From Ulva prolifera (taxonomy: Eukaryota > Chlorophyta > Ulvophyceae > Ulvales > Ulvaceae): a DNA stretch of 64,000 nucleotides. The DNA lies in the NCBI GenBank assembly GCA_023078555.1, contig CM041196.1:9690985-9754984 (forward strand), in the 5' to 3' direction. Below the pieces are notes generated by a model. It was not told where the DNA came from and did not search any database. It saw only the letters and a program-made list of their open reading frames with translations. Below are positions 1 through 64,000 of this stretch, in pieces. Within the stretch, counting starts at the first letter, position 1. Each line of letters opens with the position of its first letter. The position numbers and the translations under genes were made by a program.

Positions 1-1247
1 CTACAAACGGCAATGGGCTTGCACACACATAGAGGAAAAGAGCAGAGACAAAGGGGCATGCATAAATCACACATTGTGACTCAGCACAGAGACAGTGCAG
101 ATTTGCAGTGCCATGTCAGAATCAAACATGGGCCCAAAGCTTTGTCTGCAAGCTTTGTCCGTGGCGTCAGATGGCGCTGGCCTGTAAGGGCCAACCAAAA
201 TGGTTACCTGGGCTGCAAGACAATGAAAAGCAACACAACCAGCACCAGCATGGAGTCATCTGGCTGATGAAGCATCCAGCTGATGCAGCCCTCCCAGCTT
301 GTGTTACCATTAGTCACCCAGCCATAGCATGCACATGAAAGGCACCAGTATTCCATCCGCACCTGTCAAGAGCCACAGATTGTAGAGCTATGTGAGAGTG
401 AGTGGCAAGCATGTCAGTGAGTAGCTAGTTGGAGTTGCATGGTTGCTGAGTTGCAGCCTCAGCACACAGGAGATTGCTGAGCACATGGACAGTAAGCAAT
501 CTGCTTCTCATCAAGCCTTCACCATCACTTCTCACAGAAACTAAACCAGAAGGCTTATGCACTGCTGTAGCAATCCCAGCTCGTCTGACTATGCATTACT
601 ACTGCCACCCAGCAGGGCCCAGTGCTTTGTCAGCCTGTCTAGTCAGTGACAGAATTGCCCACACCAACTGGAAGCTTGCCCCCATGTGATCACTTTGACC
701 ACTACTAAGGCCACACAGGTGCCAAAATACTCCATATCCGGTACATGCTGCTACCAAAAAGCACAGCTGAATCACTGCCACAACGGAGACACTGTCAGCC
801 TACAAGGCCATGTGTAAGCTCCTGAATAGCAAATGACATGCAAGAAATTCAACACTTCTACGGTATGTCTGCTATGCTGTGCTGAATCTGGTCTTGACAG
901 ACCCGGATCTGGATCTGGACGGCTGAATCAGTTTCAGTTATGCCAGTTTTAAGTTGTAATTATGCGAGTATTAAGTTGTAATTAACGGGAGCCTCTTATG
1001 CTCAAAACCCTCTTTTAACAGCTATCAGTGCGAGGCCCTCACAAAGACACAAGACACAAGTGCAGGCGCTTCTGGACAGACAATCACGCCAAATGTGCAG
1101 TGGACAGACAATCACGCCAAACAGAATAACCAGATCACGAACACGAGAGGCACTTAACGCAAATTGATGACTTGAACGATTGCTGGCAAATCCTCCACCA
1201 CCACGTCGTCCACTCAGAGCCGTTCGCGTCTGAACCCATGTATTACT
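1..1247. other. No gene recognised; short direct repeats only
   Basis: I see no convincing coding segment. Small local duplications occur: a 24-26 base unit containing GGACAGACAATCACGCCAAA appears twice near 1075-1121, and an AAGTTGTAATTA unit twice near 952-985. The stretch lies downstream of the minus-strand gene ending at 1248. It could hold that gene's last exon: a TTCAG acceptor on the minus strand near 1226 opens an in-frame Arg/Gly-rich stretch. Confidence 0.5.
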
Positions 1248-3485
1248 CTAGACACACATAGGGGCGTGGTTGGAGGCCTCCCAACCGCTCGACATGACAG
1301 AGCCAGCGCTCGTAGACCGCCGGTCTAGCACAGCACGCAGGTCTGACATGCGTAGAGTCCAGGCAGAGATACGGACAAACGAGAGGGGGAGTGGCAGATG
1401 GGTGGCGTGGGTGGCGTGGGTGCACACCTGCATGTGTCCGCCCTTCGCGGCGTCGCGGCCGAGCAACGCAGCCAGCTCCGGGGACAGGGCGCCGCGGCGG
1501 CTCGAGCTCACGGAGCTCGGCGAGGCCGCCGTCGGCGTGCCGCCGCCGCGGGCGCTCCCCGGCTGCTGCATCCCGCTGTAGCCCCCGGCCATCATGCTAC
1601 CGCCACCATGCATCATCCCTGGCGACCCCGGCATCATGCCGGGGGAACCAGGCATCATCCCCGGCGACCCGGGCATCATCATTCCGCCCCCATGCATCAT
1701 CGGCGACCCCGGCATCATGCCCCATGCACCAGGCATGAACTGTTGCGGCGCGCCAAAGAAGTGTCCCGGGCTGTGGCCGCTCGGGGACGCGGTCGGTGTG
1801 AATCCGCTGCCGGCCTGCATCTCCGCCATCTGGGAGTCGGTCAGGCTGTTGGTGCCCTGGTAGCCGGGGAGGGAGAAGGCGGATGCGGAGGGGGACGCGG
1901 TGTCGAGGATGCCGCCGAGGCGGCGGCCGCGGCCGGGCTGCCGGGTGGTGTGGGGTTCCGGTAGGGATGTGACGCTCGCGATCGGGTCGTCCCGCGAGCC
2001 GGCCGTGTCGAATTGTGAGTTGGCCATCGGGAAGGAGCTCTGCATGGGACGCACCGAGTTGAGGCCTGTTGCTGAGTAAGCAGGAAGGTGATTCAGGGCA
2101 GGCATGCATGCAACAGAAGGGAGACGTACCCGGCCCCCTTTTCGGCCCTGCCCGGTGCGGCCGCCACGCTGCCGCATGCCGCCGCGGCCGCCGGCCCGGA
2201 AAGGCTCCGGAGCCGTACGCAGTGCACGCTCCTTTGCGGTCAACGCGCCGCTGCCGCGGCCGCGGCCCGGCGCCGCCCGCCCCGTGCCGCGACTCGCTGG
2301 GATGCCCGTCACGACGCCTCCGGACACCGTCCGCCGCAACGCCCGCGCCGGACCAGCCGCGCCGTGCTCGACCGTCGGTTGCTCGTCCACAACAAACGGC
2401 GACCCCAGCTCGGCGGCCGTCGTCTCGCGCGCCATTAGACACGCAACCTCCAGCGCCGCGCCAGCGGTATATATGTTCATCTGCTGCTCCTCTCCGTCGT
2501 CCTCCTCATACAGACTCATGTGTGATTCGCTCGGGTCGACGCCAAGCGCGGCGTCCGCGGCACCGTCCGTTGCCTCGACTGCGGCGCCGACGGTGTCATA
2601 CTCCGAGCCGCCGCTCAAGCTGCTGTGCGAGGCGGCGAGGTAGCGCGATGCGGCCGCATCGGAGAGGAGCTCGGGGTAGGGTGCGTGGGGGAGGTGCACC
2701 TGGAAGTCGGGGCTGGTGTCGGTGTTGCCGTTGTCGGGCGGCCGCGAGACAGAGGCCGGGCCGATGACTGGGTAGCTGTTGCGTGCGGTGATGCCGCTGC
2801 CGCCGGCCGCCGGGCTGTCGAAGGCGAACGCCGCGGTGACCTCTGCAGAGTCGTCATCTTCGACCGGGCCACCCCGCAGGGGGGAGTCCTCTTCCATGGG
2901 GCCGCGCGGGGAGATCTTGGCCGCGGCGTCGCTGTCGTCGGCCGGGGCGGAGTTGCGCCGGACGAAGACGTCGTTCGGGAGCTCGACGTCGCCGATGGAG
3001 TCTTGTGCGATCAGGTTGATGACATCCTGCGGGTTTGTGGAGAGGACCGGGCTGACACGGGGGGAGCTGAGGGACGGGCCGGTCGGGAAGTGGCTGAGGG
3101 GGGAGGCGTCGGACTGCGGGCTGCGGTCGGGGTGGGATAGAGAGGCCGAGTGAATGGTCGAGAGCTTAGAGACGCAGATGGGCTCGGTCGCGGGGCCGCA
3201 GTAATCGTGGCTACAGGTGCTTGACGAAGCAGAGCGCGCCTCGCTGGTGGTCGACTTGGACTCGATGGCAAGGTTCGAGTTGGGCGTGTCTCGGTCGAAG
3301 CGATCATGTGGAGCTCCTATACTGCCTTCTGGGATCTTTCTAGGGGTGCTTTCAGCGGAAAATTGAGCGTCTGAGCCATGGCCCTTAAGCGGAGAACGGG
3401 AGAACTCCTTGCGTGATGACCCAAAGCTTTCTTGGACGGGTTCTGGACCGTCATCAGTAGCTGATTTGCAACAAGAAGCGCCCAT
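1248..3485 (-). CDS. Putative N-myristoylated, RG-rich low-complexity protein
   Basis: This is a single long open frame of about 745 codons. I chose the start at 3485 because the protein then begins M-G-A-S-C-C-K-S, with Gly2 for myristoylation and a Cys pair for palmitoylation; position 6 is Cys rather than the preferred Ser/Thr. The rest is disordered in composition: many Ser-Pro sites, an R-R-T-V-S kinase-like site, an RG-rich block near 2120-2300 (residues about 395-455), then Met/Pro/Gly repeats (G-M-M-P-G-S-P units, 1610-1740). Minus-strand bases 2129-2040 form a perfect GTACGT...TGCAG intron of 90 nt. It is a multiple of three with no stop, so removing or keeping it preserves the frame. 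The 3' end is uncertain: the frame passes a GTGTGC donor near 1430 and runs to a stop at 1248. No family is recognised. Membrane anchoring and RNA binding are inferences from the motifs. Confidence 0.62.
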   Translation of the reverse strand: MGASCCKSATDDGPEPVQESFGSSRKEFSRSPLKGHGSDAQFSAESTPRKIPEGSIGAPHDRFDRDTPNSNLAIESKSTTSEARSASSSTCSHDYCGPATEPICVSKLSTIHSASLSHPDRSPQSDASPLSHFPTGPSLSSPRVSPVLSTNPQDVINLIAQDSIGDVELPNDVFVRRNSAPADDSDAAAKISPRGPMEEDSPLRGGPVEDDDSAEVTAAFAFDSPAAGGSGITARNSYPVIGPASVSRPPDNGNTDTSPDFQVHLPHAPYPELLSDAAASRYLAASHSSLSGGSEYDTVGAAVEATDGAADAALGVDPSESHMSLYEEDDGEEQQMNIYTAGAALEVACLMARETTAAELGSPFVVDEQPTVEHGAAGPARALRRTVSGGVVTGIPASRGTGRAAPGRGRGSGALTAKERALRTAPEPFRAGGRGGMRQRGGRTGQGRKGGRVRLPSVACMPALNHLPAYSATGLNSVRPMQSSFPMANSQFDTAGSRDDPIASVTSLPEPHTTRQPGRGRRLGGILDTASPSASAFSLPGYQGTNSLTDSQMAEMQAGSGFTPTASPSGHSPGHFFGAPQQFMPGAWGMMPGSPMMHGGGMMMPGSPGMMPGSPGMMPGSPGMMHGGGSMMAGGYSGMQQPGSARGGGTPTAASPSSVSSSRRGALSPELAALLGRDAAKGGHMQVCTHATHATHLPLPLSFVRISAWTLRMSDLRAVLDRRSTSAGSVMSSGWEASNHAPMCV

Positions 3486-6400
3486 TGCCTCAGCTGCAGT
3501 TGCAATCAGCTGCACAGAGCATCCCTGCAAAGGTGGAGCATCGTGAGGTGACTCGCACGTCTTGCACGTCACCTTCACTGACTGCGCAAACCGACACACG
3601 CACACCGCAAGACAGCCTGTACTCTGTCCCCACAACGCAAGCTGATCACCTCACTTCCAAAGCTAGTACTGGTTCTCGAGTACGAGTCCAATGCAGGCCC
3701 ATGGGGAGCACAAAGGAGCCTTGTGATCGACGAAACATGAGCAGCAGTAAGCCATGATTACGGATAGCTTCTGCGCACAAAGTGATCCTGAAAGGTCGTA
3801 AAGTGCCACTATGTCGGAGTCTCGTACAGCATCGCAATATTTACGAGTTGTGCACGACCTGCCGCGGAAATAGCTGTCACACGGCGCCCTTGCAATCGAT
3901 ACGTCCAACCAAACAACAAAATTAAGCACTAGAAGATACAAATCAAGTGCCTGAGGCGGGTGCAATCCGTCGGGCTGATGGCCAGACATGCGGAGGATGT
4001 CCGGGCCGGGATGTGGTGGACCATGAGTAACCGCAGATGCCTGTTTCAGCCACAGCAAACATCCCAGAGAGCAAGAAAACAAGACATCGGTGCCATTGCG
4101 GAAGTTATCAGGAGCGCGTACCTTGCCAGGTTCGAGACAGTCCGCGCACTACGGATAGGAGTACAGTTGCTGAGGCAAGGTTTCATGTAGGACGTGAACG
4201 TGAATGAAACGTATGTATAGGCCAACCAGCGTTTGACAATGGGCCAGATGGATATGTTCTACCTCACGAGGGTACGCGACGGTGTGTGCCGTGCTCCCCT
4301 CACGACGGATCACTCGCACGTTTGCGAGTATGCGAACTCTACGTCGTCATTCGGCATGCATGCAGACTCGTGCTGCGCTGACGTATGCCGGCCGCAAGAC
4401 TGAGCTTGCAGTTATTCATTACTCCGCATTTGCCGCAAGTCCATAACCATCACGTCGAGACCTTGGGAACATGCGCTGCGCGCCAACAGACCGGCTGTGG
4501 AAATTTACCTTGCAGGTTGTGAGCTTTGCAGCCGGTAAACACGAACGCAAGTATGCTCCAACTGCTACACGAGCCTCGGCGCATCCTTCCGCAGGCCAAC
4601 ACGAGCCGCTCTTGTGCTGTTATCCGCAAGTCGGCGCAGGGCACAAACAAGGCATGCACTTGGCATGCATATGCCGAACGGGCTTTTACACCGCTTCCGC
4701 CGAGTGTGTCTTTCGGCAGGCAGCTTGCCGCCAGGCTGTGACATGACAATAATCCCTCAACCGCAAGCACTGCAGACGAGACCTGTGCGGTAGTCGTCGC
4801 CATCCTGTCGATTCCGCGCATCGTTCGTGGGCTGCACCGCTGCATGCGTGCCACGGCTTGTGGTAATAATGCGCGACGTAACGCATACTTGCGCTCTGCC
4901 GACGTAACGCGGTAGTAGCGATCGGACCATGCCGCTCATTGCGCATGCGGCCCCGCCTGCCACGGGCACTTGTGCGTCGGCCGCAATTCCGGAGCGGACG
5001 TCTTCAAGCCCATTTGGCAGTGAACACTGTGCATCCTGATGGACGTAAAACACATGTCCGAGGCTCGGTGGTGGTAGACAATAGATGACAGCCGTATGCA
5101 CGCTACCGGCTTCCGTTCGCTGCGCGTAGCCACGGCAGCAGCAAGGCGGCCGTGCGACGACACGCCGCTGCTGCCGTCGGTTGTAAATCGACGATCCCGA
5201 GGCCCGGAATACGACATGCGCAACATCGTCCGCCGGCAGAACACACACATGCATAGCTAAATTGCTCGTGATCCCTGGCCGATGTCATGCCAGCTCCGCA
5301 GTGCACTGTGCTTTCGGCCGATCGAGCTGAAGCACCCATGCAGCCTTCGAGTCGCCTGGCCGAGTCGAAACAAACGAGACCTCACGGCCATGGCGCAGGA
5401 TGCAGCTGAACAATGCCTGCTCCGCCGAGAGATGGACGTACGTGGAGTGTTGTGGCGAGATTATACCGGGTCATATCTGCTGCTACAAACGCTACAACAT
5501 CATGGCACGTGCTGCATGATGCGCTGTGAACGAGGATGTGCTCTCTGCGTGCACCTACCGTCATGGTGTGGCTCGTCTGGAGCGCTGGGCCGGGCGGCCA
5601 CGGTGCTTACGTGGCCGTCACAGCCGTGTTCAGGCAGCGCACCAAGCTGCTTCAGGCCTGTCACGCAGGCTATGGCTGTAGCCAGCCTTTTGTGTGGGCG
5701 CATGCGACGCCACAGCCTGCCAATCGGGTTTTTACTGTTGCCACTGATTGATTGGCCTTGATATTGCATGTGTGCAAGGCCTCTGCCCACCCAGTGCTGT
5801 GCCTTAACATGACAGATGCCACAGCAGATCGGTGCCCCATGGACACCTCTAGCCATTCTATGTTTCGATCAGTGAGCACTTTGTGATCGAGGTCAGCGAC
5901 TGTACGTGCACTAGTGCAAGGCTGTCATGAGTAGCCGATGTTGAGACGAGGATTTTTAAGAGTGTACATGGCGTTGCTCGCCATGGTGTTTGGACTCGAT
6001 GCTTTGCGGTGTAGCTTGGCCAAGGACAACAAGGACAACACCATGGACAACAGAACGGCGGTGTGCGCGCCATGGTGTTTGGACTCGATGCTTTGCAGTG
6101 TAGCTTGGACAACAGAACGGCGGTGTGCGGATGACCCACGTGTAGATCGCTGGTAAACTATAGGAGCTTGCAAGGCGCTGGACAACTCTTGGGGCTGTGC
6201 TTCAGCTTGCTGGCGCCCCAGTTCTCACGTGGCTTCGTTTTGCCATGTCGCTACTGTGTACGCCAAACCTCTCTAGCTTACGTCGCGATGCTGGCCTTCC
6301 GATTTAAGAAAGTCATGACATCGTGCACAACAAGAGGCACCGAACCAGTATGCGGCAGCAATGCTGAGTCGAACCACTGGTGAAAGACCAGGACCGCGCC

Positions 6401-8079
6401 TGGATCTGCACACATCTAATGTCCGGCGCATACCTCTCGCTAACATAAGACTAGTAGCTATGGCAGTCGTTGCACTAATAGGGGACCGCCGTGACTCGCA
6501 TGCACGTCGTGACACGGATCCTTGTGCCGAACGATGTGCATGCAGTGCGCCTCGTGACAGCAGCAACGCCTTGCTAAATCCTCAGCACCACAGTATGAAA
6601 CAGATGCGCAGACAGTGCCTGAACTCTCAGCCATTCCATCGTGTATGATTGGCCGATGCTGGCAACACGATGCTGCGATGAAAGCCTTGTATGCACTGCA
6701 CAGTGCCATCCCGCACAAAACAACAAAATCTCAGCTGAATCGAATGAAAATATGTCGTATTGGCGAGGATATCGGCTAGCGTCACGTGAACGGTGCCACT
6801 TCATGAATAGCAAACTAAAGGCCACAGATGATCAACTAGATCTTTCGTGGGCTTGATCACTACACCGTCGCTGACCTTTCATGTTGTTTGCGGTTGATGG
6901 CTGCATCAGCTGTTTGCTGTGCACGCACGCGTCCTCGGAAACCACCTGTTTGTTTCATGCATGCAGCCATCTGCAGCTCCTTACACATAGCGGCATACCG
7001 ACACAGTCGAAACTGTTGCCGGTGTGCATCATCAACATTCACAGTGGCTGCGTTCAATGACCTGCCAGCACAGCCACATCTCTGGCCTGTCCGGGAAGCC
7101 TTGCAAGGCTGTGGTGCTTGAGCATCAGCTGATGCTAGATGTGTTCACAGCAGCAATGGCAGCACACAATTCACAATGGCCACATCTGCAGTAACACACT
7201 TGTAAGTAAGGATGTAAGCCCTGCAGGTTTCCTTGCTTCAATGAGCATGTTCATGAAGCAGAGGCGGGAGCATGATGTACCTGCTGTGTACCTCACCAGT
7301 GGCTGTGTGTGTGTGTGACTCCCAGGGCTGCTTTCCGCATGAGACTGTCATCCAAATGCATTGCAAAGAAAGCAGCTGGAACAAGTCACTGCTGTAGCTG
7401 CCAAAGTACATACACAAGTCGGCTCCCTCACTGATGTGTAACCCTTGGTGCTCTCCAATAGCCACATAATCTATGGCATTACATGCACAAGTAATCCATG
7501 CTACTCTCCAAAGGCATGCAGTCCAAGGTGCTCTCTCACAGTCATGTAATCCACTGCACAGAGCAGTTCCAACTGCATGCACATCCCTGAACCACTGTGG
7601 CTATACAGTTGCATGGATGCACTGCGCACCCAAGCCAGTGGCCCCCAAGCCAGTGGCCCCAAAGTCAACTCCTTCAGCATCCATACATCCAGCTCCCTGG
7701 TGAATGTCAGCTGCAAACAGCAGCAGACAGCTCCAGACGCCCAACCCCACCCTAGCTGTCAGGCTGACTCCCACCCCAAACCCCCATGTCTCTGTGCCTG
7801 CCTGGGCCACCCATGCGATGTGATGTATGGACTCCCTTCCATTCGTCCGGACCCTTCCCTTCCACGGTGGCCCAGGTGTGATGTGTGATTCCATTCCATT
7901 AGTCCAGACCTTCGGTCCATGTCCAACATTAAAGCCGCCAATCCACGCAGCTCTGCCTGCCACCGCAGCTGCATGAGCCCCTGCCCCTAGAGGCCCTGCC
8001 CCTACAGCCCACGTTCCCTCCGGCCGATCTGCCGCGGCACCCACCCCCACCACAGAACACCACGCAACCACGCTGCGGC
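3486..8079. other. Long gene-poor spacer
   Basis: I find no recognisable exon or RNA gene in about 4.6 kb. Visible structure is limited to local duplications. A segment beginning CCATGGTGTTTGGACTCGAT occurs at 5981 and again at 6070 (period 89, with an ACAACAGAACGGCGGTGTGCG tail). CCAAGCCAGTGGCCC is doubled near 7625-7660, and a degenerate duplication occurs near 7810-7920. GCATGC/TGCATGCA tracts are frequent, as elsewhere in non-coding parts of the window. Confidence 0.5.
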
Positions 8080-11000
8080 CTACTTCTTGCCCTTGCCCTT
8101 CCCCTTCTCCTTGCCCTTCCCGCTCGCTGACTTCTTCTTCGCAACAGTGAAGCCCGCCCAGCCCTTCTGGATGACACGGGCGGCGCGGTTGCGGGTGAAG
8201 GCGGCGACGAGCTTGCGCTGCAGCTCGCGCCGCTGCCGCTCGAGCTCTGCCTCGTGCGCGTGCCGCTCGTGCTGCATGGCCTGCAGCTCCTCCGACAGCA
8301 CCTGCACCACCACGACCACCCGGCTACGAACGAGATGTACACTGGGGTACACATGGAGTTGCTGTGCTCCTGGTGCACGTGTGAGGACCTGCCGGGGTCA
8401 CCCTCTGCAGCTGCGTTGGCCGTTTTGGCCGCAGATGGCTCCGCAGACTCCCCATGCAGCATGCAGTACCCGCCCCCGGCACTCCCCACACACATCGAGC
8501 CAGCGCGTGTGGCCCCATGATGTACGGCCAATTCCTCGAGAAAGCTCCGCTGTGCCACCGGACGCAGTGAGGCTGCGAACAAGCAGCCCCACAGCCCAGC
8601 CTGCTGTCGCATCCCCAGGGGACGTTTGCCTAGACACAGGCTCCGCCCAGCCCCGCCTTGGGCATAGTCCATCTCAAGGCAGGACCAACGAGGCAGTGGT
8701 GGACTGTTACCAGTCTCGGGTCTCGCCCATGGTCGCGTGGAGGGCCGTGTGGAAAGATGCTGCATGTTGTGCTGTACAGATGCCTAGACTGCTCTACACC
8801 TGTCCCAATGACTACGGCTGGGAATTTATGCAACCATACACTATGGCAGAAGCAGTAGCAGCAGGTGACACGCGCCACAGCAGATATTCTGCAACTGGGG
8901 GTAAAATAAGTCGAGTGATGGAAATTTTAATTGGAGCGGGGTGTGGAGAGTGGGTTTGCCACTGATGGACTGCCACACATCAATGGATTGCCACAGACAG
9001 TCAATTCTGCTTGTACAACAGTGGGTGACAGGTGTGAGATGTGGCTCATGGGGAATATGCAGACCACTGAGTAATCTATTCCAGTGGTGAATGGTCAGTC
9101 AAGGCAATTGTGTGGAGCTATGCATGCAATAGTCAAGCTATGCATTGACAAACTCAAATCAACAGTTCACAGAGCACAGGGTACCAGCATGCAGACACGG
9201 AGTCACATTTGTGCCATTCATCATGGTAGCACAAATACTATACACAGACCAACAGGGATCACGGCAGTAACGGAGGTTTGCATGAGTACAGCTCAGGCGC
9301 TGTTTTGCGCATAGCTGCAGTGGTCAACCCCCCATTATGAGTGCATAACAATCAGCTACACAAAATCCACGAGAGCACCTCAGACTCGATTCGACAACAA
9401 CAAAAGGACATCCGTCCAAGCCGGGAATCGAACCCGGGTCTCCCGCGTGGCAGGCGAGTATTCTACCACTAAACCACCTGGACACCGCAACTCTGCGGCT
9501 GGAGCATAGCTGGACTCGTGTACACAAATCCGCGACTGCATTATATGTCCCTACACAAAATGACGGCAACAGTCAGCCGTGCGAGCACCCCCAGGCCTCT
9601 AGCCGACGACTGTGAAGAAGGAAAGCGATAACCGTGACGACGAAGGCATCAAGTGGACAGAAACCCACGCAAGCCCCGCATTTGCTGTGGCGGCAGGCAC
9701 AATGAATAGACAGCAGGACATCATCATCGAGCGATGCTGCCACCATCACATCATAGGCGCAGCAATCGGGCCCTGCAGACCACAAAGTCCACACCGCAGC
9801 ACCTGCTCACCCGCACACGGCAGACTAGCCCACATTGTGAACCCGTCCCGGCACAGACTGTCGCCTGCAAATCGTTCTCCCACTCCCAGACGGTCACAGG
9901 CGACCAGCGTCCTGTCACAAACCGCCACACCCACACCCCCCCCCACGCACTCACTTCCCAGCACACGAACCGCCGCATACACCGTGCACACACATGACCA
10001 GCCTGCGGCACCATCCGCCTCCTCATCTCGTGTCCCAGTGACACACGACCAGCCGCACCACATGCATCATGCCGCGTGGCAGCGCACCTGCATGCGGGCC
10101 TGCAGGCCCTGAAGGGCGGCCTCCTCCTGCTGCACCTCCGCGTGACGCTCCGCGAGCTCGGTGTCGTACTCCTGCACCGCGAGGTCCACCTCCTGCTCCG
10201 CCTTCTTCTTGCGCTTCCAGATCGCCTCCTCCGCCTCGCCGTGCGTTGCGTGCATCGCCGCGAGCTCGGTCTCCGCGGCCGCCACTTCCGCCAGCAGCTG
10301 CGCCTTCGCTCTGTGCAACGGGGGCGCGGGGGGTCAGCGCGAAGCACAGTTGGGTCACTACCATGAGCATTCGGGGATGTCACCTCACAATCAGACTCAG
10401 GCAGCAGCGGTCACCAAATACCGCTCGCAATCACTCAACTCTAGTGTAGAGGAGCCGGGTTGGTTTCACTGATGCCGGACGAAATGCCCCATTCCATGCA
10501 TGCAGACACGTCATACGAACAGGGCAGAAAGAGAGAAGCCTGTCCCAGGCGTGTGACTGTGCCGGCCATGTAGAGGCACATGATCGGCCATCGCCAGGCA
10601 CATGATCGGCCATCGCCAGGTACCACTGCCCTAGGCAGTATGCTGCATGATCACTGTTGTGCAACACCGACAGGCGCAGCCAGCAGGTGCGCCGCAGCTG
10701 CCACATGCTGCAACAGCGGTGAGAGGCCACATGCAGAAGCTGAGACTTCGGATACCATGAGATTTTTGAGACCGGCGTTGTGTGCCCCTATGAGGATTGA
10801 ACATGTGTGCGCACATGCAGGAAGCATGGCTCGCTTCAACTCCATGCCAGACCGAAGAACGAGAGCTCAGCAGCGTCATGGCTCGTGTTGCCCTTGACTT
10901 CTACACGGTCCATTGAGTGCGCTGTTGAGAAAATGGTGATGATGTATGCAGGCAAGTGCGGGCTGAACTGCAGTTGAGAATGAACTGCGGTGCGCACTGC

Positions 11001-12022
11001 TCGTAGTCATCGTTGAATGCTTTCTGGAGGCTCTGACTGTCAGATCGCAGCTGGTGCAGAGTGGCTGCATGGGAGGTGCGCATGGCACTCAGGTTTGTCA
11101 CCAGGGCATCCTCTTGTGCACGTGCCAGGTGTGCCTGCTTCTGCCATTGGATCCGATCCAGCTTCAGCTTCTGCTGCAGCTGCTGCTGCTCACTCATTGC
11201 CTTCTCCTCTCGCAGCTTTACATCCTCAAAGTGCTCCTGCAAGCACGTCTGAGATTCGCATTTGCTCCTGCGGAAGATAGATATCAGCGACGAGAGGGGC
11301 TTTGCAGCGCTAGCACTGTGTTGGAAGCACGATCTCAAGAGCAACCGCGTCCTCATGTATGCACAGGGCCATAAAAAGCTGGATTGGCGACCAGTGATCA
11401 CCTGGGCGCGGCGGTCTTCCTCTACTGTAGTTGTGAGACGCTGGTGAGCAATTTCTCGAAGCTCTTTGAACAGGTTGATGACATGCAGGACAGAGTCTGG
11501 CCTGTCACAATGCAGAGTCATGAGCTTCGCTTCTACAGCATCATACTTCTGCACACACCGATGAATGATTATTTGCCAGCAGCTCTGGCAGTGAGCCTTG
11601 GTCGCGTATGCTGGTCACCTTTATTTGCCTCCACACGTCCATTGTTGCCTTCACCAGCTCCGGGTGGAATGCTTCCTCCTTGGACGTCTTCAAGCCTAGC
11701 GCGCCCTTGAATCTGAGGATGGTGTCAGCGAGATTCTGCACTTTCTATCAGCGGTACTGGCTGCACTTCGCCAATTTGACCATGGCTTTGCTGCCTTCGG
11801 CGTGCGATAGGCGAATCGCACCTGGCCCAACACACTCACAAGTTGATCCGCTGACATGAGAGCTGTCGGAGTGAGATACGACAGAAACCTGTAGCATCGC
11901 GCGTCATGAGTGCAGATTGCGAACGTAAAAAATTCAGTGAATCGTGGGCAGGCACGGCACCTCAGTCCCGCCACAGCTTCGTCCAGGACTGCGAGCACTC
12001 TCACGGCTTCAACACCAGCCAT
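8080..12022 (-). CDS. DRC10: Dynein regulatory complex subunit 10 (IQCD-like), seven exons
   Basis: This encodes a subunit of the nexin-dynein regulatory complex, the linker between axonemal doublets that controls dynein in motile cilia. Minus-strand exons are 12022-11961, 11888-11822, 11735-11619, 11548-11402, 11236-10998, 10310-10088 and 8301-8080. All introns are GT-AG with compatible phases, giving 358 residues. Family marks in order: an N-terminal helix with V-L-D-E-A-V (residues 11-17); an L-F-K-E-L-R-E-I-A helix in exon 4; a long coiled coil (about 135-320) including an I-W-K-R-K-K-K-A-E-Q-E-V block; one IQ motif (A-R-V-I-Q-K-G-W-A-G, about 325-342); and a Lys/Gly-rich tail, as in animal IQCD. 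The human protein is longer, near 450 residues. The last intron (1.8 kb) holds a tRNA gene. The gene diverges from the Tat-SF1 homologue across a 517-bp spacer. I see no breaks. Confidence 0.92.
9413..9483 (-). tRNA. tRNA-Gly(GCC): tRNA-Gly (anticodon GCC)
   Basis: The minus strand folds as a complete cloverleaf. The acceptor arm GTCCAGG pairs with CTTGGAC (one G-T pair). The D arm contains TAGTGGTAGAA, which also serves as the A box. The anticodon loop is CTGCCAC, giving GCC. The T arm contains GGTTCGATTCC, a good B box. No CCA is encoded, as expected for a eukaryotic nuclear gene. A TTTT run just downstream (9405-9402) can stop RNA polymerase III. It has no intron and lies inside the last intron of DRC10, on the same strand. 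Confidence 0.97.
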
Positions 12023-12539
12023 TGTAGCAAGCCTATGCCAGAGCTGTATGAATCAAGGGCTTCCTCGGCCCATATCCGCGGCCTGATTGAAAGCCGGAGC
12101 AACACAAGTTTTGAAAGCGGTGAGAATCAGATGCGCACGAAGCCAAGGCAGATAGCATCATGAGTGTATCCAGCTGCATGTCTACAGCACACCCTTTGTG
12201 AAGGGCGCTGTCCAGGATTGCCGCGCGGCAAGCCATCTGAGTTCGCAAACAATCGTGACCCCGGAAACCACTGTCGATAGTGTTGGCGCCTGCCTGGTTG
12301 TACACTACACTGCGTCACGGCACAAAGTGTACCATCTCATGAAGTTGTTTTCCGCAATGTTTCACAGCATCGCGCCCCGCGTTTTGCCAGATTTTGCATG
12401 GATGATCTGACATTCGAGTGTGCATCGCAGGCCCTTATCTTGATCTGCGTACACCCTCAGCATCGTTTTGTAAGAGTACCGTAAAAAACACGGACGTGCT
12501 GTAGTATGCCAGGCAGTGATCGGCGGAACTGGCATCAAA
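12023..12539. promoter_or_regulatory. Divergent promoter spacer, DRC10 / Tat-SF1 homologue
   Basis: This is the 517-bp interval between the start codons of DRC10 (minus) and the Tat-SF1 homologue (plus). It must hold both 5' UTRs and at least the core promoters. I see no clear TATA box or named factor site. A bidirectional promoter is inferred from the geometry alone. Confidence 0.5.
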
Positions 12540-15198
12540 ATGGACAGCGCTAAGGCATGGTTTTACATGACAGGGCAGGGCGAAGCGGTGCAGAACCATG
12601 GCCCATTCCCTGTTGACACGATGAAAGGCATGTTCCCGCTGGCCAATACACGCCCTGTTTCTCTCAGATGGGTGGAAATTTGTGCGAGTGATGAATCTGA
12701 ATTTATGCTCGATAGCACACGAAGCTGAGCACAGTCACGGGTGACCAGTCCAAGCACCGGGAAACAAGTCTTGCTATCCAGCCGTCTATCGAATGTCATC
12801 ACCAGGGCTACATTTGACATGTACGTACTGTCACGAGCTCTGGGTTGCGATATGCAGAGCTGTTCAAGGGGAAGTACATAACAGAGGATGCGCTCGTGTG
12901 GACAGAAGGACTGGAAGCATGGCAGCCACTGAAGACATGCCACGAGCTTTACGAATCTATAGTTTTCTCAGGTGTGAAGCTTGTCAACACCTGTTTGAAC
13001 CTGTTTGCAGGCCTGATGCAGCTCAGTGCCACCATGGTCTCACTTATGACCACTCATCACTCAGACTCACTGTTGCTTGCCAGCATCGTCAAGCATCGCC
13101 CCATGGATGCGAAGACTGCTCTGAAGGGGTAGACGCATACCTGTGACCCCAGCCAGTGCCTGAACTGCCCAGTCAATCCTTCCCAGACTAATGTACACTA
13201 CACACCCCAAACAACTCCTGTAATCTCTTGTCCCACCCTCAGCTGCTTCCCCATCATCTGCCTGCTATTCGTTGAGGATTCGCGATGCCATTTGTATTAG
13301 CCAGACAGTATGGTCCTACTGTTTGGAATCCAATCACAGACTCATCAGGACCGCTGAGTGCATTCTTCTCCGGGCACTCGCGGGAAGTCGCGTTGTACAA
13401 TGACCGCACATATGATAGCATGCAGAGCGATGCCTGCTACAGCATTCGGCATATGTGGTCCCGTTAATTCGCAGTTGTCAATGTCCTCTTCAGGACACGG
13501 CTCAGTAAATTCAGAGTTACTTTACATAGTAGCAAAGCCCAGCTTGCCAGGCACTGTCCACTCCGGGCGCCACCACACCCACAAATCCGACCACAGTCTC
13601 TCACCGTGCAGATGCGGACGCAGCGCAAGCGAACAAGAAGCGCAGGAAGGGGCTCGATCCGGCAGGCCAGCTGGCGCAGCTGGAGGCTGACATCGACGCC
13701 CTTGAGGCCATACCCCAGGCATGTCCCTGGCATCTCTGTCGCTGGCCACTGCACTCAAAGCTGATCGGCCGTCCTTGCTACTACAGGCATACCAGTGGAC
13801 ATGTCCATGAAATCATGCACATATTCAGACATACATCAGACACATATATACAACTGGCTGCTTCCTTGTGAAGCTGGATGCCTGTGTTTTGTCAAATTGT
13901 GAATACGCTTTTGTAGTTTCTCATGTGCAGTGCACTTGCCCGTAGTGGGTGTGCACGGAACTGGTGAGTGAGTGGGTGTGCACGGAACTGGTGAGTGAGT
14001 GGGTGTGCACGGAACTGGTGAGTGAGTGGGTGTGCACGGAACTGGTGAGTGAGTGGGTGTGCAAGTGCATCCCGAGCAACGGCTTGCTGCCCGGCCTCTG
14101 TCCTTTGTAATTGCATATATACAAAGTCCGGCGTCTATCCTTTGTAACTACATATATACATCGTCGTCGTCTTTATCACTGATGACTTCACTCAAATATG
14201 TTGAGGAGTGAACTGTCAGGACAAGCATCGCACCGCGAGTGCGTTGCATGCAGGGCGCCGAGTCCCCACCACCAGAGGACCGCGAGTTCGAGGACGACGA
14301 CGGCACCCGTTTCGTCTGGGACTCCTCTCTCCGCAAGTTTCGGCCGGAGGGTCTCGCGGTGCTGGCCGGCGCCGACGGCGGCGTGGCAGCGGTATCAGCC
14401 GCCGCGCAGGCCGCCACGGTGGCCGATGCGGCGTATACGCGGGAGATGATGACGTTCTCCGGCATCGAGCGGGAGGGGCTCACGCTGGAGGAGGCGCGTG
14501 CCGAGGAGGAGGCTTCGGCGGAGCGTGCGGAGCAGCTCCGCAGCGGCGGGGCCGCACTGGCGGCTGCGGGCCCGGGGTCCGGGCCCCCTGCATCTGTGCG
14601 CGCTCTACCGGCTCCCCATTAAACGACCGAGTGTGATTTGCGGACACACTCGGGCGTTTCGCGTGCATGCATGTGGTGCAGCTGGTGCGGACTCAGGCAT
14701 TGTGGGGCTGAGCATCCTACCCTTCGGCTGCAACCTAGAGTCCGTCCGGCACGCAGTGTTTGTGTGTCAATAGCAGCCTAACCCGCCTTGCGTCCGCTGG
14801 TAGACCATGCGCAGAGCGCTTCTGACCGCCGTTCATACAGGCGCGCCGTCAGCTAGCCGGGTGTGCATCCAGGAGGCGCCGCTGCGACCCAACACCGGCA
14901 CAGCGGCCGCAGCCGCAGCCACCGATGCCGCACAGAGCAGCACGTCAGCCGCCGCGGAGGCTGCGCCGGCCACGCCATCGCAGCCGGCGGCGGCACCGGC
15001 GGCGACGACGACGTCAGTGTACATCACCGGTCTTCCGACAGACTGCAGCGAGGAGGAGGTGGCTGAGGAGTTCTCGCGGGTGTGCGGCATCATCCGGGAG
15101 GATGACGGCGGCCGTGCCAAGGTCAAACTCTACAGGTGTGGCCCCTGCAATGTGGCCCCAGTGGCCCCTGCTCACCTGGTGTGGCCCCAGCCACAGTA

Positions 15199-15230
<32 letters not shown>

Positions 15231-18200
15231 CCTTGCGCCGCCATGGGTCGTTAGGAAGGAATGAGCTCCGCACGGAGAAAGCGCTGCAGCGGCTGCCGGC
15301 CTGGCGTGTCTACATGTTCCAATGTGGTGCACATATGCATGCTGCGCAGACGTGGTCATGCGGTAAGTCACAAGGGCATGCGATTGCAGAGTATGTGGGG
15401 CCATACCAACATGCACAGGTCTGAGTCCCTGCTCTCAGGGCCGCCTCCGGAAGCCTGATACCATACCTGGTACATGGCGAGATCTCCGCATTGTACAATG
15501 TAATTAGCCACACACAGGAGCAATGGTCATGAAGGCCAGCACACTCACACCCCCCACACGCTGTGTGTGGCTCCCCCTGTCCCCTGCACTGCACAACCCC
15601 TACATCATGTGTATGGCGCTGACAAGGACAAGGACAAATGCGCCCTCACGCTGTGTGTGTGGCTCGGTATGCATGGGTCTGTCAGGGAGTGGCTTCCAGC
15701 TTGAACATGCTGCTCTGTCTGTCAGGGAGTGGCTTCCAGCTTGAACATGCTGCTCTCTCTGGTGCTCTGTCAGCGCTCCACTGCCACCTGTCAGTTGGAC
15801 ATCTGACAGTGTGAGCAACCATGTCTGCTGGAGGCCAGAGCACAGCAGCACACTCGCACAAGAGCACCACATTTCCTGCATCACAACCCACTCACAGCAT
15901 GTGGTATCATCTGTCGCATTTGATGTCTTCTCTGGGATGTACGGGGTACACAAGGATGCAATGCGTGCGTGCGTAGGTCACACCACAACTGCAGCCATGT
16001 CGTTCATGCTCGGCACATCTTAGCTGCACTGCTGATGCACAAGCAGGCAAGGTTGAGTAGGAATCCAGACAGTAGTTTAGGGAGGTGGTTGCTGTTATTT
16101 GGCTGGTGTGGGGCGCCTCTTGGGTTACAAGGGATGATGCAGTGCAGTAGAGGCTGTCACAGTCTCTCAAGCAAGTGGGCTGATCCACTAGTGGCCACTG
16201 CGTCCCTCTTGGCCGTTGCTGACGCGGTGCGCCGTGTCTACCTTGCGTGGCCTTGCACCCTGTCGGCGGACTGCCACGCGTCCTTACACCGGGGTACCCT
16301 TACAAGTCTCTGCATCGGCTGGGACTCCGATCACGGCGACCGTCCGCACGCCAGGCATGGCGGGCACGCCAGAGCACGCCATACGCATCATGATGCCGAA
16401 CCGCCACTGGCAAGACGAAAGGCAACTGCACTGCTTGGCGTTTGCGGTTGTGTCGACCGGTCGCCGCTGCATCAGCTGAGGCTGCGTCGTCGGCGCGCCT
16501 GGCTCAGGCAGGTGCTTGTAGATGTCATGGTGCAGTTTCAGTCGTAGACTGTTCGCACAGTTTCAAGTGCCGCTGCGTCACGAGCGAATTCAAACGCACC
16601 TATAGGTGCCACAGTATATTCCCTTACAGAAGAGTGAACGGGAATAGACAAACACAACAAAAGATTCTCTCCCGAATCAACAGCCACACACATACGGTCA
16701 CACTACAGCAGCGCCCACGCCTCAGCTGCCACAGTGAGTCTGTTACCTGTACGGCGCGCGGTGGATGCGTCCAGCAACATGCAAGTTTATTGGCTGTCCG
16801 CGCCCTAGACATCGTGCCGCAGCGCTGACAGATCGCAGCGAAGGAAACAGCCGCGCAGACTGTGGCATCGCGATGCATCGTTAACGGATCCCGGAAGCTG
16901 AGGTGGTCTGTCAGGGTCATCCCAAGGTGACCCGCTCGATTTATGAATGTGCAGAGCGCATATGGCGTGCTCGTATGCATGCACTTGTCTCGCAGCGCGC
17001 ATTCACCTGTGAGGTTCTTGTGAGGTGTATGCATGCAGCAGATCGCCGTTCCGAAGACGCGTCGCTCGGGCGGCTCCTTGCGCAGCCACTCATGCATGCT
17101 TCATCTATCAGGCGGTACACCGCGGCTGCGTTTGACACCTGGCATGCCGCATGTATGCATGTCGGCGCCATGTTTGAACCTCCGTCGCGACGATGGGACG
17201 CGTACGACGCCACGCGTGGCCGCGCAGCAAAGCGGCTCGAACAGTGACCATCGCGATGCATCGCGCAGACATGGCCGCTGCGGCATGCTCCGCGCCGTGC
17301 GCGGATCCACATTCAGGCGATCCCTTTACCAAGGACTGGTTTCGGACAGTTGTACATGGGTCGCCGTGTGTCCATGATAACGCTGACCAAGGTGCAGAGC
17401 TCTAGCTACTCCAGGGCTGGCGCACGGCGACTGCGTTGCACGGCGATCTTTTTGTGATCACAACATCTTCCATCAGGAAAACAGCAATAGTAAGTTGGTG
17501 TGTGCCCGGGTGAGTATGGTCGTGATGGCGAGTGTGGAATCTGTCTCGCGAGAGACTTTCTTGTTGTGTTTGCTAACGCCCGTACACTCTCGATCGTGTG
17601 TAGTGCAGATCATACACGTTGTGGGATAAATGGTATACTAGTGCGGTATGAGTGCTTCGACGTTGCTACGAGCTGGTTGTGGTTCGAAGGCGGGGCTGCC
17701 GAGGTGGCCTCCAGTCGAGCTAGATTTGTTCAAGCATGTTGCAATCCAGTGATATGACCGCGATACCACTGTGTGATACCTGTTATATCTCCGGATTGGC
17801 AGAACGCACTGTGCTGGTGGGGTATCGATGTTGGCGCCAGTGGATGCCATGCTTGATTAAGCTGGTGTGCCATTCGTGCCACATCTTACCAATGCTTTCA
17901 CTGTCATTGCAATTGATCCCCGGCTCTGTGCTGATAGAAGGTGCTTGTAGGTGCTCCAGGCACAACTGCAGCTGATCCAGTGCTGTGCTGCTGCTAGCAG
18001 TTGGCACCCAATGTCTGTGGTCTGTGGCTGTGTCGTTGGGCATCTGGTGATCACTGCAGTAGATAGATCTATGTAGGTCTGTGGCTGACATGCGTGGTGT
18101 CATCCTGATCAATGTGATCACACAGCAGTGATGCCAGAAGTGTTTCTTGTCCAGGCTGACCTTCTTGATGCTGTTCTGATCAGTGCATCATGTGAGGTCA

Positions 18201-21200
18201 GAGCTGCAGGATAAGCATGACTAGATTGCACAGTTCCTTATCATGTATACATATTTACACTGCAATGGGCCTCTCTCTGACATCCCCCCAATACCCAGCG
18301 CCCGCATGAGCACCCTCGGAGGAAAAAAGATAAAAGGCAGTGGATATGTGTGGCACAAGCTGGAGCTGGATCTCTTCGCCTGATTCCTCTGTCAATGGTG
18401 GTCCTTTGATCACCCAGCAGTGCTTTAATCAATGGTGGTCCTTTGATCACCCAGCAGTGCTTTAACCAGGCAAGATTGCTTCACAGCAGATGAGGCCTGG
18501 AGCACACAGACTCCCAGGAATATTGTGTGCCTGCTGGGACAGTGCTTCAGTGGTGACGCTGCAATGCATGATCACCCTTTTCCCTGCTGTGCAAACTGTT
18601 GCAAACTGGTGCACACTGCCATTGTGTCCTAGTGACACAAAACAAGATTGAAACAAGATTGACTTGGGTTACCGTGTGTCACCCCCTGTCATGGCAACCA
18701 TCCCTGGCTGCAAAAATTCACTCTGTGGGCACCTATGTTTCCACCCATCTTCATCCCTATGTAAGTGAAGTCAAGCTTCACTGAGTCTCTTGTTCCCAGC
18801 CACAGGTGCATCATTTCATTAAATCCAATCTGCAGACAAGCGTGTGTGGGTGGCCTACATGTGGGTGGTACTGGCCAGAACAACCAGGCTGCCTGGGCAC
18901 GTGCTGCCTTCCCTCCTATACCCTTCTATGCCCTCTTGCCACCTTTGTGTGGCAGTGTCTACACTGGCATGTAGTTACAAAGGGCAGAGGCCGGGCATCG
19001 GGCCAGTGCTAGGAATCCACTCGCAAACCCACTCACTCGTTCATGGCACCAGGCCGGGCACGCACGCGCACCACAGCCCTGCTGGAGATTTCAGCCAACG
19101 AATGAAGCCGCGCACGGCTATACACTGGCATGTATGTGTGGCAGTCATTCACTGCTCATCCCCTGCCAGGCACTGTGAACAGCCCCGCAGCTGAGGCTGC
19201 CTGAGGCCCCAGTCATGAGCCTCACAGCTCACTCTGGCCGCTGATGCTGAGAAGCACCCACATCGGGCATCGGCACCGGTGTCGTTCCTGCTCTTTTGTA
19301 CCACGTGGTCTTGCCATGAATTTTGCTGCTCTTGGGCTTTGCGCAAAATCTGCGGTTGCTATGGGCCCATAGCAACCCGGGTGTTACTGTTGTTGTGCTG
19401 CGCTGAGTCCTGTCGCTGTTATTGGTGCTGCTGTTCTTGTGGCGTGCGTTGTCATGCAGGGATACATGCCTCCTCGACTCCGCCCTTGTAACAAAAACAC
19501 CTAGGTGTGCCCTTGAAGTCCTGTGGCAATCCAGTGGTATAGCGGCCATATCACTGGATTGCCACAGATACCAACACCTGTCATGCAGCCGGGTGCTCGC
19601 ACACTCTGTTCCCCATATGCAGCGAGAGGCTGTGTCAAGGCACCCCTCCCGACAGGTCACCCTTGCAGGAGTATGGCTCAATGCCGATCCATGCTGTACT
19701 TCCTGCCCTGCCATGCAGAGACAAGGAGTCGGGCGTGCTGAAGGGAGACGGGCTGATCACGTTCCTGCAGCGGCCGTCTGTCAACATTGCAGTCAAAGTC
19801 ATGCATGGCCGGCCGCTCCGGCCCGGCGACGGCGTATGCATGTCAGTTCAAGAGGCCAGTTTCGGTTCGCAGCCGCCCGGTGGGTCCGTGGCGGGTGCGC
19901 CCGGTGGCGGCCCGGCAAACGGCGAGGCCAAGGCGCCGGCGGGCGGGTCCAAGCCAAAGGGAGGTGGTGCGGCCAAAGGGAAGAAACCTACTGGTGCAAA
20001 GAAGGGCGCAGTACAGAAGGAGAAGCTGCTGGGCTGGGGTGGCTACGACGACACACACAAGGCGACAGAGGTGCGTGTGCGTGTGCTGATGCGGTGAACA
20101 GACCCTGCGCAGACAACCCAGCTTACCTGGCGGCGATCCAGTGATATGGCTGCTATGTACGAATGCGCCCGGCCTGCCATGCATGGTCATCGCTCCTGCA
20201 AAGGAACGCGGTATGATTACCTGCCGGGCCATAGAGCCTCCTTCCCCTCCCTACGGGTCGGTTCGCCCCCCTTGCAACGTTTTTACGCGCCCAATACGTT
20301 TGGTGCGCCCAATACGTTTGGTCAACGCCCTTATTCAATTTATCGTGTCCTAGTCCTCGTCATGGGAGCTCTGCGCGAAGCGTGTTGTGTGCCGGGGGTA
20401 CTAAAAACCATGCTTCCCCCCATGAGTACAAGGCAGCACCCGGGCAGGGCCAAGTCTGTAGCCCCCCCCCCACGTAGCATACAAGTACGCATCCAGCACC
20501 TTTGCAGGGAGCAGCCTCTGGGCTTGTTCGCAAGCTCCTGTGGGCGCGGTGCCCGCCCGCATGTGTTTCATCACCCGCTGCGCCGCCCATGCCACGCTCG
20601 TTGGTTTTCCTGGATGTCTGCCTGTGTCATCACAGGACCTCTCTGCGAGTGGGCCCTCCGCGTGGGACTTCACCGTGGAACGTGTGATTTCATAGCATTG
20701 TGCAGGTGACGGTCGTCATCAGCAATCTATTTACCCTGGAGGACATGACGCTCAGCGCCGACCTCGAGGCCGACCTCTCCGCCTTCCTCCTCCGCCGCTT
20801 CGCCGACCTCGGCGCGATCGAACAGGTGCGTGTCCTCCGCAAGGCTCCGGGCGGCGTCGCGACCGCGAAGTTCCGCACGCCGGAGGCCGCGCAGTCCGCG
20901 CTGCTGCGCGCGAGCGCGACGGCGGTGATCTGGGGCATGTTCTCGGCGGAGGAGATGGCGGCGCGGGGGGAGGCGCGGGCGCGGGAGGTGGCGGAAGATG
21001 TCGGGGAGCGCGCCGCGGCGCTCGGGGTCGCGGTGGCCGGGGAGGCGGGGGTGGTGGTGCTGCGGGGAAGCGGCGCCGGGGCGGTGGCGGTCGGGTGCGC
21101 CGACATCGCGGGCATGCAGCGGCTCGCGCTCGGGTTTGACGGCGCGGCGTATGACGGGCGGATACTCCGCGCCGAGGCGCTCGAGGCTGAACTCTGGGGT

Positions 21201-22801
21201 GCGCCTTCCGTCTGAGGTCACTGAGTTCTTTTTGCCTTTGTGTCCTTGAGAGCGTAGCTTTGGGAACGCCGCGGGCGAACCACCTCACCACGGCATAATG
21301 GACCTCATCCTTTTTTCCCTCATTCGAAACAAAAAACTAGTCTCATCTCCGCCCCACCTCATCTCCGCCCCACCCCACACATCCGCTGTTCTGCTGGTGT
21401 TCGTGTGGTGTGGGTGCGATCTCCCGCCCGGCGCGCAGCGTATGCATATGCGCTGCGGCCCACCGTTACTAAGTAGTAGTAGGTGCATGGGCGATAGGTG
21501 TTTTGAGCAGTATGGCGTTCACAACATGCTGACTTTGCCTGCCACAGCCACTGTGCATGACCACGACCGCGAATGTGTGCATCCACAGGCTGCACTGATG
21601 GGCACTGAGCAGCAACGGGGGCACAGCTCGCGAATGCATGGCGTGCGGCTAAGCTGAGCCGTTCCAGGTGCTGCGTGTGCGGGTTAGATGTCACCTTGGA
21701 CACTGCTCTGTGCTGCAGTGGCCACCTGGGCAGGTGTTTGATCTAGCTTCTGCCCAACGTCCAGGGCATGTAGTTCAGGACATTGTGGCCAGTTCATGTA
21801 GTTCAGGACATTGTGGCTTGTGGCCAGTTCATGTAGTTCAGGACATTGTGGCCAGTTCATGTAGTTCAGGACATTGTGGCTTGTGGCCAGTTCATGTAGT
21901 TCAGGACATTGTGGCCAGTTCATGTAGTTCAGGACATTGTGGCCAGTTCATGTAGTTCAGGACATTGTGGCTTGTGGCCAGTTCATGTAGTTCAGGACAT
22001 TGTGGCCAGTTCATGTAGTTCAGGACATTGTGGCTTGTGGCCAGCCAGGAGCTTTGCTGCCTCTGTGAGTCTCCCTGGTCAATCTGTGTCTGTTGTATGT
22101 GACCCAGATACTGCGAGGGCTGCGAGTTGTGACCCAGACACTGCGAGGGCTGCGAGTTGTGACCCAGACACTGCGAGGGCTGCGAGTGCTTCTGTGAACA
22201 CCTCCGCCGGCCCAGCACCGTTCACCGTTTCACACTGGCATTGTGAGAAGCCATTCATGCATCTGCGTTCCATTTTCGAACCACCACTTGCTGTGGGGTG
22301 AGTCAAGTTCTCAGTCACTGCCAGAGTTGATGAGCGTGTCCTGCTGTGATGTAGCCTGCATACCTCACAAGCTGTGGTGAGCCTGCCATGTTGTGACTGA
22401 TCTCCCAGATGCCATTCTGTATGATACCATGTGTGGGGCGGATGCCGTGTGCGGGATAGAGCTGGCAAGCAACAACAGGTTGTGTTGTGTGCGGGCGAGC
22501 TGGTGATCAACAACAGGTTGTGTTGTGTGCGAGCGAGCTGGTGATCATCAACACGATCTCATGATCAATAATCCTATCAAGCATCCCCTCTTCCCAATGC
22601 CACATGTGATCAGGCGAGATCCCTGGTCAATCCCTACATGTGATGCTGCTGTTCTGCTTCAATCAAGACTGCACTGAGGTGTCCCGGCTGTCTTGTGCAG
22701 ATGGGGAGACCCCCTTCACGAGCTACGGGGCGCCACCAGTTTCAGCAGAGGCAGACGCAGTAAGACTGGAGGCCTTTGGCGCTGAGCTGGAGACGGTTTA
22801 G
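12540..22801 (+). CDS. HTATSF1: Tat-SF1/CUS2-type U2 snRNP splicing factor with tandem UHM-like RRMs
   Basis: This is a homologue of Tat-SF1 (yeast Cus2), a nuclear U2 snRNP-associated splicing factor. Exons are 12540-12627, 12858-12971, 13612-13718, 14254-14589 (or 14595), 14873-15135, 19719-20070, 20706-21198 and 22701-22801, giving about 617 residues with every phase consistent. Domain order: an N-terminal GYF_2 domain (A-W-F-Y...G-P-F...W-T-E-G-L-E-A-W, residues 5-60); a K-K-R-R-K segment; an acidic W-D motif block (S-P-P-P-E-D-R-E-F-E-D-D-D-G); RRM1 (S-V-Y-I-T-G-L-P, about 262-355, split by a 4.6-kb intron); a Gly/Lys-rich linker; then two consecutive UHM-like RRM copies in exon 7. It closes with the family's W-D-G-E-T and R-L-E-A-F-G-A-E-L-E tail. 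Oddities: the R-x-F signature of the final UHM reads A-A-Y, and introns 1 and 3 use GC donors (GCATGT); intron 4 may as well. Confidence 0.92.
13444..13526 (+). repeat. Dispersed element, copy 1 (intronic)
   Basis: About 83 bp run from TTCGGCATATGTGGTCCCGT to TTACTTTAC in intron 2 of the Tat-SF1 homologue. The same sequence recurs with few changes at 52139-52218, and its core CGGCTCAGTAAATTCA recurs at 35763-35778. Confidence 0.8.
13947..14062. repeat. 27-bp tandem repeat, four copies
   Basis: The unit GGGTGTGCACGGAACTGGTG plus AGTGAGT is repeated four times with almost no change, in intron 3 of the Tat-SF1 homologue. The flank on its right (14063-14130) resembles, in inverted orientation, 18971-19050. 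Confidence 0.9.
15200..15228. repeat. Poly-C tract (about 29 C)
   Basis: An uninterrupted C run lies 65 bp inside intron 5 of the Tat-SF1 homologue. Its exact length is likely to be unreliable in any assembly. Confidence 0.95.
15679..15756. repeat. 40-bp direct duplication
   Basis: Two adjacent near-identical copies of a unit containing GTCAGGGAGTGGCTTCCAGC, in intron 5 of the Tat-SF1 homologue. Confidence 0.9.
17741..17771. repeat. Palindromic element family, copy 1
   Basis: GCAATCCAGTGATATGACCG continues to CGATACCACTG, an imperfect palindrome of the same family as 19521-19567. It lies in intron 5 of the Tat-SF1 homologue. Confidence 0.75.
18391..18465. repeat. 37-38 bp direct duplication
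   Basis: Two adjacent copies of a unit containing CAATGGTGGTCCTTTGATCA and ending in CAGTGCTTTAA, in intron 5 of the Tat-SF1 homologue. Confidence 0.9.
19521..19567. repeat. 47-bp palindromic element, full copy
   Basis: The arms CTGTGGCAATCCAGTG and CACTGGATTGCCACAG are perfect 16-bp inverted repeats around a 15-bp centre that is itself partly symmetrical. It lies in intron 5 of the Tat-SF1 homologue, 151 bp before exon 6. Related copies lie at 17741, 20132 and 27390. Confidence 0.9.
20132..20160. repeat. Palindromic element family, half copy
   Basis: GCGATCCAGTGATATGGCTG followed by CTATGTAC matches the left arm and centre of the 19521 palindrome. It lies in intron 6 of the Tat-SF1 homologue. 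The right arm is missing. Confidence 0.65.
21768..22045. repeat. 28/35-bp minisatellite with 63-bp higher-order period
   Basis: Units built on CATGTAGTTCAGGACATTGT alternate between a 28-bp form and a 35-bp form carrying an extra TTGTGGC. Mostly alternating, they make a 63-bp higher-order repeat. The array lies in intron 7 of the Tat-SF1 homologue. It is head-to-tail and has no spacers, so it is not a CRISPR array. Confidence 0.9.
22095..22187. repeat. 30-bp tandem repeat, three copies
   Basis: Three copies of a 30-bp unit containing GACACTGCGAGGGCTGCGAG, just after the 63-bp array and still in intron 7. A further doubled unit of about 41 bp (GGTTGTGTTGTGTGCG core) lies near 22465-22545. Confidence 0.88.
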
Positions 22802-23719
22802 GGACACGTGTAACAAGTTGTGGTATCAAATTATGGTGCACTGTGTGATCTTTCTGCACTGGTTGATTGTGGCACGGCTGCATCAATCCCAGCTAGCGAT
22901 CATGTGCACACGTATGCAGCACTTCTCTTGCCGACGAGTGCTTGATCAAGAACAAGCGTCGACTGGTGAGATACCGCTCTTTTGGTGTCCTTCTGTTGGT
23001 CAGACGGTGGTCTGTGCTTGCTTGACAAGGGACATGTATGGTACCACGGTTGCGTGGCTGGGTTTTGTATGATCCTGGAATTTCACTTGAGACGTCTAAC
23101 GGTTCGCAATGATCATTCACACGGCTTCGTCAAAAAGCATTTTCACTAACCCCCGAGAGCGGTGCACAGCAGTACTTCACCAAGTAGCTCCCGCTCTATC
23201 TCGGGTGTCCCAACTTCGTCAAGTGTTGGCGGTCCGCAAGCGATGTTGAACAGTCAGTCGCACGCCTGCGTGACAGTGGCCTATGAACGTCCACGAATGG
23301 TGCTATCGTCACCAGTGTCCGTTTGCGAAAAGTTTACTTCAGCAATGCTTCCCTCTGTGCGACCAGACTGTGACCCGCGATCGAGATCATGACTATCCAG
23401 GATTAGCATCGTGAAGTGGTGTGCGCCCTGTATAACCTTGAAGTAGCCATTTGGAATTTGATTCCAGCAAGGTGCTGTAGTCACCCGCTTATCGTTGACT
23501 GTGCTGATCTTGTTGTCGCTGTTCCCACGCTGCACACTGCACAAGCTTGAGGAAGACATGACTTACGCAAATGGCCAAGATGTCGTTCTTGTATACTAGT
23601 ACCTGGCCCAAATGCCAGTGACCTGATGCCATTCCTCATTCGAAATACTCCTGTCTGCATGGTTTGGCAGTGCGACCTGATATGCAGAACGCCTCCCGGA
23701 AGCACACAGTGGTGCCGCG
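22802..23719. other. Intergenic, no gene recognised
   Basis: Between the stop of the Tat-SF1 homologue and the Cys-rich gene I see no supported exon. A TGTAA pentamer occurs at about 22808-22812, only a few bases after the stop. It resembles a green-algal poly(A) signal but is too close to the stop to be convincing. Confidence 0.45.
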
Positions 23720-24502
23720 ATGTTCAAGTATATTCTATTGTTGAGTGTGGTCTGCGTGTGGTCTAAGGAACTTAGTCTCTCCTGTGGCCATCACGGTGGG
23801 CGGTGCTGCCCTCCAGATGGTAACCACGGTACAAGCCACTGCCAGCGCTCTGGCTTGACATGCTCGAACCGCATATGTTCTCCTTGTGGCGCAGAGGATC
23901 AGCCAATTTGCTCAGGTGCAGCACCTTCAGCCTTTATTGCGCAATGCCTCTGTGTCAGTGGCCCTTCTGGTTCCACCCAGGTGCTCGACCTTGGGCCTGT
24001 TCATCACCACACACGCAATGCTCGATATGGAGCATCGTTATCCTGCCACTACCCGTGTTGCATCCTGACTACGTGATCAGTCTGGTGTCTGTTCCAGTGT
24101 ACACTGGCATCTACGTGAGTGTCTCGTGCAGATTCCAGCAATGCAGCTTGCGATGCTGGGCTCACAGCATCAGATGGCTGGTGTGTCAGTGTCTGTGGAA
24201 GTGTTCATAAACCTTGCTGCCCAGGAGAGCTCTGTGCCTCGCCAGAGTTGGAATGCAGTGACGACAACCAGTGTGTCCTGTGTGGCCTGCTCGGCCACCC
24301 GCCATGCACGGACATCATGGATGCACCATGTCATCGGGGCTTGAAGAATGCTGGACGACTGTGTGTGGCACAATGCACACCTGGTCAGGATGGCTCGGAG
24401 GGGAGCTGCGCAGCTGTGGAGAGCCCACAACTTGCACTTCAAGGCAGGAAGGATGGCATTGCCTCAAGAAATGAATCCAGGGCAAGGAGACGAGAGTTCT
24501 GA
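23720..24502 (+). CDS. Secreted cysteine-rich repeat protein
   Basis: Two exons, 23720-23915 and 24132-24502 (CAG|GTGCAG ... GTGCAG|A), give 188 residues. The first 16 or so residues (M-F-K-Y-I-L-L-L-S-V-V-C-V-W-S) are hydrophobic and look like a signal peptide. The mature part has two similar Cys modules: C-G-x-x-G-x-x-C-C-P followed by a Leu-x-Cys stretch and a C-x-x-C-G pair, then G-H-P-P-C...C-H-R-G-L...C-V-A-Q-C. Such regularly spaced Cys pairs are typical of disulphide-rich extracellular or wall proteins. I cannot name the family. The last 35 or so residues are Cys-free and charged, so the real 3' end may differ. A Cys-containing open stretch at 25062-25266 could be a further exon or a separate fragment. 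Confidence 0.55.
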
Positions 24503-25486
24503 ATTTGCGCAGTGGCCAGTGGAGCAGTACAGGACTACTTGCGGGCAGTTGCATCCCCCCTCCTCGAATACCTGGACATGGCACCTCAGCAGTTGGCTAG
24601 CTGAAAAGGTTCCACCCTTCCACCTCATGGTGTTGCAGTTGGAAACAAACTGGGGTGTTGGGTCTGTCCTGCTTTTGGCACATGCGTCTGTGTGCGGGAT
24701 TCTGCAGAGCACACACGGGCGGGACCATCTCTGTGGCAAGGCCCTGGTCTTTTGTGGATGCATGTCTCCAGGCGAGAATGGCATGGGCCTGCAACCAGTG
24801 GGCACATCCACTGACGCTTCACTGATCAGAAGCAACAATGACAGAGCACTGAATCGTCGGCTTGGATGCTCACAACAAACATCAAGAGCATGCATGCGCA
24901 GACCTGCATGTCAGCGCCAAGGCACACAGCCGGATCATCCAGGCACATGCACCTGGTGACAAGGTGGTGGCGGGGCTGCTCATCTGCACTGGAGTCGCAT
25001 GAAGTGCTTCTGCTGAGAGTATGACGATTTGCAGTGTCTTATCTTGCCTTCTTGGATTTGCGCAGCAGTTCTGTTTTGCACAAGAGAAAGGCGTGAAGCT
25101 GTAAACAAGGGACGTCCACTATGCAGCGGGGGTTTTGCATGCGTTAACAATTGCAAGGTCAAAGCTGGCGAGGCTGGTAGCACCGTAGGATCTGCGCGGT
25201 TTCATGCACACACTCGAGGCTGTGGCATGTGGTTTCCTGTTGAGCTGCTGAACCCACCTTGTGGCTAGAGGTGAACCGCAGGAGCCTCTCCATGAAGCCA
25301 GGGAAAGGACTCCAGGTAACGGACAGTCCTGGTATACCTGCGTTGCATACGATGATGCAACATGTGCAGCATACATAATATGCGTACAGTACGTGGCACG
25401 GAAAGATCTGCGTACGAGTGCAACTCTGCGAGTGCACTCCCGATTCCGAGAATCAAGCCTTAGTCCCCGCTGCTGTACTCGCCGTG
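24503..25486 (+). other. Gene-poor stretch with a possible Cys-containing exon
   Basis: Open frames here are not convincing. The best candidate is 25062-25266, read as a frame with N-K-G-R-P-L-C-S-G-G-F-A-C-V-N-N-C, whose Cys spacing recalls the upstream secreted protein. I could not find a splice path of matching phase, so it is left unassigned. Confidence 0.3.
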
Positions 25487-27022
25487 ATGTGCGCGATCAT
25501 CACTCGATTTCAAGTTCGGCCAGCAGCATCTGCATCATCAAGGAGCGATGCTGCCTTCGACACGAGACATCGGCTTCGGTCCGTTCGTGTTCATGTTGTG
25601 AAGGAAAGCGTCACGCCATCCGCTCGCTTGGCCGAAATAAACCCAGCATCAGTCTGCAATGAGGTTATCAACAATGAGATTAAAGCCTACCGGGCAAATC
25701 GGCATAGAGTCGCTTGGCTCCCTCCTGCTGAAGAGCTCCGGACGCTGGTTGAGAATTCAAAGTTTGGGACGCTCCGTACGTTCGCCTAGCGTGGCCCAGT
25801 CAAGGGGCACCCACTGCAAGATGTGGTAGCATATGCTACTGATGCTCAAGGACGTATCATGTGTGCACTGAGCACCCAGTCCCGTTACGAGAAGTGGGAT
25901 CCGCAAATGACCCTTACTATTGATCTCAAGAAGGGTTGTCGACCACAGAAAGGGTTGTTGACCACAAAATGCGAGCATTCGATTCCGAAATCTTAATGCC
26001 ATCAGTCTGTATGAGCATGAATGTCCCATCACGACCTGCACGTGCTGGCATGACGGCAGTGCCATGGGCACAGCAGTGTCTTGTAATAAGTGATGCGATG
26101 GTGTGCCGAGGGACCTCGTAGCTGATGTAGCTGATGGCTGAGCCACAACAACTGCCATGCCAGATGGCCTTTAGAGCGTAGAAGACTCTCGTGGCACCGT
26201 GTCTGGAATGTTTGAACCAGTTCCTGAACAGTGATAGGGCAGCAGCGAGGAAAGGTTACCTGAAGGCATGCTGGTCCCCTCTGCTGCCTTCCCGCCTAGT
26301 TGTCCCAACTGGCCTGCAACGGCATTTGCAGCTCATGACGCCACGCTGTGCCTCACATGCAACCACGCACATTAGAATCACAAATTTGAGTTTGGGGTAC
26401 AGCAATTTGCCAGTTTGTGACCCACAAGGCCGAGGCCGACTTCAGTCTTGAGCTGCACACGAACTGACCAAGCAACAAGACTACCAATTGTCTCTCCATC
26501 TCCACCGCCTGTCTCATGACACTGCCACGAAAAGTATCTCTCTGTGTCTTGACCTCCTCTCTCGCGAGACTGCCACTCACCTCCCGGTTTCTTGACCGCC
26601 TGCTCCATCTGCGACGGGGCTGCCTGCCCCTCTCTATAGATCTGGGTATACCTCTGCCCTGTTTGCACCCGCAGCATGTGCGGCAGCTGACAATCTCAAG
26701 TCCGGCGTATGCAACACGAGAGTTCAGCCGTGCGGGTGCACCCGGACGCGTACTGGGGCGCCTCTGGTGACTTAGAGAGTTCCACCGCATGACCACTGCG
26801 ATGGCTACAGGTGGTCTCGGCGCACGTGCAGTCGGTGGACCGCCAGGGCATCACAGACCAGGTGCTCCCATTGATCTCCCAGGATGAACACGTACACATA
26901 CGCGTCGCGTTCCCAGAGCCCGCAGAACCCCTTGGCGCGAAATTTCAGGAGCAGCTCGCCGCGATGACCCGCGCCGCCGCCGCGAAACCGGCAGAAGAGG
27001 AGGTCATGGCAGTGCTGCTGTA
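25487..27022 (+). pseudogene. Broken paralogue of the DUF2470/split-barrel gene at 34561
   Basis: Four blocks match the exons of the intact gene at 34561-38358 in the same order. Block 25487-25900 matches exon 1 (leader, P-A-E-E-L-R-T-L-V, K-F-G-T-L) but has an in-frame TAG at 25787-25789 where the intact gene has a Ser codon. Block 26123-26270 matches exon 2 but carries several stops, and its acceptor is mutated (CCGAGG instead of TGCAGG). Block 26730-26790 matches exon 3 (V-H-P-D-A-Y-W), then degrades, with TGCGG replacing TGCAG. Block 26811-27022 matches the last exon (V-D-R-x-G-I-T, A-F-P-E-P-A-E). The exon holding H-M-N-A-D-H is missing. Intron-derived sequence after exon 2 is kept, so this was a DNA-level duplication rather than a retrocopy. 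Confidence 0.88.
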
Positions 27023-29404
27023 GAGACGACAACGCATGCATGTCTGCGCCGGCGGCCGCTGCTCAATGCCACGTGGCAATCGTACGTCGCAACCCGCCCG
27101 TGTCACCAGGAAAATCTCAGCCCAGCGTCGTTGAGATATATGCACAGAAGTGGAAGGGGCACATGCCATGTGCAAGCTGAGGCTGGCCGACCCAGCGACC
27201 GGCTGAGGCGCGCAGCAGTGACATACAGTAAAGTCGCAGCAGCAGTGTAAAGCGGCAGGTGGAGCTTGACTGAAGTTTTGACAACTTTAACAGACATGCC
27301 GTTTTGTCACGCCGCGATAGACTGGGCAGCGTTGCGTATGTTCATAGAAAGTGCAGCTGTGAGGCTGTTGCCTACATGCATGCAACCCTGTGGCAGTCCA
27401 GTGATAAGACCGCTCTACGTACACTGGACACTTGCACGTCGCGACCCCCCCTGGGATGCGCGCACGTACATGCACGCAGCCCCTCTGTTGCCTACATGAA
27501 ACTGTACAGTTTCCCTTGCCTTGCCTGTTCACCTGCGTGGCGAGCCTGCGGCCTTGCCTTGGATGGTGCACAGGCGGATCCACTTAAAAATTGTATCGCA
27601 GGCGTGACGTGTGTGTGCCGTCAGGCGTGTGCAGATGGGTGCGTTGCATGATACATTGCCGGAAGGCATCACCCGTGTGGCGAATAGGCTGCAATGGAGC
27701 CGGGCCAAGGTACGGGTGCAGGTGGAGAACTCGAACGCATGCAGGTGCCTCAGAAGGGATGCATGCCGTCCATGCACGGGACCACATGCAATTGCTTCAG
27801 GCGGGCATGCCGCACACATCCGCATCCAGGCGATGCCATGCTTCTATCTGCACACATCTTCATCTGGGCAGTCCTCCGGTGCTGTGGACGTGTGGGCTGT
27901 TGTAACGTGCATGGGGATTGTTGGTCCATCACGGGCTCGTGTACAGGCAGTTCCAATCGCCATCATGATTGCGCTGACTAGTGGGCGTGTATCGTCCCGC
28001 ACCTGTGCGCCTAGGCCTGTCTGGAGCTGCCTGGGTACATCATAATTAACCAGGGCCTGCATTGCAATCATGATGGTTCCGGGCGTGGAGCTGTGATTCG
28101 AACACCTATCCTAGTCAATGATGAGCAGGCAGGCAATGCCACCCAGCCCGGAGTCACACCAATGCAGAGCACTGTGCTGCTTGTGTTAAACGGACAAAGC
28201 AAGCAAGGCAGGTAGCACCGCGGGCAACAACTAGGGGAACAACGACCAGGGGACCAACCAGGGAACTGTGCTGCCAGTGTCAGCTTGGCATGCGCAGGCG
28301 CAATGGCTTTCTGAATTCATGAACACTGTTGATACCGTCTGTGGCTGAGGGAGGGCATGCAGTGGGACTGTGTTGTGCAATGCTGCGATTGACTTTGGAC
28401 TGACAAGTCGCGCGCAATCATAGAATGTTACTGTGTTAACAGATGTGCCCTCTGCCTGGTCGCGTGACCTGCGCACGACACAGCGGGAAGCGCGCGTGAC
28501 GTTTGTTTTGATCACGCGGGAAAGTGCACAGCAAGCTCAGGCCTCGTGCGCATCGCAGCCGTGGTTGCATGCTCAGAGCTAGTCTCTGAATGCAGCTCCT
28601 CTCTAAAGTCACCTCCCTCAGCCTGACCCACGTGACCGAAACCGTCATCCCTCGTGCTTTACGAATTGCTCCTGACCGCATGCGTCAGCGACGCGGCACA
28701 ACCAATGCATGGACACCTCCCCCGCCGCAGGCGCACCGGCGTACGCCCCGCCACGCTGCAACGAAGCCCGTCGCTGCCTGCGATATGGAAACTGGACCGC
28801 GAATGCCATGGTAATGATTAGTGCTTTGCTTGAAGGCTGTTCATAAGTGCCGAGCAACCTGGGTAGACTTCCCGGTGTTAACTAGCGCATGCAGCTTGAC
28901 ATGATCTGCTAGCGAAGAACGGAGAATTTAAGCTTGGTTGAATAAATGAACTTATTGTGATTTAGTGTTTCCGGTGAACAAGCCAGCGCTGGACAACGGC
29001 AAGAATCTTTCACGCGAACGTCAACAATAGCCAGCCAGCCAACTGCTCCCCGCCTGAAACGTTTCGTTAAACAGCTGGCAGCGGATCAGACGATTGAACA
29101 TGGACGAAGAGCATTTACTGATCGTTGATGATCGTACTTCGCAGGTGCGACCATTTCCCACGTCGGCAGCACGAGTACCGCCATCAGCCTCAACTGGGAT
29201 CAGGCTCTTATCGCCTGACAACACTTGCAACAATTAAGTAAATTTGCGTCGCGAGCACAGCCGCGATCCGGTGATTATAACAAATGGTCACGCTTGTTAC
29301 CCAGCACGCCATGGGCTGCGCAGGAGAACAGACCGTCAACGCCACAGATTCTAGCCACACGGAATCATTCCAGCAGTCTCAGAACAGTATGTGTGAGGAG
29401 GAAG
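27023..29404. other. Intergenic, no gene recognised
   Basis: There is no supported exon or RNA gene in about 2.4 kb, apart from a palindromic-element copy at 27390-27430. The last 180 bases (from 29225) are open in the frame of the transposase. A second open frame from 29284 (beginning M-V-T-L-V-T, with an acidic E-E-E-D-D-G-D-G-G block) could be an alternative first exon for it. Confidence 0.4.
27390..27430. repeat. Palindromic element family, diverged copy
   Basis: TGTGGCAGTCCAGTGATAAG then ACCGCTCTACGTACACTGGACA is a diverged palindrome of the 19521-19567 family, here outside any gene. Confidence 0.65.
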
Positions 29405-32400
29405 ATGACGGCGACGGTGGCATGCCCCCCGAGGGTCCCCCTAGGTCCAATCTGCAGCAATGTGGGAGCGTGTGGTCCACGGGCCATCACCCCTTTGCAC
29501 ATTGAGGCACCATGTTCCGCTTCAGCTATTCCTGGTGAACACACAAGGCACGGGATCGGAGAAGTCGCCCCATCCCCATTCCCCCTGGTCAAAGTTGACC
29601 AGAATTGCACGAAAGGGTGCTTGCCAGAATTTGTGCGTTCACTGAAAATGCAGAACCCATGGCCTGGACCGTTGACAGTAGATGAACTTGAGTGGAAGAT
29701 CGTGGTGGACAACAAGAAATTTGCCCTTGCTGCTGCAATTCCCTTAGATCGGGTGGCAGATTTTGCAGCCGGTGAGAGGGATCGGGGGCAAACCGTACTG
29801 CAGCGTAGCATCTTAAAGAAGAAAAGGAATTCAAGCATGCTGGTAGACGAGCGTGCTGTTTGCATGTTTGAGGGGCCCCGGCACAAAGTGCAGCAGGCGA
29901 GACAGAAGCTTGCAGGGTCAGCTGAGCCTGTGGCGCCATCAGCAGGCACCAAAGGCCGTGTAGGAAAGCATCAGACATGCATGAGCTGTAAGAAAGGCTG
30001 TATATACTGCTTCTATGTGAAGACATATGCTAAGGCTCCAAGTGCCGCAATCATCAAGTTCACATGCAGTGAGGGGGACACGAGGAGCACATGCAGATCG
30101 ATGCAGCACATCACTGCAGATTCTGTGGCAGCTCACACTGAGGAGGACGAGCATCATACGCAGGCGTACACTGAAGAGATCACCGATATAGTGATTGCCC
30201 AGTTGAAGATGCAAGTCAAACCTGCAATCATCATATCATGTGCGATCTGCTGTCTACCCCAATGCATAGAGTGTATCAGCTACTGCAGACGGCCCGTGTG
30301 TGTGGTATGCTTGATCACCACGTGGAGCATGCCCCCTGGTCATTGCAGCGCAATACCGATCTGCCGGTCACCACCTCGCTACAGACCACACAGGATTGCA
30401 AGGTTTGGCTATCTGAGAACCTGGCCTTGAGATGCAGATGTGCAAGCATACATTTGGGACAGGCTATGTATACCCAAACACACCGACATGTCAGAAGCCA
30501 AGGAGCAGATTGATGCCTCCCCTTATGTGAAGGACTACTCAATCGACAATGCCCGCATCTGCAACGTACGCAGAAAGTACATCGATCTCACTTGGCGCTT
30601 GCGCCCCAGCGATGTACATTCTTGTCATGAGGCAGTATGTCCCTTGATCTGATAGTATGGGCTTTACGTGGTATTATTCAGCAGCAGCATGCATGGGCTG
30701 TGATGTTTACAATGCTTCAGCGTAGTTGAGCTCGGGTTCAGGCGCAGCTGTGTGCTGCAGTACAAGCAGGATTTGAAATTGCCGCCAGCTGAACGTCAAT
30801 GGCTGATGTTCAATGTAGATGTCACGGGCAAGGACGTCACGATCATCATCGCCAGTCCCAGCCAGAAGAGGTGGGCATGGGACCTGGGACACGGAAATCC
30901 GATCTTCATGGATGCCTCACATGGCATGCAGAGATATGGACTGAAGATCGTCACGGTCCACGTCAGGAATCACTGTGGCAAAGGTGCGAACAGTTTTGCA
31001 GTCGATGTGCTCCTGCTAGTGCACAATACTACCAGCTGCAATCAGCTGTGTGCTGAGATCTGAGAGGGCTTACATTGCAGGGCTGCCAATTGCATGGGCA
31101 GTCATACGATCAGAGACAGCAGAGGTTTATCGCGAGATTCTGCAAACTGTGAAAGAGGCTGTGGAAGCACATGCAGCAAGAGTTCTGGGGCACCCAGTGA
31201 CATGGTGCCCAAGCTGTGTGCTTGTAGACAACTCCAACGCGGAGATCAAAGCAATCGGGTATTTCCCAACTGCCATGTTGCAGCTCAACTCTCTTGCAGG
31301 CAGACTGGATCCACTGCAGCCTACCTGACCATTTGCAAATTTTGCAGACTTGTGTTTCCCGGCATACCGATCTTTCTGTGCATGTGGCATGTCTTTAAGG
31401 CATGGCGCGAGCAGATTCGCAACAAGTTGATGGACAAAAGTCGCTTCCAGGAGGCATTCTCCATGTTGCAAAGCATCTCATGTTCACAGCAAACTGGCAC
31501 TCCGGACGAGGTGCGAAAAGCAGCCGATGCCGCGATCAGCGCCTTCCTGGACCACTTCAGTGATGAGAAGGAAGTCTGCGACTGGTTCAAGCGTGCGTGG
31601 GTTGACAAAAGTGGTGAGTGGGACACACTACTGTTCAGAGTGACTGATACTTGCTCTCGTTGCCTGTTCTGATATGGTGAGCAGGGGTTGATCATGCAGG
31701 AATGTGGATTAAAAGCCTGAGAGTGTTCACATGCACACTGAGCTGTCACACGACTGCACACTGTGAAGGTTTTCACTGGGCTGCAAAGTCGACTCTGCGT
31801 GCCATGGGTAGTGAAGCTCTACGCGTGGACAAACTCATCTGGTTCTTCCTGAATTTTCTGCTGAAGCGATACATGAATATGGAGATTCGCAGCAGCGATG
31901 GTGCGGCTACTAAAGTCTACTACTACTCATACTGCAACGGAAAGAGAATGGGTCAGCGACATGCACAATGTTTGCCCCAAATGTGAGCATAGCATTGGTA
32001 GCCCACACTTAATTTCATGCAGGCAGAGCAATCAACAAAACAGCTCAGAAAGAAGTCAGAGGCACCGTTCGTATCGCTCGCACATTCAACCCCCAGCGCT
32101 TCCGCACCCACAGTGAAGGACAGGCTTCCAAAAAGTTTTCGGATGATGGAGAGCTGTGCATGGACGGTCAGACAGCAGACGATGAAACATACATCATCCC
32201 GGCCGATCCCAGCTTCACACAGCCATGCAACACAGACACGGTGGAGGAGCGCGCGTCCAAGGTGCAGACGGCCACAGATCAGGGCCTGCACGTGGTCTAT
32301 GTGCTGACTGAAGATCAGACAGAGACAGAATTCGTGATGGTCGAGCCTACGAGACGCTTTGCAGCATGCTCCTGCAACAAAGCTAGGCAGCGGCAGGTGT

Positions 32401-33506
32401 GCGAGCACCAGCTGGCGTTCCTGCTGACACTCACGTCTGCCACTGACGAAGCCGATCGCCAGATTTGTAAGTTGCTGGGCACAAAATTTGAATTGTGGGG
32501 GGGCTGTGACAGCCGTGACATCAGTACACTGACAGAGAAGATTGAGGCACTCGAGACAAGGCGTCCCACGACTGGAGTCGGGACTGTTGTTCCTGTGGCA
32601 CAGACGACAGCTCAGCAGGCCCATGATCAGGACACAACCAAGCCACGAGCATCTGAGCAAGTGGGTGATGTTGCCCTTGACAACGCAGAAGAGGCCGCCA
32701 TAGAACGCCTGCGGGAGTCATTTTCCAGGGTCCGTGTGGCACCAGCCAACATGCGGACCGGGCCACTCAATATCATATTGCGTGCTACCGAGGAAACATG
32801 GACAAGTGTGCAAGCTGCACTCGTTGATCATCCATTGCCACCACAGCAGCAGCCGTTTCAAGGCGGGACGAATGGATCTCTCAAACGGATGAAGAGTTAC
32901 CTGGAGCGGTCAGGCAGGGCGCCCAGACACCAGAGTACCGCAGCAGCAGCTAGTACGACCGCCTGTGAGCAGACTGTCGCAGAAGTCACAGCAAGCCCGC
33001 AGAACGAAGCACATTTGCCAAACCTTCCGACAGATCAGAGTACATTTCAGAACAGCAAGCAGCTGCAGCAGCAGAGGACTGCGAAAAGATCCACACAGGC
33101 CAACAGAAACCAGGCTGCAAAGGTGCCGAATCAGACGACAGTTCAGAACAGCGAGCCAACGAGACCACCCACGCTGCAGCAAAATCTCCAGCCACAATAT
33201 CAAATGACGCAGCTGGCAGCAGATGGCCAGATATACCAGGCCCAGATGCTACAATATGAGCAGTGGCAGCTACAGCAGCAACTGCACCTGCAGAGATTGC
33301 AGCCACAACAGCAACAGCAGTATCAGCAGCTACAACTGCTGCATCAAATGCAGCCACAACAGCAACAGCAGTATCAGCAGCTACAACTGCTGCATCAAAT
33401 GCAGCCACAACAGCAACAGCAGTATCAGCAGCTACAACCGCTGCATCAAATGCAGCCACAACAGCTGCATCAACCATTTCAGCAGCAGCGGCTCCGTGAG
33501 CTTTAG
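29405..33506 (+). CDS. MULE-type transposase (DDE) with SWIM zinc finger, one frameshift
   Basis: This is a Mutator-like transposase or a protein derived from one. Exons are 29405-30214, 30289-30634, 30761-30983, 31081-31258, 31348-31613, 31700-31951 and 32023-33506, all GT-AG with matching phases, about 1185 residues. The N-terminal zinc-type region has C-x-x-C-K-K-G-C-I-Y-C-F and a later H-x-E-H. The catalytic core shows F-M-D-A-S-H (first Asp, about 436), L-V-D-N-S-N-A-E-I-K-A-I (second Asp, about 509), the family's C-M-W-H-V, and T-T-A-H-C-E-G-F-H (Glu, about 630). A SWIM finger C-S-C...C-E-H follows near 807-820. The C terminus is Gln-rich with a 51-bp repeat. One extra base near 30430 breaks the frame inside exon 2; without it the frame runs through. 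The start at 29405 is the first in-frame ATG and is uncertain. I did not find terminal inverted repeats. Confidence 0.88.
33300..33480 (+). repeat. 51-bp in-frame Gln-rich repeat, three copies plus a partial
   Basis: Three tandem 17-codon units (P-Q-Q-Q-Q-Q-Y-Q-Q-L-Q-L-L-H-Q-M core) at 33300-33350, 33351-33401 and 33402-33452, then a partial unit, encode the C-terminal tail of the transposase. Confidence 0.92.
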
Positions 33507-34560
33507 CAGCTGCCTCAGCTACAGCTACAAGAGTTGCAACAGAAACCTTGATGACGTCAGCTACCATTCCTGTTGCCATTATACATTTCTTTGAGGCATT
33601 TGCAGCTGGCTGGCGTGGACAACAGCCCAGGCATGCTCGTTAGGCTCGGCTCCCGCACACTTGTCTGCCCAGGCAAGTGAGGCAAGGTTCAATTATTATT
33701 TTCAAAAACTAGGTGGTGTATCATTGTGTATGAGTGTTAGGTGTGAGTGTGTCGCTTGTCAGATTTTTAATGTGTTCCCAAAAGCGTGCCTTGCGTGATA
33801 GAACATGGCTTGTAAGAAATTGAGCAGCACACCCCTAATGCTGGCTAAATTATTCTTCTCGTCTGGCACTGAACTGCAGCTGATTGCTGATTTCTGGCTG
33901 CTTTGCGTTCAGCCCTGATTATTACGCAACAGCTGAGCAGGTCTCTGCAGTGGATTATTGCCAACGTCCGAAGACACTGCAGTGCTGGCAAGCAAGCACA
34001 CCCACACTACGCTAAAAAAACATTTTGAATCAAAGCTTGCGTTGCTGCTCAGCTGTAGGCCAGCCAAGGCAGCTCGCAGAGACACGCTTTTGGCGAAAGG
34101 CACTTTGTTTTGCAGCGGGCTGCCCCACATCGTAGGCATGCATGCATCGCAGCGCTGCCTCTTTGAACGCTTTTCAAGCTCTTTGTTGTGGAACGCCAGA
34201 CAGCAGTCGTTCGTCTTCACGGTGCATGGCTGGGCAGTTGCGGTGACTGCTCGTGGCAGGCGTCATATCCGCCTACAGGCGGTCGTCATATGCGCATAAC
34301 ACGCCCACCCACGTGGGGTGGCGTGACCTGAGGGAGGTGTACCTAAAAATGACCCTGAATGCATGCCGTGCCAAGTGGCTTCGCACGGAACCTCGTAACA
34401 GGCACCAGTGGGTTCCTGCTCCTGTCGCCGGTTGTCTGATGGACATACCAGCACATAGGTGGAATACCTGCTTGATTGTGCTGCCTGCGTGCTTCTTGAG
34501 GTTGACGTTGCCTTGCCCTAGCGTATTCCACGGTCAGAGATTCAACTTGCCTCGTTTGCG
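33507..34560. other. Intergenic, nothing recognised
   Basis: About 1 kb lies between the transposase stop and the DUF2470 gene. I see no exon, RNA gene or clear repeat. It must contain the 3' UTR of one gene and the promoter of the other. Confidence 0.5.
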
Positions 34561-37500
34561 ATGATGCGCGCGATCATCTCTAGGCCTTGTGCTCGGCCGG
34601 CAGTATCATCTTTTGCTGTATCTAGCCAAGCATCTGCCGTCAAGCCCCAGCGTCGGTCCGTTCGTGCTCTTGCGGAGGATGAGAAGCCATCCAAGCCATC
34701 CGGTCACGATCCCGGATCAGCCCCAGCCCCAGGAATTGACGAGGACTTCAAGAAAGAGATAGAAGCTTACAAAGCAAACGAGCAGAATGCCGCTCGGCTG
34801 ACCCCTGCTGAAGAGCTCCGAACGCTTGTTGATGTTGCCAAGTTCGGGACACTCAGCACGTTCGCCTCGAGCGGCGCAGTGAAGGGGTATCCGCTGGGAT
34901 CTGTATTGTCATATGCTACAGATGATCAAGGACGGATTATATGTGCATTGAGCAACCTGTCCAGTCACAAGAAGTGCGATCCGCAAGATACCAACTGTCC
35001 CCCCCCCCCTTTGACCACACCATGCGAGCCTTCAATCCTGAACGTTGAAACACAGCAGACTGCACGAGCATTGAGCTTCGATAAATCATCAGTGTTGCTG
35101 CTGTGACCTCCGCTGAAAAAGTACTATTGGTGCATGCCCACATCAAGCAGTCAGTGAAACCTCGCAGTGTCATGCAGGGACCTGATAGCAGATGGCCGAG
35201 CCACAGTCACGGTCATGCAAAATGGCTTCAAAAGCATGGCAGATGCTCGTGGCACCGTGTCTGGAACGTTTGAAACAGTACCAGCTGATGAGAGAGCAGC
35301 AACACGGGATGCTTACATGAAGGCGTGCTGGCTTCCGCTGCTGCCATCACGCCTGCCAGTCCCATCGATCATGTATTTGCAACGGCGGTCGCAAGGCTGT
35401 GCCACAGACGCAAGCACGCATAGCATGTTTCACAACGTGAGTGCACAGAATCGTGGTTTTACCAGTCCTCACCCCATTCATGCAGCATGATACGCACCAC
35501 ACCCATGCCATCTTGAGATGCACACAAGTCGACCACACTCAACAAGACTATCAACCGCCTCTTTGTTGCTTTCACTGACTCTTTCACCAGACATTCAGCT
35601 GCATCGCTGTGTCTTGTCCGCCCTCTTCACCTGCCACAGTGTGGTGGCATTGTAACCAAGACCATGCCACGCCGCGAGACTCTGCCTGCCTCTCGGCCTG
35701 TCTCCCTGCACCACCCACATCACGTGCGCCAGCTGGCCAGCGAAACACTCTCCAGCAGGATGCGGCTCAGTAAATTCACCTATTTCTTTGCTTTACACTC
35801 AGCGAAACAGTCAGCATGCTACATGGGTGTCGCATCGTGCAGGTGCATCCGGATGCGTACTGGGTCGACTTCGGGGACTTTGACTTTCTCCGCATGAAGG
35901 AAGTCGCGGGCTGCAACCTCATCGCAGGCTTCGGCCGCATCTTCCAGGTGCTCCCGGCCTTGCAGCTCCCTCCCTCCCTCCCGGCCTTGCAGCTGGACTC
36001 AGCATCGTCTGGCCCGTTTCATTCAGTATATTCTCTGTACGCATGCCTATACCAGCGGAGTACACCAGGGCGGTCCTCAGTCTATCGCTATACATGGCTC
36101 TTGCGCAAGGAGCCGGCTGCCTCATGCATCGGCCCATCCCTGCAAGGGGCCAGCTGCCTCATGCATCGGTCCATCCCTGCAACGCGCCGGCTGCATGCCC
36201 CGCCTAGGCATCAGGCTACAATGAACCCGCTGTATCCCATACACAACCCCCACTCAAAAACGCACCTGCACCACCATGCACCCACACAACCTTCCTCCAT
36301 CTGTTTCCACATCCAACAATACTGCACGTGATTCCGCATGGGCCTCAGGAACGTGAGCATGCCGCCATTTGTGCTGCTGTACGCGTGGCATAACGTGCGG
36401 CTGATGCAGGTGAGCGGCAAAGACTACGCGGCGGCGTCCCCCGACCCCGTGGCGCCGTTCTCGGCGCCGATCTGCGGCCACATGAACGCCGATCACTCGG
36501 ACTCGACCGCAGCCATGGTGTCCCACTACGCTGGCATCCAGGTGTGGCCGCATCACCCAACCCGCCACGGCTGTCGCACTTACACGAATCGCGGCTGCAC
36601 CGTTAGGGGTTAGGGGTTAGGGGTTAGGGGTTAGGGGTTAGGGGTTCACGGTGCATGGCAGTCTGAACCAGTGCTCTGCCACACAATGATCCGTGCTCCT
36701 GTGATGCACTCCACCGGTCAGAATCATACAGAACTTATTGCTGTGTCCCATCTATGGCGTGCCAAGAGAAAAAACAAGGAAAACCAACTGCAGGCTGCCC
36801 TGAATGGTGCCGTTTGTTCGCTTTGTTGTGAGATGCTGCGGACCGTGCCAAGCTGACAATGCGTGGAGTTGCATGGCGTTCATGTTTGCGCGCATCCGGC
36901 CTTGTGCAGTGGTGGATGTGCCCGTCCTGGTGTGATGCTACGGCAGTGCCACGGTGCTCTGCGGCATCCGGCGCTTCCCCACGTCCCAAGTGCCTGTGCC
37001 GATGCTGTGGTGCCCTGGCTGTTCGCATGCCGATGCTGTGTTGTTTCGTGGGACTGATTGCAGAAATTCGCAGTCAGCGGAGACTCAGGGGTCACCCCTG
37101 GGCGCTTCCCGGCAGGTCACACCGCTGAGCTGTGGGCGTTGTGAGGCTGTGTATGGCTGTAAGGGTGGTATGTATGGCGAGGTGGGTGGGTATGCGATAG
37201 AGTTCAAGCCCGAGTGCCCTCAGCGTGCCGAGGCCCCGCGCTCGTGAGGCGAGTCGTCGCATGAGCATGCACATGCTTTGATGTGGCCGCACCGCACGCT
37301 GGGCACACCGGCAGAAGGACCATGCAGTCAAAGCTGGCTCTAAGCAGGCAATGTTCCAATTGATCTTGTGGCAATTCAGGTCTGGGCGTCTAGAAGTATA
37401 ACCTGATGAACTATTCTGTCTTGTGGCCAATCGTGTATTGGGGCCATACAGTGCCACCCTACCGATTTCACGTCGCTGCAGTGCAGGGTCGCGCAGCAGT

Positions 37501-38358
37501 ATTTTAGCAGGCTGCCGTCCTGAAATCAGACCGCACATTCGGAATTGTTTTGTTTGCTCCCGGCGACCCGACACGGCGGTGCTGCCTACCCACCGTCTGA
37601 TCACCTGCCTACCCACCGGGTGTGTACCAGTCTGGATATCACACGCACAGCCACCCACCCCCGACCCCCGGCCGGCCCCGCTGCGCTCCACACACGCTGT
37701 CTACCCATGGCGTCACGCAAGCAGTGCCGCCAGCCGCAAGGGCAGCAACAGAGACACCGTGGCGGCCGTTTAGGCGGGGTGTGGCCCGAGCCGCCCCACC
37801 CTCCAGCACCGCCACACACCCACTGGTCCCTCAGGGTTCCGCCACGCATACGCGCGTGTTGATCCATGCTACCATGCGGATTCACGGCGGCATCGATCCG
37901 GCGGGCGATGATCTGGTTGAGATGCCTGGATGCGCCCATGCCGGTTCACAGTCATGAAATTGTGTGGAACTGGTTTACCGGCCGGACGGGCGTGTCACAC
38001 AATGCACATGCATGAGGTGTGGCCACAGGGCAAAACCCACCACATCGGCTCTCGTCACTGCACGGCAGCAAACCAGACTGCGCGACATCACGCTCCGACC
38101 ACGCTTGAAATCAAACGAATACTGACACAGAGAGTGGTGGCGGTGCAGGTGGAGTCAGCGGAGATGCTGTCAGTGGACCGCCTCGGTATCACGACGCAGT
38201 GCCGCCCGAAGCGCGCCTCGGACCAGCGTGTGAACGTCCGCCTCGCGTTCCCGGAGCCCGCCGAGACCCGCGGCGCTGTCAAGGAGCAGCTCGTCGCGAT
38301 GACCCGCGCCGCGGCCGCCGCGGCGCAGCCGGCAGCGGAGGAGGCCGCCGCGAAGTAG
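34561..38358 (+). CDS. Pyridoxamine-phosphate-oxidase-like split-barrel protein with DUF2470, probably plastid-targeted
   Basis: This is a member of the FMN-binding split-barrel family related to HugZ and the plant plastid HOZ/PPOX-like proteins, which are linked to haem handling. Exons are 34561-34973, 35178-35322, 35843-35947, 36410-36541 and 38149-38358, giving 334 residues in phase. Residues 1-45 are Ser/Ala/Arg-rich, acid-poor and end in V-R-A, like a green-type transit peptide. The split barrel (about 68-220) shows P-A-E-E-L-R-T-L-V, K-F-G-T-L-S-T, L-S-Y-A-T-D-D-Q-G-R-I and H-P-D-A-Y-W-V-D-F-G-D-F. DUF2470 (about 240-320) shows H-M-N-A-D-H-S-D-S and A-F-P-E-P-A-E. Exon 2 ends either at a GC donor (35322) or, with a 12-residue insertion, at GTCCCA (35358). 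Conservation with the pseudogene favours neither clearly. Whether it binds FMN or haem is not shown. Confidence 0.9.
35762..35798 (+). repeat. Dispersed element, partial copy
   Basis: CGGCTCAGTAAATTCA followed by a diverged T-rich end matches the core of the elements at 13444 and 52139. It lies in intron 2 of the DUF2470 gene, about 45 bp before the acceptor. Confidence 0.6.
36596..36655. repeat. Interstitial telomere-like (TTAGGGG)6 array with inverted flanks
   Basis: Six perfect TTAGGGG units span 36603-36644, in intron 4 of the DUF2470 gene. The array is bracketed by a perfect 8-bp inverted repeat, TGCACCGT (36596-36603) and ACGGTGCA (36648-36655). It is not a chromosome end, because the gene continues on both sides. 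Confidence 0.92.
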
Positions 38359-39621
38359 GGGCGGGTGGCGCTGTGGCACTCTGGACAGGGGGATTGCGTC
38401 GGCGGTGCTCTGAGGGTGGGCGGCTGGTGAGGGCACAGGCGGGTGTGTGTGCCGATGGCTGGGGACTGGCCGGCGCGGCGCGGCCACGGCGTGTGGCGCA
38501 TCGTCCTCCTGGCCACCATCGAGGCAGCTTGCTTTCGTAGCACTGGCCTCCCAGTGGCCACCTTTGCCGGGTGCGCTGGTGGGTAGACACATGACCGGCC
38601 ACTGCAGAGAGCCATGTTACAATCCGCTTGCGCCATCAGGCGGCGCGCTGCCGTGTGTACACTCACTTGCCCGGCTCACCTGTTTAGATGTGCGACGAGC
38701 AAGTAGCTCTGGATTGACAGGTTCATGTAGGAGTAGGTAGACTAGTAATTTTGCAGTGCAGGATATGCTGCGAGGAGTGTGCAGCTGAACCATCTGCATG
38801 CTGTTTCGTCGGTTGTGCGGTGTAGTGACTGGAGCCAATGAAGGTGCTGTTTTGATGACTCCGCTGGTGTCGAGCGTAAAAGGGCGATCCTCTCCCGAGA
38901 TTGCTCCTGCAGGAAACCACATTTTAGAGGGCAATGCCGTTCAGTCGAGCGATACCGGTGTCGCTTGATCAGCCACAGTCGCAGCTGTGGAACGCCTGCA
39001 CTGCTGGACTGGGATTGTGCCGGCACAAGGGGTTCATTGACCCGTCACAAGCTGGTGTACAGGTGTCTGATTGTAATTGTATGGGGCTCGGTTTGTGCCC
39101 TTCCTAGCAATTACACTTGCACACATCTCTGAAGCTGCCTGTGTTCATCGTACCCAGCGTCTGCGATGGTGCTGTCGGGGGTGGAGCTGTGATTCGCGAA
39201 ATCTGCCGTTGTGATTCAGGACGCGGGCGGAGCCACCCGAGCCGGAAATACGCTGTTGTAGCATGATGTCTGCATTGGTTCTGGTTGCCTGTGCACAGTT
39301 GCATGGGGACAGTAATGTGGAAGCCCTCTGTTGCAGTAAAGTACGGACACTGACTGTGCAAGTTCAGGGCACGAGATACATATGCGACTGTTCTGTACGC
39401 TTCTGTTATGCTACATTCTGCTACTAGATCGCAAAGCGGGTGCAGAGAACGAGGTGACATGGTGCAAGCGGAGATCGTCCAATCGACAGCACGCGCTGAG
39501 ATCGCCACAACGTATTGAAAATCACTCTGAGGGCATGGCACTTCCGCCGACAGTTGATCAACGTCCGCGGTAGCGCCGCGCTGCCTTGTTTTCACAAGCT
39601 TCGTTGCCGAGCCGTAGAAAA
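38359..39621. other. Intergenic, no gene recognised
   Basis: About 1.26 kb lies between the DUF2470 gene and the WTAP homologue. No exon, RNA or repeat could be supported. It should hold the WTAP promoter. Confidence 0.5.
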
Positions 39622-41939
39622 ATGGTACGTCACTGTGGCACGCAGGCCAAAAAATACCACCTGCGATCTCTATTAACCTATATCACTGCTTTTCTCGGCA
39701 TTTCTGTTGCGCTGCAGCCTCGCGCCCAGAATTGGTTTGGCTTGCTGCGCTCCTGTCTCTCCGATCTGCCAGGAGCAGCTATGGGATGTAGGCAGACGAA
39801 GACCTTTACGGCGACTTGCCTGTGGTGAATGGAGCAGATGAGCAAACACCTCCCGCGTTAGATGTGCCACAAGTCGATGTCGAGGCACCCAACGCTGCAA
39901 ACCACGATGTTCTTCCAGACGAGATCATTGCAGCGCCACAAGATGCACCTGCTATCAAGACCGAGGGCGAAACAGTCGATGACATGACAGTTGAGTCTGC
40001 CTTCGCTCAGATTGCGGAGGCGTTGGGGCTGAAGAACTCAGCTCCACATGAAGTGGTATCAGCGTTCTCTCAGCTGGCCTCTCAGGCACAGTCACAGGCA
40101 CAACAACCACTACAAACCATAGAAGAGAGGACCAGTGCAATAGTTGATCAAGTCCAGGTGTGATCACAAAATCGGTCAGGAACCACCAAGCAACGACACC
40201 TCGGTTTTGCAGTGCATCTGCCGAACTTCCTTGACTGCATTCAAATCCACTGGGTCCAGCCCTGCTTGTGCTGCAGATAGCCAATCTGGCAACCGAGGTC
40301 GTGGAGCTACGACAGAGGCTCGCTGATGCAATGGCTGCATCTCAACCAGCAGCCATCCACCTGACCTCGTTGCACTGCGATCCCGCCATAGCACGTGAGT
40401 TTGAGTACCTCAAGAGCGAGAACGTCAAGCTCAATCAGGCGAACTCTCAGCTCAGGAGCAGCGTGGCGGCAGTGCAGTTCAAGCCCACAGACGATGTGCG
40501 AATCCCGCTGGCCGTGCCCCCGCCCCTGCTCTCTGATCGAATGCCTGAATGGTCACTGACCAGCTAGTCGACCATGGCAAGTGCAGCACCTTCAGAGTGG
40601 CCCGTCAATGACCACGCGCTGAAGCGAGCATTGACAGTCTATCTCACCTGTCCGCTCCTGTGCTGTCGAGGCTGCTGACAGCTGACTGCAAAGGGGCACT
40701 CGTTCGCGATGAACACTACCTCCGACACTGCGTGCTTGCCCACCTGCTCATAATGCAATCAGCAGCACCAACAGACCACCCCCGACCACATCCGTGCCAG
40801 GATGCATACATGGCCTGTTGCTGAAAGGTAGCCAGCAACCACATACCACTACACCGCCCGCTGCATGCCACTCATGCATGTGTACAAGTCAGCTCACCGC
40901 GGTGGGTCCGTGCAGAAAGGCCGCAAGCTGGTGGAGAAGCTGCACGCGGCGCAGGACGAGGCGCGGGCGCTGGAGGCGCAGCTGCAGGCCCGCGACGAGA
41001 GCCTCGCGCAGGCGAGCATGCATGCACAGCATGCGTTGGAGCTGCGCGACACATGCGTGCGGCTCCAGGCGCACATCCAGCAGCTGGAGCAGACTGTGGA
41101 GGACCTTGTCACGAGTGCCGCCACCCTTGCCAAGGTGTGTGTGAGGCTGGGTACCACCTGTAGCCACCCGGCCAAATGCATATTGACCATGCATGTAGAG
41201 ATTGGAGACTCAGCTCGAGCAGACGGTGAGTGGCCTCCTACACAGTGCCGCGCTCTCTAAAGCGCCTGATCGAGAGGGCACCATTGTGTAGGAGGCCGAT
41301 TTGTCCACCTCAGGTGTTTCTGAGTGGCCATGGAGGGCCGCGCCCGCCTCAGCAGCAGCAGCCATCCGAAATCGGCGTGTGCAGAACAGTGACAGTCTTG
41401 AGCAGTTCCGCCCTGATCAGCACCGCGGCAGGTCAGCCGTGCCCCCTTGGCAGCACTCTGACGTGCCTGTGCATGGCTATGACCATGTGGCGACAGGGTC
41501 ATGCCTGCTGAAGTCAGCGAGTGCATGCTGATCTGGCGGGGCCACTTTTCGGGCCTTCACCTGCATGCGAGGACCAAGCAGCGGCACTCTTAGGCTCCCC
41601 GCCCGCATCTCTGTGCACGCAATTTGTGTGTGCAAATGTCGAGTCATAAGTCAGAGCATCAAGTGAAAGCGCTGCACGGCTGATGCGCAGACTCATGGCA
41701 CCCACGGCGAGTGGCAGACGCGGTCAGGGGCTGCCGGTGCGCCGATCGATGGCGGGGGCGCGCGGCGTCCGGACGACGGCGGCGACGGCAGGTTCGGCGG
41801 CCCGCACGGCGGCCAGCGCGGCGGCGCGGACCGGCAACGGCGCGCGTATCGCAGCCGAGACGGCCGCGCCGGCGGGAAGCGCCAGGGGTGGGGGGGCCAC
41901 GAAGACGGCGGCGACGGCTCCCGGCGGCGTATGCTGTAG
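39622..41939 (+). CDS. FIP37: WTAP/FIP37 homologue, regulatory subunit of the m6A RNA methyltransferase complex
   Basis: WTAP/FIP37 is the coiled-coil nuclear scaffold that holds the METTL3-METTL14 type N6-adenosine methyltransferase on pre-mRNA. Exons are 39622-39624, 39792-40157, 40277-40495, 40916-41134, 41199-41225, 41314-41376 and 41691-41939. All introns are GT-AG in phase 0, giving 381 residues. Exon 1 is only the ATG, so the protein starts M-A-D-E-D-L-Y-G-D-L. Family marks: C-D-P-A-I-A-R-E-F-E-Y-L-K (plant: L-D-P-A-I-H-E-E-F); then V-Q-F-K-P-T-D-D-K-G-R-K-L, the same length as the F-T-P-x-S-x-x-G-K-x-L motif and formed exactly at the exon 3/4 join; then a long coiled coil (about 197-280). 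Exon 5 is a 27-nt microexon. The C-terminal 80 residues are Gly/Arg/Asp-rich (G-R-F-G-G, Q-R-G-G), unlike FIP37 and suggestive of RNA contact. Confidence 0.92.
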
Positions 41940-42687
41940 AGGCGTACGGCAGCGTGCACGGCGGCGCATACTGTTGACGCATGTGACGGTGCGCATGCAA
42001 GGCATGCATGGCAGGGCAACACACGGTGGTGTCTGAGTCAGCGGCACGTGGCGGTGCACGGCACAGGTGCCCGACCACGGGCGGAACTGGTGGTGTTTTG
42101 CCTGGTCGCAACGCATGTAGCCTGGGTATCATTCCTGCTTCAGCGAGTGAGGCTTCCATGCTTGCTGTAACTCACGACCAGCGCATGCATGGACTGTGCC
42201 ATGGCATCTCCGCACCGATAGAGTTGGCAGCAATGTCTATCTGGCTGCTGTCGTGGCGTGTGCGTTGGTGGTCAACGGCAGGTTGGGTTGCAGTGAGTGC
42301 AGCGAGTGTGCGACGACACGCCGGCGATTGGGTGTAAGATATGTCGCGTTGACAAAGGACCGCGTGTCACTACTGGCCGCCCTATGCGCAGCTCGGTGGG
42401 AACACACGTCACAACGGCCGCGGAATGAAATGCGTGTGGGTTGCAAGGATGATGATGGCAGAAAGGCAGGTGGGCCTGCAGGCTTCCCACACATCCACAG
42501 GACCCATGCCCCTGGCCTCTCAACAAACTGCAGACCGGCCGGGGTTTGCCTGCATCTGCATGCGATGGCTGACAGAAGATCGCAACAGTTGAGTCCATCT
42601 GTAACACTCATCGCAGCTGCCGCGCAAATGCAGCACATCTTTGACATCCACACCTAATTCCAAGCATGTGTATACCACTACCAGATG
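41940..42687. other. Convergent intergenic spacer, nothing recognised
   Basis: This spacer lies between the stop of the WTAP homologue (plus) and the stop of the first LRR gene (minus). It carries both 3' UTRs. I see no exon or repeat. Confidence 0.5.
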
Positions 42688-45600
42688 TCACACGCGGCTG
42701 TCGACTAAACTGTCATACAGAGACATACACAAGCTGCACCTGCATGGCACCTGCTCAGCACGGCAGTCGGAGCCATGCCCCTCATGCCCACAGCCATGCA
42801 TCCCCGCAACAGCCAGCGGACACGCGGCCACGCTCACGTCCCAGTGCGCGGCTAGAGAAAAGACATCAGCCCCCACCGCCAGCGCCCCTCCCAGCCGCAC
42901 CTCTCGCAGCTGCGGCATAGAACAAACGGCCACCTCCAACAGCTCCGGCTTCAGGGGGCCAACCTGGAGGCTCCAGCCCTTACTCTCCCATTGAATTTCG
43001 TGGCAGCGCAGAGTCAGTGATGACAGCTGAGTTAGGCCATCACCTTGGCCCTGAACACTCTTTATCGCGTCCCAGAACGCCTTGCGCCCCAGCTGCTCAC
43101 CCCGGTGCCCACTCACCACAAGGCCTGACGAGAGGTCCCACAGGTGCATCGGAGTAACGCTCTCAAAGTCCAGCTCGAGCTGTGTCAGGCCGGTGAGCTC
43201 CCGGAGGCCTCGCGTAATCTCTTCGATGTTGAGCTGTTGGCGCCGTGGGGAGCTACACGGTGTGGAGCTCTCACACTCACTGCAGCACTGAATCGCCAGC
43301 CGCCGCAAGCCATGCAGTGGCCACAGGTGCTTTACGAAGCGGCCTGCCCCGGGCATGAATTCCGAGTCTTGCGCATTGGTGAAAGTGAAGCATAGCGCTG
43401 TCAGGCGGGGATGCAGCTGCAAGGCGGACGCGAGGCGTTCCGTTGGGACTGCTGAGTTGCCACCGCCGATGAGCGTGAAATCGCGGAGCGCCGTGAGTCT
43501 GGTTCCCGACGCAACAGCGCACGCGACCACGCCCGCGGCGGAGCGCTCAATGTCGGCCACAGTGAACTTGCCCCCCGCCCGGGCAATCGTCAGCTGCGCC
43601 AGCGCCGGCAGTCTGGAGATCGCTGCAATGAGGTCTCCAGTGTTGTGCGCATCTTCTTTCAGGCCGAACAAGGAGAGGGTGGTGAGGTGGCGTGCCGCAG
43701 CGAGCGCCGGCGTGAGTGCGGCCAGCGTTGTAGAGCAACACCAGCGATTGCACGAGGAGCTGCCCTGCAGGCTGAGTTTGAGGGCACGCATGTGTGGCAT
43801 GCATGTGAGCGCGCGCCCGAGCGCCGGCAAACCGAAGCATGGTCCGTAGCGGACAAGCGTCAGACGGGTCGGGCGCACGAACGCTTTGGAATGGTCCTGC
43901 AGCGCGGGTCCGAGACCGCTCAAGCCGGCTGTTTTCGGCCACCGGTCGCGAGCGCTCAGCTCCAGGTCACGCAGCTGTGGCACCGCAGCAACCGCGGACA
44001 CCAGCTGCCGCAGCATCTGTGCACTCCTGTCTAGGTCGATTGCGCCAACACGCATGCCGACAAAGCGCAGCATGGACAGCACGGGCAGCGTCGCGGCTGC
44101 GCGCCCAAGTGCGGCCACGTCCCCCACGGCGGCCCCCTCGATATCTAGCTGTTGCAGCGCCGTGAGCGCTCCCATGAATTCCGCCAATGTGCCGCTGACG
44201 TGGGGCGTAAGGCCATCACCGCTGAGGCAGAGGCGCGAAAGGCGCGACAGGGTGCAGATCTGCCCCACCAGGGCCGCTGCGGCAGTGGGATCGCATGCTC
44301 CTCCTTGGGTATCTGCCATCACTTGACCTAAGTGCAGCCGAAGATTCTCCAGTTCTGTGTTCCGCGCGAGCCCGGCCGCCATGTCGCGCGTGAGTGCTTG
44401 AACGCCACAAGGTTCAGCGTCGCTGCTGTCGAGGCGTCGGAAGGTGAGGTCGAGCGATCGCAGGTGCGCTGGGGAGAAGGCAGCGCGCACAGCACGCTCG
44501 ATGTCGCTGCGACCCTTGCGTGTGCCGAAAGGTCTGCCTATGCTCTGGCGAACGTCGACAAAGTCCAGCCGGACCGCCGTCACGGCGTCCAGGCGGGAAA
44601 GCGTGTCCGCCACGCACGCAGCCTCGCTGGCGAGATGAATAGTAGCGTCAAGCGTCCCGCCTATGCAGGCCTGGACGGCGAGTGCGCGGAGGTGGGCGGG
44701 CATGGCGGCCAGAAGCGGCTGCACCCCCGCGCCCGGCACGAGCGCCGCATGCATGAGGGATACTGCCACTTCGGTGGGGACGGCTGCCACAACCTGCGCC
44801 GCCGAATGCTTTCACACTGTTCACGGCCGGTGCCTCCAACATAGCTGGTCGGGGTCAGCATTAGCCCACCTGAGCTGCTGGTTTGAGGCATGTATTCTGG
44901 CACGTTGTATGCCATCAGGCGGCCGTGGCCCCCGTCAAAATGCGGGCGGGGATGAGAACATATCCATATGCTGAGCCATGATCCGCATCGAGGAACGCGC
45001 AACACACACGGACGGATGAAAATGAGATCGCAACAGAGATCCGTAGCGTCCACGCAGGCTGTTGGGAGTGCAAGAGGGTGGTGGATACGCATATACAGCG
45101 AGGGGCGCGCGGGTCCGCTGCTACCCCCTCCCCCCCACCCCCCCCACACACAAAACAACACGTCCTGAACACCGCTGATGCGCATCGCCGCGTGCGTTGA
45201 TTGTGAGTGGTTTAGCCAGCATTCAGAATCAGAGTATACCCAGCATGCACAGCGCAGCGCAGGCGCCGCACAGCGCCGCACCTCCTCTAGCCACCGCACG
45301 GCGTCCTCTTCCGCAAAGACGCAGGCCTGTTCGCCCAACACCTGCGGGGGGTGTGCGAGCGTATCAGGGCAAGCACAGCACAGCAGGCACGGCAGGCGCA
45401 GCAGCGCGGTGGGTGCGTTGCGGCTGCGAGTTGCCTGCGGAGCCTGGTGCCCCTGGTGGACATCTCGGAGGTGCCCGGGGGAGGCCACGGCCGGAGCGCC
45501 GCCGGTTGCGGCACCCTCGGGGGTCGGGCCGGAGGGGCCGCAGCTGGGGCTGCAGGGGGGGTCGGGGCGTGCTGCGCGTGCTGCGCTGAGAGCTGCACGC

Positions 45601-46612
45601 ACCGCAGCACGCACCGTGCTGCGCTTCACCGCGCACAGGCGCTGCACGAGCACCGTGTCTGCCATCGTGTCGGCGGCCTGCATGCGTGCAGGCCGGTTCA
45701 GCGGCTACATTGAACAAGCCATACAAATAGTGATGCTGATCTGGTTTTGACCGGATTCCGTGAGCAGCGTCGTTGATACATCAGCGCTAGCATGGCAGCT
45801 GCCACGGCACAGGGCAGTGGCAGCACAGCAAGATTAATTGTGTGTCCGCCACGGCGGCGCTCGGCCGAGAGAAGGTGCGTACATGGGTGGGAAGTCAAAC
45901 ACACTACACATGTGCATGCTCAGTCTTGCAGTGTCTCATGTGTTTTGCATAGCATGCTCAGGACTTCTTCGGCATGAGCTGCGTGAGCTGCATGAGTCGC
46001 GGATGCATGGAGCTGCAGGTAGCTGGAGCGGGGCACGCAAACAATGCTTCAGCTGTCTGCCGCGGGTTTCTCGGCAAGCATCCTGTGCCTCTCGAAGTAT
46101 GTGTGTAAGAGCTCTCGGGGGGACTGCCACGTGCAGCTCGGGGCTCACACGCACGCCCAGGTGGGTGCACAACGCACATACGTATGGCCGCATAAACGAG
46201 AAACACGCGCAGCGTGCACGATTGCAGCCAACACGGGCCTCCACAAGGCATTCAATCAGCCCTTCAAGTCTTCGAAGCAGGCCTGACATGACGATTGCAG
46301 GTATGCGTTGCGTACCACCAGCGTTTGCGCTAGCTGCAGCGAGGACGTGACGAGGTGTCGGAGCGGCCAGTACTCCATTCCGGAGTCAATGGCCGCAAAC
46401 CACACGTCAGCCATCGCTCGAGTGAGCGGCAAGGGGATGCTGTCACCTTCAGATGCAGCCTCCGCGATGTCGGCTAGGACGTGGCTGCGTTGCAGCACGG
46501 CAGGTGTCACTACATGCACTGCGCTGCGCCCTGTCAGCTTCAGCAAGCCACCTGGCTCCACAGTCAGATTTGCAAAAATCGAATCTGTGTCTATAGGAAA
46601 GTCCGGATCCAT
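42688..46612 (-). CDS. SKP1/BTB-like-LRR protein, array member 1 (fused exon 2-3)
   Basis: Minus-strand exons are 46612-46316, 45677-45282 and 44793-42688, giving 932 residues. Exon 1 carries L-K-L-T-G-R-S...V-T-P-A-V-L-Q-R-S...I-P-L-P, then S-S-L-Q-L-A-Q-T-L-V; exon 2 continues A-A-D-T-M-A-D-T-V-L-V-Q-R-L-C-A. Joined, this matches the SKP1/BTB pattern in which a helix L-I-L-A-A-N-Y-L follows the fold. A Pro/Ala-rich linker ends in W-L-E-E. The last exon (about 700 codons) is built of irregular leucine-rich repeats of ribonuclease-inhibitor type (L-x-x-L-x-L...) and ends with P-C-R-C-S-L-C. The second intron found in the sister genes is absent here: the donor position reads ATACGC and the frame runs through in 396 nt. 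Ubiquitin-ligase adaptor function is inferred only. Confidence 0.78.
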
Positions 46613-46677
46613 GTCGGAGGCGGTCTGCGGGTGTCGATCGCGACTCCTAGCGGTATGTTGTACTGTCCAGCAAAGAA

Positions 46678-46690
46678 TGGCACGAGCTCC
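46678..46690 (-). promoter_or_regulatory. Conserved 5'-flank element, member 1
   Basis: Plus-strand TGGCACGAGCTCC lies 66-78 bp upstream of the start codon of member 1. The same core (GRCACGAGC) stands at a similar distance from the starts of members 2, 3 and 4. It may be promoter or 5' UTR; it may also be simple residual identity after duplication. Confidence 0.5.
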
Positions 46691-47933
46691 CAGCGACCGT
46701 CGGCGATGTGATCAATCGATTACTGATGAAATTCTAATTCGAAGATTGGACTGTGCACACACACATGATGCATTTGGCACCACCGCGCTTGACACGGTCA
46801 CAGAGTCGCGTCGTCGACGCTTGCTCAGCTTGATCGGAACGACCGGAACGACACATTTCTGGTCGTGGTGAGACCTTTAAACTTCAAGATGGTCGCGTTG
46901 CAGTCATGCATTCACCTGCGCAATGCCCAAGTGGAGCTTCAGCGCCAGGTGAGCATCTTGAGATGCGACCGAGACTCCGCGGCAGGTATGTACGGCGAAG
47001 GTGGAGGCGGTGTGAAGCACGGTGGCTGGACACCGGTGAGCGGCATCACGCATGCACCGCATGCGTGCGTGCTCTCTGACCTTGCCCGGACCAGGCTGCA
47101 CCTCCGGCCACAGGCATATCGAATACTGATTATCTGCGCAGTACGCACGATCTTGCCGCTGCCTGCATCGCCTGCAGCCTACAGCTCCGGAACTGGCCCT
47201 GTTGGCACAAGTGTGTGGTGTCGGCATTGACTTGAGAATGCTGCGCGGGGGAGACTCCGTGTGGAGGTTGGCAGGCGTGTGGATGCACATGTGGCCGCGG
47301 GGCGCCCTGCACTGCACCCATGTCCGTGAAGCAGAGGCATGTCAAGTATGCTATGCACCGTAACAAGGCGCATCACAGGTGTACGTCAGCACCGAGCCCC
47401 TTGCATCGAGGCCTGAGTGAGCTCGATCTGGAGAGCCAGTGACAGCCACGGGGCATGAATGCTCCCCATCAATGCTGAGCCCAATGTGCGTGGCACACTG
47501 ATTGAGGGTGTTAGGTCGTTGCAGAGGCGAGGCGCCCGATCTCGTTGTTTCCCTGTTTCTACGAGAACGCCTGACACACAGCTGCGTCGCGTTGGGGCGA
47601 TGGAGGCAAGCATGTGGATCCCGAACCAGCACCACGCGGTGCTTCAGGAAGGCTTGTGTACGCCTGGGCGCGTTCAACACGGATCGTGGGTGGTGTGCAT
47701 CACCACGGGGTCCGTGCTCTGCTGCCGGGAGGCCAAGCGGGAGCCAACGGCCGCAAAGGCCCACCCCGCAGGCTGTGCGCCACAGGAACTGGCGGCCGTG
47801 CTGGTACCAGCACCGGTGCGCAAGGCTGCAAACCCCGTGAGAAACGTGTACATGGATGCATGGCGGGGATGACGACCGATGTACGTGCACGTGTGCGGAC
47901 ATGTGTGTGCGTGCGAGCCGCAATTGCGTGTGG

Positions 47934-47934
<1 letters not shown>

Positions 47935-48032
<98 letters not shown>

Positions 48033-48110
48033 CGTGTGTGCGTGTGCGTGCGCGCGTGTGTGTGCGTGCGTGTGCGTGTGCGTGCGTGTGCGTGCGTGTG
48101 AGACGCACTT
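47935..48110. repeat. (GT)n microsatellite, about 175 bp
   Basis: A pure GT/TG run occupies about 47937-48027 and then becomes interrupted with GC steps (GTGCGT variants) to about 48110. It lies between array members 1 and 2. Open frames across it are artefacts of the repeat. Confidence 0.97.
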
Positions 48111-48470
48111 GCGTGTGGACACAGACAGAGGGGCAGGTGGTACTGCAGGCACATTGCACGACTGCAGAATAACGAGGACATGCCCCTGCACAGCAGTGTC
48201 GGGTCATCCGGCCCGATCACATAGAGCAATTCCGAACATTCAGATATAGTTTCGGGGTAGCAGTCCTGGAAATGCTGCAAAGCGACCCCACACTGCTGCA
48301 CTGTGTAGCACACACCGTGGGACCGGCCGCAGTGTGGGAGCGGCTGCATGCAGCAGGCTGGTGGCGGCTTGAACACCTGCGTACACTACATGCACACCCG
48401 TGGCTGTTGTGCACACTTGCCTGACACAGACGGATATACATCACTGCTGAACATCGCGGGAAAGTGCGCG

Positions 48471-51400
48471 TCACATCTGGCCGCCATACATCAATCTGTC
48501 ATACGCAGAGATACACAAGCTGCAGCTGCACGGAGCCGGCTTTGGACGGTAGTCCGAGTCGCGCTTTTGACGCCCACGCCCGTGCAGCCCCGCAACAGCC
48601 AGTGGACACGCGGCCACCCTCACACCCCAGTGCGAGGCCAGAGCAAACACATCAGCCCCCACCGCCAGCGCCCCTCCTAGCCGCACCTCTCGCAGCCGCG
48701 GCATCGTACAAACAGCCAGCTCCAGCAGCTCTGGTTTCAGGGGGGCGTTCAGTAGACCGCGGCCCTGCACCCACTCAACCTCGTGGCACCGCAGTGTCAG
48801 CGACGCAAGTTGTACCAGGCTGTCCCCGCCGGAGAACACCTTTGACGCTGCGCGCGTGTACTCCTGGCTTACCAGCCGCTTCCGCAGATCCCCGGTCACC
48901 ACAAGCCCTTCCGCAAGCTCCCACAGAGACTCACTGGTCACGCTGCCCAGGTCGAGCTCAAGCTGTGTCAGAGCGGTGAGCTGCCTGAGGCCGTGTGCAA
49001 CCTCATCAATGCACCTGACCCGCCTGCGCTGGAGAATCGTACCAGGCGTGGGACACCCCGGCCCGAACTGAATCGTGAGCTGCCGCAGGCCATGCACTTG
49101 CTGCAAGCCCGATGCAACGCGGCCTGCCGTGGTTGCATCCTGGGTGTCCTTTATGCCAGTGAATGCCAGTGACAGCGCTGTCAGGCGGGGAAACCGCTTC
49201 AGCCAGGCCACGATCCGTTGCCCGCTGTGCCCGAAGAGGCCCACGCCCATGAGCTTGAGGCCGCGGAGCGCGGGGAACACAGTATCGGACGCGGCGTCGT
49301 TCGCAAACGTGCCTGGGGTGAAGCTGCGCTGGAGGGTGTTGTCGGCCACAGAACACGCCCCCCCCGCCGGCGCGAGTGCCAGCTGCTGCAGTGCCGGCAG
49401 CGCGGAGATCGCTGCAATGAGGTCTCTGCCACGGCGCGCGTGGTTGTGAATGCCAAGGAGGGAGAGGGCGGTGAGGGCTGACGCCACAGTGAGCGCCGGC
49501 ACGAGCGTATGCAGTGCTGCGTAGCAGCAAACATTGTCGACACGGGAACAAAAGTCCTGGCCCTGAAAGACGAGCTTGATCGCACGCATGTGTGGCATGC
49601 ATGCGAGTGCGCGCCCAAGCGCAGGCAGGTCGCGGCATTGCCCGTACCGGTCCAGCGTCAGGCGGGTCAGGTGCAGGAAGGCAGTCGCATGGTCGTCAAA
49701 TGCACGGCCGAGCCCGCCCCAATCGGCCGGATCCGGACTCTGATCGTCAGCGCTCAGCTCCAGCTCACGCAGCTGCGGCACCGCCGCGACCGCGCACAGC
49801 AGCTGCCGCTGAGTCCGCATGCCCCCCTCCGCCTCGGTTGCTACGCTGTCGCCATGCATGTGGCCGGCATGCATACGCATGCCAGCAAGGCGCAGCGAGG
49901 ACAGCACGGGCAGCGCAGCGGCCGCGCATGCAACGGCGGCTGCACCGGTTAGGGTGGCCACCTCGACGTCTAGCTGCTGCAGCGCCGTGAGCGCTCCCTT
50001 GCACTCGGCCGATGCTCCGCTGACGTGCGGCACGATGCCGCCGCCGCTGAGGTGGAGTCGCGAGAGGCGCGGTAGGGAGCAGATCTGCTGCACGAGCGCG
50101 GCTGTGGAATCGCCTGCAGCGCTTCCCGTCGGTTGCCCTGCCGCGTCTATGTGCAGCCGCAGGCATTCGAGGGCCGTGCTCAGGGCGAGCCCGGCCGTCA
50201 TGGCGCATATCGGTACCGCGATGCCACAGGGTTGACCGCCGCCGCCGTCGAGACGACGGAAAGTGAGGTCGAGGGACTTCAGGTGCGCTGGGGAGAAGGC
50301 AGCACGCACAGCACGGTCGATGTGGTCCCCCGCGCAGCACGTGGTGGCAGCCGTGGATGTGCTCTGGCAACCATCGGCAAACTCCAGCCTGACCGCCGAC
50401 ACGCCGTCCAGTCGCGGCAGAGTGTCTGCCACACAGCAAGCATCACTGGCACAGTGGATGGTGGCATCAAGCGCCTCATCTATGCAGGCCTGGACGGCGA
50501 CCGCGCGGAGGTGGGCGGGAATGGTGGCCAGAAGCGGCTGCACACCTGCGCCCGGCACGAGCGCTGCATGCATGAGAGATACTGCTACTTCGCGGGGGAC
50601 AGCGCTAGCCGCCACAACCTGCAACGCCGCAGGCCGTCACACTGGGGCATTTATCTGCTTGTGACGGCTTGGATTGCAGAAACCAGAAAGCTTCTGGGAC
50701 AGCGGTGGCTCCCGTGAGCCGAGCCAAGGAGACCGGAGGTCGTGCTGGCACCCCGGAACTCAAACATACAATGTAACACAGATGCTCTGCAAACTGGCTT
50801 GCGCAGCACACGTAGCGTGCACAGCACAGCACATGGGAAAACCAGCGCCACACCTGCTCCAGCCACAGCACTGGGTCCTCATCCGTGAAGACCCAATCCT
50901 GTTCGGCCCCGGCAGCAGCTGTGGCGGTCAGCGGGGGGTAGCTGGGGGGCGCAGCGGACAGGTGCCCGCCCGGAGTGGCGGTGCCGTCCGCAGCTGTGCC
51001 GTGTGCGGCGGTGACTGCAGCAGCACTCGTGGCCACTGCGGCATCCGTGGCACTGCCGTCCGCAGCTGTGCCGTGTGCGGCGGTGACTGCAGCAGCACTC
51101 GTGGCCACTGCGGCGTACGTGGCACTGCCGTCCGCAGCTGTGCCGTGTGCGGCGGTGACTGCAGCAGCACTCGTGGCCACTGCGGCGTCCGTGGCACTGC
51201 CGTCTGCCGATGTGCTAGGTGTGTGGGGGTGACCGTCCGCAGCCGCAGAAGACAGCTTCGGCTGTTTGTGTTCCTGGCGTCGGAGTCCACCCCCTGCAGA
51301 CGCACTCAGGAGGTGATAGATGCGGTGTTCACAAGGCGTTCCGGACTGCTGCCGCAGTTGATATGTACATGCATGCCATTCTCTAATGCACCCCAGATCA

Positions 51401-52940
51401 AGATCCACTGTTGACAACCTTGGCCATACGCAATGATGCAGCGCACATCTTGGCGGCCAGACAGAGGTTGGCCTAGATGTGGAATGGGGGGGGGGGTGAG
51501 CAGCCGCACCTGGGCGAGCACAGCACAGCAGGCGCAGCAACGCGTTGCGCACGTTGCGGCTGTGCGCCACCTGCTGGGTGTGGCGTTCGGCGTCGGCGTC
51601 AAGGAGATATGCGGGGGCGGCCGCTGCCGCCGTGCCGCCGGGATCATCACCCTCGGCGGTCGGGTTAGACGGGAGGGGGGCCTCGGCGGGGCTGCGGTGG
51701 AGGGCGGGGGGCGCTGGGCATGCTGTGCGTGCTGTGCTGAGTGCTGCACCCACCGCAGCACGCACCCGGCTGCGCTGCGCTACGCACAGGCGCTGCAGGA
51801 GCTCCGTGTCGGCCATGGTGTCGGCCGCCTGCATGCACTCGGAGCATTTGGATGTCACTCCATGCGTGAGCGTACAACACGCGGTGGCTGTCGGCCGGCA
51901 AAGGCGTGGCAGCATCGGCGGTACACCCGAGGCCGTGATGATGTCAACCATGTCGACACAGCCTTCACATGGTAGCACGCCATCTGTGTGAGAAGGAGGA
52001 AGGTGGCGAGGCGAGATGGGCAGCCCGCTACGTTGGAGGACTCACGCATTTGTGTTACCAACCACCTCGCTTAGCACAGGAGGCGGCCGTGTGAGTTGCG
52101 TACGGTCGTCTGAGGGGGGTTTCCAGGTGGTTTACCCCTTCGGCATATGTGGTCCCGTTAGCTCGCAGTTGTCAATGTCCAATACGATACGGCTCAGTAA
52201 ATTCAGATTTACTTTACTTTACCAAATGCACACTTTTGTGTGTGGAGGGGCTCCCTTTTGTGTATACAGTGCACGTGTGTCGAAGAGAAGTGACCATGCA
52301 CTGTGTTATGCCAGATGTCGCTCTCCATGCCCGAGTACTTGTGCTGCACCAGTCGCGGACGCAGCTGGCACCTGATGCGGAGCAACATTGATGCAGTATC
52401 TGCGACCCATGCAAGAATTACATCTGGTATGCTATGGAACTGGGAGTGGTCGCAGAATTGACGCCATCTGCAGCGAGGCCTCAGTTCGTGGCTCACAGCA
52501 GCGATTGGTTGGGCCAAGCGCAAGCGGGAGGTTCGCAGTCTACACCATTGTGTGTCAAGTGGCCCTGCTCACTTCAGTCAAATAGGCTCCTGAGCTGGAT
52601 CAGGCAGGTCCTACGTACGGTGTTGCAGGGATGCGTCGCGTACCACCAGCGTTTGCGTGAGCCCCAGCGCAGACGAGCCCAGGCGCCAGAGCGGCCAGTG
52701 TTCCATCTCGGCAGCGATGGCCGCAAGCCATGCGTCAGCCATCGCTCGAGTGAGTGGCAAAGGAACTGTAGCACCTTCAGATGCAGCCTCAGCAACATTG
52801 GTCAGAACCTGGCTGCGTTCCAGTATAGCAGGAGTCAGCACATGGACGTCGCTGCGCGCGGTTAGCTTCAGCAAACCGCCTGCCTCGACAGTGAGAAATG
52901 CAAGAGCTAGACTTGTGTCTGCAGGAGCTTCCGGTTCCAT
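48471..52940 (-). CDS. SKP1/BTB-like-LRR protein, array member 2
   Basis: Minus-strand exons are 52940-52644, 51828-51510, 51293-50854 and 50618-48471, with phases 0, 1, 0, giving 1067 residues, the longest of the four. Exon 1 has G-G-L-L-K-L-T-A-R-S, V-L-T-P-A-I-L-E-R-S and V-P-L-P; across the intron it reads L-T-Q-T-L-V then A-A-D-T-M-A-D-T-E-L-L-Q-R-L-C, the SKP1/BTB-like close. Exon 2 ends L-L-R-L-L-C-C-A-R-P. Exon 3 is a linker with three 24-residue Ala-rich repeats and ends V-F-T-D-E-D-P-V-L-W-L-E-Q. Exon 4 begins V-V-A-A-S-A-V-P-R-E-V-A-V-S-L-M-H-A-A-L, continues with ribonuclease-inhibitor-like LRRs and ends P-C-S-C-S-L-C. Intron 1 contains the dispersed element at 52139. Confidence 0.8.
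50990..51215 (-). repeat. 72-bp in-frame minisatellite in the linker of member 2
   Basis: Three near-identical 72-bp units (DNA core GTGACTGCAGCAGCACTCGT) encode 24-residue repeats (A-T-S-A-A-A-V-T-A-A-H-G-T-A-A-D-G-S core) in exon 3. Confidence 0.92.
52139..52218 (+). repeat. Dispersed element, copy 2 (intronic)
   Basis: An 80-bp near copy of 13444-13526 (TTCGGCATATGTGGTCCCGT through TTACTTTAC) within intron 1 of array member 2, in antisense orientation to that gene. Confidence 0.8.
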
Positions 52941-54126
52941 CTCGATGGCAACGTGCGGTACCGATCCCTAGCGCTTAATTGCACCGCTCGCAGAAGAACC
53001 TGGCACGAGCGCCTGCCCAAAGATCGTCAGCGATACAGCAAAGCAAGTAACAGGATTAGTATGACGAATCGTACAGGATGCATTCAGAGTCTAGGACTTC
53101 AGACATTTACTCCATCCGGCACGATTGCCGCTTCACCCATCTCGAATCATGCAGCGCCAGCGTCGATATTGCCGTTTGGCCAAGGCCTGCCTACAGCCGG
53201 CGCCGGGGCGACACATAAATCAATATTACAGAGCTTGGCCAAGCACCATGATGCCCGGGACGTCCGGCTGCAGGTTCGGGTATAACGGCCAAACGCGGCG
53301 TCATGGAAGCTTGGTGCGACGGCATGCTATGAACGATGAAGGTGGGCGCGGTGTGAGCCGGGGCCCTGAATGCTGAATTGGGGCCCAATGGGGTAGCTAG
53401 GCCAGCGGAGGCCGCGGTGAGCTGAGTCACAGGAGCTTCTGGCATGCATGCTGTCTACCGAACGTTCGTACTTGGTACCAAGTAGGAATAGCCTCGGTCA
53501 AGCCCGGAAAGGAGCTAGCCATACTCAATCCTGGACTGCTCTCTGCGCGTTTACATGGCTGGACCAGGCTGCACCTCCAGCCACAGGCATGAGCTGTACC
53601 CTCTGCTGAACTGGCACGGTGCCGCCGCCTGCTTCGGCTGGGATGCGATACCCGCCATGGTCCTGCCGTGATGCGATGTCGGTGTTATCATTAGAAAGCT
53701 GCGCGGTGGTGGCTGCCGTGGCTGCGACTGCTTGGGGGTGCTGCGCACGGTAGCCACTGCGTTGACGTGGGTGTGGTATAATGACAAAGTCAGAGGCAAG
53801 GACACGTCTCCAGTCTCGTTTCGCTCGCTCCACGCGCGGCACCAGGTTGCGTCATGTTCATATGTACGGGGCTGCGGAGACAACATCCCACACCCCAAAT
53901 CAACAACGCAGTGCTTCAGTAAACTTGTGCATACAGTTTCAGCCTGTCAATCACAGCTCCTGGTCCAGCGCCGCACTCGTGGCTCCTTCGCACATCTACC
54001 CGAGCGCGGAGATACATCACTGCCGCATATTGCATTGGCCCCGGCACCCAGAGGCACCGGTGCTAAGTGGCTATGGCCATGCATGCATGCACACACACCG
54101 GCATAACAGAAACACAGCGCACCACG
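52941..54126. other. Spacer between array members 2 and 3
   Basis: It contains the conserved 5' element of member 2 (TGGCACGAGC, 53001-53010) and a second conserved block at 53563-53590 (GGCTGCACCTCCAGCCACAG), shared with the spacers at 47089 and 58668. No exon is recognised. Confidence 0.6.
53001..53010 (-). promoter_or_regulatory. Conserved 5'-flank element, member 2
   Basis: TGGCACGAGC on the plus strand, 61-70 bp upstream of the start codon at 52940. It corresponds to the elements at 46678, 58244 and 63718. Confidence 0.5.
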
Positions 54127-57100
54127 TCACACACCACCTTCCACCAATCTGTCGTACACAGGGACACACAAGCTGCAGCTACACGGAGCCTCTGGAAGGC
54201 ACAAGCCACGCCCGCGACGCGAGCGCGTGCGCACACCCGCAACACCCGCAACACTCAGCGGACACGCAGTCACGTGAACGTCCCAGTGCGATGCCAGAGC
54301 AAACACATCAGCCCCCACCGCCAGTGCCCCTCCTAGCCGCACCGCCTGCAGCTGCGGCATCGCACAAACAGCAACCTCCAGCAGCTCCGGGCTCAGGGGG
54401 GCGCTCAGATATCCGCGGCCTTCCACCCACTCAACCTCGTGGCAGCGCACCGTCAGCGACGAAAGCTGCACCAGGCTATCGCCATCGCAGCAACCCTTCG
54501 CCACCCTATCTTTGGTACACTCCAGCTGCTCCCCCCGCTCTCCTACGACCACGAGCCCTGCCGCAAGAGTCGACAGCGACGGCGTTGCCACCCTGTCAAA
54601 GTCCAGCTCTAGCTGCGTCAGGCCGGTAAGCTGCCGGAGGCCGCATGCGAGTTGATCAAAGCGCGTCTCCTGGTCCTTTGCACTCTCGGTGGCTCTTCCG
54701 CGCGCGCAGTGGCACTGGATTGTCAACCGGCGCAGGCTGTTCACAGGCAACAGGCTCAATGCAAGGTCACCGACCATGAGGCTAGAGGCGGTATCTGGCA
54801 TAGAAGTCCAGGCCAATGTCAGCGCCGTCAGGAGGGGGAGCTGCTGCAGCGATTGCACTAGTCGTTCCACGACGTCCCTTGGGATGCCTCCGCCCGCAAG
54901 TTTGAGGTTGCAGAGCGCCGGGAAGCGGGTCCCGGAGGCGATGGCGCGCGCGAGAGTGCCCGCGGCGGGGACCCGGAAGGCGCCGTCGGCGTCAGCGGAC
55001 GTGGGCCGAGGCGCCGCGAGTAGCAGCCGCTGCAGTGACGGCATGTCACCGATCACTTGGTAAAGGACGGCAGCGTGCAGTGGGTAGAGCTGGAGGCCGA
55101 GGAGGGAGAGGGAGGTGAGGCCGGAGGCCGCGGCCAGCGCTGGCGCAAGTGCCAACAGCGCGCCAGAGCAACACTCGTGTTCGATTCTGGGGCACGAGTA
55201 GTGAGCCTGGAGGACGAGTTTGAGGGCGCGCATGTGTGGCATGCGTGCGAGCGCACGCGCAAGCGCCGGCAGATTGCAGCATTGGCCGTAGCGGATAAGC
55301 GTCAGGCGGGTGAGGTGCACGAGTGCAGGCACATGGTCTTCAAACGCGGCGCCAAGCGTGCCCCAGCTCGTGACCTCCGGCCGCCGATCGTGAGCGCTCA
55401 GCTCCAGCTCACGCAGCTGCGGCACGGCGGCGACTGCTGCAACCAGCTGCTGCAGCAGCCGCGGCGCCGCATTCGCCTTGGCCACGCCACCCCCTCCATG
55501 CATGAGGCCTGCACGCAGGCCAGCAAAGCGCAGTGCCGAGAGCGGCGGCAGCGTGGCAGCCGCAAGTGCGAGGGCGGCTGCGCCGCTCAGTGACGCCCCC
55601 TCGATGTCGAGATGCCGCAGCGCCGTGAGCGCTTCCATGCATTCGGCCAAAGCGCCGCTGACGTGGGGCACGAGGCCGTCGCCGCTGAGGTCGAGGCGCG
55701 ACAGGCGCGGCAGGGTGCAGATGTGCCGCGCAAGATCCGCCGCGGAGTAGCCGCATGTGACATCTCTTGAGAGGTGTGCCGCGCCTACGTGCAGCCGCAG
55801 GAACTGGAGTCGCGTGCTCCAGTTGAGTCCGGCCGCTGCGGCGTGCATTGGCGCTGGGATGCCGCAGCTGTTGAGACCCCTGAAGGCGAGGTCGAGGGAC
55901 TGTAGGCGCGCTACGGAGAACGCAGCATGCACAGCACGCTCGACTTGGCCCCCGCCACTGCGTGTGCCCTTGAAAACATCGGCAAAGTCCAGCTTGAGCG
56001 CCGTCACACCGCCCAGGCGCGGGAGCGTGTCTGCCACGCAGAGCGCCTCGCTGGCGCGGTGGATGGTGGCGTCAAACATGCCGTCTGTGCATGCGTGGGT
56101 GGCGAGCTCCCAGAGGTGGGCGGGAATGGCGGCGAGAAGCGGCTGCACCCCTGAGCCGGGCACGAGCGCCGCATGCATGAGGATGTGCGCTACTTCGGTG
56201 GGAACGGCCGCCACAACCTGCACCGCCGCAGGCTGTCACAGAGCACCAGGAACCTACTTGATATGGCCTGTATTGCGAACCAGAAACAGCTTTGGGGACA
56301 GTTGCGGCTGCCTTGGGGCCGAAGGCCTCCGCCAGGGATGCCAAAGAGGTACCGGCTGCTAGGACCTGACACTGACGATGCACAGCCAATTCTATGCAAA
56401 CGTTTTGAGACGTAGAATACACAGCATGAGCATCACAGCACAGGGGGGCCCCGCAGCGCCGCACCTGCTCCAGCCACGGCTGAGGATCCTCATCCGAAAA
56501 GACACAGCCCGGTTCGACCATGACTTGCGCCCCGGCGCCGGCTGTGGCTGTCATCGGGGGGTGGCTGGGGGGCCCTGTCACAGGCGCCGCGCACAGGGCC
56601 AGCGCCGCGCCGGCTGTGGTTGTCATCGGGGGGTGGCTGGGGGGCCCTGTCACAGGCGCCGCGCACAGGGCCAGCGCCGTGCTGGCAGTGGGCGTGCCGT
56701 CCGCTTTGGTGCTGTCTGTCGCAGGCTTCACAGCCGTGCCTGCAGCAGTTGCGAGAACACTGGCGGCTGCTGATCCTGTGGGTGCGTGGGGGTGACCCCC
56801 CGCAGCCGCTAGAGACGGCTCTGGCTGTTTGCAGCCTTGCCGTGGCGATTCGCCGCCTGAAGGCGCACGCTTGTAGTGATTGATGTGGTCGACATACCAC
56901 ATCATATGTCCTATAACAGCACTCCAACCAGTGCCGCAGTGGTTACAGACACGTATGACGAGATGTCCCGCACCATGGTTTCAACACGAGTCCAGGGTAT
57001 TCTCAGATTGTCCTGCGACATACAGCTTGGCAGGCAGTTTTTGGCGCAAAGGGTGGGTGCCCGGGGAGTGTGCGAGCGTACCGGGGTGAGCACAGCACAG

Positions 57101-58178
57101 CAGGCGCAGCAGCGTGCCGGGCGCGTTCCGGCTGCGCGCAGACTGCGGCGTCTGACATCCGGGCTTGACGTCTGGGCGATGCCCGGTGGGGGCTGCTGCC
57201 GGCGTGTGGCTGGGGCAGCTCTGGGGCCTGGGGGACGCCGGGCGTGCTGCGCTGCGTGCTGCAGCCAGCGCAGCACGCACCCTGCTGCGTTGCGCTGCGC
57301 ACAGGCGCTGTACAAGCTCCGTGTCCGCCATGGTGTCGGCCGCCTGCATGTTCCCGGCCTGGATCAGCGTCTCTCCAGGCAAAGACAATCCGCGGTCGCC
57401 TTCGGGCTGCTGAGTGGAAGAATCGGTGGCATGTCAGCAGCCGCGGAACAAGGGTACGCACAGTGCACACAGCAGCACCAAGCCTTGAAAAGGTACTTGC
57501 CTGATGCCTTGCAAGGTGTGTGTGTGTGGTGATTAGGAAATTGACGCAGTGCACACGTACATGTTAACTGAATTCAGTTGTGAATTACCGTGTCTGCTCC
57601 AGATCTGGTTCAGACAATTGCTGGAAAAGTCGATGAGACCAGGCAGCTCGAGATGCGCAGAGAGTTCATGTATCGTGATTTATTTGCATGAATGATGTAG
57701 AGCATCTCCTACGAGTGACATGCGTCGTGGAGGCAGTTCCATCTTGAGGTTTCACTTCGAGGCTCACACCTCATTCTCAACCTGAAGCGGGAGGTGCGCA
57801 AGGCGCGCAATTGTTGCCAATAGACCCTCCTAAATTCAGCCAGATAGCCGTATGTGGTGTTTTCAGTGAAGCGTCGCGTACCACTAGTGTTTGCGTGAGC
57901 TGCAGCGAAGACGAGCCCATTCGCCAGAGCGGCCGGTGCTCCATCTCGGTAGCGATGGCCGCAAGCCACAGGTCCACCATCGCCCGAGTGAGCGGCAACG
58001 GTACTGTGTCATCTTGAGAGACAGCCTCAGCAATATCGGCTAGTATGTGGCTGCGTCCCAGAACGGCAGGTGTCAGCACATGCACTTCGCTGCGCCCTGC
58101 TAGCTTCAGCAACCCGCCTGCCTCGATGGTGAGAGATGAAATCGAATGACTTTGGTCTGCAGGGACGTTCGGTTCCAT
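54127..58178 (-). CDS. SKP1/BTB-like-LRR protein, array member 3
   Basis: Minus-strand exons are 58178-57882, 57343-57082, 56856-56465 and 56217-54127, phases 0, 1, 0, giving 1013 residues. Exon 1 has G-G-L-L-K-L-A-G-R-S, V-L-T-P-A-V-L-G-R-S and V-P-L-P. The intron 1 join gives L-T-Q-T-L-V-A-A-D-T-M-A-D-T-E-L-V-Q-R-L-C. Exon 2 ends L-L-R-L-L-C-C-A-H-P. The exon 3 linker contains two 24-residue repeats and ends V-F-S-D-E-D-P-Q-P-W-L-E-Q. Exon 4 starts V-V-A-A-V-P-T-E-V-A and carries LRRs such as L-S-R-L-D-L-S-G-D-G-L-V-P-H-V and L-T-R-L-T-L-I-R-Y, ending P-C-S-C-S-L-C. All reading frames are open. The function is unknown; the domain plan suggests protein recognition coupled to an SKP1/BTB-type partner surface. 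Confidence 0.8.
56530..56685 (-). repeat. 72-bp in-frame duplication in the linker of member 3
   Basis: Two adjacent 72-bp units (containing GGGGGGTGGCTGGGGGGCCC) encode A-L-A-L-C-A-A-P-V-T-G-P-P-S-H-P-P-M repeats in exon 3. The unit length equals that in member 2 but the sequence is different. Confidence 0.9.
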
Positions 58179-58876
58179 GTCGACGACAGCGTGCGGATGC
58201 AGGATTCCGAGCGGTGTAATTGCACCGCTCAGGTCGAAGAAGCTGACACGAGCCCCAAAGGATCATCGGCGTTACAAATCCTACACATTCGAGAGCTAAA
58301 ATCTTGACTTATACAAAATAAATGTAAACAGGTGCTCCTTACGGCACTCTTCGCGCTTCACACAATCGCTGTTGACCTCTGCAGCTGGGCATTGCCGCTC
58401 GCAACGAAGTTTTGCTGAGCTTCGTCAATCCTATCGAGGTCAGGGAGTCGCTCCAGACAGCATCTGCGTGTGCGATGGCCATGCGGAGCATTCGCGCCAA
58501 GTAGCGCGAAGGTGGTTGTGCTTGTTGCGACGGCAGCTACGAACTGCGAAGGTGGAACTGCCGGCGTGAGCCGCGTCTCGTCACGCGGACTACGCCACAG
58601 AGGACGCCGGTGAGCTGCCTCACAGCAGCACCACACGCGGACTCGTACTGCCATCGATAGCACAAGGCTGCACCTCCAGCCACACGCACGCTGAGGACCC
58701 TCTGCAGACTAGTAGGGTGTTACCGGCGGCTGCGTCACTTGCAGCACACACGTCCTGCCGGCCTGGTCGTGGAGCGGTTTCGGTTTCTGGCAGCCCAACT
58801 TGGGCTGGGCGAGGGAGGCTCCGCTCTGATACCAGGATTCAGACTTACATAGACTTACATACACGACTGCCCGACA
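58179..58876. other. Spacer between array members 3 and 4
   Basis: The shortest spacer, 0.7 kb. It carries the conserved element of member 3 (58244-58256, TGACACGAGCCCC) and the second conserved block at 58668-58690. No exon is recognised. Confidence 0.6.
58244..58256 (-). promoter_or_regulatory. Conserved 5'-flank element, member 3
   Basis: TGACACGAGCCCC on the plus strand, 66-78 bp upstream of the start at 58178. It has one change from the TGGCACGAGC core of the other members. Confidence 0.45.
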
Positions 58877-61800
58877 TCACCCACTACCATCTACCAATCT
58901 GTCGTATGCAGGTGTACACAGGCTGCAGCTGCATGGAGCCGGCTGTGGACGGCGTTCAGAGTCGGGCTCCTGATCCCCACGCCCGTGCAGCCCCGCAACA
59001 GCCAGCGGACACGCGGCCACGCTCACACCCCAGTGCGATGCCAGATCAAACACATCAGCCCCCTCCGCCAGCGCCCCTCCTAGCCGCACCTCCTGCAGCT
59101 GCGGCATAGTACACACGGCCAGCTCCAACAGCCTTGGCTTGAGGGGGCTGCTCAGGTAGCTGCAGCCTTCAACCCACTGAACTTCATGGCACCGCAGCGT
59201 CAGCGACGAGAGCTGCACCAGGCCATCATCAGCAGCGCCGAACTTCGCCGATGCTTCCCAGTACTCCTGACTCCTGAGACGCTTCCCCCGAGCCCCGGTC
59301 ACCACAAGCCCGGCCGCGAGCTGCCACAGCGACTTGGTGGTGACGCTGTCAAAGTCCAGCTCCAGGCGTGTCAGGCCGGTGAGCAGCCGGAGGCCGCACG
59401 CAAGCCGAGCGTAACCTGCGTCCCGGTCGGCTGCGCTCCCGGCGGCGCTCCCATGCTCGCAGCTGTACTGGATCGTCAGCCGCCGCAGGCCATGCATGTG
59501 ACACAGGCTTGATAAACAGCAGCGCCTCGTGAGGCTGTGGCCGGAGTCTGACACCGCATGGAAGCCCAGTGTCAGCGCCGTCAGGCGCATGTGCTGCCGC
59601 AACGCATGCGCGAGACGCTCTCCATCGTCCATCCGGAGCCGCCCGCCCATGAGCGCAAGATTGCGGAGAGCTGTGAAGTTGTTCTCGGACGCCGCGGCTT
59701 GCATCAGGGCGCCCGCAGTGTGGAAGGTCCGGCCGATGCCGGTCATCAGAGGCGTGTACCGCGGGCCGGCGAGCAGAAGTTTCTGCAGCGCCGGCAGCTT
59801 GGAGATTGCGGCGATGAGATCTCTGACGTGGCGCCCATGATCACAGACGCCGACGAGGGCGAGGGAGGTGAGGCCGGACGCCGCGGCGAGCGCCCGCGCT
59901 ACAGTACGCGCTGTTGTGAAGCAGCACGTGTACTGGTGTCTATTGCACGTGTCGTCGCCATGAAGGACAAGTTTGAGTGCGCGCATGCGTGGCATGCATT
60001 TGAGCGCACGCAACATATCCGGCAATATGTAGCAGTGCCCGCAGCGGACCAGGGCCAGCCGGGTCAGGTGTCTCAAGGCAGTTGCATGTTCCGCCATGAT
60101 CTGATCCGCCAGGATCAGGTGGAGCCTTTCCCAGCCGGCGGGCTCTGGCAGATGGACATGAGCGCTCAGCTCGAGGTCACACAGCCGCGGCGCAGCAGCG
60201 ACCGACGCGACCAGCTGCCGCAGGATCTGCGGTCCTCTTTCCGCTTTGGCAGCGCCACCGCCATGCATGCGGCCGCCATGGATGTCGGCAAACCGCAGCG
60301 ACGACAGCACAGGCAGCATGGCGGCCGCGTGTGCAAGGGCGGCAGCAACCCCCAGGGTAGCCCCCACCACATCCAGCTGCCGCAGCGCCGTGAGCGCTCC
60401 CTTGCATGCGGCCGACGCGGCGCTGACGTATGGCACGAGGCCGTCACCGCCTAGGCAGAGGCGCGTGAGGCGCGGCAGGGTGCAGATCTGCCGCGCCAGG
60501 GACACTGCGGCGGCGGAGCGGCAGCCTGCGGTCTCCCCTGACAGCTCTGCCACGTCTATGTGCAGCCGCAGACTCTGCAGTTGTGTGCTCTGGACCAAGC
60601 CAGCCGCAACGGCAAGCATTGGCGCTGGAACAATGCTGCAGTCGAGGCCTCTAAAGGTGAGGTCCAGTGACTGAATGTGTACTGGGGAGAACGCAGCATG
60701 CACAGCACGCTCGACTTCGCTCCCCCCGGTGAGTGCACTGCGGCATGCATCGACAAACTCCAGTCTGATGGCCGACACGCCTTCCAGTAACGGCAGAGTG
60801 TCTGCCACGCAGCAAGCATCCCTGGCGCAGTGGACCATGGCTTCGAATGTCCCGTCTTTGTTGCATGCCTGGATGGCGAGCGCGCGGAGGTGGGCGGGCG
60901 TGGTGGCCAGAAGCGGCTGCACGCCAGCGCCCGGCACGAGCGCCGCATGCATGAGAGCCAGCGCCACACCCGGGGGGGCGGCCATCACGACCTGCACCGC
61001 CGCACACACCGTCAGGCTGCGCCAGGCGCATGATTGATGGATGGTAACATTCGCATCGGTGCTGGGGAACATGCAGTGGCCCTATAGCAGGGAACTTGAA
61101 ACAGGAAAGCTGGGGGCAGCAGTGCCGACCACGAGCCGGAGCCTAGTGCATGAACAGCATGCGTGAATTGTGAGCTAGCCGGGCTGTGCAGCCCAGCTGT
61201 CAGACTACAGGGAAGCGTGAGTGGACACACCACCATACAGAGGCGCAGCATGCATCTACTCAGATACAACACACATGCATGTGAGCTGAGAGCGGGTGAT
61301 AGGTGAGGTTTCACTACAGTTTCCTCCTATGCACATGCATAGAAGGTGAGAGCGCCACGAGGGCGCTGACGATGCATGCTCCCTGCCGTGATCTGGGGGT
61401 TGACGATGTCACCTGCTCACACCTACATCCCAGGCACAGCACTTGTGCAGGGATGCCACAGTGTTCCGCCGATGCCTCTGTGACAGTTCAGCACAGCACG
61501 CACAGCATGCTCAACAGGCACAGCAGGGATGCCACAGTGCACCGCCGATGCCTCTGTGACAGTTCAGCACAGCACGCACAGCATGCTCAACAGGCACAGC
61601 AGGGATGCCACAGTGCACCGCCGATGCCTCTGTGACAGTTCAGCACAGCACGCACAGCATGCTCAACAGGCACAGCAGGGATGCCACAATGCACCGCCGA
61701 TGCCTCTGTGACAGTTCAGCACAGCACGCACAGCATGCTCAACAGGCACAGCAGGGATGCCACAGTGCACCGCCGATGCCTCTGTGACAGTTCAGCACAG

Positions 61801-63646
61801 CACGCACAGCATGCTCAACAGGCACAGCAGGGATGCCACAGTGCACCGCCGATGCCTCTGTGACAGTTCAGCACAGCACGCACAGCATGCTCGACAGGCA
61901 CAGCATGCAAAGCGCCGCACAGCGGGCCGCGCAGCCCCGCACCTGCTCCAGCCACGGCACCGCATTCTCGTCCAGAGAGACCGAAGCTCGTCCACCCCCA
62001 GCAACAGCTGGGGTGAACAGTGCGGGGTGGCTGGGGGGCTCTGCCACAGGCGTTGCTGGCAAGTCCAGCTGCACGCCCAGAGTGGGTGTGCCGTTTGCAG
62101 CCGAGCCATCTGCAGCGGCGTTTGCAGCAGTAGCCACAGCGCCGCGGACACTGGCGCACGGAGATGTTCCGGGTGGGCGGTGGCGACCCTCTGTAGCCGC
62201 CAGAGCCGGCGCTAGCAGCTCGCAGCCTTGACGCGGTGATCCGCCACCTGCAGGAGCATGCTGGTGGCCATGGCTACGGTCAGCACACCACATCATATGA
62301 TATTAAAAAGCAGCCGCAGTTGTTACATGCACTTCTGACGAGATGTCCCGCGCCGCGATCTGAGCACGTGTCCGTGTTATCCTGCGACATACAGCTCGGT
62401 GGACAGTGCGTGGCGCCGAGGGTGTGTGCGTGGCGAGGGTGCGCGCGCACCGGGGCAAGCACAGCACCGCAGGCGCAGCAGCGCGCGGGGCGCGTTGCGG
62501 CGGGGCGGCGTCTCCTGTCCGTAGCTGACGTCGGGGAGATGCCCGGGGGCGGCCGCTGCCTGCCCGCAACCGGGCGTGGCACCCTCGGGGGCGCCGTCGG
62601 AGGGGTTATCGCTGTGGTGCCTGTGAAGGTCGGGGGACGCTGGGCGTGCTGCCGTGAGTGGCGAGCGTGCTGCAGCTACCGCAGCACGCACCCGGCTGCG
62701 CTGCGCTGCGCATAGGCGCTGCAGGAGCTCTGTGTCCCCCATGATGTCGGCCGCCTGCACATGCATGCGCCCAGAATGATCCACCGGTGCAGCGGCTTGA
62801 TGCACGGACATCCTACAGTTGCCGAGGCACTGCGCGAGCAGCATTGCCGCGCAGCAGTATTGGAAGGTGGGTAGCGGCACACGGGCCTGGCAATATACAG
62901 CGTTCTCAAGGCTGCGCTCGGCCGAGACAAGGTGCGTATGCGGGTGGCAAGCTGCGATGCACATCAGTCTTGCATTTTTCAACTGTTTCGCATGGCATGC
63001 TATAGATCTCTTGTAGAAGTGTCTAGTGTAACTACTTTCGTTGTTCGAGGGAATACAGATCAAGCAGCTGGAATGGCACAGGCAGACGATGTATCAGGTA
63101 GCTGACTGCCGTGTGTATGTCATCAAGCATGCATCAGAAGTGGGAGACTTCGCAGGAGTGATGCCATCCGCAGGACCCCATTCGGCGCTCACAGCACGGA
63201 TCCGGATGTGGTTCAGGACCAGATCTGGTCTAGACTCAAGCGGGAGGTGCGCAGCGTGGATGATTACAGCCGAGACAGCCCTCAAAAGTCAATAGCATAC
63301 AGCCTCCTACGACATTATAGACAGGCTGTTTCAGACATGCGTCTCGTACCACCAGCGTTTGCGTGAGCTGCAGCGAAGACGAGCCCAGGTGCCAGAGCGG
63401 CCAGAACTTCAGTCCGGTAGCGATTGCCGCAAGCCATGCGTCAGCCATTGCTCGAGAGATCGGCAAATAGACATCGTCACCATCAGATGCAGCCTCCGCA
63501 ATATTGGTCAGAACCTGGCTGCGTTCCAGTACACCAGGTGTCAGCACATGTTCTTCGCTGCGCCCTGTCAGCTTCAGCAAACCGCCTTCCTCGACACTGA
63601 GACATGACAGGGCTGAGCCGTTTTCTGGAGCGATGTCCGGGGCCAT
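58877..63646 (-). CDS. SKP1/BTB-like-LRR protein, array member 4
   Basis: Minus-strand exons are 63646-63350, 62754-62451, 62247-61943 and 60991-58877, phases 0, 1, 0, giving 1006 residues. Exon 1 has G-G-L-L-K-L-T-G-R-S, V-L-T-P-G-V-L-E-R-S and Y-L-P-I in place of V-P-L-P. The join gives L-T-Q-T-L-V-A-A-D-I-M-G-D-T-E-L-L-Q-R-L-C. Exon 2 ends L-L-R-L-R-C-C-A-C-P. The exon 3 linker has no obvious internal repeat and ends A-V-P-W-L-E-Q. Exon 4 starts V-V-M-A-A-P-P-G-V-A-L-A-L-M-H-A-A-L, then irregular LRRs, then P-C-S-C-S-L-C-T-P-A-Y-D-R-L-V. Intron 3 contains a 76-bp satellite array just beyond exon 3. The frames are intact. Confidence 0.8.
61452..61910. repeat. 76-bp tandem repeat, about six copies
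   Basis: The unit has a CACCGCCGATGCCTCTGTGA core and a CAGCACGCACAGCATGCTCA tail, with a strict period of 76 (copies begin near 61452, 61529, 61605, 61681, 61757 and 61833). It lies in intron 3 of array member 4 and ends about 30 bp short of exon 3, so it sits at the 5' part of that intron. Copies differ by very few bases, which suggests recent expansion. Confidence 0.95.
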
Positions 63647-64000
63647 GTCGGAGGCAGCGTGCAGGCGTGTTTGCTTCGGCTCAAGCGAATCGATGCGCTC
63701 TTCGGCTCGCAGAAGTCTGGCACGAGCTCCCTGCGATCCTCAGCAATCCGCCAACGCAGCCTCGATGATATGAATTTTAAAACATATAAGCTGCGGCAGA
63801 AGAATCACTCCGTCCGGTATATATGCCGCTTGTCGCGGTCACTGTTCACCAAGGTCGACAGATGAACACACAGACGGCATTTGGAACGGGAATTTGCGGA
63901 AGTTAGCGAAGCCGTACGAGTCAAGCGGAGACATTGAGGCTGCAGTGGTATCCAATGGTGTAGTGGACCTTCAGCAAAGAAAGCACAATGTCGAGGCAGC
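63647..64000. promoter_or_regulatory. 5' flank of array member 4
   Basis: This holds the conserved element TGGCACGAGCTCC at 63718-63730, 72-84 bp upstream of the start codon at 63646. It is nearly identical to the element of member 1, including the following YYGCGAYC context. No other gene is visible before the window ends. Confidence 0.5.

Follow-up and report, generated by a model that had tools for sequence, protein, structure and literature searches.

The window, a 64,000-nucleotide stretch of Ulva prolifera DNA, contains four genes arranged head to tail on the minus strand between positions 42688 and 63646, the tandem array described in the initial annotation. In order of transcription these are gene A (63646-58877), gene B (58178-54127), gene C (52940-48471) and gene D (46612-42688), so that the array runs from the first base of the gene A ATG to the final base of the gene D stop codon (Table 1). 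The LRR exon, previously put at roughly 700 codons, measures 696-715 codons and forms a single open frame ending in TGA in each gene. Within the same stretches, the longest open run in the other five frames is at most 300 codons. The chance that 700 random codons of this composition contain no stop is ~1e-9, and four such frames are present. The expected C-terminal motif P-C-x-C-S-L-C reads PC[SR]CSLC in all four genes.

Table 1. Exons of the four window genes, listed in order of transcription.
Feature	Positions in the window	Strand	Basis
Gene A exon 1, 99 codons, SKP1-like POZ core	63350..63646	-	sequence
Gene A exon 2, AADIMGDTELLQRLC helix and variable linker, phase-1 donor at end	62451..62754	-	
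Gene A exon 3, 3' end only, SVSLDENAVPWLEQ, donor GTGCGG	61943..61984	-	
Gene A LRR exon, 704 codons, with stop	58877..60991	-	
Gene B exon 1	57882..58178	-	
Gene B exon 2	57082..57343	-	
Gene B exon 3, 3' end only, VFSDEDPQPWLEQ	56465..56503	-	
Gene B LRR exon, 696 codons, with stop	54127..56217	-	
Gene C exon 1 (structure predicted alone)	52644..52940	-	
Gene C exon 2	51510..51828	-	
Gene C exon 3, 3' end only, VFTDEDPVLWLEQ, same open frame as exon 2	50854..50892	-	
Gene C LRR exon, 715 codons, with stop; structure predicted	48471..50618	-	
Gene D exon 1	46316..46612	-	
Gene D exon 2 and exon-3 motif, one open frame, intron-2 donor GA	45282..45677	-	
Gene D LRR exon, 701 codons, with stop	42688..44793	-	

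Exon 1 comprises 297 nt (99 codons) in every gene and ends in GTG/GTACG. The N-terminal block assigned to it is common to all four genes, except that its P-L-P reads VYLP in gene A. Intron 1 (538-815 nt) and intron 3 (235-951 nt) are both in phase 0. Across intron 1, the predicted phase-0 join onto GCAG/GCNGCC yields TLV+AADxMxDTxLxQRLC in all four genes, as anticipated, and this motif is followed in exon 2 by the proposed variable linker, which is rich in Ala and Pro. The exon-3 segment ends in WLEQ or WLEE, followed by GTGYGG. The phase pattern 0, 1, 0 ascribed to all four genes holds for A, B and C, but the intron-2 donor is no longer present in gene D: its site reads CCTGATACG, compared with CCCGGTACG in gene B, and the donor GT is changed to GA. 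The gene D frame continues into the exon-3 motif, with only an apparent short intron remnant. In gene C, a single open frame covers both exon 2 and exon 3, and use of intron 2 is therefore graded as likely, short of proof.

Genes A-D share 61-70% protein identity across exon 1 and 54-58% across the LRR exon, and the six pairwise comparisons of intron 1 gave a single blastn match at E<=1e-3. Because exon 1 is conserved to this degree while intron 1 is nearly unmatched, the exon borders set by the splice sites are also borders of conservation. Among copies, dN/dS is 0.41-0.82 in exon 1, 0.54-1.15 in exon 2 (mostly linker) and 0.51-0.57 in the LRR exon. The family is under purifying selection.

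Comparison of the N-terminal domain with SKP1

Exons 1 and 2 had been assigned to an SKP1/BTB-like domain. We built a spliced profile of 18 family members and aligned it with 24 SKP1 sequences using hhalign; in two of the members the join is imperfect, exceeding the expected length by one residue in L047 and relying on a GC donor in L055. The alignment scored 25.3 (E 0.0018, probability 14.6%) and is colinear, pairing family residues 20-121 with SKP1 residues 7-128. None of 200 column-shuffled profiles reached this score (best 16.2), and reversed profiles scored 14.6 and 15.3. Sub-profiles also matched SKP1, with scores of 21.8 over 35 columns for the first 11 rows and 21.2 over 89 columns for six rows drawn from the distant group. 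When SKP1 was represented by just four rows, the full profile scored 24.6.

Against four BTB domains from the same genome, the family profile scored 14.1, within the range of 100 shuffles (best 15.5). This comparison is weak because SKP1 itself scores only 13.3 against the same four domains. On these profiles an SKP1-type domain is favoured over BTB; the BTB part of the earlier assignment is not favoured, with the four BTBs forming a thin control.

A hidden Markov search was carried out over 3636 sequences, comprising the 24 SKP1 sequences, the POZ of locus C2:4190908 and the frames of the loci examined. Three of the 24 SKP1 sequences (2.4e-4, 0.0048 and 0.0082) outscored every clearly unrelated frame, the best of which reached 0.013; 21 fell within rank 105 and all 24 within rank 127. 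The C2:4190908 POZ, which lies outside the window genes, scored 1.3e-7 in this search and exceeds the Pfam Skp1_POZ cut-off (22.4 versus 21.9). Single members lie below Pfam detection, with no naming match and no BTB match (PF00651) among 18 members. Apart from the C2:4190908 frame, nothing named SKP1 or BTB came over threshold when the POZ was searched singly against Pfam or as a profile against the PDB. In the PDB sequence search, SKP1 appeared in two of five rows, with yeast SKP1 best at E 0.62. Residues 14-132 of a 939-aa gene model had no match at E<=10 among 2483 protein-database candidates.

PF01466 is the part of SKP1 that includes the F-box-binding helices. At E<=10 it was found in this genome only in the canonical SKP1 gene, in two exons, and in no family member; the family's first helix (AADxMAD) matches this domain solely in the profile comparison. 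Counting against a cullin function, the counterpart of the SKP1 AANY motif, taken to make cullin contacts, reads AADT or AADI in genes A-D, although it is AADY or AAEY in four of the six distant rows.

The predicted structure of gene C exon 1 alone has a pLDDT of 61 and lacks the exon-2 helix. Foldseek returned nothing at E<=0.001 with this model, and no SKP1 or BTB was among the best 50 of 175 matches. Given the low pLDDT and the missing helix, this result does not refute a POZ fold; structure supports the SKP1-like reading weakly.

Family members across the genome

Searches of the own genome (88.9 Mb, 44 contigs) with the gene C POZ and distant relatives identified 27 exon-1 matches on contigs C1, C4, C7 and C9. 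Of these, 15 came from one search at E<=0.02 and nine from another at E<=1e-4, two of the nine (C4:2450215 and C4:2450786) being only 0.3 kb apart. Three weaker matches (C7:303392, C7:1651429 and a second gene in L048) were accepted on the basis of a downstream exon-2-like start after AG, located 3.6 kb away in the case of C7:1651429 (L051). The genes are often clustered, as at C1:9.73-9.75 Mb, C1:10.10-10.11 Mb, C9:0.61-0.67 Mb and C4:2.44-2.56 Mb.

Outside the window, 17 of 18 exon-1 ends examined carry a phase-0 GT after LxxxL, the remaining one (L055) being GC. Scanning the loci from L036 upward for the pattern gave 20 exon-2-like starts, 15 of them family-like and five not. Distant members share only 20-31% POZ identity with gene C and have the same splice position, which argues for one ancient fused gene over chance neighbours. 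The claim of a one-piece SKP1-LRR gene is supported at the level of sequence, as order, strand, splice sites and phase recur in far-diverged clusters. Several copies contain stops, indicating birth-and-death evolution; the family is multigene, as proposed, and its mixture of intact and interrupted copies is better described in this way than as 'expanding'.

Pfam identified LRR_14 in gene B (1.5e-8, below cut-off) and LRR_R13L1 in gene C (over cut-off), as well as LRR families over cut-off at L047, L048 and L052. No Pfam LRR family was detected at E<=1 at L043, yet this locus is 51-52% identical to A-D. Searching the protein database with a 939-aa gene model, for which the 7997 top word-sharing candidates were scored, gave one match, restricted to the LRR part: P0001 (678 aa, from an ENA contig), which is 85% identical to the L043 LRR exon and 52-54% identical to A-D. 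The closest folds to the gene C LRR model (Foldseek, VIA) include TIR1, FBXL2, D3/MAX2, NLRs and ribonuclease inhibitor, consistent with a predicted LRR solenoid of the FBXL kind.

Proposed function and competing explanations

Taken together, the family very probably combines an SKP1-type POZ and an LRR domain in one chain, judging from the predicted coding sequences. Each gene would encode one protein. Its N-terminal SKP1-type POZ would close with a helix resembling that of SKP1 (LTQTLV-AADxMxD); the variable linker, rich in Ala and Pro, would follow, and an LRR solenoid of ribonuclease-inhibitor/FBXL type would form the C-terminal part. The POZ would most likely dock on a cullin in the manner of SKP1 in CUL1 complexes and BTB in CUL3 complexes, and the LRR would present a target for ubiquitylation. 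No F-box would be needed, because adaptor and receptor form one chain. By analogy with one-chain BTB receptors, in which a single protein bridges cullin and target, a putative cullin function of the family is slightly favoured; a ubiquitin-ligase function is inferred. A one-chain cullin receptor is the best explanation as a whole and moderately probable; for it we infer splicing, cullin binding, ubiquitin transfer and targets.

It is general knowledge that POZ and BTB domains often oligomerise, and the present family has no detected F-box-binding half of SKP1 and a changed AANY in the window genes. These features would suit an intracellular LRR recognition receptor, serving immunity or self-recognition, in which the POZ only dimerises or scaffolds the protein without a cullin. 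The multigene organisation with tandem and interrupted copies, common in receptor families, and the resemblance of the LRR model to NLRs agree with this explanation, which we nevertheless regard as rather unlikely. Against it, the closest Foldseek folds of the LRR model include F-box-LRR receptors, and no diversifying selection was found on the LRR face in the four genes (dN/dS 0.40 at exposed LxxLxL positions, 0.20 in the core and 0.60 in the rest), so that an arms-race receptor is not favoured, at least among the A-D copies.

The start of the LRR exon (exon 4) raises the further question of whether a whole SKP1-F-box-LRR unit resides in one chain, its first 50 residues (LPEHLAIxxLRAAL...) being an F-box in degenerate form, folded back onto the SKP1-like part. 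By eye, AAVPTEVAVSLMHAAL looks like the beginning of an F-box. In the VIA alignments, model residue 1 pairs with rice D3 (6brp_D) from residue 24 and with Striga MAX2 (9kll_C) from residue 57, and helices are predicted at residues 3-6, 9-20, 26-31 and 35-47, with a pLDDT of only ~35-50. Pfam detected no F-box family in any of ten segments, and the score against a profile of nine F-boxes (11.8 over eight columns) was matched by the top one among 100 shuffles. An F-box at this position is not clearly supported, and the corresponding unit is quite improbable. The least probable explanation is that exon 1 represents separate small genes, or that the array is decaying, with no fused protein. Related copies elsewhere in the genome do carry stops, and in the stretches examined no exon-2-like start was found at L038, L042, L044, L046 and L054 despite the presence of exon 1. 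By contrast, the frames are intact in all four window genes; order, strand, phase-0 junction and splice sites are kept in clusters at the POZ identities given above; and P0001, the relative of the L043 LRR exon, comes from another source.

SKP1 and the LRR receptor are normally separate chains: CUL1 uses SKP1 with a separate F-box protein, and CUL3 uses one-chain BTB receptors, commonly with Kelch or other repeats in place of an LRR like that of the Ulva family. The Ulva family resembles SCF complexes (SKP1 with TIR1/COI1, D3/MAX2 or FBXL2) in its SKP1-type POZ core and helix, as judged by profile, and in its LRR solenoid. SCF comprises two chains, whereas the Ulva family has one, without a recognisable PF01466 half or F-box. 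BTB-CUL3 adaptors have BTB rather than an SKP1-type domain; a one-chain arrangement of adaptor and target binding is described for them (PMC4107866). In Trypanosoma, TbCul-G is described together with Skp-1.3, an SKP1 paralogue, and F-box-less LRR proteins, for which a role as client-recognition subunits is proposed (PMC12816148); these are separate chains in one cullin complex, in contrast to the fused multigene family in Ulva. The Protochlamydia PEX1 family, as described, is likewise large and duplicated, with an N-terminal BTB in all but three of 73 members and C-terminal LRRs (PMC4209131). It is bacterial, its domain is BTB rather than SKP1-type, and its members are suggested effectors. 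A BTB-LRR fusion has already been published in Protochlamydia. No SKP1-LRR fusion was found among the literature matches listed, which left out most subscription papers and the Ulva mutabilis genome paper. For Ulva mutabilis, one main text reports a likely NBS-LRR protein and makes no mention of BTB, SKP1 or F-box (PMC8891106).

Cullin ligases gain targets by swapping receptors. If the proposed architecture and function are correct, the two-chain rule of SKP1 could be broken. Seaweeds would then possess many candidate ligases or recognition proteins that are so far unstudied. Tentatively, SKP1 may have been fused to its LRR receptor within a lineage of green seaweeds, and the family may represent F-box-independent one-chain cullin receptors, forming a second self-contained system beside SCF and rivalling the detected F-box-like exons in number. 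The genome contains at least 18 matches to the F-box-like model PF12937, 17 of them over cut-off; setting these 18 against the 27 exon-1 matches is a rough comparison, because the latter come from several searches and the former from a single model. At least 15 cullin matches at no fewer than three places and at least four BTB matches are also present. At least one canonical SKP1 was found and read in two exons; over about half its length it is 96% identical to P0015, labelled jgi/Ulvmu1, which we take to be Ulva mutabilis, and further high-ranking relatives with names are green algae. An Elongin-C-like frame, identified by eye, is present below cut-off.

Repeats and intron 2 in the gene array

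Repeats occur within and between the four minus-strand SKP1-like POZ and LRR genes, designated A to D in transcription order, and further direct repeats lie to the left of this array (see table). The 72-bp repeats of genes B and C may reflect growth of the linker by minisatellite expansion. In gene D, the first ~20 bases of intron 2 seem to be kept and the remainder lost (window 45320-45365), with the donor changed from GT to GA. Judging from the sequence, this remnant is now apparently translated, as an intron converted to coding sequence. Window 1-42600 holds 11 open frames of at least 220 codons; 6 of them were scanned, and none of the 6 matched a Pfam family at E ≤ 0.001.

Repeats in the window and paired matches between contigs of the same genome
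Feature	Position	Details
Direct repeat	window 21698-22107	
Direct repeat	window 33243-33497	
Direct repeat pair	window 25612-25906 with 34692-34986	
TG repeat, long	window 47937-48100	intergenic, C/D
72-bp (24-codon) tandem repeats	window 50975-51215	gene C, between exon 2 and exon-3 motif
72-bp (24-codon) tandem repeats	window 56535-56691	gene B, between exon 2 and exon-3 motif
76-bp tandem repeats	window 61447-61905	predicted intron 3 of gene A; n = 6, 98% alike
LRR frames	C1:4821629 and C6:34318	equal scores
POZ match pair	C1:4704417 and C7:93581	

POZ frames outside the window

At C2:4190908, a POZ frame (positions 1708-2232 of the fetched locus, L050) exceeds the Pfam Skp1_POZ cut-off and is similar to the window gene family. 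It ends in VESLEAVLR followed by GT; an exon encoding the AADxMxD helix was sought nearby, and none was found within the stretch of L050 examined. An additional, weak POZ-like frame (MFLYDVIDSDAMTRSSVLSCVAEGG...; E = 0.021 against the family profile) lies on the plus strand of a second locus, L026 (C9:3066394-3070653), downstream of the family copy at C9:3.065 Mb, and is not counted among the 27 exon-1 matches.

Mirrored matches between contigs

Matches at C1:4.70-4.82 Mb are mirrored in position by those at C6:34 kb and C7:93 kb, which suggests that sizeable segments were duplicated close to the ends of contigs or that C1 contains a join.
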